A stretch of 64,000 nt of DNA from Psococerastis gibbosa (taxonomy: Eukaryota; Arthropoda; Insecta; Psocodea; Psocidae): assembly GCA_963971405.1 (NCBI GenBank), contig OZ020485.1, positions 6,696,001 to 6,760,000 on the forward strand. The letters are read 5' to 3'. The position numbers were made by a program, and so were the translations under genes. Within the stretch, counting starts at the first letter, position 1, and each line of letters starts with the position of its first letter. Below the pieces are notes generated by a model that was not told the origin of the DNA, searched no databases, and worked only from the letters and a program-made list of their open reading frames with translations. Shown here one piece after another: positions 1 through 64,000 of the stretch.

Positions 1-91
1 CTCAAATTAATAAACAGACTCACACTGACAGGGTTGCTTAAACCAGAAATGCTGAAAAACATACAAACTCTATTTTCTCTAATTGTTACAG

Positions 92-3000
92 CACAGAGAA
101 TTACCACAATTCAACTGGATGGCGTCCAATACTTCGTTAGTAGAATGAACCCATACGCCCCTGAACTAAACTACTTCCTGGCCTACCAGTACTGCCGATC
201 ATTGGGTCTCCAGCTGGTTTCCTTTGAATCAAAAGAAAAGGTTGACTCTATAACACAATATTTAAAGAATGCAGGTACGTAACCGAAATGATTTTTATAT
301 TATTTATTAATTGATTAATTATTAAAATTAAAAAATTAATTAGTGATTAACTACAACATCCAAACTAGGAAGAATAATCCTCATACTGAGTGTATCCAAA
401 CTGACTTCATTTAACTTGAATATACTTTTAATATAATAATATTATATATTATATTATATTACCCAAATTTACAAAGGCTCATGCAACAGCATCATTCTTG
501 TACAAACCATATTACTACTATAACGAATTCATTAGTAGTTACAATAAGTTCGCAAGGCCAAATACGAGCATAAAAGGTTACATTGATATATATATATAAA
601 ACAAACACTAATGGCAATGTAACTAATACTAGTATTATATCATGATTGTATTAAAATGAATAATGTTTAAACAGTACTCTGTATGGTGTATCCCGCACGC
701 CTCTATGAAGGCATGGGAGCCCTAATTGTATTTTGTCTAATTATTGTATTTGTTGGAAATAAAGAATTGTTATTATTATTATTATATATGTATATAATAT
801 AAAATAACAAATGTATAAAATAATATAAAAATAAATATTATATAAATATATAAAATTGAAAAGACGCAACTGATCCGCAATAAATTTTATTAAGTGTAAC
901 AGCATATTTCGGTAAGAGACCATCATCAGTCTGATGAAACCAGTTGCATTTAATAAAATTTATTATGGATCAATTGCATATTTTCAATTTGATACTTAGG
1001 TGCCCATTCCATCGACCGGCTAGGGCTATTTCCAAAAACCGACCTCGCATTGCAGAATTGACGGAAATGTTTATTTTCCTCTATGCCATAGTTAAAATTG
1101 AAAAATGATCATATAGTAAAATCACAAACAAACAAACTAAAATTAAAAAATGGCGTCATGGGATATGTTAAGTACAAACATTTTAATAGATTTCTATAAA
1201 AAGAAAAATTCTAATTGCCGTCAATGTCATTTGCATTCTGCAATGCGAGGTCTGTGGAAACGCCACCTTAGTCTTGAATGTCTGCTACCACGTCACCGTT
1301 TTTGTAAATAGCCCTAGCCGGTCGATGGAATGGGCGCCTTAGAAGAAGAATCTTCTACGACTTTCCAGGCCTAATTACATGCATCGTTGTGCCTAGGGAT
1401 TTTAAATATAAATTCGAAGTTCGGCGGGCCCGCTAGTAATGATTAAATACGGCCAATATACAGTACAGGAGTGGATCCAGCAGATTTTTGTTGTTGTTGA
1501 AAATTTGAGTTTTATTCAATTAATTTTTGTTTTGTTTACTATCATATGAATTTACTCATTTAGGTGGGGGGGGGGGGCGGCTCATGACCCTCTTGACCTC
1601 CATTGTATTGTATATTGCTACTGCTATTGCAGTAGAGCATTTCAAAGAGAATCCGGCGAATACTGTATTTTGTAAATTGGAAATTCCTGTAACTTTATGA
1701 TTATGTAACATGTTATATCGAAATAACTCTAATTTATTATTATTTTCTTTTTCCAACAAGGTACAGGTACACAGGCTTTTATTTTAATTGATTATTATAC
1801 ATTTTTTTTTTAAGTTCCCGATCACCTGAAGTATAGAGACATTACTCATAAACTTGAATTTGTTAATGAATTGTTTGCCATTTAACACAAAATGTACATT
1901 TTTTGTTGTAAATGGTAATTATTTCTCAAAGGCCTTCACTGGCATAGTAGGTAGCTTGCTCGCTCGTAATTGTGTGAGTCTTTATACATGCCTTACGATC
2001 GGAGACCTGTCGTAACTCAACACAGGTAATACCTCCGGATGCGACTGAAGGGGTTATTCGGGTGCATTCATTAAATTATTTTCATGTGATAAATCCTTTA
2101 AAAAAAAGTTTCATGAAACGAGCACTTTGGTGGGAGGTGGTGCGTGTTTGCCCAGTACTACAACCCAGAGAACGGGAAGAGGTTGGCACGACAAGCATTT
2201 TAATCGGGCAAGGATTAATCGGATAATAATTCCAAATTTGTCCTTCAGGGTACAACCGTTTTGATTTCTGGACATCAGGGAACAAACTGGGCACCAACAT
2301 GCTGCTTTGGATGAGCACAGGGCTGCCGTTCAATGTGACGTTCAACTACATGAGGGCAGCAGGCAGCCTTCCGGACCAGGACATGCATATGGAGTCCACC
2401 ATACCAATGATGGCGCCCGAAGTCACGGGGCGACAAGCTGACGGGTACGTTTAAAACATTTGGCCAACGTAACAAAATAACAGCCAATGCCTTAGCTTGT
2501 GGATACACTGTTTTGTTGGAATCTCTAACTTGCAGCAACCTGTCAAAGTTAACAATCTGAATACTGTCCATCCTGCAAGTAAGTTCCATAGCTTCAATAA
2601 CCATTTTCTCGATAGACTGCCAAAAACTTGTCGGAATGTGTAAAACACATGCAGGTCTGATAGGAGTTGGTACCAGTTTGTTAGACGGTTATTGAGTGGC
2701 AACGCGACGGGGACTATAGCGAAGCCTAATCAAGACTTACTGTAGCTCAGGGGCTGATACTGCTACATGAGCTAAGCTAAGGAAAGGTGCAACCAGAGGG
2801 ACAATGATCAAACTGGGTCATGGAGGTCCTACCGTCTGGCAGCACTGCAATGAGTCCGAGGAAACCGCGGAACACACTGTCCTGCCCTGTGGCGGGCGCG
2901 GTTGGACTGTTTTGGGGCTGCCTACATCAACCAGGTCGGTCTGATTGAAGGACATGGCTGTCTTTGCTAACAAGGTTAAGCTGCTGTGTTTCAACAGTTG

Positions 3001-5506
3001 ATTAATTGGCAATGGCCATATTATGAATGATTGGGATGTGATCCCAATAATTATGCTGTTCAAAGGGTCCCAAGACATAAGTCAGCTCAACTCTCTAAAT
3101 TATAATAAATAATAATAATAACCAGAGGGATACCATGTCAAATCTCAAGTTCCAAAAACAATGCGAACCGGATAAGTCAGAGACTGCAATTTTTTTGAAA
3201 AAAATCCGTCGACTGTCTCGATGTAATAGACATGTCTGTTACAAGACAGTTAATAACCAAAGTTAGTGAGCACCTAATTTCTTAAAGTCTCAATGGAAAG
3301 TTAATCTCATATGCTAGTTCCGAAAATTAACAAAATTAACAGCAGACGCGCTAGGTGACAGATTTTTAGCGAGATTAGTGAGGTGGCTTACTCGTAAAGC
3401 AGCTTAGACAGTCGCAGAACAGAATAAATTACACGGTATGTTTACATGTGGGCTAGCAGGCGTTTTTATCGGGCACTTTTCATGTTTTCCTGGGATAAGC
3501 TGCCCGCATTATCATCAAGAATGCGGGCACGCAAAAATAGTCTTATCTATATGCCGGGTAGTGCCCAACACAAACAACATAAAAAGGTTAATTTCTAATG
3601 GTTTCTAGTGAAAGCCAGTGCAAAAAGGGGGGTTGATTTAAAAGCATAACGATGTAAGGACACGAAAAGACATTACCTACGGTACACTCTACTAAGTTAT
3701 TTTTAATATTGGACACATCACTTTCATTATGAACACAAACCGAGGATACATAGTACTTTTAAACGTCAGCGTCATTCATAAACATGCTCAATATAAAGTA
3801 ATGATTAATGATTTTTCAGAGATGCTGGATCAGCCAATGGTTGCATAGCACTGAAGGCCCCCGAGCACCAATGGGAGATCGACGACTGCATGAAACTCAA
3901 AGACTTCATTTGCGAACAGACCCGGTGCTATTACTACAACTACGGGTCTATACCAGTCAGCACTTCCCAGGGGTAAGCAGGTGAGATTATAAGTTTGTAG
4001 GGAATGCTCGCTCTTCAGCATGTCTTGTAACTAACCAACAGATTACAACTACTACTTTATAAACTGTTTCAAATTAAACATATCGGAGGACGGTGCTGCG
4101 TTTCTTTTGATCGGGTACACTTCAAATTTAATACCGTATGGGTCTTCCCATAATGGTAGGTACCCTCTGGTTTGTCTAAAAGTAAAAGGAATGCAACGGT
4201 TGTGTTTTAGTGGATTGAAAAATTAAAACAGTAAGGTCTACTGTTGTATATTTACAATACAATAGCATTATCACGTCTATATGAATCCTTCATTCGCAAA
4301 ACTATAAGTTAAGTTCTTTCTTTACTTTGAGAAGAGCATGGAAATTTCACTTTTTGCACGTCGCTTTTAATGGCTGCCAATCCAAACTGCTTTTCTATGC
4401 ATTTTCAGGGTTCTTAACTATGGGATGCTACCGCACAAAATTTAAGTGAGTGCTGTTTAATATAATATCTCGTAATTATAAAGCCTGAAAGGAAATATCC
4501 ACCACATAACTCGGTACCTAAGAATAGGCAAACCCATGCAATTTATGGGCCCGGGCATTGTACGATATGACTAACCCATTGACAATGTCTAATGTTGTAG
4601 GGTAGTGTATAGTAATTTTGTAATTCGAGCAACAAACTTACGCCTAGAGTTCTACATAGGAGAGAAGGAGCATTCGAGTGCGCCAAAAAGATATTTTGAA
4701 TCCTGGGACCATCTGCTACGTTTTTTCGATGGCTGGTCACATGAGACGTGGCGAGAGGCTCCAAAAATGTTAATAAATAAATAATAATAATATAATGTCA
4801 TAATAAATAATAATAAAATAATAAATAAATAAATAAATAACCTATATTTTTGGCGCAAAGCGAATGTCTAATCTCTCCAATATAGAACTCACTCGAAGTA
4901 TACAATGGGAATCTATCATTAACCTTTAAAATTGTGACTTGCTTTGACCAGTGCGGAGGGAATGTTAAGTCTAAGGTCAGTACTTTGAATCATGACATCA
5001 TGAATCATATACAATTCTGTACGAGGTCAAATAAGAGTAATACCACTAATACCCTTAAGAAGAAATGCTATAAAACAATTTTTAAGTAAAGAATAGCAAA
5101 CACATAATCAACTTTAGCTCTAGTGTAAAATTCGAAATTACAGACCAACAAACACTGACCACTACTAACTTTGTGTTGCAGTGGAAACAAGATAATCAAT
5201 CCCAACGCTCCTCACCAAACCGAAAAACCAATTAAATTTGATGAAGGTCTTTTGCTCAATTTTACTTCTACACGCCGTGTTACCCTACGACCCGCCATGC
5301 TGCGTAAGGAAGACACCACGCCCGACAGCAACGACGTGGCCGAAACAACTGTCACGGAGGCCGCAACCACCACTCTTACACCTGAAATGTTCCACGACGC
5401 GGTCCTAGGCAAGGTCAGCCGAAGCAAGGCTGTACGACTACCTACTGTGGATCGCCTCGAGAGGAAGATTTCTTCAGCGAGTTGGTCTAACGTTGAGAAA
5501 CAGTAA
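92..5506 (+). CDS. C-type lectin domain protein, 3' part (four exons)
   Basis: Four exons join in phase: 92-274, 2249-2444, 3820-3972 and 5182-5506 (stop TAA). Each has AG/GT borders and the split codon at every join is glycine. The product has the C-type lectin fold: a Cys in YQYCRSLG (exon 1), WTSGNKLG and LLWMSTG (exon 2), then GCIAL, DDCMK and FICEQ (exon 3), giving the four canonical disulfide cysteines. The usual calcium/sugar motifs are not seen: no EPN or QPD, and the WND site reads WEIDDC, so calcium-dependent sugar binding is doubtful. The last exon adds about 107 residues, rich in Thr and charged residues, with no membrane segment. The start codon and signal peptide must lie left of the window. 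The long conserved domain recalls the insect cuticle-associated lectins (schlaff/Clect27 type), but that name is only a guess. The family call is firm. Confidence 0.88.
670..790 (+). mobile_element. Retroposon 3' tail ending in TTA repeats
   Basis: The stretch has an AATAAA-like motif at about 758 and ends in a run of TTATTATTA. This is the form of non-LTR or SINE 3' tails seen several times in the window, for example near 36640-36770. No coding part is attached. Confidence 0.4.
853..990. repeat. Imperfect inverted repeat (foldback), 138 bp
   Basis: The left arm at 853-893 and the right arm at 949-990 are near reverse complements (AAATTGAAAA... against ...TTTTCAATTT), separated by 55 bases. 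It lies 8 bases from a hairpin MITE. Probably a small non-autonomous DNA element. Confidence 0.6.
999..1338. mobile_element. Composite hairpin MITE (copy a), TTA duplication
   Basis: Tips GGTGCCCATTCCATCGACCGG and its complement are flanked by TTA at 996-998 and 1339-1341. The stem tip GGCTAGGGCTATTT is shared with the copies at 26211, 27194 and 30719. The left half has lost the GTGGTAGCAGAC core, which survives only on the right (1276-1294). The middle is the inner element with GCATTGCAGAAT arms. Confidence 0.85.
1925..2100 (+). mobile_element. SINE family S3, plus orientation, diverged
   Basis: This resembles six other copies (9332, 18170, 35478, 47765, 60340, 62295). The family has a head like TGGCAAGGTGGTAGCGTGC, a middle of GATCGGAGAC and GTAACTC..ACAC, and a 3' end of TTCATTAAA and a TTAACC-like stretch. 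It lies in the lectin intron before exon 2. Confidence 0.6.
2450..3810. other. Lectin intron, no second gene seen
   Basis: Open frames on the minus strand here overlap or flank lectin exon 2 and have no family resemblance. No clear repeat copies were recognised. Confidence 0.5.
4644..4892. mobile_element. MITE family C (GAGTTCTA termini), with internal insertion
   Basis: The ends GAGTTCTACATAGGAGAG and its complement match the copies at 7895 and 57047. Inside both arms is a second shared stretch, CATTCGAGTGCGCCAAAAA. An A/T-rich AAT repeat block at 4770-4845 expands the centre of this copy. Confidence 0.7.
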
Positions 5507-6146
5507 TTCCGATCTTTTTCAAAACTGTAGCAGTGGTTAGGAAATCAAAGAAATGATCAAACTTCACAATCCACAGGGCATTATTTAAAAGACAAATTTC
5601 TGAATGGGTAAAAAATATTTCTGTAGCGTTCCAAAACACTGCTATTAAGCTGTGTAGGCTAGTTTTTTTTTAGCTTTGGTATAGTATTTTCTCTGTTCTT
5701 TACCCCCCGATCTCGACTGTTATAGGTGTTGGCACGGGTTCCTTTTTCTAATTGGATGACTAGTTAGTTGTATTTTTAGGGGCAACTCGCCCAAATTGTG
5801 ATACGCCACCCTAACACGGGAGTTTCTCTACAGCTGTATCAATGGGACAGCAAGTTTAGAAAAAGGGGAGTACTCTACGAGGTGGTAGTTTCGGTGTAAG
5901 AGAGCGTAAGCTAAAATTTTTGCTTCCTAGTTTCCATGGGAACAAATAATTCGAAACTACGAAGCGACCTTGAAAATCAGCTCAGGTCTACTTTTTAGAA
6001 ACCTTTGATGATTTTCGTCCAGTATACTGAATTTAGTAGATATTGTAGTGTTGACTAGAATAGCGTCTATGAGTTTTATCTCTACAGCGAATTAGTTTTT
6101 TTTAGTACTTTTATGAACGTTTTGTACAACTCCATGCGAGCAGTAT

Positions 6147-6152
6147 AATAAA
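6147..6152 (+). terminator. Candidate polyadenylation signal of the lectin gene
   Basis: This is the first AATAAA after the lectin stop codon, about 640 bases downstream, in unique sequence before an AAT-rich repeat. Its position suits a 3' end, but there is no transcript evidence. Confidence 0.4.
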
Positions 6153-6360
6153 GAACTGTCTGAATTATAAGGGGGCTGTTATTCTATGTAACACCACTTT
6201 TACATTACTTTCGCTGACAATTAGACATGTATTTTCAAAGTAGCTATTAATTGGGACCAGATTGAATCATGGTATCGGCCCACCCAGACAAGACAGCTGC
6301 TTGTTAGGTGCGTCTTATACGTTGAACTAATTAGCAAGCAGTGCTAGAGTGCTAATATAA

Positions 6361-6470
6361 AATAAAAATAATAATAATAATAATAGTCTTTAATGAGAAA
6401 AAAAAAAACAACAGCCATGTTTGCAGCGAATATTAGGGCCAAAGGCCCTTTCTTAAAATTAACTGCTTAA
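6361..6470. repeat. AAT-rich simple repeat and retroposon tail
   Basis: AATAATAAT with an A run is followed by GGGCCAAAGGCCC. It resembles the retroposon 3' ends near 8720 and 45300. No CCP1 exon is visible between here and the left edge. Confidence 0.35.
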
Positions 6471-6596
6471 AAATGGTATGATAATAGATTGTAAGCAATA
6501 TTCTCATTCACTCACTCACAATCACAGTTAGGGGTTTCACGACACTCACTCACTCACTAGGTATTGTTCGATGTCTATAAGGTAGCAGCAACTTAC

Positions 6597-9500
6597 CAGC
6601 CGTTGACAACCCCTTCGACGTTGAGCATTGGTATCACAACAAAAATGTACCGCTTCAGCAGGGCCTGGGCCCCCATCGTGTTGCCCGTGAGAAACTCCAT
6701 GGAACCATCCAATGTCCACGAAGCATTACTTTCGCCTGGATGAACACGTCCTGTGAGGAAGATTATTTCTCTTTCCTAGAACCAAATATAACCATAGAAA
6801 ATAAATAATGCTACCGTAGATGTAAATCTGAAATTAGAGAATCAAGAAAAATCGCAAGGTTGCCAGATTTCCCCAACCCCTCAAACCCACAGGTTTCACC
6901 GCTAACGGCAATACTTAGCTAATGGTTTGGTGACGTCTTTGCTATTTTATTATCGTTGAGCTAAAAGTAAGTTACAAGCAGAGGAAATTAAAATGCCGTA
7001 ATGAATAATCAGAGGTTAAAAACCTTACTAACTTCAAGCTTCCCAAGCATGCTGCTAGCCTAGAGCTTTCAATAAACCACTTGATTGTGTGACTATTGAG
7101 AATTCCTGCTGATTCGCAGTATTCTTTCTTTGCCCCTAATATAGTTTCGAAAACAGTATTTTGGATGGATTCTATCGCTTGGCACATCCAGGCAGGGGTT
7201 AGACTTAGTCAGAGAGGCTGAGTCTCTCTTAATTGCCCTTCCACTCCTTTTTAATAATGCCATTTCGGCTGAAGTTTCCACTGCAACATGGAGGGGTGGG
7301 AGGTCCAGTACTATCTCCATTGCTGCAGTGGAACACGATTTCATAGCCCCTGTAAAGCACCATGTTAGAGAATACGGGCTTCTGAATTTAGCCATAATTT
7401 GGATTATTCAGAGAAAAATTCTCATGTGGTTTGATTTTGCCGTGCCCATGAAGCCATGTTTGATAAAGTACCGTAAGCAAGTATATTTCCTGTGAAGTTT
7501 GACTTTGTGAAAAAAACAGGTAAGTTCAGTTGCCTCTTATATATTATATTAGGGGAAAAGTAATTTAATTCAAGAATTAGGGATGCAATCAACACTTACA
7601 CAAATTGAAGAGCCATCACAATCAGGTCCAGCAATAGTGAGCACAGGTACTTGGTTGCCATTCAAGGTATAACAGAGAGGATCTGCTCGGAAAATGATTT
7701 TATTTCCGCCAGCTTTCTTTGACCACAAGCAAATGTTTCTCTGAAAATACAACATATTAGATCAATTTTAATGAATCATAATTTCATTAGATTCCGTATA
7801 ATTTCGGACAATTATAAGGAAGCTGGTATAAAATTGCTGGGCGGCTCTAGAGCTTGAGCAGGAAATAGTATTATTATTTCTTCATGCCTTAGGCTAGAGT
7901 TCTATACATGAGAGACGGGACATTCGAGGGCGCCAAAAATATTTTTTTTGAATCCTGCCTGCTGAATTAAAAAAAAAAAATATTTCTGGCGCGCTCCAAT
8001 ATCCCACCTCTCTTAAATAGAACTCAATCGTAGGCATTTAACTGCATACAGCCCCCGTTAGCAAAGCTAATCCCGGGGGAAATATCATTATCAATAATTT
8101 TCGATTGATTGCTTATTATTTGGTATAGGAATCAGATGCGTAAAGTTCTAGAATGATGGCGGGGGCAAAACTAAGTAGACCTTATGCCGTCATCAGGCTT
8201 TTCGCAAGGATAGATTCACCAAAATTTAAAGCGTTTAATAGTTCTGAACTTTGAATGATGTAGGACCTCAGGGGCGCAGCCAGGATTTTTTCCCGGAGGG
8301 AGGGGGGGCTGCCTGACTGTGACCCCATCTAGTGTAAATTGTTTTCTTGAGAACTCAATTGTATCTCGTGTATTCTTTAAAGGTTATGGTGTTACTCGTA
8401 TATCATATGATATAGCATAGGTACATCAAACTTCAATTTAGTGGCGGATTTAGCTTTGGTGCGGCACAGGCAGATACTATTAAATCTAATGTTAGCATTA
8501 CGACGGTTTTCATTGAATAGAAATAAAATTGCATTTAACCAAAGAGTGGGGCTTGGGGGTCTCCTCCGGGGGAAAAATTTGAAAATATAAGTGGAAAATA
8601 GGGGAGTTTTACGCATTTTAATAGTAGTAAAGTACATAGCTGTAGATTTTACAAAGTTAGGAAAGGAATGCTTATATACGTTTATATACTTACATACGTT
8701 TGGGGGGGGGGGGGGCAAAGGCAAAGTTTATTGAAACAAAAAAATAATAATACGGGTACAGGGCATAGGGCCCTCTCTTACACCTGACTGTACATATCAA
8801 CGATAGTTCAAATGAAATATTTGTACTATAAGGAAATTATATAATAAACTATTGTACATTCATATCAGATACCAGTCATACCTTCTATTCATAATAACAG
8901 TAACACTAATTCAAATTCGCTATCATTCCTTTCATTTTCTCACACATTCACACGCAGCCTTGCCTTGATAAACCGGTGACGGTGGAATAGACAAATTCGG
9001 CGTTGAAGATCCGTTTTATTGGAAATATACATAAAAATTGAGGACATACCTACCAATAAATGGGAGTAAGTATAGGGGAAGTGATAAGCCATGTAACAGA
9101 CGTCGTAGTCGTGGGGAAAGTCAACGGTGAAAGTGGCCGTGAAGTAACACTTATGTCCAGATGTCTTTCTGTAACTGTTACTGTAGTAGAAGATCTCCCG
9201 CCCAGCCCTCACCCACCCGGGCCTTCCCAGCAGAGATTCTTGAACCTGGAAGTAGTGTTACATTAAAAACAAATTACAAAAAGTTTTGGCACAAGCTAAA
9301 AACTGTGATAATCTGATATATTTTTTTTTTATAAAGGTAAATCGCGTGCAAACAATTTAATGAATGTATCCGATTAATCTCTTCAATCGCCTCATTAAGT
9401 AACCTAATAGTTACGACAGGTCTCCGACTGCAAGGTGCGTAGAGACTCGCACATGTACAAGCACGCTACCACCTTGCCAACGAAGTCGCTAATAATAACT

Positions 9501-11280
9501 TAATAATTTGCATGGCAACTTCAATTTAATAAGAGCCAGAGCTGAAACGAAATTTTTCGATAGTAAGAGCCACTTAAGGGAGAGATTTCATAATATTTTA
9601 AAACAAGAACTACAATTCATCATCCAATAGTTACACAATCCGCTCGTCAATGAATTTTGCTGTCTGCTTATATGTTCCGAACTTCGGTTGAGTGGCTCCC
9701 AAGCCGATGCCATTGGGTGGCAAGAGCATGATTGAAAATATGAACGTAGAAAGTTTATAATACAATGCTGTTGGTTTTAAGGAAAACAAAACTTTGGTCA
9801 AACCCACTGGGTAAAAAGCGAATCGGCCTATTTTACAGGAGATATCCAATACAGCGCTATCAAAATACCTTCAGAAGAAATACTTGTACATTGCGATACA
9901 CAACATGTGACTAACACCGATTGGTCACAGTTTTCGAACTCTTCTCCGGACGCCCTCAACACCCGATTTTTGGACAAATCAAATTCACTAATAGGCAACT
10001 TGACAGTTGTGACAATGAAATATAAAATATGCTAGATAAGGTAGCTCACAGAATACTATAACATATAGGTAGCTTATAGGTTAATAAACCTTTCTTGGTT
10101 TTGCTAGTTTTAATGTAATAATCCTTATTTTATTTTTAAAAAAAATATGCTTATTAAATAAGCAAATAAATAATAAATAAGCCAAATTTTGGCTTATATT
10201 CTATATTTGTGTATCTTTATTTGAATGAATTTCACAAAGACACTTTTGGTCTTGGGCTCTTTTGGGTACAAAAATAACACTATATCAAAGACGGTGGAGT
10301 CGAAAGTAACAAAAAAAAAGACGCCAGTGTGCGGTCGCCTGGACGATTTTCCCAGCGTTGGTGAATCGTCAGTGAAACGTACGGAATATAATAGAGGCTT
10401 CATCCCATAGTTGTACTGGCTGTTGATTTTTTCACAGTTGACAATCTTAAAGACGTAAGGACCAGTTGTGTCCATGTTGCGCACTTCAAAGTAGAACCAG
10501 AAATGGTGGTTTGAGGAATTCACATCGGGGTTCAGAACTAGCTCGTATTCCCGTGGCCCAACCTAAAATCAGTGTCAACAGATAAGCTATAGTCAGCAGT
10601 GCCATAATTATTACATTAGGAGTTACTCACTATTCTATGGTAACGAGAGAAAACTCAGCTAAAGTAGAAATTAAAGAAAGAAAGTAAATAAATAAACCAA
10701 CTTTTTCATGTTTTTTTTTTACAAATCCCGAATACCATTGGTGTCGTAATGGGAAACCTTGGCAGCTTTTTGTTAGCATACCATAGATGGCATAGGAGCA
10801 ACGATAATAAAATACAATAGATCGCGCCTAACCATATATAAGTATTGCCGATAGCGGGAAAACGTAGGGGGAAATGACAAAGGATATGTTGCAACATAAC
10901 AAAAAAGTCGCGGCAAATGAAAAACAATTCAACAGACAGTGCTGACAACAGAATTCAGGCGCAGTAAGCAAGCGCACTTGACCTTGTGTGCCTGGCCTTC
11001 TTAATAGATTAATTTTGACCGTATTGTGCTAGTGGCGAGAAACACCTGCTCAAACTGGGAAACACATCGTCATCGTCACGTCACAGTTACAGATTTTTAA
11101 AAAATGCTATTGTCCACAGAGAACTTACTAGTTGCTCAAGTTTTCAGGTGACTATTGACAAAGAAATACTTCAGTGAAATATATCATCGGTAAATTCGGT
11201 TCAAAAAAGTTACCTGAACTGCTTTTCGCAGGTTCCCACTTTCGAACCTGCTTTCGAAATGTAAATGATGACGTGGCAGT
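6597..11280 (-). CDS. AGTPBP1: CCP1 N-domain and first half of peptidase domain
   Basis: Exon 11214-11247 (or to 11280; both acceptors keep phase) reads [11 protein letters not shown]. Exon 10383-10562 reads [20 protein letters not shown] and [10 protein letters not shown]. Exon 9054-9245 reads [16 protein letters not shown] and [15 protein letters not shown]. Exon 7600-7740 reads [15 protein letters not shown] and VPVLTIAG. Exon 6597-6750 reads [20 protein letters not shown] and [12 protein letters not shown]. The His and Glu of HPGE are the first two zinc ligands of M14 peptidases. Between 7600 and 6750 about 10-17 residues equivalent to RPYVFLSA are missing; an 18-base candidate at 7472-7489 (EIYLLT) has good borders but leaves the frame one base off. 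The domain does not continue recognisably to the left edge. Confidence 0.85.
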
Positions 11281-14200
11281 CTTTTTCCAATGTGTCTTTT
11301 ATCGTCATTTTGTAGCCGCCTGCAAGATGCATTTCTCAATAAGTAACATATCTACAACATAGCAAGCGGAGTGACAGTGTTTTATGCAGACGTGCCTCAG
11401 TGCTCCTCTAAAATGTATTCCATATGAAGTTATCACAGGAGATACTATGCAGGCCAGTTTTTCGAAGTTGAGTTCTATAGAAAAGAGCAAATGAATGTAA
11501 CTTCATTCCTCGAGCCAATCCTACACCTTATCAATAAGTCGCTCCGGGAGGGGGTTGTACCTAACTGCTGCAAACTGGCTATTATAAGGCCCGTGTACAA
11601 AAAGGGAGACCGGACCGAGTTGTCAAGCTATCGCCCTATAAGTCTTTTGCCAGCTCTCTCTAAGATACTTGAAAGGATTGTAAACACGAGGCTGATTGTA
11701 TATCTAGAACAAAACAATTTGCTTGTTAAGGAACAATGCGGTTTTAGACCAAAGCGTTCAACAAGAAATGCACATGTTTGTTACATTCCTTGAAAGTATC
11801 TTAAACTCTTTTGAGAAGCGGCTTGATATACTGTGATCTGTCTCGCGCGTTTGATACTATCGACCATAGTATATTACTTGAAAAACTTAAACACCATGGG
11901 ATAGTAGGCCTGGCTGCCGACTGCCTCCGCTCCTACCTCAGTGGCAGACGACAGAGGGTATCTGTCAGTTTTGAGGCCCCAAAAGAAGGAGCCCGCAATG
12001 GTGACTTTAGTGTGGCCATTGACGGAGGGGATTGGTTACCTGCAACCACAGGTGTCCCTCAAGGCAGCATTCTCGGTCCCACACTCTTTCTATTATATAT
12101 CAATGACCTCACTGGCCAGCTGGAATCTGCTCCAGGTGCACCTTGTGCAAGTCTCTATGCAGACGACACAGTGGTGATACTTGAGGCGGAAAATGAAGGC
12201 GTGGCTGGGTCTGATGGTTGCGCCGTAATGTCCATAGTAAAATCTTATCTCGATAACAACCGACTAGTGCTTAATACCAGCAAAACTGAATACACTGTGT
12301 TCGCCACCAAAAATTCTAGGAAGCTAACTCCAGATATCAAAGTCGGCGACACGGCTCTCCGCCAGACGCAGTCTGCAGTGTTCCTGGGGGTGAAATTTCA
12401 CTCAGACCTTACCTGGCGCCCCCATGTTGCTAGACTGCCCAAAATTAGCGTCAGTGGTATATCTCCTCAGAAACCTTTCCTACCGTGTTGATATACAAAC
12501 ACTAATTACAGCGTATTATGCCTTGTTTGAGAGCAGGCTACGCTGCTGGGGAGGTTCTTCCGACGCTACTCGCATCTTTAAGATGCAGAAAAGGGCCATT
12601 AGGGCGTTGAATGGGACCTGGGACCAAAGGGTGTCATGCCGTCCCCTTTTTCCATTACTGGGAATTTTGACACTTCCAGCCTTGCATATCCTGGGACTAG
12701 CTGTACACGCACACCAATTGCCGTTCCGTCGCAATTGTGACATTCATGAACACGATACGAGGAACAGGGGCAGACTGGCTGTCGAAAAAAAGAGGATAGT
12801 GGCCACAACACGTGGACCAGCACATCTTGGCTCCAAAATTCTGACCAAACTCCCATTGGAGATGGTGAGCCTGCCTCATAAGGCATTAAAATTTAGGCTC
12901 AAAATCTTTTAGTCTCAGTCTGTCCCTATTCCTTTAAAGAGTTCATGGAGACTGACCTAGGTAGTCTTACTTCCTAAACCACTCTTCAGGGCTGTTAGGA
13001 ATTAGTTGTTTGTTTTGTTAGGTATTTGTATTTTATTTTTTGACAATTAGGGCACAAAATGTGCAGTTATATCTGGTGCCCTAATGATGACAACGAGAAC
13101 AGTTCATTATTAATTTATTACGTTTGTATTTGCAATTTGTTTTATGACGACGTCGAGCTGCAACCATGGATTGCATGGTTGCAGGCAAAATGACACGAAA
13201 TACACACGATTTTACGATTTACGATTTTACGATTCATCGAAGCAAATGCTTGTTTGATAAAGACTTCAGATTTATGACTGGCTGGATGGGAATATTTTTG
13301 AAAACGCCAAACAATAACTCACGGTTAGAGCACTACAGTATAAAGGATCTCAGTCGACCAGGGGCAGTGCCATGGCATTGCTGTTGTAAGTATAGGCTAT
13401 TTGCCAAATAGCAAAATAAGGTATACCTCGCTCCTCTGTGGGATCCTTGAAACCCAGCAGCAAGAACGTCCAGATCGTAAACAACCTCGTAGAGACAGTC
13501 AGAGTGGTTGATGGCCTTGTCAATGGAGCTTTTGAGCCGCTGTCGGCATGCGCGATGGTCCTTGACGTGCAGAGGGTCCAGGAGTCCCACTCCCGGCGCC
13601 CCCTGCATGTCTGGGTACGCCATTTTGATGAACGGCAACACTGACTGCACCTGCGACGCAACTGAGGAGTAGATGGCCACTGGATCGATAGCTGGGTTTC
13701 TCAGAAGTTCTAATCCTAATATTTTACCTGCAAAATTTCAAATTCAGATGTAGACCAATTGTTAATAATACTAATGTGCACCTTCCTACATCATACAAAA
13801 ATATACAAAATTACAGTCACAGCGCAATGGCACATCATACAAAATACCACTTCATAAGACCACAAGACACGGGTAATCTACAGTAATATACGCTATTCAC
13901 CACTGGAACCGCCTACCATTAGAGGTTAGGGCAGCTAGTTCACTCAGTAGGTTTAAGAAAATTATTAAACAATATATCTTAGATAACGCTTGAGACTCTC
14001 TCCGGTCTTATAATGTCGACGACAATGGATTCCCTCCCCCCTCTTCTTCTCTTGTTTCTTCTCTATTTAATTTTAAGCATCTATCTATTAATACAATATG
14101 TTTGTTTTTAAGGTTAGTATGAAAAGAAGACTTTATAGTCTTATTGTTCGCCTTTTGTTTTGTTTTTATTCAATAAAGTCGTTTTCAATTCAATTCAATG

Positions 14201-17200
14201 TTATGTTAAAGGCCTAATGTTTTAAAATTTTACAATAACTCGCGATAACAATAATGAACGCGACTACGGCACTGTATCTGGCGGCGCTGCCGCATTATGG
14301 CAAGAAAACATCAGACATAAACTCAATGTAAGAGCAGACCTGACCTACCATCCGGATACACGTATACAATATAGTATATACGTATATGTATAAATATATT
14401 TTTTCGGTTGCTGTGAATGCTGCCTTGCCTTAATGCGGCAGCGCCACAAGATACAGTGGTGCGTACGAGTTTATTCGTACCGGTTTTTTATAATGGTGTA
14501 CCCATGATCTCTACCCACGATACTACAATATCATGTGCAGTTTGATATGTGAACTACTTTTGTATGAAAAGCCATAAACGTGTTTGTTCCAGGATTTATG
14601 ACCAATACTGTATATATACAATAAATACATATTTTCTACATGGTATAATACCTAAATAAAACTACAATATATTCTCACCCGTGTTTTTTATATCAGCAGC
14701 AGCATTAATGGCGCTGTTATCACCTGCACCTAAATTCATCTCCAACAGCTCTCTCTCCCGCTTCTGCTGGTGTTCCCAACTATTTTTACGCATTGGTAAC
14801 AAATGGTTCAGCACCGTGGAATACCTGGAAATTACATAAAAACGCTGGAAAAGATGGATGAAACGAAAGCTGCTCACATGTAAGGACTTCATTTTATTAG
14901 CAATGCCTACACTGTTGGAAATCGGATAAATCAACTAAATTTATTTATTTAAATTCAACCAGCGATCAACTCCATGAAGACCCTAATGAGAAAAAAAGGA
15001 TAAGTCAATCGATTCACTTCACACACTTCGTTCCGCTTAGGGTTTCTCCTGTTTACACCCCGTTATGGTACGCAAGCTGCTATCAACGACGAGGCTGCTC
15101 ACTTGCCCAGGGACCTTCTAAAATAGTTTACCTATTTAACTAACACTTTTGATCTTTCTTGTCCAGAAAACTCCTAGTTTTTTTTTTTTTTTTTTTCCCG
15201 AACTATCCTGGGACCACTTTTCAGTATTTCTTCAGGATAGTCGTTTGCTACTGGTTACGGTCTTTGTTGTTTCATGTTGCGGCTCAAGATGAGCCATGCC
15301 AACTCCTTCACAGCACACCAAGCCACCTCTGACTCAATCATTTTACGCACTATGTTCACGTTTAGGGTTCCGACCTTGGCTTCACATGCCCTCCTCTCGT
15401 TTTCCCACCGGCGACAGTCAAAGAAAGTATGTGCCGCCGTGTCCTCTTCCCCGTCGTATATGCACCGGCTAGTAGTACTTCTTTTACACTCATAGAGGAA
15501 AGCCCGGAAACTGCCATGTCCAGTTAGAAACTGTGTTAGGTAGAAGTCAAGCTGCCCATGCTTTCTACTCATCCATGCCCGCAAGTCTTTAATTAGGTTC
15601 CAGGTCCAACGTCCATTTAGGCTGTCGTTCCATTTTCTTTGCCACCGTTCCATGAGCTCTAGAAAACTCCTAGTCTAGTTCCTGGAGTGGGGCAGAAAAG
15701 GAGAATCTCGAGTGTAATGGAGGCTATTAAAAGCAATGTATTTATTCTGTGGCTCCATGTTTTGCAGTTGACCACTGCATAAACCTTTGACTTACATATA
15801 AAGGTCCTCCCTGTGCCTGGGTGGGGCAATAGCAGGAGCAATTTTGCAGTCTTCAGAGTCAAATCCTTGTATTTGAGCAACTCCCTCGTCTTCCTCGCCG
15901 TCCTCAGGTACATCGTCTTCAGAATCCCCGTCGTCAAACTCAGGGAAGTCGTGTCTTTCTGAAACAATTAAGGAAGCTCAACTGCAAAAGTTATCTTGGT
16001 TTCCCGCCTATCTCAGCCGAAGATCACTCGTACAACCATTATAAAAGGTTAATATAGCATAACAGGTTCTGCCCGCACATTTTAAAGAGAAATTTTTTAA
16101 ATCGTTTACTTACCAAAATTCATAGCATTCACCATAGGAAGTGGAAATCTCAATGGGCTAGCTGGGTCATCTAACGGCAGAAACTGCCTCTCCAAACAGT
16201 AGCTAATTATGCTACAAACCCTCGAAAACGTAGAATCAAAAGCCTTATCGTCTGGGCAGGACTGACAGAATTTGTACAGAATCGTCATACCCGAATGAGA
16301 CATTAAAGCTTTCCTCCCGGTCTCTGTAAAAAAAAAATCCAACATTTTTTAATGCGCTTGGCACCTTTTGTGCCATTAACGCCTACATGTAGTAGTGGGA
16401 TCATTTACCCCGTAATCAAGACACTTATGGTCACTTTAACATAACATAACATTTATACATAATATATTATGCTTTCCATTTTTTGGGCAAAGTCAAATTT
16501 CTCATGAAATACCGATCGTAGAGCTATAAATGGGATATCATAAAGGCGGCTATTCCACCGACGTGGATTTTGAATGTGAATGTATCATGACGTGGTAGCA
16601 GACATCACAGAGACTTATTAATGATGTCTGCTACGACGTCATGACACATTCACATTCAAAATCCACGTCGGTGGAATAGCCGCCAAACTAGAAAACATAA
16701 ATCTATTATGAAATAAATAAGGAGTGGTAATGGAAATGCCAAGCCTATACCCCGTTTTTCCGTATCGTTTATACCATTATTCACATTAGATATTAATCTA
16801 CAATTAGAACTAAGCAAAAGCTTACTTACTCAAGTAACAAATGCGTTGGAGACTAACAGTAGCTAAATAAACTAACTTTGTCTTCAATTTGCCATCATAG
16901 CGGTCCCACCGCTCAACAATTTTCAGTAGGTAGCTTACACTATGAGACTGTACAATCCGTGCGCAGCATAGTTCTAGAACAAAACGCTACATGCAAATAT
17001 ATTGTAAGTTCATGTCTATAGTTGTCCAAGTAACATTTCATTTTTGTAGAATTTGACCAAGAAATTCTGCTAAATTTATTACAATTCATTATTACGTACA
17101 TAACTAATGAAATCACAATTTGACAGCAAAATATATTGTTTCCAACGCCTGCTTTCAGCATTTCTGCTTTTTAAGCAACCCTGTCAGCCTACCGGGGGGA

Positions 17201-20200
17201 GTGAGTCTGTTAACTTAAGGCGCCTTAAGGGCAGACTCTTTCACCTCGGGGTGGACCTCCTGATTATAGTGCATTCTGAACCATTTAGGGAATATGGTAA
17301 AGTCACACGATTAAATCGGAGGTGACCAGGACTCGACACTCACGTAGACTGACTGGTATAGTCTCAGCGCGTTATCATGCCCCACCATATTCCCCTGCCA
17401 ATGCTGCGTACACCACCAAGTTTGCCGCAGTTCGAAACATGCTCTGCTTTCATGAGTCTCATGGATACACCATGTTATGGCCGTTGGCTCAGCAAAATAT
17501 AAAAGTCACATTCACTTTTCTAAAAGCCCGGCTAAATTAACTCAGCTAAGTTAATGGCGACAGATAGACGTAGCATCTCTGTAACCAGTATCTCACCTTG
17601 ACAGACTTTATCAGTCCCTCAAATCAAATTAGATTATTGAGAAGCCAGAATATGATTTTAGCACTTTTTCGAGGCCTGAAAAATCTCCATATAACTATCT
17701 AGAAATAGAGGCAACACGAAGAATAGAATTAATATGGAGGAGATACAGAAACCAGATTGAGGACAATCTCAGAAGAATGGGACTGGTACCGGAAGAAGCG
17801 TTGAGGCGGCGTTTCCACCGACCTCGTTTTTGACCGTGAGCGTGATATTGACGTGGTAGCAGACATTAAAGACAGTCTAAAAATGTCTGCTACCACGTCA
17901 ATATCACGCTCACGGTCAAAAACGAGGTCTGTGGAAACGCCCCCTGAATTATCAGTTGTGGAGAGACAAGAGGGAGTAGAGGAGGCATCATACCTTGGCA
18001 ACTGCAGCTGATTATAAGCAATAATTATTGGTGAAGAAGAACAACCAACAGCAGAAGAAGAAGAAATAAGCTATTAGGAGGATTCCCAGTTCCCAGTGAC
18101 AACACACCATCTTGTGAGCTACCTTGGAAAATAGTCACCCTGCCAACAAGCTGATCTGTTGGTTTTAGTATTTTTTAACTACAAACAATTTAATGCAAAT
18201 ATCAGGTCTCCATCCACCTCTGCAGGTTAGTATCCGTGTTGAGTTACGACACGTCTCCGATCGCATGGTGTGTACAGACGAGTACAAGCACCTTGCCAGC
18301 GAAGCCGAAGTAAAGTGCAGTTTTCAGCTGTTTGTGAACTAAGTTAAAACGTCCAAATCCTACTGCAACGCAGCCTGTACTCACTGTTTTTGCTCAAATG
18401 AGTCATAATGTTGAGGGCCAGCCTGAGTTTCGAGCTGGGCCTGAGTCCTATGCTGGTGAGAACCTTCTCCATAGTCCCTATCACTCCATCTTTGGCAAGT
18501 ACAGAGGCAGTGTTAGCTGAAACAACAACATTTTATTGAAACCTAGTGTACCAGAGATTAATAAAAAATAATAAGGCATGCGGTTAGGTATACAGTAAAA
18601 ATGGGGTAGTGGGTGAATCGACAAAACTTTGGTGTAATATTTGCCGAAATATAGTTTTCATCGAAGCGAAACTTTATTACCTTGTTTTGATTTCAATTTA
18701 GGTTCTTTCGTAATTGTACATAATCAATATTATAAATACTCGTACATTTTGTCCTCAAATCTGACAGTTAAGTTTTGTACTGATTCGCCCATGCGTTCTT
18801 ATTCACCCGTTTTAACGGTATTGGTACTCATATACACAAAATTAAACAAACCTAAATGTTTATCGCAGACTTATCTCTAGTGTTTTTCCTGCTGACTTAA
18901 CAACTTTTATTTAATAATTAACCTTTCAACCTATGGACTTAGAGAAATTAATAGGCCAGTTATCAATGGCTTGATTAAAAGGTTCTGAAGTAGAATTCTA
19001 TATACACGATACATACACATATACATATAAATAAACCAAATTAAAATTAAAAGATTAATTGGGAGACAAATGGTAAACTTTACCAGAGTAGGTACTTACA
19101 GTTACGAACAAGCGCTTTGATTATAAGTAGAACAGGAAATACAAGTTTTGAATTGTTGTAGAGGGATTTTAAGAAGAAATGGAATGTTTTCACAGCCCCC
19201 AGTAATCGAGTCTTCAACGAAAATTTGTTATCTGCAAAGAAAAAAAAAAAAAAAAGCTGACTCATCAGTTGCGTATTCCCGTATATTGACCGAAAATTGC
19301 GCCTGGAATATAATAATGCTATGCAACAAATACCTACTTACTAAAGACAACTTTGACCATCCACCATAAATCAATGTCCTGAGGATCAATATTTTGGTTG
19401 CGCACGAAAAGTAGCGAAATATGAAAGAAAGTTAAGCAGAAGCTAGAAAAAATTAAATTTCTCGTCGTGGTATTTCATTTTAATAAACAAACAAAAACAA
19501 AAACTTAGTGTTTTAGCAAAACTTCCTACAACTACTATAACTAGAACTAGTAAAACCCAAATAATCGTTAAAACATTAACTTTGTCAAAGAAACCCACTG
19601 GTGTAAGTATAAAACCCCGAGCGCTTTCGGCAAGAACTGACATCTACAGGGGGAAACCCACTAGCACAAATTGCACCTTATCAGCGATTGGAGACTTACC
19701 CAACTCGGGGAAAAGATGCAAATTATGGTTTTAACCATTATTTGGTTTTTACTAATTCCAGTTATAGTAGTTATAACAAGTTTTGCTAAAAACAAAGTTT
19801 TTGCAGGCTAATTTAAGCAGAAGCTAACCTCTTTGCGCGAGCTGACTGAGTGCCCATAGCAGTTCGTGGCCCATGGCTTCGTATGCATTGAGATGGTCCC
19901 TCGCGTGGGCTTGGTTTAAAATCTTAATAAGAATTTGGGACGCATTCAATTGTACCAATTCATTGAGAGCAGGTGATCGGATTTTTCCTGAAAAAATTAG
20001 AATGACATTTAGAAATAAATTGTATTCAATATTTTAACACATCATTTTCAAACAAGACTTTTGTCATGTGCAGCACGTACAGTAGATATGTCATAACATT
20101 GCAAAGATAGAACATATTTTAATTATCTTTCTTTGTGTATTTCGCAATTAAGATGTTGCAGCCAAGTAACCTAGTTAATGAATATCGACATCTTTACCGG

Positions 20201-23200
20201 TTAAGAAACGGAAACTAATATACCTGAGGAATGATAAACGGCGCCATCTGCATATAATACAAGGGAAGATAGAGGGACTGAGGGCTCCCGGCAGAAGAAC
20301 AACCTGGTTGAAAAACCTGAGGCAGTGGTTTGACAAGCTTTTCAGAGCAGCAGTCTCCAAGATACAAATTGCCATGATGATCGCCAGTCTTCGACAGAAG
20401 AAGCATTTAAAGAAGAAGAAGAAGAAGTAGAACGACATCTTTATTGAATTTGTATTCAAATAGCAAACGTTTTGTAATGTAATGTAATGTTTCCTTCATA
20501 CTTTACTTCAGCTGCAGCCGACACTCGCCTTGCGCTACCGCTTTTCTTACGGCATATTCTGCCCGTTCCGTTGTATATTTTTGTTGGATATAGGACTCAG
20601 ATCTAGGATTACACTAATTAGGTATCGGCATAATTCTTTATAACGACAATTGGGCACAATAATGCAAAGGGGGACATACCAGCTCTAATAGACACGCATT
20701 CATGAATGACTCCAGCCAAACTCCCAATAGTGGGAGGGTCTCGAACGATCTAAAAAAAAAAGAAAATACAAGGAGCGTTTGATAAGTTCTAATAATCACA
20801 TATTTCTAATGCAGTCAAGAAGCCTTACCAAGTTGAATCCAGCGGACCAGAGCAGGTTCAAAGATGCAGATAACTTGGTTGTGTACACAGTGCCGGTAGG
20901 GAAACATGGTAGGACTTGTCCTGTTCACCTCCGAACTAATCGTGTGACTTGACTGCGTTTCAGCGTTTCCCAAGTGGTTCGGAATCCACTATAATCAGGA
21001 GGTCCCCTGTCCTATGGGCCCACACCGTGGCCTGGGACTGGGTCCAACCATACTACTACTACTACTAATGCAGTCAAGAAAATGTCTGAATTACTAATAC
21101 AGTAGGTAGGCCTTGATGAGACAATACGCGAAGTTTCATCAACCTGTACAATTAGTCGCGCGGCTATAATAAGAAGTGTAGTGATAAGCAGGAAATTGAT
21201 TGTTTTTGAAAACTTTAGACTCATACCTACGATACTCTTTTCATTGCTTTACACATTATTGCTTGTTTTATTTGGCGGCTATTCCACTAGTAAAATTTTT
21301 TTCAATTTTGATAATGTCACGGAAATGTCATTTATATTTTTACACCTCATTCCACTTGTCTTCAATAATTGACTATTTTTTTTCTTCAAATTTTTCCAAT
21401 TTTGTTTGCCAAGTTTGCCCGCCGTCTTTCTTTTAATTTTACAATCAACAAGAAATTTTATGATTTAAATTATGAAATAATTCGTTTGTTCTCTAGAAAT
21501 TAATTACAATTATTTATAATCTCCAGACGACGCCATTGTTTAATTTTAGTTTGTTATTGTTTGCAAAGCGTGATTTCATTCTATGATCATTGATCAATTA
21601 TAACATGCGGAAGTTAAAATGGACAATGAGATAGAGTAAAACAAAAATTTCATCAATTATTGCCGGAATATTGACAAGTGGAATACCCGGCTTATTACCT
21701 TGTTTTTTTTTAAATATTTTTTCAGCTACTGTATATCAATCAAATTGTTTCACAATTAGATTTTACATTTATTATATATTTCATAAAAGGGGGGCCCACC
21801 ACGGGATTTGTCCTTTGGGCTCCCCTTCCAACACTAATATACTCAATGTAAAACATGAATTAAAATGAATATAATATTATATTATGTGTCAGAATATTGC
21901 AGAAACCCTCGTACAGGGATTATAAATGTTTGAGTGATCAAGTGGTTAGAGGGCTTGCATTTCAATCGGAGAGCGGTAGTTCGAATCCTCAAGGGGATCA
22001 GATTTATTCAATAATTCAGAGAAAAATAGAAGAGCAATGAGTCAATCGTCCAGAAACCATCGGTACTTTTCAGGACTTAGCCTGACTTAGCACCCACTCC
22101 CCAAACAACAAAATAAATAAATAAATATCGACTTTTTTGTTGTATTACTAAGCTAACCTAGCGGAGTTAGGGCTATAAGCCCTCTCTTACACTCAACTAG
22201 GAAAGCCCGGGACCGCCTGCTTTACATGCCCTCCGAAGCATGGCCAGAAAATATAGCAAGTGTGGAACTCGAACCAACAACCTTTCGGGTGAAAGTTGGA
22301 GTCCGTTCCACTACTCTACATGTCCTGACAATGGGCTACACCCCAAATTGTTCGATGACTGTGAGACCGTTGCCTTTAGTGACTATTAACACAGCAGACA
22401 ATGTAAGTCCAACTAACCCCTTGTTAAATAATTTTCCCAGCAAAACACTTCTTAAAGATCCAATGTTAGAAATGTGTTTAAATGTAGGGCCTACTAGATG
22501 TATTACGGCTGGAAAGGTCCGACATATTGATCTAATGAACTTTAGAGCACTGGGAAAATCTCGCGATTCAAATGCCACATATTTAGGGGGCGGCCCTGGA
22601 GAGCTGGGGAAAGGCGTATAGTCATCACACATTGCTTTCACAACTGGAATATGACCACAAGTAACGGCTTATAACAAATAATCTGAAATCTGGAAAAGTC
22701 TGGAATTTTTTTTTAGACCAGGGGGAGCATGTTTTTATAGTACATTATGCAGGCATGACTAGGGCATTTTTTGTGAGTTGTGATTAGAAAACAGTAGGGC
22801 AATTGGAATGGTTGGATGTCTATTTAAATAATAAAGAGCTTTCATACTCTCCTCGTGTATTAACTTAAAGCAAACTTTCAACACAAGTCCATCAACTCAT
22901 AATAGTTCATAAAAGTCTAATTTTTGTGTCAAAGTTCCAAAATTGGCAATTTAGACTTTTGGAAGTACCGCCCTGCTCAAATCAAAGTTAAGCAACTACC
23001 GGGATTGGTTTGAAAATGATGTTTGCAATCAAGATTAGGAAATGAGCTCACAGACGAGTTTTTGCACAAGTTTTAATAGTCTGCAGCAGAGAAAAGTTGC
23101 CAGATCAACCCACACGACACCAGCTGTTCTGCTGTCAGCGATATGACAATTTAGTGGCAACCGAACATGTTACCGTATGTCGTGATTGTTGAAATGACAG

Positions 23201-26200
23201 CAGTTCGTAGTATACAGCATAGTTCAAGAGTTATTATGTCAATAAAAGTGCCAATTTAGAGACCATTTTTTAGAGAAAGCTGAGGCACTAGCACCGCAAT
23301 GACAATGACAGAGCCTTTAACAAAAATTAAAAAAAAAACTGATTTTGACAATATTTTGACGATTTTACTTTATACTTTCTTGTCGATTACTTGATTGTAT
23401 AATGTAACAGAAATAGCCCTATATATTGTATTTATAATGTCTCGGAAGAGACAGTAGGGACTGTAGGGTGGTTCCGTTCTTATATAGTCGGTAGAAAGCA
23501 GCGGATAGAAGGGGCAATGATCAGTGAGATGAACTCCACTTTAATTCGCCCTATATATTCAAAACATTAATGAACCAGACATCATCTGCCATTGCTGAGC
23601 AGACTACTAGGCAGACAACGTTCAGGCTTATAAGCAGCAGAAAACTAAACTACAGAAAACAGCAACAGACACTCAGCAACTCACTGAAATATACATATGG
23701 GTTGTTTCCTGTGGCAAATAAACCCAAACAAACGACGCTACTCATATGCATAGGTACAAAAAAGCAACTGAAAAGAGTAAATCTTTCTATGGGAGCCCAG
23801 GTGAGCGCTGAGGGGAATAATTTAACCATCTACCAAATAAGCTAAAAATTTATGTCAGGTAGGTAAGTTAGGTCTCAATGTCTTATGTTCGACGAAAACC
23901 TGTATTGGGAAGCACACACAAATTTCTCGGGAAAAAGAGTAAATGGCTATACATCCACTCATTACATAAAATATTGTTGTTTTCAGAAAGAAAAAAGGCT
24001 TGTTTGGTCGGGTAACTGACTTTTTTATCGCGGCTTTTTAGCTGCGTGTAAATTTTCAACTAAGCTAAGTATAGTTACTTATACATATTTATTCAATTAT
24101 ATTCTATTTGTTTCAATATCGCTAATGGTATAGTAGAGTTCATCCTCCTTTACTGTAGAGGTCGAAAGGTCAGACAACTTCATTTTTCATCAGTTCTCCA
24201 TCCGTGACACCATTATACGGCACGGAAAAAACAATTATGCACCTTCCTCGTACATCACTGTCACAAACTTAGCAAACATTCTTTTTATATCCACAAAGTA
24301 AACGGGAACAATTAATATAACTTGCATGCTACCGTTATACAGAATACAACGTACGGTAGTACAATAATTCGTTATAATGCAAAGGGCACATCTAATTACA
24401 TATTGATATATTACTATAGATATTCATTTACCACAGCCCAGATCAGCGTAAAAATTTCTCGTGAAATAATGCATTAACTGAATGACAACGTCAATGGTGA
24501 ATGGCGGTTTCTAAGGTTAACCATTGACCCGTATCTCTTTCAAAATTGTGAAAAAAAGCTGTAAAATCGTGTTCTGCAAATGCGTGAACGTTCAGTAAAT
24601 GAGGCCCTATAACTTCAGTAGCACGCTGTGGGTGAGAAAAAAAAAAGAGTAATGGCCTTTGCCTACAAAATACCCCATACTATTCATCTACCTTATTAAT
24701 AAACTACAATACAACTCTGTTAAGGCCCGATAGACTAAACATGAACGATTCGACACGTTCGAGTTGCGGACGCTTTTTGTTTTCCAATTTATACGTAGTA
24801 TAAGGAAAGGTTTGTGATGGTCAAAATTTTCGATTCCGAGATTTCAACGGATTAACACGTTTTGAGGTCCCAGGAACCCACAAAAGTGGTTTTACGAAAT
24901 GTCTGTCTGTATGTCTGTCTGTCTGTTCATCGATTTCCGGGCAAACTACTCGGCCGAATTTGATGAAATTTTGCATATAGGTTCACAAAAATCAAACCTC
25001 GAGAAAATTTTTCTTATTTTGGGCTAGCTCAATTTGGGGGAATTTTATTTTCAAAAAACTCATATTCACATATATTGTAGTCGTTATTAATGTTAACAAA
25101 ATGCGGGGGGTCGCTTGCCTCTTGATAGTTTGCTTCTGGGGGTAAAAAAATAAAAATAACTCAATTTTCATGAAAAATGACTAAAAATAATTTTTCTGCG
25201 GAACCTTTCTATCGATGATTTCTACCTTCAGGTATGTTTTAGGTGTTCAATAGGGTAACAAAATCGGACAGGTTGCACTCCCAAAAAAATGTCTGCTTCT
25301 TTGCAAAAAATTATTTTTTGTGAAATTATGGAAAATTCGCGCTCCAATACATTACGTGGCATGTGTCATTGTTACTACTGTTACAATGTATTGGTCTGTT
25401 CGTTCCAGAATATGCAATAAAATTTTAAATGGTTTTAAATATATTGAGGTGGACCCCCCCCCCCCCCCCCCCCCCGAGGGATCTCAAATTAAAGCATAGG
25501 GAAATTTTTTCCAATGGAATTACAAATGTCTATATCTACTAATTTATAAATTGGAAAGCATGTTCGAGTAAACTCGGACCGGTTCTTTTCTTTATAGCAA
25601 ACGAATAGTAGGAAAGATTTGAGTCTGGCGCGAAGCCGACGAGTAGCCGACAGCACGAAAGTGCACAGTTTTCCCCTCGGCACGCTCATAGAATTCTTCT
25701 CAAGTAGACTCCGTGGTTTTGCATTAACCATTCACGAAGCCCATTGGCTACAATAAAAAAATACGCCGGCAACTCGCGTGTCGAATCTTCCGTTTGTACT
25801 GGACCTTGATTTAAATTATTGTAATAAAAATATCAATTTATATAAGTTAGGAACTTACTATATACTAGCTAATCAAGAGCAATAAAGCGTATCAGAACGA
25901 TAATATAAACTTGGCAAGGACAGTGAGTGGGCGCAGATAAATTAATAAAAAACCGCGGACTTCCACAAAAATAAAATAATAAGAAGTTGGCAAGGAAATT
26001 AGCAATTACGATTCGCACATGCACATAGATAATGAACTCTGACAGGGTCAACAACAGCTACTTTTCATATACCGATACAAACAAACAGCTGCGGGCTGAA
26101 TTTCACACTGCATATAAACAAAAAAGGGCGACTTGGGCTAAGCCTTAGGTCAAGAACGGTTTCTTAAAAATTGTTTTCCCTTGAGACATAAACTTAATGA

Positions 26201-29200
26201 AACTTGTTAAGGCGCCCATTCCATTGACTGACTAGGGCTATTTCCAAAAACAGTGACGTGGTAGCAGACATTCAAGACTTAGGTTGCGTTTCCACTGATC
26301 TCGAATTGCAGAATGCAAATGACATTGACGGAAATTTGAATTTTTCTTTTTATAGAAATCTATTAAAATGTTTGTACTTAACATATCCCATGACGCCATT
26401 TTTTAATTTTAGTTTTTTTGTTTGTGATTTTACTGTATGATCATTGATCAATTTTAACTATGGCATAGAGGAAAATAAACATTTCCGTCAATGTCATTTG
26501 CATTCTGCAATGCGAGGTCGGTGGAAACCACGCCTAAGTCTTGAATGCCTGCTACCACGTCACCGTTTTTGGAAATAGCCCTAGCCGGTCAATGGAATGG
26601 GCACCTTAAGGCAATGAAAATAAAGTCTTCTTGCTAGTAATGAGTTTTTTTTTGGGGGGGCTTCCTTTCAGCCAAAGAATCCTCCTCCTTACAGGTCTAT
26701 TGCTGCCAATTTTTCCGCACTATCCCTCGTCGAGGACTTCTTGACGAAGTTTCGGGTCGTCCTAACAGAGTCAGACGTTCTACAGTACAGTTCCAGGGGT
26801 AAAGGGTATCCTAGAGTTTGGAGTCGGAGGCCCAGAGCCTCACATTACAAAGCGAACTCTCAGTCTTTTTAGACGCCGCTGTTCGGGCATCTTTCTCCAG
26901 AGTTCTGCCTTATCTCTCTATCCATCTGCCAACTAGTGTACGAACAATGACGGCTTACGGATAGCCAAAGGAAATAGGTTAAGGTACTCCGCACACTGTT
27001 TGGTTATAGGGCCTAAATAAATATAAAACATAAGGAAAACTTATTTGAAAAATTCACGAATTTTTATAATAATAATTATTTAGCACTTTCACACAATAAA
27101 GGTTTCAATTTAGTTTGCATTGTTAATCGAGGGTGCCATAGCTTATTTACTGGCCAAATTCTTAGTTCAAACTCGTAAAAAGAACTTGACTAAGGCCCCC
27201 CTTTTCCACCGACCGGCTAGGGCTATTTACAAAAACGGTGACGTGGTAGCAGACATTCAAGACGTAGGTGGCAATTCCACCGACCTCGCATTGCAGAATG
27301 CAAATGACATTGACGGAAATTATAATTTTTCTTTTTGTAGAAATCTATTAAAATGTTTGCACTTAACATATCCCATGACGCCATTTTTTAATTTTAGTTT
27401 GTTTGTGATTTTACTGTATGATCATTGATCAATTTTAACTATGACATAGAGGAAAATAAACATTTCCGTCAATTCTGCTATGCGAGGTCGGTGGAAACCC
27501 CGCCTAAGCCTTGAATGTCTGCTACCACGTCACTGTTTTTGTAAATAGCCCTAGCCGGTCGGTGGAATGGGCGCCTAACTGAGATGTCGTTAATTACTAA
27601 GGGAGCACCTAATATACAGTCTGTTTAATACAGGATAGAACCTAGTTTTATATTCCAAGAGTAGGCCTATGTCAACACTTTCTGTGTGCATCTTTGCCGT
27701 GGAAATATTGGAAAAAAAGGTGACCTACAACACAGGTGGAAAGTGTAGCAACACAATGGCCAAAACTCATATAGGTAAGTGTTTTGTTATAGGAGGCCAA
27801 AAGCTGTGTTTTAATGGGCCGCATGACATTGCTTGTACAGGCGTTCAGCCAAGCCCACTGATGAGTCCCAATAGCTTAAAAGTCTTCGGTATTCTTTAAT
27901 AAAGTCAAGTAACAAACTCGAAATGCCTTCATCTAAATGTAATTCGGTATCGGAACCTGCGGTTGGACCTTAGCTTGCAAATGGTGAAATGTTTCCCAAC
28001 CGTTCTAGTCTTCTAGATATGGTATGGAGGGATGGATTTTGATACAAGCTGTGAAGAATAGAATTAGTGCATTTCAAATGTGGATATACTGTTTTACTGT
28101 ACATAGACGAATGCTGCGCATATCCTGGAGTGATCGTGTCCCTAATGCTGAGGTCCTCAGCCGAATCAATACAGAACCAGAGTTGATGCTGACGGTTAAG
28201 AAACGGAAACTTATATACTTTGGCCATATAATGAGGAACGAAAAGTTTCACCTTCTGCATGAAATAATCCATGAGAAGATAGAAGGACAGAGGGCTCCAG
28301 GCAGAAGAAGAACATCCTGGTTGAAAACCCTGAGGCATAGTGGTTTGGCAAGAGCACGACTTCCCTTCTCAGAGCAGCTGTCTCCAAGGTCCAAATTGCG
28401 ATGATGGTTACCAATCTTCGATAAGGCGGGGGAGGGGGGGCAGGAGGTTGGTCCCCACCCCTCTTAAAAAGGCATTTCGTAAAAGAATGATTAAAGCTTA
28501 GCATGTAATAGTAGAGCAGTAGCAGGCTCACGGGGGGGGGGGGGGGGGGAGGCAAAAAATTAACAATAATTACAATCACGAAAGAAGAATGTAGCTGCAT
28601 TCGTTAACAACAAAAAATACTGAGTTGCAATTCAGTAAAAGTATTGGGCAGGAATCCAAAATAACGTCGCCAGGATGTAGATTAGTTAAGGGTGTGTGTG
28701 ATGTAAGGTAGCTTTCGAAGCAAATCACCACATTCTGCGACTGCCGCCAACCATGAACTGCGGCTACAGAGCTTATTTACAATATCGTCTCTTCATAATC
28801 ATATCCACAATCCGAAACGTTTTGTGAGGCCGCGGATTTGGGACAAAGCAGAACAATTTAGCGGTGTCCACTGTCCACACTATGCCGCCATTGGCTGTTG
28901 ACACTGCCAACGCGGCAAAGCCAATACAATGTGGACGGGGCCGTTGGACAAATAAACGATGAGGTGCTCCACTGCTCCAGGTGATAAACGAAGAAAGAAA
29001 TTACCTTCATATCCGTGAGAAAAGACAAGTGTATCGGCCAGCTGATCAGACAAGAGTGACTCCTTCTTAACATCAAACAGAAGACACCATTGAGGGCACC
29101 AATGCAAGGCGAACAAGAAAGACCTCGCAACTCAAGACAGATGGACAAGGGGCGAGAAGAATGAAGAAGACGAAGTTAGAAAAATTTGGTGGTCTGACTA

Positions 29201-32200
29201 GAGAAGAAAAATTTATAGGGGGGGGGGGGTTGAAGTACAGTATCTCTTCCCAAGTTCCCAACGTCTTTATACACAGCTGATTCTCAAGTGATTAATTGTT
29301 TATTAAAAGAAAAATTTAGGTTACCCCTAGACAGAACGGCATTCAGTACAATTAGCATTAAGTGGTTGAGCCGCATACTTACTCATTAATAAATGTCAAT
29401 AATAAACAAAGCGTTCATCATAAAGCGGTGTCCTTTTCGCAATTTAATTTTTCCCGCGCGAGCCAACGAGGACGCTCGCCAAGATGTACAGGGCGATAAC
29501 AAATCATAAATATAAATCTGTTGTAATTTTGAGCACACTGCTATCTTTGCGGTAGAAAGCTCAACGCTTAGGATCAGCTAGGAATATCACTTTTATAAAA
29601 TATCAAATGAGTAACTGAGAAGACTTTCATAACAAGAACCTGAAGATTTTAAGATATGATATTCAAACCGAAATGCAACAAATAGCATTTCAGAGAAAAA
29701 GAAAAGGGTGTTTCTATGGCTTGTCTGCTTTTTTTTTTTTTTTTTTTTTTTCAATTTAATAATAGCTCTACATCGGCCTACAATGCGTAGATTTCACCTG
29801 TTTTTTCTTTTATATTTTCCCAGCTATTCAGACCGTGTAGTGCAGTGGAAAGGATTCTGCCTTTCATCCCAAAAGTTCTAAGATCGAGTCCCGAATAATC
29901 GTCGAAGGATACAAAAGCAGCCCAGTCCCAGTCCCAGGTCCCAGACCACCATAGTTAAATGCAAGAAAGGGTGCCAAAATAATTATGATCCCATACAAAG
30001 GGCAACATACAAAGTTTAGAAAAACTACAAAAGAGATTCTTAAAATGTGTGTACTATAGACAAACGGGTGTCCACCCACATCTAATAATGCCTTACGAAA
30101 CATTACTAACTCACTTTCAGATGCCCACGCTAAAGGCAAGATCAAAAATTGCAATAAAAGTAGTATATAATATATTCCATTCTTTCATTGATTCATCAGA
30201 GCTTTTAGAAAAACTTTTAATTAATACCCCAAATAGACGATCCAGAAACAATGACTTTTTTATCTTCAAACTCCCCGAATTAATATATGTGCGAATACTC
30301 CCATTACATTTACAGGTTAACTAAAATATTTAATCATAATGCTACATATTTAGACATTACCGATAACAAACGTAAATTTATTAAAACATTGGCTATATTG
30401 AATCCAATAGATTACCATTTATACATTGTAAAGACTTGGTTAAAGTGTATAAGATAAGTTATGTTTTGGCGTATACACGCACAATAGATAAGTTAAGTAC
30501 AGTTTAAGTTAAGTTAAGATTTGCATATCATTGGACTTTGTCTGTTTGCAAATAAATGTTTATTTATTTATTTATTTTAACTTATGATATTCCGGTAAGG
30601 TGTCTTCAAAAACTTGTATAAAACCAATATTCTCGTGTATGGCTCATTTTTACTGTTCTCATTTTAAGAAACGTTCTTGGTTCTTTTGCAGTTGTTAATT
30701 AAATTTAACTATATCTTAGGCGCCCATTCCACCGACCGGCTAGGGCTATTTACAAATACGGTGACGTGGTAGCAGACATTCAAGACATAGTGGCGTTTCC
30801 ACCGACCTCGCATTGCAGAATGCAAATGACATTGACGGAAATTAGAATTTTTCTTTTTATAGAAATCTTTTAAAATGTTTGTACTAAGCCCGCCTAAGTC
30901 TTGAATGTCTGCTACCACGTCACTGTTTTTGTAAATAGCCCTAGCCGGTCGGTGGAATTAGTATTGTTTGAGATAGACACTCTAAAGTCTCTTTATGGTA
31001 ACGATTGTAGGATAATTTCAGAATACTAGAATACAATGAATAAATAAATTTTAGAAATTCGTCCGGAGATGACTGATTGATGAGACGGGAAGAGGTGGCA
31101 ACCATATTTGAAATAGTCGACTAGACTGTTATGTGTTTATGAGAGATACAGTATGTTATTAATATGTAAGTTTAGCTTAATAGTACAATAGTAGGCCCAT
31201 GTCTAATTTTTATATATTTTAGTTTAAAAAAAATTGTTATAGGTCTACTAGTGCGACCTTACAATATAACGAGGAGGTTACCTCTTCAGCCAATGTTAAT
31301 TTAATGTCAGTGTTATATATACCATATAATACTACAATGTATTACAATTATTGTGTATAAATTATTTTTGTATATTCAATATATGTTTCATTCATTAATA
31401 TAGACGAAATTTTCAAGTCAATGAAAGGGGCAAAGCAAATACAGTAGAAGTTACTAATGACCTTTTGATTAAATGATAACATTTCGGAGCCAGGCACAAA
31501 ATAATAAGCCAGGGCAAGGTAATTAGCCAGGTGTCAAAAGTTGGGCGCTATCAGGTAGACATGCAAAACCCCGCACGCATTCCAGCGATGGCTCATCAAC
31601 TTCCAGCCAACAAAACTTGTTCAGCAACGCTTTAGCGTGACTACTCGCGTCAAAACCAGGCAGTGCACCAACACTTTAAAATTTACTAGTTTTGAGCAAA
31701 ATGTGGGAATTTCTGTTTTTTAAAGTTTTTCTGGGGCATAAGAAACCACACCAGCATTTACTTTTACAGTAGCTCTATTAGGCAATTTGTGATTAACATA
31801 ATACCGGGGTTTATTTTTTAATACCGGTTTAGTAATACCCGCAGTAGTGTCCCGTGACAGTGTTAAAATATGCGTGGGAAATTCAAATTAATAAATTATT
31901 GGAATACAAGTGAATGGTAGCATTGTTTCATAACTGTAGGAAATAGCCTACTAATAAACATTCAAATGTACAGGTAGAATTTTGAAATGTAATAATAATT
32001 TTAATTATTGTGTCAACATCTAAGGGAAAAAAAATTGAAAACTCACCAAATATATTAATGTATCAATTTGAATTTCCCGCGCATTTTGCATAAACTCCGG
32101 CATTATAATAATAGGATCAGTTTATATCAGTTATATTCATGCCATTTACAAGCTAGCTAGGGCTAGCTTCTGGGCGTCGTCATCAATTGCAGTTCTTTTT

Positions 32201-35200
32201 TTTTCCCCCGAACTATCCTGGGACCACTTTTCAGTATTTCTTCAGGATAGTCGTGTCATATTTTCCTACTGTGGGCTAAGTTCTGGTTAAGGTCTTTCTT
32301 CTTTCATCTTGTGGCTCAAGATGAGCCATGCCAACTCCTTCACAGCACACCAAGCCACCTCGGTGATCGCATATTCATTTATCAATTTGAATTTCCCGCG
32401 CATTTTGCATAAATAATTTATTTAATTATAATAATCTCAAATCGCCATAATAGGATCGCAGTTGATCTTAGTTAAACGTCTCTTATTCTTGATCCAGATA
32501 TTGAGGGGCGCGGCCACCTCCCTTAAACATGAATCTTTTATTTCGCTGAAACAGCTGCATCACTGCTTCGTGAGGTTTCCTCAATGGGGACAAAATTTTG
32601 AAAGGAAAACTCCACTCAAGGCCAAACCATTTCTACTACACTTTACTTGACGTGAAATTGCACACATGCAAACATTTTGTAAAAACTGCATAAAACAATT
32701 TAGCTCAAATAAAAGCCAAGAAAAGTTCCCATTGTGTCCATTGTATGACATTATTGAGCAGATGGCGAAGCAACAGCTTCCGAACGAGTCAGTGGTGGAC
32801 GTAACACTCAACTAAAGACACTTAGCATTAACTAGTGCGTTTATCTTGTATTCACAAAATGAAAGATCATGAGCGAAAACATTATTTCACATGAGAAATA
32901 ATCTTACCTCAATTAGTCCAAGTATAAGTGGCAGCCCACCCTGTCCCCTGCGCCATATTTTTTCAACCGTCTTCAGCCTCACTTGCTTATCTGTAAATTG
33001 AGTAGTATAGATTAATTTAATTTCAATACAACAAATAAGGCAGTTTGTACAAATCACATCACGCTTTTGGAATTCAAATTTAACACAACAAAAATTGAAG
33101 ATTTCACGATGTTGAGTCTTCCCCGGAAAAATGTTTTTGAGAGAAACCTTCGCCCAAATACTAAAACGACTGTGTTAGGAAAAAATGACAAAATGTGTCA
33201 AGTGTCAAAATTTGAAGCCTATAGTGAATGAAATATTTTGTGCGAAGGGGCGAATGACAATATGAGATAGCTCCGTTCGTGAGCACTCTCCATCATATCC
33301 AGGATTGACACAACAATCATTTATTCCCTTCAGAAACATATGCTCCGTTCCTGCAACAACCCCATTCAAATCCAGCACTTTCACTTAGGCGGGGTTTCCA
33401 CCGACCTCTCATTGCAGAATGCAAATGAAATTGACGGAAATTTTTGTTTTACTTTATGCTATAGTTAAAATTGATCAATGATCATAGAGTAAAATCACAA
33501 ACAAACAAACTAAAATTAAAAAATGGCGTCATGGGATATGTTAAGTACAAACATTTTAATAAATTTCTATAAAAAGAAAAATTCAAATTTCCGTAAATGT
33601 CATTTGCATTCTGCAATGAGAGGTCGGTGGAAACCCCGCCTAAGTCTTGAATGTCTGCTACCACGTCAACGTATCTGCATTCTGCAATGAGAGGTCGGTA
33701 GAAACCCCGCCTCAGTGGGCCTACTATGCCGTTTAGTATTAACTCAGTTTTGGGGGGTTCAAAATGTAAACAATAATTTTGAAGAGAACTTGTCATTTTA
33801 AAATTATATTGTTTACATTTTTATTCCCTTGCTTAGGCGGGGTTTCCACATACGTCAATGGTCAATGGTAAATGTGGTATTGACGTTTTAGCAGACATTA
33901 AAGACATACTAAAAATGTCTGCTACCACGTCAAAACCATATTTACCATTGACCATTGACGTACGTGGAAACCCCGCCTAAGATTAAAAATAATCGCCATA
34001 ATAGGCCCGCTGGTATGTTGTTCATCTTCATACTGTACGACAGCTTTACTACTATACAAAACGTTTAAAATTGTGAACTTCAACTTTTCAAGGCGAGTCA
34101 TTCTAAAAAATGTCGGTGCACAACGATCTCACAACGATATAGATAGTATATGTTTGAAAGCTTCTCACAAGAGGTACCAAAAGCAGCAGACCAACTCCAA
34201 AAACTTATTGCTAAACTGTCGGAACGCTCGTTTATAGTGCTATTATATTGTATATGAGTAGATCTAGCAAACGACAGTAACAGGTTAACAGGTGACAGGT
34301 TACGGACTGTTTTTGGACCATCTAACAAAAATAGGAGCTCTGTAGCCATTGAAAAGCTCTCAGATCAAACTATGTCGCCGATGCCGCTTGGAGGAAGAAA
34401 AAATCCTTCAGAACTGCAGTCTCTATGTTCTGGAGGTGTGCACCTATGTAAAGAAGGTGTATGGCACCTTGCCTAGGCTGGGTGACACTCATGCCTGTGG
34501 TACTAGGGGCAGGGATGACCTCGTGATCGCTATGCATAGAACCAGTAGGTATGAGGGTAAACCAGGCTGTGCAGGTGCTATATACTTACAAGGGCTGCCT
34601 AGGAACATTAGGGAGGTGGAAGAAATGACAGCTTTTAGAAGTAAGCTAAAGAGTCACCTCATAGACCAATGCTTACATGGACATTATGTGGAACTAGACA
34701 GTTGGTGTTCTTTTCATGATTCTATATGTATATTGCTCTAGGTTATTTTTTAGTTGTTTATTAATTTATTGACTTAACGCCTATTGTTTCATACTCAATA
34801 CAAAGATAAAAAAAAGTCCTGTGCCCCCTCTACATGACATTTCACCTGTCCCACGTCCGCGAGCAGTACGGGCCTATAACAATAGACTATACTGTGCTAT
34901 AGATCACCCATGATCCAAATGGTAGATTGCCAGAAATAAAACGGAATAAAACCCCAAAAACGTTACAAAAGAAACACATCAAATTTTAAAAATAAAATAT
35001 GCCGTCCCCCTAAACATGAAGCTGAGCGATTTGAAGACAGTTTGAAGAACGCACCGGCAAGGGCAATCTGTATGAATAAAAGCGTCATAACTTTGGATAT
35101 CAAATAATGTCATATGTGTCACTGCTTCCTGGCACGCCACATCCAGCCTTGGCAACTAGATGGCCCTCAAGGAATAGTAAATTGTCAAAAATACCACAGA

Positions 35201-38200
35201 CAAATAATAAGTGTTGTTACTTCTAGCCTCAATGACAGTAAGGGGAAACCTTACTAGCCTACGAACTAAAAAAAATTGAAATGCTGTTGAAGAAAAGTGA
35301 TACCAAAAAAGTTGAGAAAATCTACGATCCAAAAAACTCATTTAGGGAAGTTCCATACCGGTACAGGATTTTCAATTACACAGCAAGACGTCCATCGTGC
35401 AGTTTGACAGTGATCTGATCTCAGAAATTAAATACACTAGGAATTGTTTTATATTTTATATGCAGTATATATGTAATTTTTTTTAAAGGTTAAACCGCGT
35501 ACAAACAATTAAATGAATGTATCCGATTAACCTCTTCAATCGCCTCACTAAGTCACTGAATAGGTACTTGTGTCGAGTTGAGACACGTCTCCAACCGCAA
35601 GGTGTGTAGGTACTCGGACATGCATACAAGCACGCTACCACCTTGCCACCGAAGTCGCTTATGAAGTCGCGGAATGAATTGAAGGCTCACAGGACTAATC
35701 AATGAATATAACCAACGATAATTTCTTGAAACCGACGGCGACCTTGAGATAATTTATCTTCACAGCAAATATTTGTGTCAAAAGCCAGCAAATTGAAATA
35801 CAGCCATTAAACTGTGAGAAATATAAATTTAACTTCATAGACGAATGCGTTTGACGAATATTCAGCCAGTGGGTTCAGCGTCAAAGAAATGTAAGCAAGA
35901 ATTATCCAGATTTCAGTATTTGTGAGAAAAAATCCACGAGTGTTAGTGCGATGCCCAATATGAGGTTGCAAGGCAAAATAAACTTAGACTTGTTAAAAAA
36001 ACTATCTGCTATCAATCAGTTAAGCTTTAAAACGTTCAGTATACTTTAAGTCTAAAACAGACACTGCCACAAAAACGACAATATTACATTAAATTCAAAT
36101 AAACATCATACTGATCAAGATACAAACGCTATATCTAAGAGGACTCGTTCCCATACTTGGTAAAGTCGAGTTAACGCCCATTACAATATCAATGGTAAGC
36201 ATATTATCTCAGCTGGTCCATTGGCACCACTTGTCCGTGTGAACCAGTTTGCCAATGGCTAGAAATTCATCATCCAATAACCAATACTAATCATGGGGTC
36301 ATTGGGCAGGGCAAAGTTGAAAGGGCTACACTACATGTAGGCCTACACACACAAAAATACTTAATAATAATAATAATAATGTCAATGTAATTCCAAGAGC
36401 TGAGTTGAAAACTGCTGACATCGCTCTCAAAGCATAAGGAAAAACGTTTATGGCATGGGTATTTCCAAAGGCGCGGCCAGACTTATCCCCTGAAAAGGGT
36501 TGAGGAGATTGTGTTCCCAAGAAACAATAAAAGAGGAATAAGGGGAATAAGGCGCGGAAAAAGTAAAAGTAAAATAAGTAATTCCAACAGACTCAGTTTA
36601 GAATAAGTTCTTTTTATGCAATGTTAGGATAAGAGTGTTTAAGTTAAGCGTATGTATTTTGGAAATTGTATTGTTTTTGGACGTGGGTTAGGCAGAAAAA
36701 GACTTTCTAGTCTTAAGTCTCGCCCCGTAAATATAAGACGTTTATTATTATTATTATTATTAAAAGAGTCTAGCCTCCATACAGCTAAAACAGTTTAGTT
36801 GAATTAACAAAGAAACATCCCACATAAAACTTCAATAATAATGTATAGTATATCTTGAAAAATATCAGCAGGCAGAATCAAATTATACTACTTCTGTCAC
36901 GACTCTTACGACTAAATCTCTACGAGTAACTTGACGGCGGTGTAGTAATAACGGGACATGATGAGATTTACGAGGTAGAGAGTTGCCAACTATTTAACTC
37001 GTGCTCAATTAGAGTGCTGAGGTGAAGGTGAAGGCAGCTTCCTTGACACAGGAAGTAATGCCGAGTGTTTATGTTTATCACTACCATTCAAAGCCGTAAT
37101 TTTTTGCTGATAAGCCAGTGGCGTAACCACTGTGCGGGGGGGGGGGGGGCAGCATTGTTGGGGGCGCACTTCGGCTCCCAGTTCCAGGTTTGGGTTTAAA
37201 AAAAACCTTATAGTTGAAATTATTAAATCATCCTAGTATTTCAGCCTTATTCTTGATACAACTCAAGATGTATCTTAAATTGATCAACTCTCTGTTGTAC
37301 TGAAGAATATCTTAATAAAAGTTTAAGAAAATTATATGCTGCTTCTGTTGTTACTTTATTTAAAACTAAGTTTTCCATCATTATTTTATTATTCATGCTA
37401 CAAACTCAAGATGTATCTTAAATTGATCAACTCTCTGTTGTACTGAAGTATATCTTAATAAAAGTTTAAGAATGCTGCTTCTGTTGTTACTTTGTTTAAA
37501 ACTAAGTTTTCCATAATTATTTTATTGTTTATGCTACAAACTTTTTCTTCCCATTCCACAATTGACTATAACTCATAAAAAACATGAAATAATGAGACAA
37601 GGTAGGGCGCACCAAGGGAGGGGGGGGGGGCATCAATTTATGGTATTTTGCCACGAAATTGAAATGGTGAAAGTTGTTGAAACCGCTTTGTCCAAAAGCA
37701 CAATATATTGTCCTAGTTTTGATATTGATCAGGCTGTATGTTTTGAATAAGAGAATATTGTCTTTATTATTTTATTTTTAATCCAAACGCACGTCGTAAA
37801 CTGGACAATTAATCTTTTTCTGTGGAAAATGCATGTTTCCTATATTTTTTTAGTGTAAATGGATTGAGTTTTGGTAACGTTCCCACGCTACTGCGCTTGC
37901 TGTCTTAATATTAAAATAACTAATATAATTACACCTGTATAATATACTATACAAGCAACGAATTAACAATAATAATTGACTAGCCTATTACAAAAGTACT
38001 ACAATAAGTCTACAGTACATGTTTTTCATGCTTGCAGACAATCTTTATTACAATATGAAATATTCACATTCGCTATTTAAAGTGTGCTGAGCTGTTAAGG
38101 TATTTAGACAGAGCTTGGTAAACAAAGGGGAACCCAATTCTTTTAATTAATTAGGGAAATCTTCATTTTCATTTTCCACCATTTTTCCCTGTCCGGTACT

Positions 38201-38713
38201 ACTAGTTTAGCTAGGGCTCTTTATTTTCAGAGCCCTATGTTTAACATAGAATCACTTGAATAATAATGTATTCTTATCATTAAAAACACTTGTGAAGTGC
38301 GAAGTGGCTTATTACTGTTCAAAGGGCCTTAGCCTACGTCAGCCTATTTTTTTTTCCTGCGTCCGTCACTCCACGGAGCAAGGGCATATATTCAACAGAA
38401 GCTACAAGGCATACAATATTTCATAGAGCACCAAAAACCCCCTGATAATAATAATATCATTAAAAAACAGAGGGACAAGGGTACCTAGAAAAATTTCCCC
38501 CTATTGCCTCCGTCCTTTGAGCCTGAATAATAAAAAGGGCCAATATGACTAAGATGAAAACCAACCTGTAGATGAAGCTTTCCAATGAAGTTTCGATGCA
38601 GCACTGCGAATCCCTTCTATGTTCTCCCCAGGTTTCGCGGACATCTGCTGCAGTTTGTCAAGTAGACCATCACAATTATCCATCTTTAAGTTTTTACGAA
38701 TTGCTTGAATTAC
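6597..38713 (-). CDS. AGTPBP1: Cytosolic carboxypeptidase 1-like (CCP1/Nna1), partial, many exons
   Basis: M14 metallocarboxypeptidases of this type remove glutamates from tubulin and other protein tails in the cytosol. Recognised exons from the N-terminal side: 38713-38566, 32990-32908, 20749-20680, 19987-19829, 19231-19100, 18516-18385, 16947-16830, 16323-16114, 15958-15796, 14824-14679, 13727-13427, 11247(or 11280)-11214, 10562-10383, 9245-9054, 7740-7600 and 6750-6597. The order and residues follow vertebrate AGTPBP1: armadillo-like N-terminus, acidic linker, CCP N-domain ([28 protein letters not shown]) and the start of the peptidase domain with the zinc motif HPGES. All joins keep phase except 18385/16947 and 7600/6750, where a very small exon must be missing. 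The first exon, and the rest of the catalytic domain including the distal zinc histidine, are not visible. Introns carry many transposons. Confidence 0.9.
6970..7395 (-). mobile_element. LINE fragment, region between reverse transcriptase and RNase H
   Basis: Minus-strand frames include [22 protein letters not shown] and [19 protein letters not shown], typical of the region linking reverse transcriptase and RNase H in jockey/R1-type retrotransposons. The reading frame is broken. It lies in the CCP1 intron next to the HPGE exon. Confidence 0.7.
7895..8026. mobile_element. MITE family C, second copy
   Basis: The arms GAGTTCTATACATGAGAG and CTCTCTTAAATAGAACTC lie 130 bp apart. The inner arms CATTCGAGGGCGCCAAAAAT and its complement are also present. 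It lies in a CCP1 intron. Confidence 0.7.
8030..9040. other. CCP1 intron, no exon seen
   Basis: Contains a run of 14 G at 8701-8714 and a retroposon-like tail (8716-8790). No recognisable coding family on either strand. Confidence 0.5.
9332..9492 (-). mobile_element. SINE family S3, minus orientation
   Basis: Contains the 3' end AATGAATGTATCCGATTAA, the CTCCGAC stretch and the head complement GCACGCTACCACCTTGCC. It lies close upstream of the CCP1 exon at 9054-9245. Confidence 0.75.
11480..13240 (+). mobile_element. Jockey/CR1-like LINE, 5'-truncated, frame-broken
   Basis: Three plus-strand frames make one reverse transcriptase: 11491-11793 ([19 protein letters not shown]), 11811-12450 ([20 protein letters not shown] and the catalytic YADD at 12156-12167) and 12424-12912 ([11 protein letters not shown] and a C-terminal thumb). 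Endonuclease and ORF1 are absent. Frame breaks near 11793 and 12450 make it inactive. The 3' end is a short ACGATTTT-type repeat (13195-13240), the kind of tail CR1-like elements use. It is inserted in a CCP1 intron, antisense to that gene. Confidence 0.9.
13427..20749 (-). CDS. AGTPBP1: CCP1 armadillo-like and linker exons
   Basis: Nine of the exons lie here. Exons 20680-20749, 19829-19987, 19100-19231 and 18385-18516 join without a gap and read through [42 protein letters not shown] and [16 protein letters not shown], which aligns to helical repeats of AGTPBP1. After a gap of perhaps 5-15 residues, 16830-16947 ([18 protein letters not shown]) joins 16114-16323 ([16 protein letters not shown]). 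Exon 15796-15958 encodes the acidic linker ([20 protein letters not shown]). Exons 14679-14824 and 13427-13727 lead to LYEVVYDLD at the start of the CCP N-domain. A 17-base stretch at 17147-17163 would fit the gap in both phase and sense, but it lies in a repeated sequence and is not trusted. Confidence 0.85.
13885..14200 (+). mobile_element. LINE 3' end with CAATT tail
   Basis: A short plus-strand frame reads [18 protein letters not shown], the standard C-terminus of jockey/CR1-type reverse transcriptases. It is followed by a 3'UTR, an AATAAAG motif and a CAATT repeat. It lies in a CCP1 intron. Confidence 0.8.
15180..15660 (-). mobile_element. LINE C-terminal fragment with T run
   Basis: Minus-strand frame 15255-15653 reads [20 protein letters not shown] and [20 protein letters not shown], the RNase H and zinc-knuckle end of an R1/jockey-type polyprotein. 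The 3' end (DNA low side) is a T run at 15179-15196, that is, poly(A) on the element strand. A second piece lies at 32214-32362. Confidence 0.85.
16545..16684. mobile_element. Hairpin MITE, private stem, loop type II
   Basis: A near-perfect 140 bp palindrome flanked by AAA on both sides. Tips are GGCGGCTATTCCACCGACG; the stem holds TTTTGAATGTGAATG, seen in no other copy here; the core is GACGTGGTAGCAGACAT. The loop is GAGACTTATTAATGATGTC, shared with the element at 58415. It lies in a CCP1 intron. Confidence 0.92.
17805..17944. mobile_element. Hairpin MITE, private stem, loop type I
   Basis: A palindrome with tips GGCGGCGTTTCCACCGACC, a stem containing TTTTTGACCGTGAGCGTG found only here, and the core TTGACGTGGTAGCAGACATT. 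The loop is AAAGACAGTCTAAAAATG. TGA flanks both ends (17802-17804, 17945-17947). It is inserted in an older repeat-like open frame in a CCP1 intron. Confidence 0.92.
18170..18317 (-). mobile_element. SINE family S3, minus orientation
   Basis: Contains GTTGAGTTACGACACGTCTC and ACCTTGCCAGCGAAG, the S3 middle and head in reverse. It lies just upstream of CCP1 exon 18385-18516 on the low-coordinate side. Confidence 0.65.
20200..20430 (+). mobile_element. LINE 3' fragment (GHIMRN...[10 protein letters not shown] family)
   Basis: Broken plus-strand frames correspond to [27 protein letters not shown] and [15 protein letters not shown], the C-terminus of an RTE-like retrotransposon seen again at 28020. 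It ends in an AAG repeat. Confidence 0.75.
21274..21690. mobile_element. Larger member of the hairpin MITE superfamily, diverged
   Basis: It starts GGCGGCTATTCCACTAGTAA and ends CAAGTGGAATACCCGG, so the tips match the hairpin family. The interior shares TTTAATTTTAGTTTG and GATCATTGATCAATT with the inner element of the composite copies (26211, 27194, 33388). The arms are poorly complementary, which suggests an older copy or a progenitor. Confidence 0.65.
21925..22128 (+). mobile_element. tRNA-derived SINE S1
   Basis: The head resembles a tRNA gene: A box GATCAAGTGGTTAGAGGG at about 21938 and B box GGTAGTTCGAATCC at about 21975. A tRNA-unrelated body follows and the tail is AAATAAATAAATA. It is not a functional tRNA: the acceptor stem does not pair and there is no usual 3' end. 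Confidence 0.8.
22135..22332 (-). mobile_element. tRNA-derived SINE S2, minus orientation
   Basis: On the minus strand the A box is GTAGAGTAGTGGAACGGAC and the B box GTTGGTTCGAGTTCC (22265-22325). The body, with GGCCATGCTTCGGAGGGCAT and TAGCCCTAACTCCGC, matches the copy at 56415. It lies tail-to-tail with S1 with almost no spacer. Confidence 0.82.
22640..24760. other. CCP1 intron, no gene or clear repeat recognised
   Basis: Two kilobases of AT-rich sequence. The only long frame, 23570-23845, has no family resemblance and no splice-supported context. Confidence 0.5.
24770..25590 (+). repeat. Dispersed repeat R4, copy 1
   Basis: Begins TTTCCAATTTATACG...AGTATAAGGAAAG, then GAGATTTCAACGGATTA, GAGGTCCCAGGAACC, a GTCT microsatellite (24901-24926) and CGATTTCCGGGCAAACTAC, and ends ATAAATTGGAAAGCATG..GACCGGTTCTTTT. 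The ends form a short inverted repeat (TTTCCAATTTAT / ATAAATTGGAAA). A run of more than 20 C lies at about 25447-25475. Other copies are at 51255, 53955 and 55640 (reverse). No coding frame. Possibly a non-autonomous DNA transposon. Confidence 0.75.
26211..26605. mobile_element. Composite hairpin MITE (copy b), TTAA on both sides
   Basis: Outer arms run from GGCGCCCATTCCATTGACTG to GGCACC and include GTGACGTGGTAGCAGACATTC. The loop holds an inner element, from about TAGGTTGCGTTTCCACTG (26280) to GTGGAAACCACGCCTA (26537). TTAA at 26207-26210 and 26606-26609 flanks it. A 60-codon frame inside is an artefact of the repeat. Confidence 0.92.
26640..26990. other. Unclassified, possible old retroelement
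   Basis: GC content is higher than the surroundings and several stops interrupt every frame. No domain motif was recognised. Confidence 0.25.
27194..27575. mobile_element. Composite hairpin MITE (copy c), TAA duplication
   Basis: Same architecture as copy b: outer CCGACCGGCTAGGGCTATTT arms, core GTGACGTGGTAGCAGACATTC, inner element in the loop. TAA occurs on both sides (27191-27193, 27576-27578). It lies only 590 bp from copy b, in the same orientation. Confidence 0.92.
28020..28410 (+). mobile_element. LINE 3' fragment (RTE-like C-terminus)
   Basis: A frame at 28024-28404 reads [39 protein letters not shown] and [14 protein letters not shown], then breaks before [13 protein letters not shown]. 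This is the usual C-terminus of an RTE-like retrotransposon. Confidence 0.88.
28525..28550. repeat. Poly-G run
   Basis: A run of about 18 G interrupts otherwise AT-rich intron sequence. Similar runs lie at 8701, 29219, 37138 and 37620. Length is likely unstable in sequencing. Confidence 0.8.
29815..29960 (+). mobile_element. tRNA-like SINE head
   Basis: An A-box-like GTGTAGTGCAGTGGAAAGG and a B-box-like AAGATCGAGTCCCG lie about 35 bases apart, directly followed by a LINE end at 29970. It resembles the SINE heads at 22325 and 59480. Confidence 0.55.
29970..30575 (+). mobile_element. LINE 3' end with TTTA tail
   Basis: A plus frame at 30049-30324 ([38 protein letters not shown]) matches C-terminal parts of jockey-type reverse transcriptases. 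A 3'UTR with CATTGGACTTTG and an A/T tail (TTTATTTATTTATT) follows. The same 3' end is reversed at 57243 and 60613. Confidence 0.75.
30719..30957. mobile_element. Composite hairpin MITE (copy d), deleted
   Basis: The left tip GGCGCCCATTCCACCGACCGG is complete and preceded by TTA. The right outer arm ends early at GGTGGAAT followed by TTA, and the inner element has lost most of its right half. Confidence 0.85.
31000..32210. other. CCP1 intron, nothing coding
   Basis: AT-rich. A duplicated motif of about 30 bases (CAATTTGAATTTCCCGCGCA) occurs at about 32070 and 32384 on either side of the LINE piece below. This may mark a local duplication. Confidence 0.4.
32214..32362 (-). mobile_element. LINE C-terminal fragment, same family as 15180-15660
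   Basis: About 145 bases nearly match 15197-15330, including CTATCCTGGGACCACTTTTC and GAGCCATGCCAACTCCTTC. It ends abruptly in the middle of the coding part. Confidence 0.8.
32908..38713 (-). CDS. AGTPBP1: CCP1 N-terminal exons (38566-38713, 32908-32990)
   Basis: The first exon reads [18 protein letters not shown] from an AG acceptor in phase 0 and ends ACA-G. The second begins AT-AAG, completing an Asp codon, and reads [16 protein letters not shown] up to LGLIE before GTAAG. In AGTPBP1 this is the start of the armadillo-like region. No initiator Met is present, so at least one 5' exon lies further right, probably between here and the divergent gene at 40950. The intron between these two exons is 5.6 kb and the next one is 12 kb. 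Confidence 0.75.
33388..33640. mobile_element. Stand-alone copy of the inner MITE
   Basis: Tips GGCGGGGTTTCCACCGACCT with arms CATTGCAGAATGCAAATGA repeated inverted at the right end. This is the element found inside the loops of the composite copies, here in reverse internal orientation and outside an intact outer hairpin. To the right, 33644-33712 is a rearranged scrap of outer core plus a second right tip. Confidence 0.85.
33713..34013. mobile_element. MITE R5, interrupted by a hairpin MITE
   Basis: The ends CAGTGGGCCTACTATGCC and ATAATAGGCCCGCTGG match the uninterrupted copy at 49919-50074. The hairpin element at 33836-33977 interrupts it at a TTAA-like site, so the insertion order is clear. 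Confidence 0.88.
33836..33977. mobile_element. Hairpin MITE, private stem, loop type I
   Basis: A palindrome with tips GGCGGGGTTTCCACATACG and a stem TCAATGGTCAATGGTAAATG that pairs with its own right arm. The core is TTGACGTTTTAGCAGACATT on the left and the intact AATGTCTGCTACCACGTCAA on the right. It is inserted in R5; flanks are TTA and TAA. Confidence 0.93.
34350..34745 (+). mobile_element. LINE C-terminal fragment
   Basis: Frame 34349-34741 reads [35 protein letters not shown] and [20 protein letters not shown], characteristic of the C-terminus of jockey/CR1-type reverse transcriptases. It has a proper stop, so only the 3' end was inserted. Confidence 0.88.
34746..35470. other. CCP1 intron, no exon seen
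   Basis: No open frame with a family resemblance and no copy of the named repeats. Confidence 0.5.
35478..35662 (-). mobile_element. SINE family S3, minus orientation
   Basis: One of the best-preserved copies: TGAATGTATCCGATTAACC, GTCGAGTTGAGACACGTC and AGCACGCTACCACCTTGCC in the expected order. Confidence 0.78.
36640..36770 (+). mobile_element. Retroposon 3' tail with TTA repeat
   Basis: AAAAAGACTTTCTAGTCTT followed by ATATAAGACGTTTATTATTA resembles the LINE 3'UTR near 14130-14190. Nothing coding remains. Confidence 0.5.
37258..37541. repeat. Tandem duplication, two units of about 140 bp
   Basis: ACAACTCAAGATGTATCTTA and the following 135 bases recur directly after themselves with a few substitutions and a short deletion (AATTATATGC lost in the second unit). 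The unit has no coding sense. Confidence 0.85.
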
Positions 38714-39199
38714 CTGCAGTATATAAACATACATTAGCATAATTGTCTGCCCTCTTTTAACAATTGCTGGGGAAGACGGGAAGGTGCCCTTTTATGCAAG
38801 GAACAACATGCAGCAAGCTCAAAGCTTCTAACTGAAGGCACGGTCAGAACAGGTTACTGAAGTTAACACGAAAAGGGCTGGAACAGTCGGCATTCCAACT
38901 GTAGATCTCCAGCATCACGGTCAGCCCGCTGACGATCCGTCTAATAAGCAATACATCAGTAGTCAGACCAGGCAGAAATACTTTGGCAACATGTAATAAT
39001 TATCTCTAACAAAAACAATGACTATATTTATCTCGGAGAAAATGCGCCTACAGAAAACAGAGACAAAATTCATTTTCCCAACAAAACAGAATTCCACCTT
39101 GAAATACATTATGGGCCCTACCGTACGGAATTATGGGTATATTGATGCAGAAGGCCTAAAAATCTAGAAGGAGCCAAGCCAGGAGCCAATCTAAAGACA

Positions 39200-39890
39200 T
39201 TAATTAACTTTAAGAGGGCCCAAAACATAACTAAAAGATTGATTAGCCGGCTACAATATGTACCTGGTCAAATTGATTGGCAAGTGGCTGGCCCGTCAGT
39301 TGCACATAGTGCACCCGTTTACACAGAGGCACGAGCTCAGCTGACAAACACTAGCAAGTGGCAAGAGACATCGAATGAGACAGGACGCATGCGTCCATCC
39401 CACCCTTCTCAGCAAACCCAGCTGATTGCTAAGCAATCGACGTTATTACTGTTATCATCGTCATCAATACTTCAGTCAGTTGCGGAATCGCAACAAGAGA
39501 AGTAAAATTTTCGCAGTAACACTTAATCAAACTCAAAAACAACTTCTCGAACAGTACTCTATCCCTATCCGTCGTTCCACGATACATTTTTAGGTTATAT
39601 TTAGGGTAATAAAGAAATACCTCCAAGAACGAAGCAATTATTATTTAAAATAAATTTTAAATAATAATTGCGACATAAAGAATGGAGGTAGTGGACTAGT
39701 GTTTATGACTAACAGACGAGACCGTAAAATACAATCGGCTGGTATTAAGTTAACCAGAACAGCCTGTAAGAGGACAAGGGATACACGATAGTTTTAGTTG
39801 CTGTTGTTGTCTGTGAGTATAAGTAGCGTAGAGACGCAAACTAGTCTCGCCATATATCACTATATTAATCACAGATTAAGTTAACTTTAG
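39200..39890. other. Between CCP1 and TSR3-CINP, upstream side
   Basis: The first CCP1 exon may be here, but no Met-initiated frame spliced to 38713 can be chosen. The 39239-39505 frame has no family resemblance. Confidence 0.3.
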
Positions 39891-39894
39891 TCTA

Positions 39895-40310
39895 TGCACT
39901 AGCGAACTATTACGCGCAGGGCTAAACGAAAGGCTCCTAGCGAATCCATTTCTTTAATCGCACCGTCTAATCTGTTATAATCCAAAAGTCCTTTCTGAAG
40001 TAACGAATGTCTCCCCATCTCCAGGGTCCTATGTTGAAGAGTGAAGTCGTTCCTTCCTCTGGTGTTGTACCCATGATTGTCCGAGAATCGCTGTAGTTTT
40101 AGGTAACTTAGCATTAGTCCTTTCTTGATTTTATGTATAAACGTTAGGGCGTCGGTCCAGACGATATGATCCACTGATTGCCAGACGAGTTCTCTTAACA
40201 TTTGGGAAATCGGGGTACCATAACTAGATTTCAATATCACTCTCATTGCTTGATTCATTACAATTTTTAAGTCCTTGATTGTTGATTAGAAATGACGTGA
40301 AGAGAAGAAA
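39895..40310 (-). mobile_element. LINE C-terminal fragment
   Basis: Minus frame 39899-40258 reads LRELVWQSVDHIVWTDALTF, IKKGLMLSYLKLQRF and NTRGRNDFTLQHRTLE, the usual reverse-transcriptase C-terminus. It sits in the short divergent space upstream of TSR3-CINP. Confidence 0.82.
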
Positions 40311-40949
40311 GTTTGGATTGGAAGAAAAAGGCGGCACACTAGTCCAGCCTATTATTTATTCTTACATCTTACTTGGGTTTGTCGCATCATAATAATTATA
40401 AAAGACATTTAACCTTCTCTTCATATCTTTCATGCGGCGAGTGGCCACAACGCATGGCATCATATTTTGGGGCGGAGACCCGTCATGTGCATACCTTAAT
40501 TGAGACGAAATATGCTGTAGCTTTCTTTAAAATTTAATATACCTACCTTTAAATTTATTAATAAATAATAATAATAATGATTGGAAGTTCGGTGTACAGT
40601 TCCAACCACTCCAACTCCTTTGTAAACTACAGTATTCCAAAATAAAATCAATTTGAACCGGTCAAAAGTTGAATCTGTGATCTCAAGTTGTGTTGTGCCT
40701 TTCCGTAAGAAATAAACGAAAAATGGAATAGTGGATAGTCAAATAGTGTGAATAAGAGGAAATTAAAAAAAAGTTTTTGACAACCGAAAAAACGCGCCTG
40801 TAACAGTGTTTACATTCAAAAGACTCAAGGTCACTGTCTATTGCCACATCTTCTATTTACATTAACGTCTGCTTCCCCGGCATTTATATACAAAGACCAC
40901 TACTACTACTAGTAGAGTTTTTTTAAAATATTATTTTAGAGAAGAAGAA

Positions 40950-43900
40950 ATGAAACGTGCCAGTCGGACAAGGGGAAAAAGATCTGGGTTCCAAAATGAT
41001 AGAACAAATAAATTTAGTGATAGCCGGGTTTTGAAAGAACGCTCTTCATCCAGCAGCTCAGAAGGTATTTTTATTTTATATACAAAACAGAAACCCCACG
41101 CCACATTAGACTGCGAGCTTGCGCTACTGTAACAGTGGTATGGAAATTGGCGAGCCCCTAGCCCCAGTCTACCCACCCACTATATTAAATTATTGATAAA
41201 CAGTAAATTGTGAAGTGTTGTCCGTTGATCTATTAGCACATTGCGCTTCATTCAAATACAACACCAACTACTTTATTTGGTTCATAGTAGATCTACGACC
41301 AGACGTCCTTTTCGACTTTCGAGACCTGAGGCCATTTCTTCGTTTAGAAACATTTTAAATTTTTAAACATTGATAATAATTTCCGCTGTTATAATGATGA
41401 CGAAATGTTATGTTTCAGATTCCGCAAATAGTGAAGAGGGCATCTCTGAGGCTCCATTTCCCGTAGCAATGTGGGATATGAATCAATGCGATCCACGCAA
41501 GTGTTCAGGTCGAAAATTAGCTCGGCTTGGCCTTATTAATACGTTATCATTGGGACAGCGTTTTAATGGGATTGTCCTGACTCCGGTTGGTACGAAGTGT
41601 GTGTCCATGGAAGACGCAGACATTGTCAGAAAGCATGGTGTAGCTGTTGTGGATTGTTCATGGGCCAAGCTGCAAGAAACTCCCTTTGGGCGAATGAAAA
41701 CACCTCATCCAAGGTTGCTCCCTTGGTTAGTTGCGGCTAATCCAATAAATTATGGCAAACCGTGTGAGCTTTCTTGCGTTGAAGCTCTTGCTGCAGCCTT
41801 TTCTCTCACAGGTGACTTATTACTTCTAGGGCTCTTAATATACGAAATATTCCAGAGATCCGCATGTGCTTCTTATATATATATATATGCCTAAATCATT
41901 TTAACCTTGTTACGTAGATTGGAGATATGCTATTTCTATTATCACAATTTATTTCTTAGGAAATGCTTTCAATAGAATTTAAGGCAATAGATAATTTGTA
42001 GGAAAGGTTGCTTTCATTGCCTTACTGGCGAATTAAGATATCCCAGTTGCCTAGTTAAATGGCACCAAACCCTTAAGACTTAATGCTGCGGGAGGAGGCA
42101 TTAGATATTAGATTATTATTAGATTATTGTTCAATTAAAATTCAATTAAATATGGTCAATTTAATTAATTCTTCGTTTTAGGTTTCAGGGAAGTTTCTTC
42201 GCTGTACTTGAACAAATTCAAGTGGGGCCATTCTTTCCTTGAATTGAATCATGAAATTTTGAGTAAATATGGAGAATGTAAAACTAGTGCTGAAGTCGTA
42301 CAGGTACAAACATCATTCTTAGAAAAGGAAGCGTTGGAACGGAATTCCCGACGAGGTGAGTTCTCATTAAGTTTTGCACGTTATGTGCAGCAGCAGCAGC
42401 ATCATTCTTCAAAAATTTGGTACATCGCTTAACGGAGTCTTATTAGGATGGATGACCCCGAGGCAATTTTTGTGCAACCATTATTTCTGGCGCCCATTCT
42501 TTGCGATAAATAAAAATTTGTCTGACATACTCGTAGTATGTTGGTTGGAGGCACCATGAAGATATTATAATCGTTTATGGCCTTATAGGGTAGAGACGTC
42601 ATGACAGACAATTGGACACCTCCACAGTCCGTTTTTATAGTAAAACCCAATTTTGCAGGAAATGTCGATCGTTGAGCCATAAATGAGCTGTCATGATGTA
42701 GAAAATACAGTATATTCCTCTAAATTTTGATGCCGAGTGTGAGGCCGTCACTTGTACCAATTGGCCACAGTTTGGGACGGTACATCCTAATGCAGAGGAA
42801 CATTTATTCTACATTACGCCATCTCAGCGATCGATATTTTGTGTGAAATTTTATTTGTTACACACGTAAGGTCCCCCCCCCCCCTCCTCCTGTTTACATT
42901 TAAACATTTAAATAAAAAGCTAGTAATTTCTTAAATTTCAAATAAATTATTTCAGATGATGATTCATCATTGTACCCTCCTTCGTACAGTGATGATGAAT
43001 ACCTTCATGAAGAAGACTCATCTGCAGCCAATGACATAGAAGAGAACTTGTCACGTTTAGATATTGATGACAGTAATAAATCTTTGCCTACACCTGTTGC
43101 AAAGGATATTAGTGAGGACAAAATCGTTGACGATTCGTATAATTTGAACACGGAGGAAAATATTCTGCAGACTCCTAAAAGAAGGCCTGTTGATTGTGAC
43201 CCTACGTTTTCTCCTGTCGCTGGTAATTATTTTATCTAAAGAATTTTGTGGAGCGGTGAAGATTTTATGATGAATATATTGTGAAATTATTATAGACGTT
43301 TTCATAGCCTTACAGTTCTTTCTCATCCGGTGCGCCTTTCAGTTATTTACTGGCAGCTTACAGTTGTACAATTCTATTTTGCTTGAAATACGTCACACAT
43401 TTAGATAATCTCATCTGCTGACTAGAACGTAAATTGTGCTGCAGTTTCAACGAGCCCTTGTACGCCCGGTCAAGGACAGCTGACAGGAGTAGCTCGCACT
43501 GTGAGGGATGCCTCCGCCGACCTTCATAAAGCAGTTCAGCAATGGAACGACTTGCATCTTGTTGGGCTTCGCCTATTGCGAACTCTTAAGGAATCTGGCC
43601 TGACAATAAGGTATGTACGTTATGTACATTATGTATATACCTGCTGGAACATTGATGGGTACTATTTATTTGCTGTAACTACGTTGCTACAGATAGCTCC
43701 TAAATTGCACGTAAAATCTTAGCTTAACAGTATTTGACTATTTCTCTGTGGTGAAGTGTGGTAAATATTTAAGTTTATTATTCTTAACTTCGGGAGTAAA
43801 TAATTTTGAAAGCCTCATTCTTCCCAACTTGCTACATTTTCTGGCCATGCTTCCGAGGGGGCATGTAAAACAGGCTAATTCTCCTAATTGAGAGTAAGTG

Positions 43901-44687
43901 AGGGCTTTAGAACCCTAACTCCGCTAGGCTTAACAAAAAGTTATAGTAGGTATAGAACAAAAAGTCATTATTTATTATTCTTACTTTAAGAGTAATTATG
44001 GGATAAGACAAAAATTATTAGAGTGCTTTATAATTTTCCAGATCAGTTGAAGGTTCAGAAAAGAGAGAAAAGTTGTTGAGAGAACTATGTAAACAACTAA
44101 TTGACGTTTTATCTGGATGTGAGATATGTGCGAAATCAATGAAGAATTTGTCGCAACAAATGCGTGCAGTCGGTTTATTACAAAAGGAAAGCTCACCTAT
44201 GTTCCTAACATGGCCTCCTACTAAATTTGGTACGTATATAACAGCGAAGGTTTGCCCCGATTCTCCCATGCGTCCCTATTCATCTGTTTTTACGGTAAAC
44301 TGTGAACGCAATTTTCGTAAATGTTGATGTGTGAATGGCTTTTCATGTCAAAAGTTTTGGAAGCGAATTCGAAGTGCTTAACGCATATAAAATGTACTGT
44401 ATCTTAATTTCTAATAAAATGCCGCACAAATCGTTACTCAAGGGGCTATTTGATTCATTACTAGCCTTAATAGAAGTTTTCAACTTTCAGGCGAAGTATT
44501 TGACAAGATAGCTCAAGCTTATACGGAAGAGTTGACTGTTCGGAAATGTATCGTCGAAAACGTTGCTGAATGTAACGAAGACAGTGAAATTCCGTTATAT
44601 TTGGGAGCGTGGATGTTCCCCACTTACATTACGGCAGCAGTCGACGCAGCACTTGAATCATTGTTGCAGGAAACTGGGCATCGTTAA
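40950..44687 (+). CDS. TSR3-CINP: TSR3-CINP fusion protein (seven exons, 499 residues)
   Basis: Exons 40950-41064, 41419-41811, 42182-42355, 42956-43222, 43445-43610, 44042-44229 and 44491-44687 total exactly 1500 bases, with GT-AG borders and matching phases throughout. Residues 1-49 are basic and Ser-rich. Residues 50-227 are TSR3, the aminocarboxypropyl transferase that makes the final acp3 modification of 18S rRNA hypermodified pseudouridine ([58 protein letters not shown]). Residues 228-316 are an acidic linker. Residues 317-499 are CINP, a CDK2/CDC7-binding checkpoint protein ([35 protein letters not shown] at the C-terminus). No in-frame Met lies between residues 132 and 404, so the CINP half has no obvious start of its own. 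An AG at 40938-40939 could be the acceptor of a 5'UTR exon. Confidence 0.9.
43830..43945 (+). mobile_element. SINE S2 body, plus orientation, headless
   Basis: TTTTCTGGCCATGCTTCCGAG through CCTAACTCCGCTAGGC matches the S2 body at 22135 and 56415 in the other orientation. The tRNA-like head is missing. It lies in a TSR3-CINP intron between exons 5 and 6. Confidence 0.8.
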
Positions 44688-44799
44688 TTTATCCCGTACG
44701 TAACAATACTCTTTACCTATTTTACATCGCAGCTATTAGGAGCTAAAACATTTTAAGAAAGTGACAGGATGCAAATTCGGGGGCTCTACTATATATTGT

Positions 44800-45030
44800 T
44801 TTTTTTTTTTTTTTTTTTTTTTAACTATGCCACAGCATTGGGCTTCTGCCATTAGCTTTCTTGCAGTCCGATACAGCACATGATCTGGTGAACCTCTGCT
44901 GACTATAGCAGAGCAGGGTTTTCCCTTGTTTTCCCAGTAGCATCGGTCCTGCGGGCTGTTCTGCCCTTGGCTTCAAAGAGTTGTTTGGTATACCTCTTAC
45001 AGTCACAGGTTGTTCCGTACCAGCTCCCTA
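44800..45030 (-). other. Possible retroelement fragment with poly(T)
   Basis: A T run at 44800-44822 is followed by a moderately GC-rich frame on the minus strand. The layout (poly-A end on the minus strand) suggests a retroposed piece, but the translation is not recognised. Confidence 0.3.
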
Positions 45031-45299
45031 TGGGGCTTCCTCATTACCATAGACATAATATATAACTACAATAATAAGTATTCAATGAAAATTTTACGTG
45101 TACAGTATAAATCCAACATGGCTGATTGATTTTAACCTTTGTGAAAAAAACCTAAAGGGTGTAAAAATTCAAATTACACTGGAAATATCCGTCGTAGACC
45201 CATAAATGAGAGTCTTAAACAGAGTTCTAAACAAAAAAATATTGTTGAAATAAATTCTGCTTATAAAATAGAGGAAACTTTCAAATTTACACTAAAACC

Positions 45300-45700
45300 C
45301 AAAGATTTATATGAAATGAAATGAAAAACGTCTTTATATTAGGCGAGCTGTAGTTCCGAAGGGCTACTCTAGCTAACCTACGAGTATTTTTGTTTAACGA
45401 AATCAATATAGGCTACCGTACATTACATTTTTTTCCTACAAAAAAATAACAGAAAAGAGAAAAAATATACAATATACTCGTAAGTAGTAACATACAATTA
45501 TTTACAATAATCGTCCGAATACTCCACTTTCGTAAGTTGCTTTTTAATATAATAATAATATATTTTTTTTTATTGTTACCCTTGCACGGGTGCCTTGCAA
45601 TGTCTTTATGTTTGTATACTTATGTATATATTTGAGGGCGTTTCTATATGATGCCCTGCAGATTATCCGTTGTTTATTTACTATTACACTTACACTTACA
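45300..45700. other. Retroposon-like tails between convergent genes
   Basis: Contains GAAATGAAATGAAAAACG and TTGCACGGGTGCCTTGCAATG stretches resembling 3' ends of short retroposons. No gene. Confidence 0.3.
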
Positions 45701-46373
45701 TTACACTTTTTAGCTAATAATTTTGTGTGATAGGTGAAGCATACTTATTACTAATAGATGTGATTTAAATGAGATAATGTATGCTGCAAAATAGTATCAG
45801 TATGCAATGGGATCTAAGAGATCCATAGCTTAATTACATTAAGTATTTAATGATAACATTAAAACGTGACATTTTTAAGGAACTTTTGACACTATGCCTG
45901 TACTGTAAGTATGGTACCCAACGTATGTTCTGAAAATGCACACAATACCACTTAGGGGTATCTACTTCGTCATACGTGGTGAAGTATTAGACACCCCCCC
46001 CCCCAAAAAAAAAATCACGTGTATTTTTTAGTACCTACAAAGAATCTTAAATTTTTATAGTATTATTTTTTAAATATAGGTAGGTATAAAGCATAATCTA
46101 ATCTTATTCTAGAGTTGCCTGGCAACGGCGAGGCAAGGTCACACTACACACCACTTTTCGGTTTAGAAATCACGCGTTTGTCAAAAAAATAAATACACGT
46201 GATATCTTACTATACTTACTTACTTACTTACTCCCCCGTTCTGATATTTCGTGATTTTTGTCGAACCCCTCCCCCCCCCCCCTCTTTCGACCCTCTCGTG
46301 ATTAATGGACAGCCACTTACTAGTACACTTTGCTCTACGAGCCTTCTTCTTCTCCTTAGTAGGAACAATAAAA

Positions 46374-49300
46374 TTACAAATGAGAGTTTTGCATCTTTGA
46401 CACCAGTCTCTTGAGCTGCTCATACGTAATCCACATTGCAATATTCCAACTAACCAGTCGACAAAATGACGGGGTAAATCTGTAACAAGGAGTGGACCAA
46501 ACTATGGGAAGCTTGTATAAGTTAACCGAAATTAGAGGATATAAAAAAAATTGGACTCGGCGGGATTCGAACCCACAGTCTACGCCTAACCGGGGCGTCG
46601 GTTCGAACCCCACCAAGTCCAGTTTTTTATATCCTGTAATTTCGGTTATAATGATAATAATGATAATAATATCAACCAAAGTTAATTTAATGCCAGTGTT
46701 ATATATGCAGTATATACCATATAATACTACAATATAACTTGTATAGGTGTTGAAAAATTTAAATATTTATTCAATAAGGCGCTTATTCTACCGACGTCAA
46801 TGGTTCACTATTGACGTGTTTGACGTGGTAGCAGACATTAAAGAAGTGTAAAAATGTCTGCTACCACGTCAATATCAGCAATATTTTGACTATTGACGTC
46901 GGTGGAATAAGCGCCAAATTGAGCCTCAGACTTGGGGACATCTGGGAATGTCTTAGAAATCCCACCTATATTATTCCATTAAGGCCACTGGGTGGTTTTG
47001 TACCGATAATGAAGAGGTTAGAAGCCAATGTGTACAAGTGACATTCTCTTACTTTTTGAGATAAGTGCACCATTACTATCTCCAAGAGATGTGAACAGCT
47101 AAACGGTATATCTCTGTCATACCTAGTTTCTGTGTTATAAGGGGTTGAAAATATTGTCCACCGTTAAAAGGATGTACAGACTTTCAAACTTCAACTGCGT
47201 TTTCCCCGAAATCAGCCTGGCAGTACTTGTAGACATTGGCTTCTAACCACTTCAAATGCACCAAACTGCACAGATAGAACTCAAGTTACAATGTCTTACC
47301 CTTTGTAGAAAGCACTAGGTCCCTCCTTGAGCATCATCCTGACACTGCAGTCTATCGCCCCTCTGTATTCTCCAGCTGCCGAGTTCATGTACCGGGTTTT
47401 TACCACATCAATCGGTGACGCCACAAACGTTGTGCATAATCCTACAATCATAATACCAACAGTGATAGTTTTTCTTGGCATCAGAGGGTTCATTCACAAC
47501 ATAAATTGAATGGAGCAACTTGATATATTGGAACTAAGTAAACGAAAGTTAGATCTAATTTTCAGGAATGTTGTGGCGGTTATACTTTTATAATGGACCA
47601 CCGTGGCTTTATGACCACCTTTGAGAACTCTTTTGAGCTCTACTATTGAATCTCATTCCAAAATTAGATAAAATTTGCATATTTTTCGTTTCTGGATAAA
47701 GAGACCTATTGTACGCGCAAAATAACTGTTTAAAAAAACGTTTGTAATTAATTTGGATTCAAACAACTATGCACCTCAATAACTCTTTGAGTTGCCGCTG
47801 TTGGTAATTCCTTTCCTGAGTTCATACGAAGCTACGATCGCATTGTGCCTGGAGACTCGCATAAGTACGAGTACGTTGCAAACTATGCCACCAAATGCCT
47901 CAATTTCTGATTTTCTTATTTTATTTATATGTTTTATTATTTAAATTATTTTTTCATTAGTGGTTAAGAAATGTTTTTGTAAAACTACACCCACCAGCAA
48001 TTACCGCAGATGTGAAATGACAGGTTATATTATCTTCCATCAGCTTTTTCTTGAGGAAGTAGTCTTTGATGGAATCGTAGCACACGATTTCAGACACATT
48101 TACTATAGCGTTACGGCCTATGTTGGGTAGAACACCTAGAACAAAAATTCTTGTTAGTATTTGCTGGTTGGCTGCCAAGGAAGACCTACCGGTACTGCTT
48201 TAAAATTAGCTACACTTTTATGTCAGCTTTTGTTATTCAATAAAGAATGAAAAAATATAGAATAAATGGCGCCTAACCATGAGCTAAGTAATGCTGATAG
48301 CGGTGAAACGTTTATTATGGATATTATTATATTATAATATTAGATTATGGCCAGATACTTCAAGCTTAATCTCAGTCACAACTTTTTGCCGCTTCATTGT
48401 TTACGCTGCGGATACCCATCATACCTGCCTGATCGCAACCGACTTTTCGGCTGCATACGTAGGACTTGGGTTGCAAAAGCGTTAAAAAAATTAATACCGG
48501 TTTTTACTTCTGAAGGGTTATGACAATTCATTTTCTTTTACTTTCACTAGTTTCTTTTAATGTTTGCGCATTCATTATTCCCAACCATATAGTAACACTC
48601 TAGGCCTTTCGTTTCAAAGCTCAGTTCCCTAATAACTGGATTATCCCGGCTAATAAAAAAATTTAAGAGAGTTTTCATAAAATAATAAATAAATTAGCAT
48701 GATCAAGCAGTAGAACCCAGGGTTGCTGCCGAGCCTCTGAATTACAATCGTAGAAGTCTACGCAGATGTTGGCGAAACGTTTGGAAGTGTGCTTTCAGTT
48801 TGACTGCAGCCTATTATTCACAATAATGAGTGACAGTAAGTTTTGCAAAGTTAATAAGGAGACTATTATGTATGTATACGGCCTATCATCCCGGATTCTA
48901 CTGCTTCATCACATAACTCCGGCCGTGAAAGCCTTTGTAATTACATAGCACCACTATTACCTTTCCAGAGGCCCTTGACGCCCTCTAGCTTGGCTATTGT
49001 GCGGTAGGCCTGTAGAGTGGAGGTATACCGAGCACCTCCTTTGTTAGCCTGTAGGCGCACTTTAACAACGTCGGTAGGCTGCGCTACAAGGACGGCTAGA
49101 CCGCCAGTCGTGATACCCGCCGCCACTCGCACAGAGAAATAAATGTCTTCCATTTGGTTTCCGCCTGAATGCAAAAAAATCAATGTAAGGTCAACTGAGC
49201 ATCATTCCCACTCGCTATGAACATTATCCGCCTAAAATTTTAGATCTATTGGTGTAATATAATAAGACTCCTTGTAGCTTCCTTGTGTGGTCCTGCTATC

Positions 49301-52300
49301 GGATTATTATTATTTTTTTTTTTTTTTAAATTGGGGTACAGGTGTTACCTGTGTGCACTTAAGCCTATTGGGCCTATTGTGCCCCCTACAACAAAGAATC
49401 TACATATCTACATCAGTTCCTCGAGGCCTATTTCCCTCAGGAGAGCCAGGACCTTGAGGGGATTTAGAAGTGGTAGGTCTTTTACATGTAATTGCAAGTT
49501 TCCCAAGCATGCTGCTCTTCTACGTGCGATTGCATCGCAGTGAAGGAGGATATGCTCGGGGTCCTCCGCTCCTTCGTTACAGAATCTGCATGCTCTAGAC
49601 TCTCTGACACCTATGTTGGTCAGATGTCCATTCAAGTTGCAATGCCCAGAGAGGAATCCTGTGATCACACGCAGATGTCTCCTGTTCATATTAATGCATA
49701 CTTGGGCTCTTTTGCGCTGGTGGCTTCCCAGGAGCATTTTGGCTTGCCGAAGGCCCGGCAATGAGGTCCAGTATTCAGCCACTTTCAGGTTCTCCCTGCC
49801 TTTAACAAATCTGCGGGCGAGGGTTTCCCCAACACCGCAAAAAGGTTCGGGTCCCGTAAAAGGGGAGGTAGCTCCCTATCGGATTATAGTTAACTGGCAA
49901 ATTTTGGTCGATTTCATCCTGCGGGCCTACTATGCCGTATGGTATTAACTTATTCTTATGGGGTTAAAAATGTATACAAAACAATTTTGAATATCACTTT
50001 CTATTCCAAAATTATCTGTTACATTTTTAATCCCAGCTTAAGATTAAAAATAATTGCCATAGTAGGCCCGCTGGACGGGTAAACAACTAAATACACCAAC
50101 TAATTTGTAAATTGTCATCTACCTATACATGAGTAGGGCCTATTGCTCTGAACACTTGTAACTCAAATTAATCACCAATCTTTGGGTAAAATTTCAGCTT
50201 AATCGGTGTATTATTGTAGAATTCTTATACGTACGAGTAGGCCTATATTGTATTTTATATTCATTTTAAATTTTCTTTGAGCCCATCTGCCCCAGAATTC
50301 AGTCTTATATATAACCATTTAAAACCCCATAGTGTAAAGTAGTGTATTAAAAAAGTGACGTATACTTTGGACTTAAATGTACGCTAGTAGAACTTGAACT
50401 GTGGGTTATCTGATACTGCATGTGTGTCACGAGGGTTGGTGACTCATGGCCCTGATTTCGGTAGAAGAGACAGAAAAATTATAATACGATAATTGCTGAT
50501 TGGGGTCCAAAGGAAAAAAATCGTAACATATTATTTCAAATCACAAAGCTTTCCTTATACTACTTATAAATTGGAAAGCCAAAAATAAAATTTGTGTTAA
50601 TAACAAGCATTATAACAGCATTTTGAATTTGAAATGTAAGCGCGCGCGTCCGCCTTTTTGACCTGAGGAAGTTTCCAGTCCCAGTCCGCCACTGCCGTCA
50701 CTATTACGCACCGTGAATGATGGTGAATCGGTTCAAAACTTACATTTTGTAATTGTTTGGTTCTAGAAGCCCCAGGAACTCTGTGAGGGGGAGGAGGTTT
50801 TAGTTGAAATTACTTTTGGTCTTTGGTGTTAGTTTTATTGTTGAGTGCTACCCTCGCACGCCGCAGTTTTGACTCGATTCACCACCATTTACGGTACAGT
50901 ATATACAGTAGGCTACATATATTTTATTATTATATTTTTTTTTACATAGATAAAGGTGCAGGATTTTTTTCAGACATTTGGTGGGGGTTTGTGATTCTTA
51001 TTAATGTTACGTTATTTAATATGATTTGAAACCTAAGTTGCTTACCTGTTACTGAACGTTGATAAAACAATTTAACAGGCTCATACAAGCCAATCCTAAT
51101 TGAAGCAAATGCCATCTGACGCTGCAAACCCGCGTTTAGCCCATTGTACAGACTCCTGAAATATTGTTACTACAATGTAATGAACTTCAACTCAATGGAT
51201 CAAAAGGAGATGAGCGGCATTGCAGTCGGTCTGTCAGTTCGTTTGATCATTGGTTTGTGTGTAAATCGAATTTTGTCATTTCGAGATTTCAACGGATTTA
51301 CGTGTTTTGAGGTCCCAGGAAACGAAAAAAGTTGGTTTTACGAAATGTCTGTCTGACATTCTCGTAACTCGATTTGCGGCCAAACTATAGAATTTGGTGG
51401 AATTCGGCATGTAGGTAGGTCAACAAAATTACTGTGCCAGTTTTTATTTCTTGAATAACTTCATTTTGGGGATTTAAACTCCAAAAACTCGAAAAAATGA
51501 CCTTTTTTTAAATACGGATTCGACGATTTCTTTTAAAACCCCCAATGATGGCTTGTATAAAATGACTAAAAAATATTTTTTCTGATGAAACTTTCTATAG
51601 AAGCTTTCTAACTTCGGATATGTTTTTTAGGTGCTGATTAGAGTAACAAAATCGATTATATAGGTTGCTTCTCCAAGCAGCCTTTCTTCCGAAGAAAAAA
51701 TTGTTTTTAGATGAAATTACGGTGTGGATAATCCATGCCCCAATAAATTGCATATCCTGCCATAATTACTGTGTAGTGTGCCCGTTATAGACTACGCACT
51801 CTTACCGATCAATGATCAATGCAATGGATGCAGTTAGGATCAGGAAAATCGAGGAAGCCGAAGTTGGACAATTATTTACCATAGGCTATTATCTATTTCA
51901 GTAGTACTTATTTTATTCATTTAGGACCTTTTATGGACCCAGGCCTAGTTATAGTGGCCCATAGGTCCCTTGTCCAATGCCAACGACCCCATAGATTTCG
52001 AACATTATTTGCATTGTTTCCGTATGCATTTTTGGTCATTGGCCAACGGTATATTGGTATTGGTATGCTGTACGTTCTCGATGTCAACTTACACCGGCTA
52101 CAAGCGATAATGGACAAGCTGAGACAAGCTTACCATTGATGCAATGAAACAGGCGGAAGCATTGCTTAACATGACTTAAAGTACAGATACGAGTCGGTCC
52201 CTCCACTAATTAATAAATAGGAAAGTATGTACGGGTTCACTCGTACCGGTTTTAAGTAATAAAACCTTTAACCAACCGCAGGCCTTCTTGTCGCGATATG

Positions 52301-52952
52301 GTGACCAGTGTTCCAAACATTCCCTGATATCTTGACCCGACAGAAATCACGTTTGGTGCTTCGCCTTGGATCTGAAAAATATCAAAACGCATGTTAGGCC
52401 GAATTCAGATTATCTATCTAAAGGGCCCGTTCCAAAGTCAGCTGTTAACTTGTTAATGTGAATGAGTACCGTAATAAAGTTATTGAAAACGTAAGTTTCG
52501 CCTATTTTCTATTAAATTTCAAAACATCACCAGGAACTTTGATAGAAAAAGGGTTTGGGTAGACCTAAAACTTTGCTCAGCATATTACCGTAAACTAAAT
52601 GAATAATACAAAATCCGGTGGTGGCACAGGCTTGATCCAGGGGTTACCAAAGTCTTGAATACGTAGATCTGGACTAATGGGCCGTGGTTTCAGGGAACAG
52701 ATCAATAAATAAATTAAATAATAAATCTATATTTCTGTTAAATTATACAATACAAGTAATTGACAAGAATGTATAAAGTAAAATCGTCAAAAATTGTTTG
52801 TGTATTATTTAAACGGTAAATTTAAAGTCCTACCTGTAGCCTGACTTTGGCAGTATCAAGAGGGAAGGTTGCGAAGTCAGCAATGCAAGCAGCTGTGCCT
52901 GCTGTGAGTAACTGTACCCCGAGACCTTGCTCGCCCGACATTGTGACGGCTT
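46374..52952 (-). CDS. UCP2: Mitochondrial uncoupling protein, UCP2-like (seven exons, 301 residues)
   Basis: Coding exons are 52941-52834 (ATG at 52941, exon opening at 52952), 52371-52277, 51155-51046, 49164-48961, 48135-47995, 47441-47300 and 46479-46374 (stop TAA). All joins are in phase and total 906 bases. The protein is an inner-membrane SLC25 carrier with the three tandem signatures PLDTAK (27-32), PTDVVK (134-139) and PIDVVK (229-234). UCP2-like marks are [69 protein letters not shown] and [15 protein letters not shown] near the end. Such carriers dissipate the proton gradient or export C4 metabolites. The length matches the family (about 300). Codons EAVT precede the chosen Met in frame, so a few extra residues from an upstream exon cannot be excluded. 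Introns contain several MITEs, a LINE end and a tRNA-like palindrome. Confidence 0.93.
46523..46648. repeat. tRNA-like palindrome
   Basis: Arms 46523-46575 and 46600-46648 are reverse complements over about 50 bases. Each arm carries a tRNA T-arm with acceptor end: GGTTCGAACCCCACC..AGTCCA on plus and GGGTTCGAATCCCGCC..AGTCCA on minus. Two B boxes therefore face each other with a 24-base centre. There are no D arms, so neither is a complete tRNA. It lies in the last UCP intron, about 45 bases upstream of the final exon. Confidence 0.8.
46778..46915. mobile_element. Hairpin MITE, private stem, loop type I
   Basis: Tips GGCGCTTATTCTACCGACGTC pair with the right end. The stem contains TCAATGGTTCACTATTGACG and is partly mispaired with AATATCAGCAATATTTTGAC on the right. 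The core is TTTGACGTGGTAGCAGACATT and the loop AAAGAAGTGTAAAAATG. Flanks are TAA and AAA. It lies in the last UCP intron. Confidence 0.9.
47765..47905 (-). mobile_element. SINE family S3, diverged
   Basis: ATACGAAGCTACGATCGCATTGTG and GGAGACTCGCATAAGTACG-like blocks (each shorter pieces of S3) appear in the minus-oriented order. It lies in a UCP intron. Confidence 0.5.
49310..49860 (-). mobile_element. LINE 3' end with RNase H-side zinc knuckle
   Basis: Minus frame 49408-49782 reads [40 protein letters not shown] and stops. A short 3'UTR follows to a poly-T stretch at 49311-49327 (poly-A on the element strand). It lies in a UCP intron, in the same orientation as the gene. Confidence 0.88.
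49919..50074. mobile_element. MITE R5, uninterrupted copy (empty site)
   Basis: CTGCGGGCCTACTATGCCGTA to CATAGTAGGCCCGCTGG form the terminal repeats. The sequence GCTTAAGATTAAAAATAATT at 50036-50055 is the empty version of the site filled by a hairpin MITE at 33836. Confidence 0.85.
50537..50585 (-). repeat. R4 end fragment
   Basis: CACAAAGCTTTCCTTATACTA and TTATAAATTGGAAAGCC are the reversed start of R4. Only about 50 bases are present. Confidence 0.55.
51255..52250 (+). repeat. Dispersed repeat R4, copy 2, diverged
   Basis: Shares GAGATTTCAACGGATTTACG, TTTTGAGGTCCCAGGAA and TACGAAATGTCTGTCTG with the copy at 24770. The end is recognisable as AAATAGGAAAGTATGTACGG and ACCGGTTTTA at about 52216-52255. 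About 250 bases of unrelated sequence (51820-52140) appear to be inserted. It lies in a UCP intron. Confidence 0.65.
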
Positions 52953-53021
52953 CTGAAACAGACGATAGTGCAAAGTTTTCTCAGTATGTCATGAGATGTC
53001 TGATATATATCAGAAAACAAC

Positions 53022-53052
<31 letters not shown>
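53022..53052. repeat. TA dinucleotide microsatellite
   Basis: About 15 TA units, just upstream of the UCP exon carrying the start codon. Confidence 0.9.
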
Positions 53053-53056
<4 letters not shown>

Positions 53057-53688
53057 AAAATGGGCTGTATTGGTATACCTACATTACAAAACTGATTTCC
53101 TAGTGGTCCATAAGGTACCTTTTCTATTTCTACATCACAAATAACGGGTCTATGATACTGGGCTTATGCCTGAAATCAAACTCAATGTATGCATGATCAT
53201 TATTAATGTTAGACCATATGAGTCACCCGATTGTCCGATTCGTCTGGTTATAGACTGTGATTATGCAGATCTAGACTGGTATCACCATCAGCTGGCCACC
53301 AGGAAGTTATGCAAGGTCACCGGCACGTGCCAACTACATGTATACATCACACGTGTACCTCACAGGTGGCAGTACGAGACATCTATTGTCCTTAATATTA
53401 ATCGTCAATAACACGGTTGAACACGACCAGCTTTAAATTTAATTCTTTGTGTTTGCGCCAGTGATGATGTTGTTTACCTCAATTCCCTTCCGAGATTAAC
53501 ACGATCCATCACCCGTGCGGCTTCGTAGATTTCCACAGTAAACAATAAGTTACCAAGTTTGATGGCTAACTATACAGTGACTATACATTTTAATGAAACC
53601 ATTTGTACATGTACAGTAACTTGATCCCGGCTAAATAGAGAAATTTATTTTTGATCCTAGGCTGCGTAGGCTATTAACAACTAGCTTA

Positions 53689-53830
53689 GGCGCTTATTCC
53701 ACCTACGTCAATAGTCAATAGTAAATGTGGTATTGACGTGGTAACAGACATTAAAGACATACTAAAAATGTCTGCTACCACGTCAATACCACATTTACTA
53801 TTAACTATTGACGTATGTGGAATACGCGCC
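53689..53830. mobile_element. Hairpin MITE, private stem, loop type I, TTA duplication
   Basis: A near-perfect palindrome with TTA on both sides (53686-53688, 53831-53833). Tips GGCGCTTATTCCACCTACG, stem TCAATAGTCAATAGTAAATG, core TTGACGTGGTAACAGACATT, loop AAAGACATACTAAAAATG. The stem is the closest relative of the one at 33836 although the tips differ (GGCGCTTATT against GGCGGGGTTT). Confidence 0.93.
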
Positions 53831-53954
53831 TTATGCGTGTACATTTTGGTAGAGTATTGGGCCATAGCACCACCCCAATCTGATGTCATACATAGATTCC
53901 TCGCCTATCTGCAGTTTGGCTGTTTTCCAATTTATTCAGATCCAGAATGCTTTT

Positions 53955-54835
53955 TGCTCTCCAATTTATACGGAGTATAAGGAAAACTTTGTGATGGTCG
54001 AAATTTTCGATTCCGAGATTTCAACGGATTTACACGTTTTGAGGTCCCAGGAACCCAAAAAAGTGGTTTTTACGAAATATCTGTCTGTCTGTCTGTCTGT
54101 CGCTCTGTCTGTCTGTTCATCGATTTCCGGACAAACTACTCGGTGGATTTGAATGAAATTTGGCATGTAGATTTATAATGGGCTATTATATGGGCTAACT
54201 CAATTTGGGGGGGTTTTATTCTCAAAAAAATTCCAAAAAAATGTCTAAAAAAATATTTCTCAAAAACGGCTCCAACGATTTCTTTTAAATTCATATAGGG
54301 CCTATATTGTAATCGTTATTAATGTTGATAAAATGCGGGGGGTCGCTTGCCCCTTGATAGTTTGCTTCTGGGGGTAAAAAAAATAAAAATAACTAAATTT
54401 TCATGAAAAATGACTAAAAATAATTTTTCTGCGAAACCTTTCTACCGATGATTTCTAACTTCAGGCTTGTTTTAGCTATTAAATTGAGTAACGAAACAGG
54501 ACAGTTTGCTTTCCCAAAAAACAATTGGATTTTGTGCAAAAATTTTTAATTTTATTTTTTTTTGAAAAAATGAAAGCAAATTCACGCTGAAATGCATTGC
54601 GTGCCCTGCCATTATTCCTGTGTGGTAATGTGTTGGTCTGACCTGGTCTGACCTATCTAGAATTTACGTCACCTTCAGTGGATGACGCCCCCCCCCCCCC
54701 TCCCGTGATATCCGAAATTTAACCGTAGGAAAATTATTTACCGTGAAATTAATTATTTTCTCTCTCTATTAATCGATAAATTGGAAAGCATGTTTGAGTA
54801 AACTCGGACCGGTTCTTTTGTTGATAAGCACTTTC
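53955..54835 (+). repeat. Dispersed repeat R4, copy 3, most complete
   Basis: Runs from CTCCAATTTATACGGAGTAT through a GTCT microsatellite (54080-54115) and a C run (about 54689) to GATAAATTGGAAAGCATG and GACCGGTTCTTTT. About 880 bp with a short terminal inverted repeat. No coding frame. Confidence 0.78.
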
Positions 54836-54839
54836 CCCT

Positions 54840-55600
54840 TCTGGGTTTCTACGCTCATGTTAACCGGACTCTCTTAAGGGCAGGCGCGCGCTAGTCCAAA
54901 CCTCTGTCAGCTTTTACACTGAAGTAAATGGATCAACGAGCACTTCGAAAAAAGACGGACTCGGGGTCGTGGTTTGACTATTGCGTGGTGCCCTATGATC
55001 ATAGCCTATGTTAGGCCTGTTATAGACAGTACGTATGTAGCTATTTCATAGGTGACCTACTTGATAGGCCAGGCATAACTTTTAATATTTAATTCTAGAA
55101 ATAGGTTGGTAGACAGCTTAATTAAGGTAGGTTTAATAACTAAGAGTTATGAATCCTTAATAGTGTTATCCATTTAGGTTGTGATCGTGGACACAGCAGG
55201 TAACCTTTGATACGTGATAAACCATATAGATAGAAATATCGTATTTGATGACACTTTCTTCTCTTGTTTACCAACAAGTTGAGCAACAAATTAACATTCA
55301 GTTATTGACCCAATGCGATAACGTTTCCTGTCGGTAGGCTGTGATATTATCAAATCCATGTCACACAAGCCAGCTAACTCCAGTTCACTCGGTGGCGGTT
55401 CTAAAGGGCTAAAAAGCATTGTCCTAACGGCTAATATGACTTCCTCAAAACTTCTTCACCGTTTGGGATGGTTGAACCATATAGGTCACAGCCTACATGT
55501 TTTCCTCTAGCACTGAATATAAATTGGACAAACCTACAACATAAGCCTACAACGGCTACCGAAAGGCCCGCTGGAGTGGCCATTTAAAAGCATGATGGAG
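54840..55600. other. Upstream of UCP, no gene seen
   Basis: No repeat or coding family recognised. A non-coding first exon or promoter of UCP could lie between here and 52952, but no motif decides it. Confidence 0.4.
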
Positions 55601-55639
55601 AACGCAAGTTCTTTGTTAAAGGGATATGATGTTCCCTTC

Positions 55640-56270
55640 TCACGTGTAATAGTGTGCAATGTATTGGGGTACGGACATCCATAATTTCGTCAAAAAACCA
55701 TGTTTGCTGCAAAACCAAAAGTTTCCTGATGAAAGCAATCTGTTTCATTTTGTTACTCTAGTTAGTATCTAAAACATGGCTGATAATAGAATGTACCTAT
55801 AGATAAAAATTGTTTTTTGGTCATTATTCACGAAAATTAACGTCTTTTTATTTTTGTGCCGCCAGAACTTAACTAGGCTATTAAGGGGGAAATTCCTAGT
55901 GGGGTTTGTTTATATATTGATACTAATTAACTTAAAAGCCTTGGCCAATTTAAAAAAAAAAAAATAGTTGGAGCCGTTTTTTATTTAAAAAAAAAAAAAA
56001 GGTTTAGACGTAGTTCGGCCGTTTTTTGGGGTAAAACTCCTAAAATTGAGTTAGTCCAAATTAGCAAAAAGAATTTCCGAGACATGTTTTTTATCTTCGT
56101 CAAAATCCATCGAGTAGTTTGTTCATAGGCAGACAGACATTTCCTAAAAACCACTTCTTTTGGTGACTGGTACCTCAAAACGTGTAATTCTGTTGAAATC
56201 TCGAAATTGAAATTTTCGACAATTATAATCACAAAGTTTTCCTTACTGGCGTATAAATAGGAATTAAAGC
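55640..56270 (-). repeat. Dispersed repeat R4, reverse copy, partial
   Basis: On the minus strand it reads AATTTCGAGATTTCAACAGA, GAGGTACCAGTCACC and CAAACTACTCGATGGATTTT, in the R4 order. It is shorter than the other copies and lacks the GTCT repeat. Confidence 0.65.
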
Positions 56271-56414
56271 AATAAAATTGGAAAATATATAATACGACTA
56301 GTAACAAATACCGAGCTTTTTCTCTAGTCCCAGTAGGCTTATTGTAAAGTTTCTACAAGGTAGTAAAATAGATCTTCAGTCGCTTTGCTTTCCCTAAGTA
56401 CCGTTACCGTAGTT

Positions 56415-56625
56415 ATATAAATAAATATTTACTTTTTTGTTCCTTTACTAAGCCAGCCTAGCGGAGTTAGGGCTATAAAGCCCTCTCTTACACTCAACTA
56501 GGAAAGCCCGGGACCGCCTGCTTTACATGCCCTCCGAAGCATGGCCAGAAAATGTGGGACTCGAGCCAACAGCCTTTCAGGTAAAAGTCGGAATCTGTAC
56601 CACTACTCTACATCTTCATGTAGTA
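56415..56625 (-). mobile_element. tRNA-derived SINE S2, minus orientation
   Basis: On the minus strand: A box GTAGAGTAGTGGTACAGAT and B box GTTGGCTCGAGTCCCAC, then the S2 body and an A/T tail at 56416-56432. It is about 90 percent alike to 22135-22332 by eye. Confidence 0.85.
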
Positions 56626-57046
56626 AGAAGGGTAGGTCATAGGACTAGGTTACCAATTGGCAGGCAAATTCGACTCGAACCTTATGAGTACCTGCACCCC
56701 TGGAACCAGCATAATAACTACCTACTGAGACACCTATAATTTTACATTCTATTTTGTCAATAGTTATTAGAAGGTATAGCCTACCTGTTGGTTTAGTAAT
56801 GTGGAAACTGGGAAGCAGACTATATGACGCTGCTACCTCTTTCCATCACTGCACTCGACTAACCGCTTGACGCGACCGCTAACTGCTAACCGCGTCAGTC
56901 AATTCTGAGCCAATACAGGCTTACGATCTATAAAAGGCCTACTACTGTATCGTAGAATATTTTATGATACTTATCAACTAAATAGAACTTCCTATTTCAT
57001 TTTGTTCTTTTTTTTTTGTTACATATCCTAATAAGTTATTCTGACT

Positions 57047-57170
57047 AGAGTTCTATATAGGAGAGATGGACATTCGAGCGCTCCCAAAATATTTTTTGTA
57101 TTCTGGGACCACCCATTCAAAATATTTCTGTACCATATGCCATCTCTCCTATATAATATATAGAACTCAA
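57047..57170. mobile_element. MITE family C, third copy
   Basis: GAGTTCTATATAGGAGAGATGG and the complement at 57145-57168, with CATTCGAGCGCTCCCAAAAT inside. The shortest and cleanest copy of the family. Confidence 0.75.
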
Positions 57171-57242
57171 ATTACTGCGGTACCCTAACTTCCTCAGACC
57201 ATGTCTTCGATTTCTCTATCGAAAGCTTGGGGACGTGGGTGG

Positions 57243-57330
57243 GTCAATCGTCTTTAAATAAATAAATGATCATTTATTTCCAAACAGACATAAGTCCAAT
57301 AAAATGCAAATCTTATACAGAAAATTGAGT
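57243..57330 (-). mobile_element. LINE 3' tail, minus orientation
   Basis: AAATAAATGATCATTTATTT and GTCCAATAAAATGCAAATC are the reverse of the LINE 3' end at 30520-30575. Confidence 0.6.
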
Positions 57331-57339
57331 ACAATTTAA

Positions 57340-58400
57340 ATTCTAGGAAAATGAAGACCTTGCCAATAGGTTAATATTATACTGATTTTTTTTTGTGTTT
57401 TGGTTAATAATTTCGCCTACAGCATTTATGAATGAAAGAAATGAAAGAAATGCAATGCATGCTGGCTACTTCATACGATCAATATATAGGGCTATACATA
57501 GCTTATGAAAATTTGGTTAGTTTCCCACTTTCGGCCATGCACACTTATCTTGCCTCTAGAACTTGTGAATCTTAGCATTAAAAACAACGTAAACCCCTTC
57601 ACTAATGCACCCGACTTGCGAAAGCGGACAACTTCAAGACGGCAGCCACCTTCTGGTTTGCCCGGGACTAGGAGATGCAGATCTTTTAGACACCAACGAC
57701 AAGGCCATTCGTTTTGTTTAAACGTGTTCAGGCCCGGACACGTTAAGTAAGTACCTACTGTGTCCTACGGGCCCTCACCGTGGCCTGGGACTTTGCCAAA
57801 ATCTACTCCTAAGTACCTACTAGTGCAAAGAAAAAAAGAACTTTCATCTGAATATACAGAGGTGCTGGCTAACTAACATACATTATGTATGATGTCCGCA
57901 GTAAATTTCATGACGGTCTCTTTACATGAAGCCCCCCTCAAGAGCAGATCGGAGTACCCCTACAACGCGTTTTTTGAACTAACACTAAGCCATCAAAAAT
58001 GTCCCCTAAATTAGCAGAAATACCCCTCTACATTTCGATACATGACATTTGGCCTTCACCAACCACAGTATTTTTGAACTCCTTCCTCGGGACTTGTTTT
58101 TTGTATTAATCAACTTCAATAATAATAATTCTGTGTTATAAAGAGCTACGTATTATCACCTATCAAAATGTCTTCGGTTTGTACTGATATTTTTAACGGC
58201 TGTACACTTGCGGATCCAGCTATGGGCTAATGGGGCTAAAGCCCCCCCCCCCCTCTCTTACACTAGATAAAACGCACTTTCAAAAAAAGTCTTCACTCTA
58301 TCATAGACCTCCGACTCCATCCACTAGTTCAGCCCCCCCCCCCTCTAAAAATTTCTAGATCTGCTAGTGCGGCTGTACCTTCGATATTTCATGAGATATT
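57340..58400. other. Intergenic, no gene seen
   Basis: Contains C runs at about 58242 and 58333 and short frames without resemblance to any family. Confidence 0.5.
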
Positions 58401-58414
58401 TGATGTTTACTTCA

Positions 58415-58682
58415 GGCGGCAATTCCACTGGTGAATTTACTTCATTTGTGAATTGAGATTTTTTGTTTGTTTTGTTTTAAGGAGACTATTATGTTGATAC
58501 TTAACTTATCTATTATAAATTAAGTTATAATATGGTAGAGACTTATTAATGATGTCTTCTACCATATTATAACTTAATTTATAATAGATAAGTTAAGTAT
58601 CTACATAATAGTCTCCTTAAAACAAAACAAACGTCAATGACAAAATCAACTATGAAGTAAAATCGCCGGCGGAATAGCCGCC
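58415..58682. mobile_element. Hairpin MITE, longest private stem, loop type II
   Basis: Tips GGCGGCAATTCCACTGGTG and GGCGGAATAGCCGCC. The inner stem is exceptional: 58481-58548 pairs with 58553-58620, an almost perfect stem of about 65 bp (AAGGAGACTATTATG...). The centre GAGACTTATTAATGATGTC is the loop of the copy at 16545. The core TGACGTGGTAGCAGAC is missing and replaced by ATATGGTAGA. No matching flank duplication is visible. Confidence 0.88.
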
Positions 58683-59309
58683 TACCTTCTCCGATTGTCC
58701 CCCAATGTAATTTTCTTTAGCAAAATCGAATTTCCTAGGAATATCTATTGTACACCAACAAAAAATGTCACATCCCTCAGGAGAAATACTATTCTACATT
58801 CTAATATACATGTTGCCGTCACTAACACCGATTGGCCAGTTTTTTATCTCCTGACACATTCAATGTCCGTTATTTTTCAATAATTATAGCTTATCGCAGT
58901 TAAAGACAGATACATAAGTACGTGTATCATGCGTATCAAAATGGTGAGGAGCATTTCTCCTAAGGGGTTTGATATTTTTGGCAGCTCCATGATCTATATT
59001 TCATTTTGTACACCCGTAAGACTTTTCCCTCCGAATGTCTCTTAACACGACGTGTCGGCACTTAACTTAGCACGGAATGTCACTGTGTCAATGTGAGAAG
59101 GTAGTAACATCTCCCCTTAGCAGTTAATCCGGAGAAATGACCATCTATTTTAGCTTAGTAATAATTATTAAATAAATAAGTGGTAAATCGTAAGGGTGGG
59201 TCGACCCAAAATTCGGCGAAATGGGAGATAAAGGCAATTTTCCCTCTTTCATTCGCAGGCAGAGATTGATAAATGAAGTGACACCGTAAGAGCCAATAAC
59301 AGACATAGA

Positions 59310-59500
59310 TCCTTCCGTTTTCGCGACGGTTGCTCTAACAATCGCGCTACATCATCTGTCCCGGATGTCATCTCTTCTATTATTAGAGAAAGGAAGTCAT
59401 GGAAAAATGGACCGAAACTGTATTCGAACCCGAGTCTCCACCTTGCTGGGGTGGTATGCTTACCACTGCAGCAAAGCCGTCTTCGATTATTGCTACAAGA
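59310..59500 (-). mobile_element. tRNA-like SINE, minus orientation
   Basis: The minus strand reads TGCAGTGGTAAGCATACC (A-box-like) and GACTCGGGTTCGAATAC (B box) at 59425-59480. A second tRNA-like stretch, CGCGATTGTTAGAGCAACC, lies at about 59328-59347. Stops and poor stems exclude an active tRNA. Confidence 0.55.
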
Positions 59501-59663
59501 GGACCATAATTTAATGAGTAAGCAAGAAGACATGGTGCTCCTGATACACATGCTAAGCTATGACAAGAGGTTAGGATAATAATTAGGAATATTGGCGTTA
59601 GAAACCTGGTATTCGTACTGTAATTACTCCCGTTTGTATAATTACACAACCTATGACCTTGAC

Positions 59664-62600
59664 TCACTTATTCTTAGGTTTCTTCCTTTTTTGCTGTATT
59701 GGCTTCTTATCTTCCACCACGTTAACATTCTGAAAATAAAAATTCCGTCGGTAATAGCACCATAAAAAAGTTAACGCCCGCTAGAATAACAGAACAGAAT
59801 TGCTCTTCTTCATTGATTTTATTTTATAATTAGCACAAGTTAATGGGGGGAAGTAGATGGATAGTAGGTACTTGTTGATAAGGAGCAAAAGAGTGGCAGA
59901 ACTGAAATTGATAACCAGGGTTATAAAGAGTTTTTTTTAAGGAAAAGTTTTTAAGGAAAGTTTTTTAAAACCACTTTTACTGTGGCATTTTACTGGCATC
60001 GAGGTAGAAAACTGAATTGAGACACAGGAGGGATTGGCCCAGCTCTATTACGCGGCACGGCGTCAAATGGCCTACTAGCCAAGGACGGGCGTTGGCTGAA
60101 GAAGAAGACTCTTACTGTGGGATGTGGGTAAATAATAAAATAAATAAATATTCACTTTATTTTAACATACTCACCTTTTTCAAATTTTTTGTACCGCTTT
60201 TACTTAACGCTTTAACTGGAGCTTCGTCTTCACTTTGTCCCTTTCTTTTACTCACTTTCAACGGCTGTTTGACGGATGCCTTCTGCAAAGCATTCTAGAA
60301 ATAACACATTAATGTAGTATTTTAATCAATTTAATTCTTTCTTTTCTTTTTAAAAAGGTTAATCGCATACAAATTTAATGAATGTATCCGATTAACCTCT
60401 TCAATCGCCTCACTAAGTAACCTAATGGGCATTTGTGTCGAGTTACGAAACGTCTCTGATCGCAAGGTATGTAAAGACTCGCACAAGTACAAGCATGCTA
60501 CCACCTTGCCACCGAAGTCGCTAATTAAACCTATATAATGTATTGGGTTTGAAAGTTCTATCGTCGACGTGGCATAAGAAACTATCTCCTTTTTCATTTC
60601 CCAAAAATGTATTAAATAAATAAATAAATAAATAATCGTTTATTTGCAAAGTCCAATAATATGCAAATTAAATTGTTGTATATTGTAGTACTAGTATTAT
60701 AATAGTAGGAGTAGTAATTTAAGTAGGTACGTAGTTTGTTGATGTTAAAAAAACAAATCCATCAAGAAAAAGGAAATCTTGCGATTTTCAGTGTGGATCA
60801 AAAGGCTAAAAAAGCGGAGAAGCAAGGGTAATGCTGACCCATCGTAATCATTTACTTTTCCGAATCTGCCTTGATAATGAATTAAATCAGGGTCAGTTGA
60901 GTTGGAAATGGTTCAACAAGTTTTAACTTTCAGGTCAGTGTAGTGTCAAAGTCAACAGGTGCAATTCCCGGGAATGTTGCCAATTTGCGTTATGTTGGAA
61001 GCCCTGTCTCATAATATCAACAACTATTGACTGCCTTTGTGAAATAGTGCTCTCTACTCGACCAAATAAATGAATTAATTCTATTCTTGCCAAGATGCTT
61101 TGCCATTTAACACTCAGTTGGACAACTTCGAAACTCAAGAAGTAAATGTCAAAGGGTTTTTAATTCATATATTACAGTTTGACCATTCCATAATAAATTA
61201 TCATCATTTGTTCCTGTCAATTTTTTGTCGCGCCAAAATGTAAAATTAATGGTTTTTTGTTGCTACATACCATACATGCACATACTGTATATCGTAATTG
61301 TAAATTGTAGTATATTTAAATGATAATTTAATGACAATTTTCTCCAATACTAAAACATTAAAGCTGCAAAACAGCCCTGATTAACTAAAGTAAACGTATT
61401 GTGTTTCTCCAAGATGACGCAATTTTACTTTTTATTTGGTAGGCTATTGTTTATTAATTTTTTTATAGCGAAGAAGTGAAATGTTTTTACTCTATGATAT
61501 ATGGTAATTATACTATTAAAACTGATCACGTCATAGAATAAAAAACTGGTCAGATTATGAAAAAATGCAACATTATGGAATAGCCACCAGCCTCCTTAAC
61601 AGTTTGTCTGTCCAGCCACCAAAAAGCCAGATTAAACGACACCTTATATCGATGGCCCGTTGTTTCTCCGACTTATGTAATCTTTGTGAGATCGGAAGGG
61701 TTCAGCATGCAAGTCATACACGCTTCCAACATATCTCTGATCTGGCAGCTCAATCGCTTGCGTTGAGTTGGAGAGGAAACTGATGAGGACATGCGTAAGA
61801 GAGGTCTGAACGGCCGCGTTCAAGGCCATACTTTATTCCCTCTCCAATACCCGTACGACTGGAGTCGAATCGGATAAGGTCCTAGCCTTAAGACTGCACA
61901 GCATTTCGACCTAATTCCTTGAAAGCTAACCTTTTTAAGCCTCTGAGCCTTCTTCTTGTCGCTTTTTCGTTCTCTCACAGGGGGAGGAATGTCATCATCA
62001 TTATCTTCATCATTGCTCTGTTGCTCTATTTCCCACTGATTAATATAATCTTCCTCTACAGCGGATTGTTTCAATTCATCCTCAGAACTACTATTGTCGT
62101 CATCGTCATTGCTTTCATCAGCACCTTGCTGCTTTCTTTTCTGTTTTTTCTTCTGAATATCAGGTGTCTTTGCTGCAACTTCACTTTCACCCTGCAAATT
62201 AAAGCTTTTGATATTATAATGCACTTACAAATTTCGAATTTGCGCGAACAATCTTTTTCTTAATTCTAAAATTGGGTGAACTGTAATTCTGCTGTAATTA
62301 TCGGCTTTGTTGGTAAGGTGCTTATCCTTGTGTGAGTGCCTTGTGCACACCATGCAATCGGAGGCGAATCGTAACTTAACACAGGCACTAAGCTAGAGAG
62401 GCAACTCAAGTGGTCAATCGGATACATTCATTAAATATTTTGTATGCGATTAACCATTAAAAAACTCGCAAAATATAAATGAAAATTATCTATTTCCTAA
62501 AACACATATTATCCATTAGATTGTCGTAATTTTTAAAACATGCATACGGGAGTGCTGAAAATATAAACCTAGAACATGGCAATTTAAAATAAATAATTCT

Positions 62601-63198
62601 ACATATAATGAAGAAGTTAAATACATTTTTTGGTTACATCAGAATAAGAAGTGAAATTAAAAAATAAGAAAAATCTGAGCTTTTGTTTTATTAAGGCTTA
62701 AAAATATAGTGTGCTGGGAGACGCAGTTTGGCAAGCTCCCCTTCTAACACTGTCACATTAAAAATGCTTTCTACTTTTTTTTCTATAGGGAAATAAGTAA
62801 CTCGAATTGTATATCAATTATTCCTATAGCATTATGTTCTTATAACAACTTTCTCATTAGAGAAAATAACTAATATTGATTGTGACTCAGAAGAAGTAAT
62901 CTAACGGCGGATGTACTTTTGCAACATCTTGTATATTTCTCCCAAAACTTTGATTGAAATAACTTACATAAAATAAAATATTGTTTACGTAACTTTTTGG
63001 GTGAGCATACCTCATCGTCATCATCATCATCGGACCAATTCGGAGGAGGTTTGAAGTTTTCATCGTCGGTTATGAAGACGTCACCAGACGATGAAACTGT
63101 CACTTTCTTTCCCGGTTGCGTGGATATCTCATCCGTTTCACTACGATCCTTGGGAAGATGACTTCTTATTTTCGGGGTCGGGACCGAATTGCGAGACG
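59664..63198 (-). CDS. Acidic and lysine-rich protein, 3' part, function unknown
   Basis: Four exons on the minus strand, all ending or starting in phase 0: 63198-63011, 62191-61931, 60294-60175 and 59729 to about 59664. The about 210 visible residues are low complexity: WSDDDDDDE at the end of the first, then KKKQKRKQQG, NDDDDNSSSEDE and RERKSDKKKAQRLKK, then KVSKRKGQSEDE, then QQKRKKPKNK. Alternating acidic and basic blocks are typical of nuclear or nucleolar proteins. The last exon ends in a TGA at 59666-59664, but GTGAGT overlapping it is also a good splice donor, so the protein may continue. I compared it mentally with nuclear FKBPs and nucleolar factors and found no diagnostic domain. 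The 5' end is right of the window. That it is a real gene is supported by four consecutive phase-matched exons of one composition. Confidence 0.65.
60340..60526 (-). mobile_element. SINE family S3, minus orientation, complete
   Basis: The clearest copy: TTAAAAAGGTTAATCGC at the tail, ATGAATGTATCCGATTAACC, GTCGAGTTACGAAACGTC and GCATGCTACCACCTTGCCACC at the head. It lies between two exons of the acidic gene. Confidence 0.8.
60613..60675 (-). mobile_element. LINE 3' tail, minus orientation
   Basis: An AAATAAATAAATAA run followed by TCGTTTATTTGCAAAGTCCA, reverse of the LINE 3' end at 30520-30575. Confidence 0.6.
62295..62462 (+). mobile_element. SINE family S3, plus orientation
   Basis: TTGGTAAGGTGCTTATCC, GTGTGAGTGCC, GCAATCGGAGGCGAATCG and CAATCGGATACATTCATTAAA follow the S3 order from head to tail. 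It lies in an intron of the acidic gene, opposite to it. Confidence 0.75.
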
Positions 63199-63589
63199 CT
63201 AAAATCACAAATAAAATGTGAAATTATTGCCTTGAAACCTATGTGGCTATCGCAACAGTAAATTTCATTGTCCCAATGTTCAGAATCGTAAGAAGGTGTC
63301 CCATGAACCATAGTTAGAACAAAAAAGGTGACCACGGGCATTTGAAAATTATTTGGCCAAACCAGTTATGGTCTCAGGTAATCAATTAACCTACGCATGG
63401 CTATTTATATATTCATATGTATATTTTTTTGTTTCTACATATTATATTGACAAAAATTTAACGATAAAATTCTAGATGGCGAGCAGCCATGCGCATATGA
63501 AAGCAAATTATTTTGTAGATCAGGTCAGCCTTTAGCCCGCTTTCAACTATCTCACACCAATTCATAAACCTAGTTGTACTGCTGAGCTG

Positions 63590-63950
63590 GTATTTTCATT
63601 GAGCTAAGAAATCAGCGGGCCCGCGTTGGACTTTAGCAGATATGGAACTGTATTTGAAATGTGGTGTCACAGAAGGATACTTCCGATCAGCTGGAAGGAC
63701 CACGTGACCAATGAAGGTGTTAGAGACTATCACATAAAAAGTAGAAGAGCGAAATGGGTAGGACATTAAGACACGAGAATCTGCCAAACACCATCATTGA
63801 GGGAAGGAACCAACAGAAGAGGGCGGCTGAAGAAGGAATTTATGAATCAAAGGAGGACACAGGTGCTCGAACGTACCAAGAACTGAAGGGGAAGGCGCAG
63901 GACCGAGAGAGATGGAGGGAGTTCCTACCAACCAATCGTTGAGTTTTTGA
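63590..63950 (+). mobile_element. LINE 3' fragment (RTE-like)
   Basis: Plus frames around 63750-63942 read GRTLRHENLPNTIIEGRNQQ and GARTYQELKGKAQDRERWRE, the C-terminus of an RTE-like element, with frame breaks upstream. Confidence 0.8.
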
Positions 63951-64000
63951 CCACAGTTAAAATAAGTTGTGACACATGTATACACAGTTGCCTTGTGTTC

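Follow-up and report, generated by a model that had tools for sequence, protein, structure and literature searches.

In humans, TSR3 and CINP are encoded by separate genes. TSR3 is the 18S rRNA aminocarboxypropyltransferase and belongs to the TDD superfamily, whose active-site motif is E/DxS/TW (PMC7704012). What is annotated as Fer4_RLI belongs to the TDD domain, of which it forms the N-terminal part (PMC4275035). Eukaryotic TSR3 proteins are reported to have, almost always, RGG repeats at the N terminus and a highly negative C-terminal region (Burroughs and Aravind, 2014; PMC4275035). Addition of the acp group by TSR3 is a late event, found on cytoplasmic 18S rRNA and not on nuclear precursors (PMC13201660). 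CINP and AIRIM (C1orf109) form the lid region of an ATPase composed of AFG2A and AFG2B. The whole assembly is the 55LCC complex (AFG2A-AFG2B-AIRIM-CINP), by which RSL24D1 is recycled from cytoplasmic pre-60S particles (PMC12339376; PMC12332008). The published model contains two CINP molecules per complex. In addition, 55LCC acts on proteins of the replisome; the authors of this finding consider that role likely to be independent of ribosome biogenesis (PMC11055677). The closest described fusion is TSR3-Noc2 in the microsporidian Nosema bombycis (PMC4275035, 2014).

We analyzed a window of 64 kb in contig OZ020485.1 of Psococerastis gibbosa, in which TSR3 and CINP are found in a single reading frame. 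The gene model rebuilt from the sequence has seven exons on the plus strand, between positions 40950 and 44687, and all six introns have GT-AG borders. The spliced coding sequence is 1500 nucleotides long including the stop codon TAA and encodes 499 residues in one frame, with a predicted mass of 55.7 kDa. Exon 1 (40950-41064) contains the start ATG, encodes a basic and serine-rich N terminus (residues 1-38) and ends in phase 1. The bulk of the TSR3 domain is in exon 2 (41419-41811, 393 nucleotides), which includes a 10-residue stretch at residue 62 and the sequence DCSW at residue 117. Exon 3 (42182-42355, 174 nucleotides) encodes the C-terminal part of this domain, up to residue 227. Exon 4 (42956-43222, 267 nucleotides) encodes an acidic linker, residues 228-316. 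Intron 4 (43223-43444) is in phase 1. The CINP domain begins with a 23-residue stretch in exon 5 (43445-43610), continues in exon 6 (44042-44229), where the motif TWPPTKF starts at residue 428, and is completed by exon 7 (44491-44687), which ends with LLQETGHR and the stop codon. The earlier note on this DNA had proposed seven phase-matched exons with GT-AG borders and one 1500-base frame running from TSR3 into CINP, and the rebuilt model bears this out. Compared with the whole window, the spliced protein matches its own seven exons and four other places, the latter all at E values of 2.6 or higher.

Several general properties of the sequence bear on whether the two halves belong to one gene. 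G+C contents at the three codon positions are alike in the TSR3 half (0.49/0.46/0.37) and the CINP half (0.54/0.42/0.38), which counts for a fusion. The CpG ratio is unequal between the halves (0.76 and 1.02), which counts against it. With a donor matrix set by hand, the donors of the six modeled introns score between 0.83 and 7.93. The donor of exon 1 is weak (0.83), a further point against the fusion.

The TSR3 half contains a complete enzyme domain at residues 53-215, as had been claimed. Residues 53-85 match PF04068 (Fer4_RLI; E = 9.9e-13), and residues 90-215 match PF04034 (Ribo_biogen_C) over positions 1-126 of its 127, with an E value of 3.6e-52 (175.9 bits, cut-off 29.9). Among the NCBIfam models, NF002621 (DUF367) is above its cut-off (180.8 bits vs 152) and NF053630 is below it (101.1 vs 300). 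Only two solved structures were matched with E values up to 1, and both are TSR3 (5ap8, E = 7.1e-28; 5apg, E = 2.2e-22). The active-site motif is kept as DCSW at residue 117. Like known TSR3 proteins, this half combines the Fer4_RLI-like region, Ribo_biogen_C, the DxSW motif and an acidic stretch following the domain. Unlike them, the acidic stretch continues into a CINP domain rather than closing the protein, and no RGG repeats are found in the fused protein sequence. The RGG repeats are a usual accessory feature outside the enzyme domain, and the N terminus here is only a short basic and serine-rich stretch.

The CINP half is also complete, in agreement with the claim of a full domain ending in LLQETGHR. 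Residues 322-499 match human CINP with an E value of 1.7e-15 over nearly the full length (query residues 6-183, residues 11-212 of the 214 in chain 8cih). Three further CINP chains were matched with E values between 2.7e-15 and 2.9e-14, and the remaining three of the seven matches are unrelated proteins (E = 0.64-1). The identity to human CINP is 33%, as counted by the tool in a two-sequence alignment, and TWPxTxF and the C-terminal ETGHR are shared. No CINP family is among the three Pfam matches for the spliced protein. One of these, HDOD at residues 353-485 (E = 0.016, 15.2 bits, cut-off 22.9), is a chance match, since the same residues match CINP at 1.7e-15. In these respects this half resembles the CINP of 55LCC; it differs in that it is without a start codon of its own and has TSR3 placed ahead of it.

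Differences from human CINP are found at sites for which mutations have been described. Mutations of L162, S181 and S184 in human CINP impaired binding to SPATA5/SPATA5L1 (PMC11055677). The equivalent positions here are V, L and G, none of the three identical, by a hand count on the two-sequence alignment only. The mapping assumes an offset of two between 8cih and human numbering, and the letters match those given in PMC11055677. These substitutions are compatible with binding to SPATA5/SPATA5L1 or with its loss, and neither support nor exclude it. The human N-terminal motifs PRKP and RKIK are PGQG and RTVR here, and the loops are shorter. Judged from the match positions, the CINP chains in 8rhn and 9lgo have 23 and 28 extra N-terminal residues relative to 8cih; 8RHN is a structure of 55LCC (PMC12339376). 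Mutants of PRKP and RKIK did not affect complex formation (PMC11055677). Because of these longer N termini and the lack of effect of the N-terminal mutations on complex formation, an N-terminal extension on CINP looks tolerable.

The two domains are joined by exon 4. Its 89 residues include 24 D and E and seven K and R. The exon is open and has the correct phase on both flanks. After dinucleotide shuffling, its frame stayed open in 14 of 20,000 sequences, compared to 48 for exon 2, 123 for exon 6 and 1759 for exon 5. Between 42400 and 43440, the only open phase-1 segments of about 200-400 nucleotides bordered by AG and GT are exon 4 and three shorter forms of it. Since eukaryotic TSR3 has been reported with an acidic C-terminal region (PMC4275035), exon 4 is most simply read as the acidic tail of TSR3 itself, running on into CINP. 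The region is internal here and not terminal. We also considered TPKRRPV in exon 4 (residue 300) as a relic of the CINP N-terminal TPRKPV. This is speculation, and the match to human CINP starts in exon 5, with the TP of TPGQGQ.

Methionines in the fused protein are located at residues 1, 56, 59, 102, 131, 405, 412, 425 and 476. The previously noted lack of an in-frame Met between residues 132 and 404 is therefore correct, with 131 and 405 as its neighbors. In the sequence, both complete domains are read in a single open and correctly phased spliced frame, within which a full CINP has no in-frame start codon. This suggests that the locus is one gene encoding a 499-residue TSR3-CINP fusion, and that the fused product is probably the main form.

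The arrangement of the exons also allows each half to be produced alone. All of introns 1-4 are in phase 1 and the lengths of exons 2, 3 and 4 are divisible by three, which allows exon 1 to be spliced to exon 5 without a change of frame. This route to CINP alone, which the earlier note missed, would produce a protein of 221 residues, near the size of human CINP (214 in 8cih). The four other exon skips that we tried are also in frame, and the fact that exons 2-4 can be skipped in frame counts against the fusion. If intron 4 is retained, a TAA at 43237-43239, five codons past exon 4, would end a 321-residue TSR3. If intron 3 is retained, a 252-residue TSR3 would end by 42432. Three AATAAA signals in intron 3 (42509, 42911 and 42941) are all located beyond this stop and would allow a TSR3 mRNA to end within the intron.

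These features could mean that alternative splicing of one locus yields two or three products, CINP alone, TSR3 alone (in the 321- or 252-residue form) and the fusion, the last being one form among several. The in-frame junction of exons 1 and 5, the size of the resulting CINP, the early stop in intron 4 and the signals in intron 3 argue for this. On the other side, three symmetric exons of the same phase would occur by chance about once in 27 cases if phases were equally frequent. In addition, a scan for eight poly(A)-signal hexamers found neither AATAAA nor ATTAAA in intron 4, only AATATA at 43273. We consider this explanation unlikely.

A second possibility is that TSR3 and CINP are two ordinary adjacent genes, with CINP expressed from its own unseen first exon or promoter, and that the frame runs open from one to the other by coincidence or reflects occasional read-through. 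The separate human genes favor this arrangement, as do the AATAAA signals in intron 3. The first AATAAA past the stop of the fusion is at 45249, about 560 bases downstream, which counts against the fusion. To look for a CINP first exon, we scanned 41812-43444 for ATGs from which an open frame extends to a GT donor in phase 1, compatible with exon 5. Among 13 candidates none had an adequate donor, the best scoring -0.92 compared to 0.83 to 7.93 for the modeled introns. As a control, 74 segments of equal size elsewhere in the window were scanned in the same way. The mean per segment was 28.6 candidates, of which 2.3 had a donor scoring at least 0.83; in 20 of the 74 segments no candidate reached this score. 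Upstream, between 36000 and 41064, there are three adequate candidates. The best (37592-37601) has a donor at 37602 that scores 5.36, above five of the six modeled donors. Because 20 control segments are also empty and three candidates exist upstream, the scan, weak by its own control, makes a nearby separate CINP first exon only unlikely. The earlier view that CINP is without an internal start unless a first exon has escaped notice holds within exons 4 and 5; for the scanned interval it is likely, and the upstream candidates weaken it. Three further points speak against two genes. Ending TSR3 would require intron retention, neither exon 4, exon 5 nor the intron-4 frame entering exon 5 contains an in-frame Met, and the linker exon is open, with matching phase at either border. 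Overall, we regard two separate genes as quite unlikely.

As had been suggested, the fused chain might also be made and then split within the acidic linker, giving the two proteins. The length of this linker, 89 residues, and its probable disorder, judged from composition, count for such a cut. On the other side, no positive evidence for it was found, eukaryotic TSR3 usually has an acidic C-terminal region anyway (PMC4275035), and absence of the NPGP motif from the fused protein rules out a split of the 2A type. We consider a cut in the linker very improbable.

A dispersed repeat with about 80% identity between copies is found in intron 5 of the TSR3-CINP gene (43824-43932) and at 22154-22265 and 56455-56555. 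Another repeat family has at least five copies in both orientations, pairs of which are 88-95% identical (1038-1343, 26201-26606, 27183-27576, 30714-30885 and 33383-33672). At 37247-37542, a 136-base unit is repeated in tandem about twice, with 90% matches. The heptamer AGGCCTA occurs nine times in the whole window, compared to about 2.6 expected from base composition, and is possibly a signature of the lineage. Pfam was run on the spliced protein and, of the 252 frames in the window with 60 residues or more, on 20. Remains of a retroelement are present on the plus strand at 11428-12488, where RVT_1 was matched in two frames (2.1e-20 in one; 7.5e-07 in the other, just under the cut-off). The minus strand has a zf-RVT-like frame at 49411-49875 (0.00012, under the cut-off). 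Exons of a mitochondrial carrier are located on the minus strand at about 47296-49180, convergent with the TSR3-CINP gene. Mito_carr was matched at 47296-47493 (2.5e-10) and at 47957-48199 (0.0025, under the cut-off). We read the carrier as an uncoupling-protein type; near 49.0-49.2 kb, one more exon was recognized by eye only. A weak tRNA-Thr(GGT)-like sequence was found by Rfam on the minus strand at 46551-46621 (31.5 bits, cut-off 29). By eye, its flanks resemble inverted copies of each other, and it may belong to a mobile element.

No description of TSR3 together with CINP was found in the open-access papers searched, and the word CINP is absent from the text of PMC4275035. The earlier note knew of no description of the fusion, and this result agrees. 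Joining TSR3 to another ribosome-assembly factor does have a precedent of the same kind in the published TSR3-Noc2 protein of Nosema bombycis (PMC4275035), although the partner there is Noc2 rather than CINP and the host is a microsporidian. The TSR3-CINP fusion may already be annotated in animal protein databases. Relatives were sought in viral, bacterial and archaeal collections. For the CINP half, three pattern matches in viral contigs were obtained, for the TSR3 half one in viral and five in genome contigs, and for an alignment of the CINP sequence in the window with human CINP 87 in genome and 86 in viral contigs; none was confirmed. Because of the composition of these collections and the use of exact 8-residue patterns for the single-protein queries, these searches have no bearing on animals.

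The TSR3-CINP fusion probably originated from two neighboring genes on the same strand through loss of the TSR3 end and the CINP first exon. The stop codon five codons past exon 4 may be a relic near the former end of TSR3. In the fused protein, the TSR3 half would carry out the late acp transfer to the hypermodified uridine in 18S rRNA. The CINP half would pair with the homologue of C1orf109/AIRIM in the lid of AFG2A-AFG2B, whose ATPase is expected to take RSL24D1 off cytoplasmic pre-60S particles in this system as well. The fusion would tether the 40S acp transferase to the 60S machine at the 55LCC lid and fix the ratio of both.

The earlier note had linked 18S rRNA maturation to a CDK2/CDC7 checkpoint. 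This is not the likeliest connection, given the role of CINP in 55LCC on pre-60S particles (PMC12339376; PMC12332008), although 55LCC also acts on the replisome (PMC11055677). Since the CINP complex acts on cytoplasmic pre-60S particles and acp addition by TSR3 is also late, the two halves are likelier to be connected through late ribosome maturation, with one half for each subunit. The fusion may also be linked to replication. One can go further and propose a conserved scaffold of two enzymes, in which every 55LCC in a whole animal lineage would carry TSR3. Late cytoplasmic 18S hypermodification would then be coupled to release of RSL24D1 from pre-60S particles, and a switch to the exon 1-exon 5 splice would free CINP for its replisome role. 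We hold this proposal to be improbable. To our knowledge, such coordination of the two subunits is not known from elsewhere.

Should the fused protein be made, it would provide independent evolutionary (‘Rosetta stone’) evidence that the partner process of CINP is ribosome maturation. It would also be a natural test of coordination between the late steps of the 40S and 60S subunits and, through the other role of 55LCC, would tie replisome proteostasis to an enzyme that modifies the 40S subunit.
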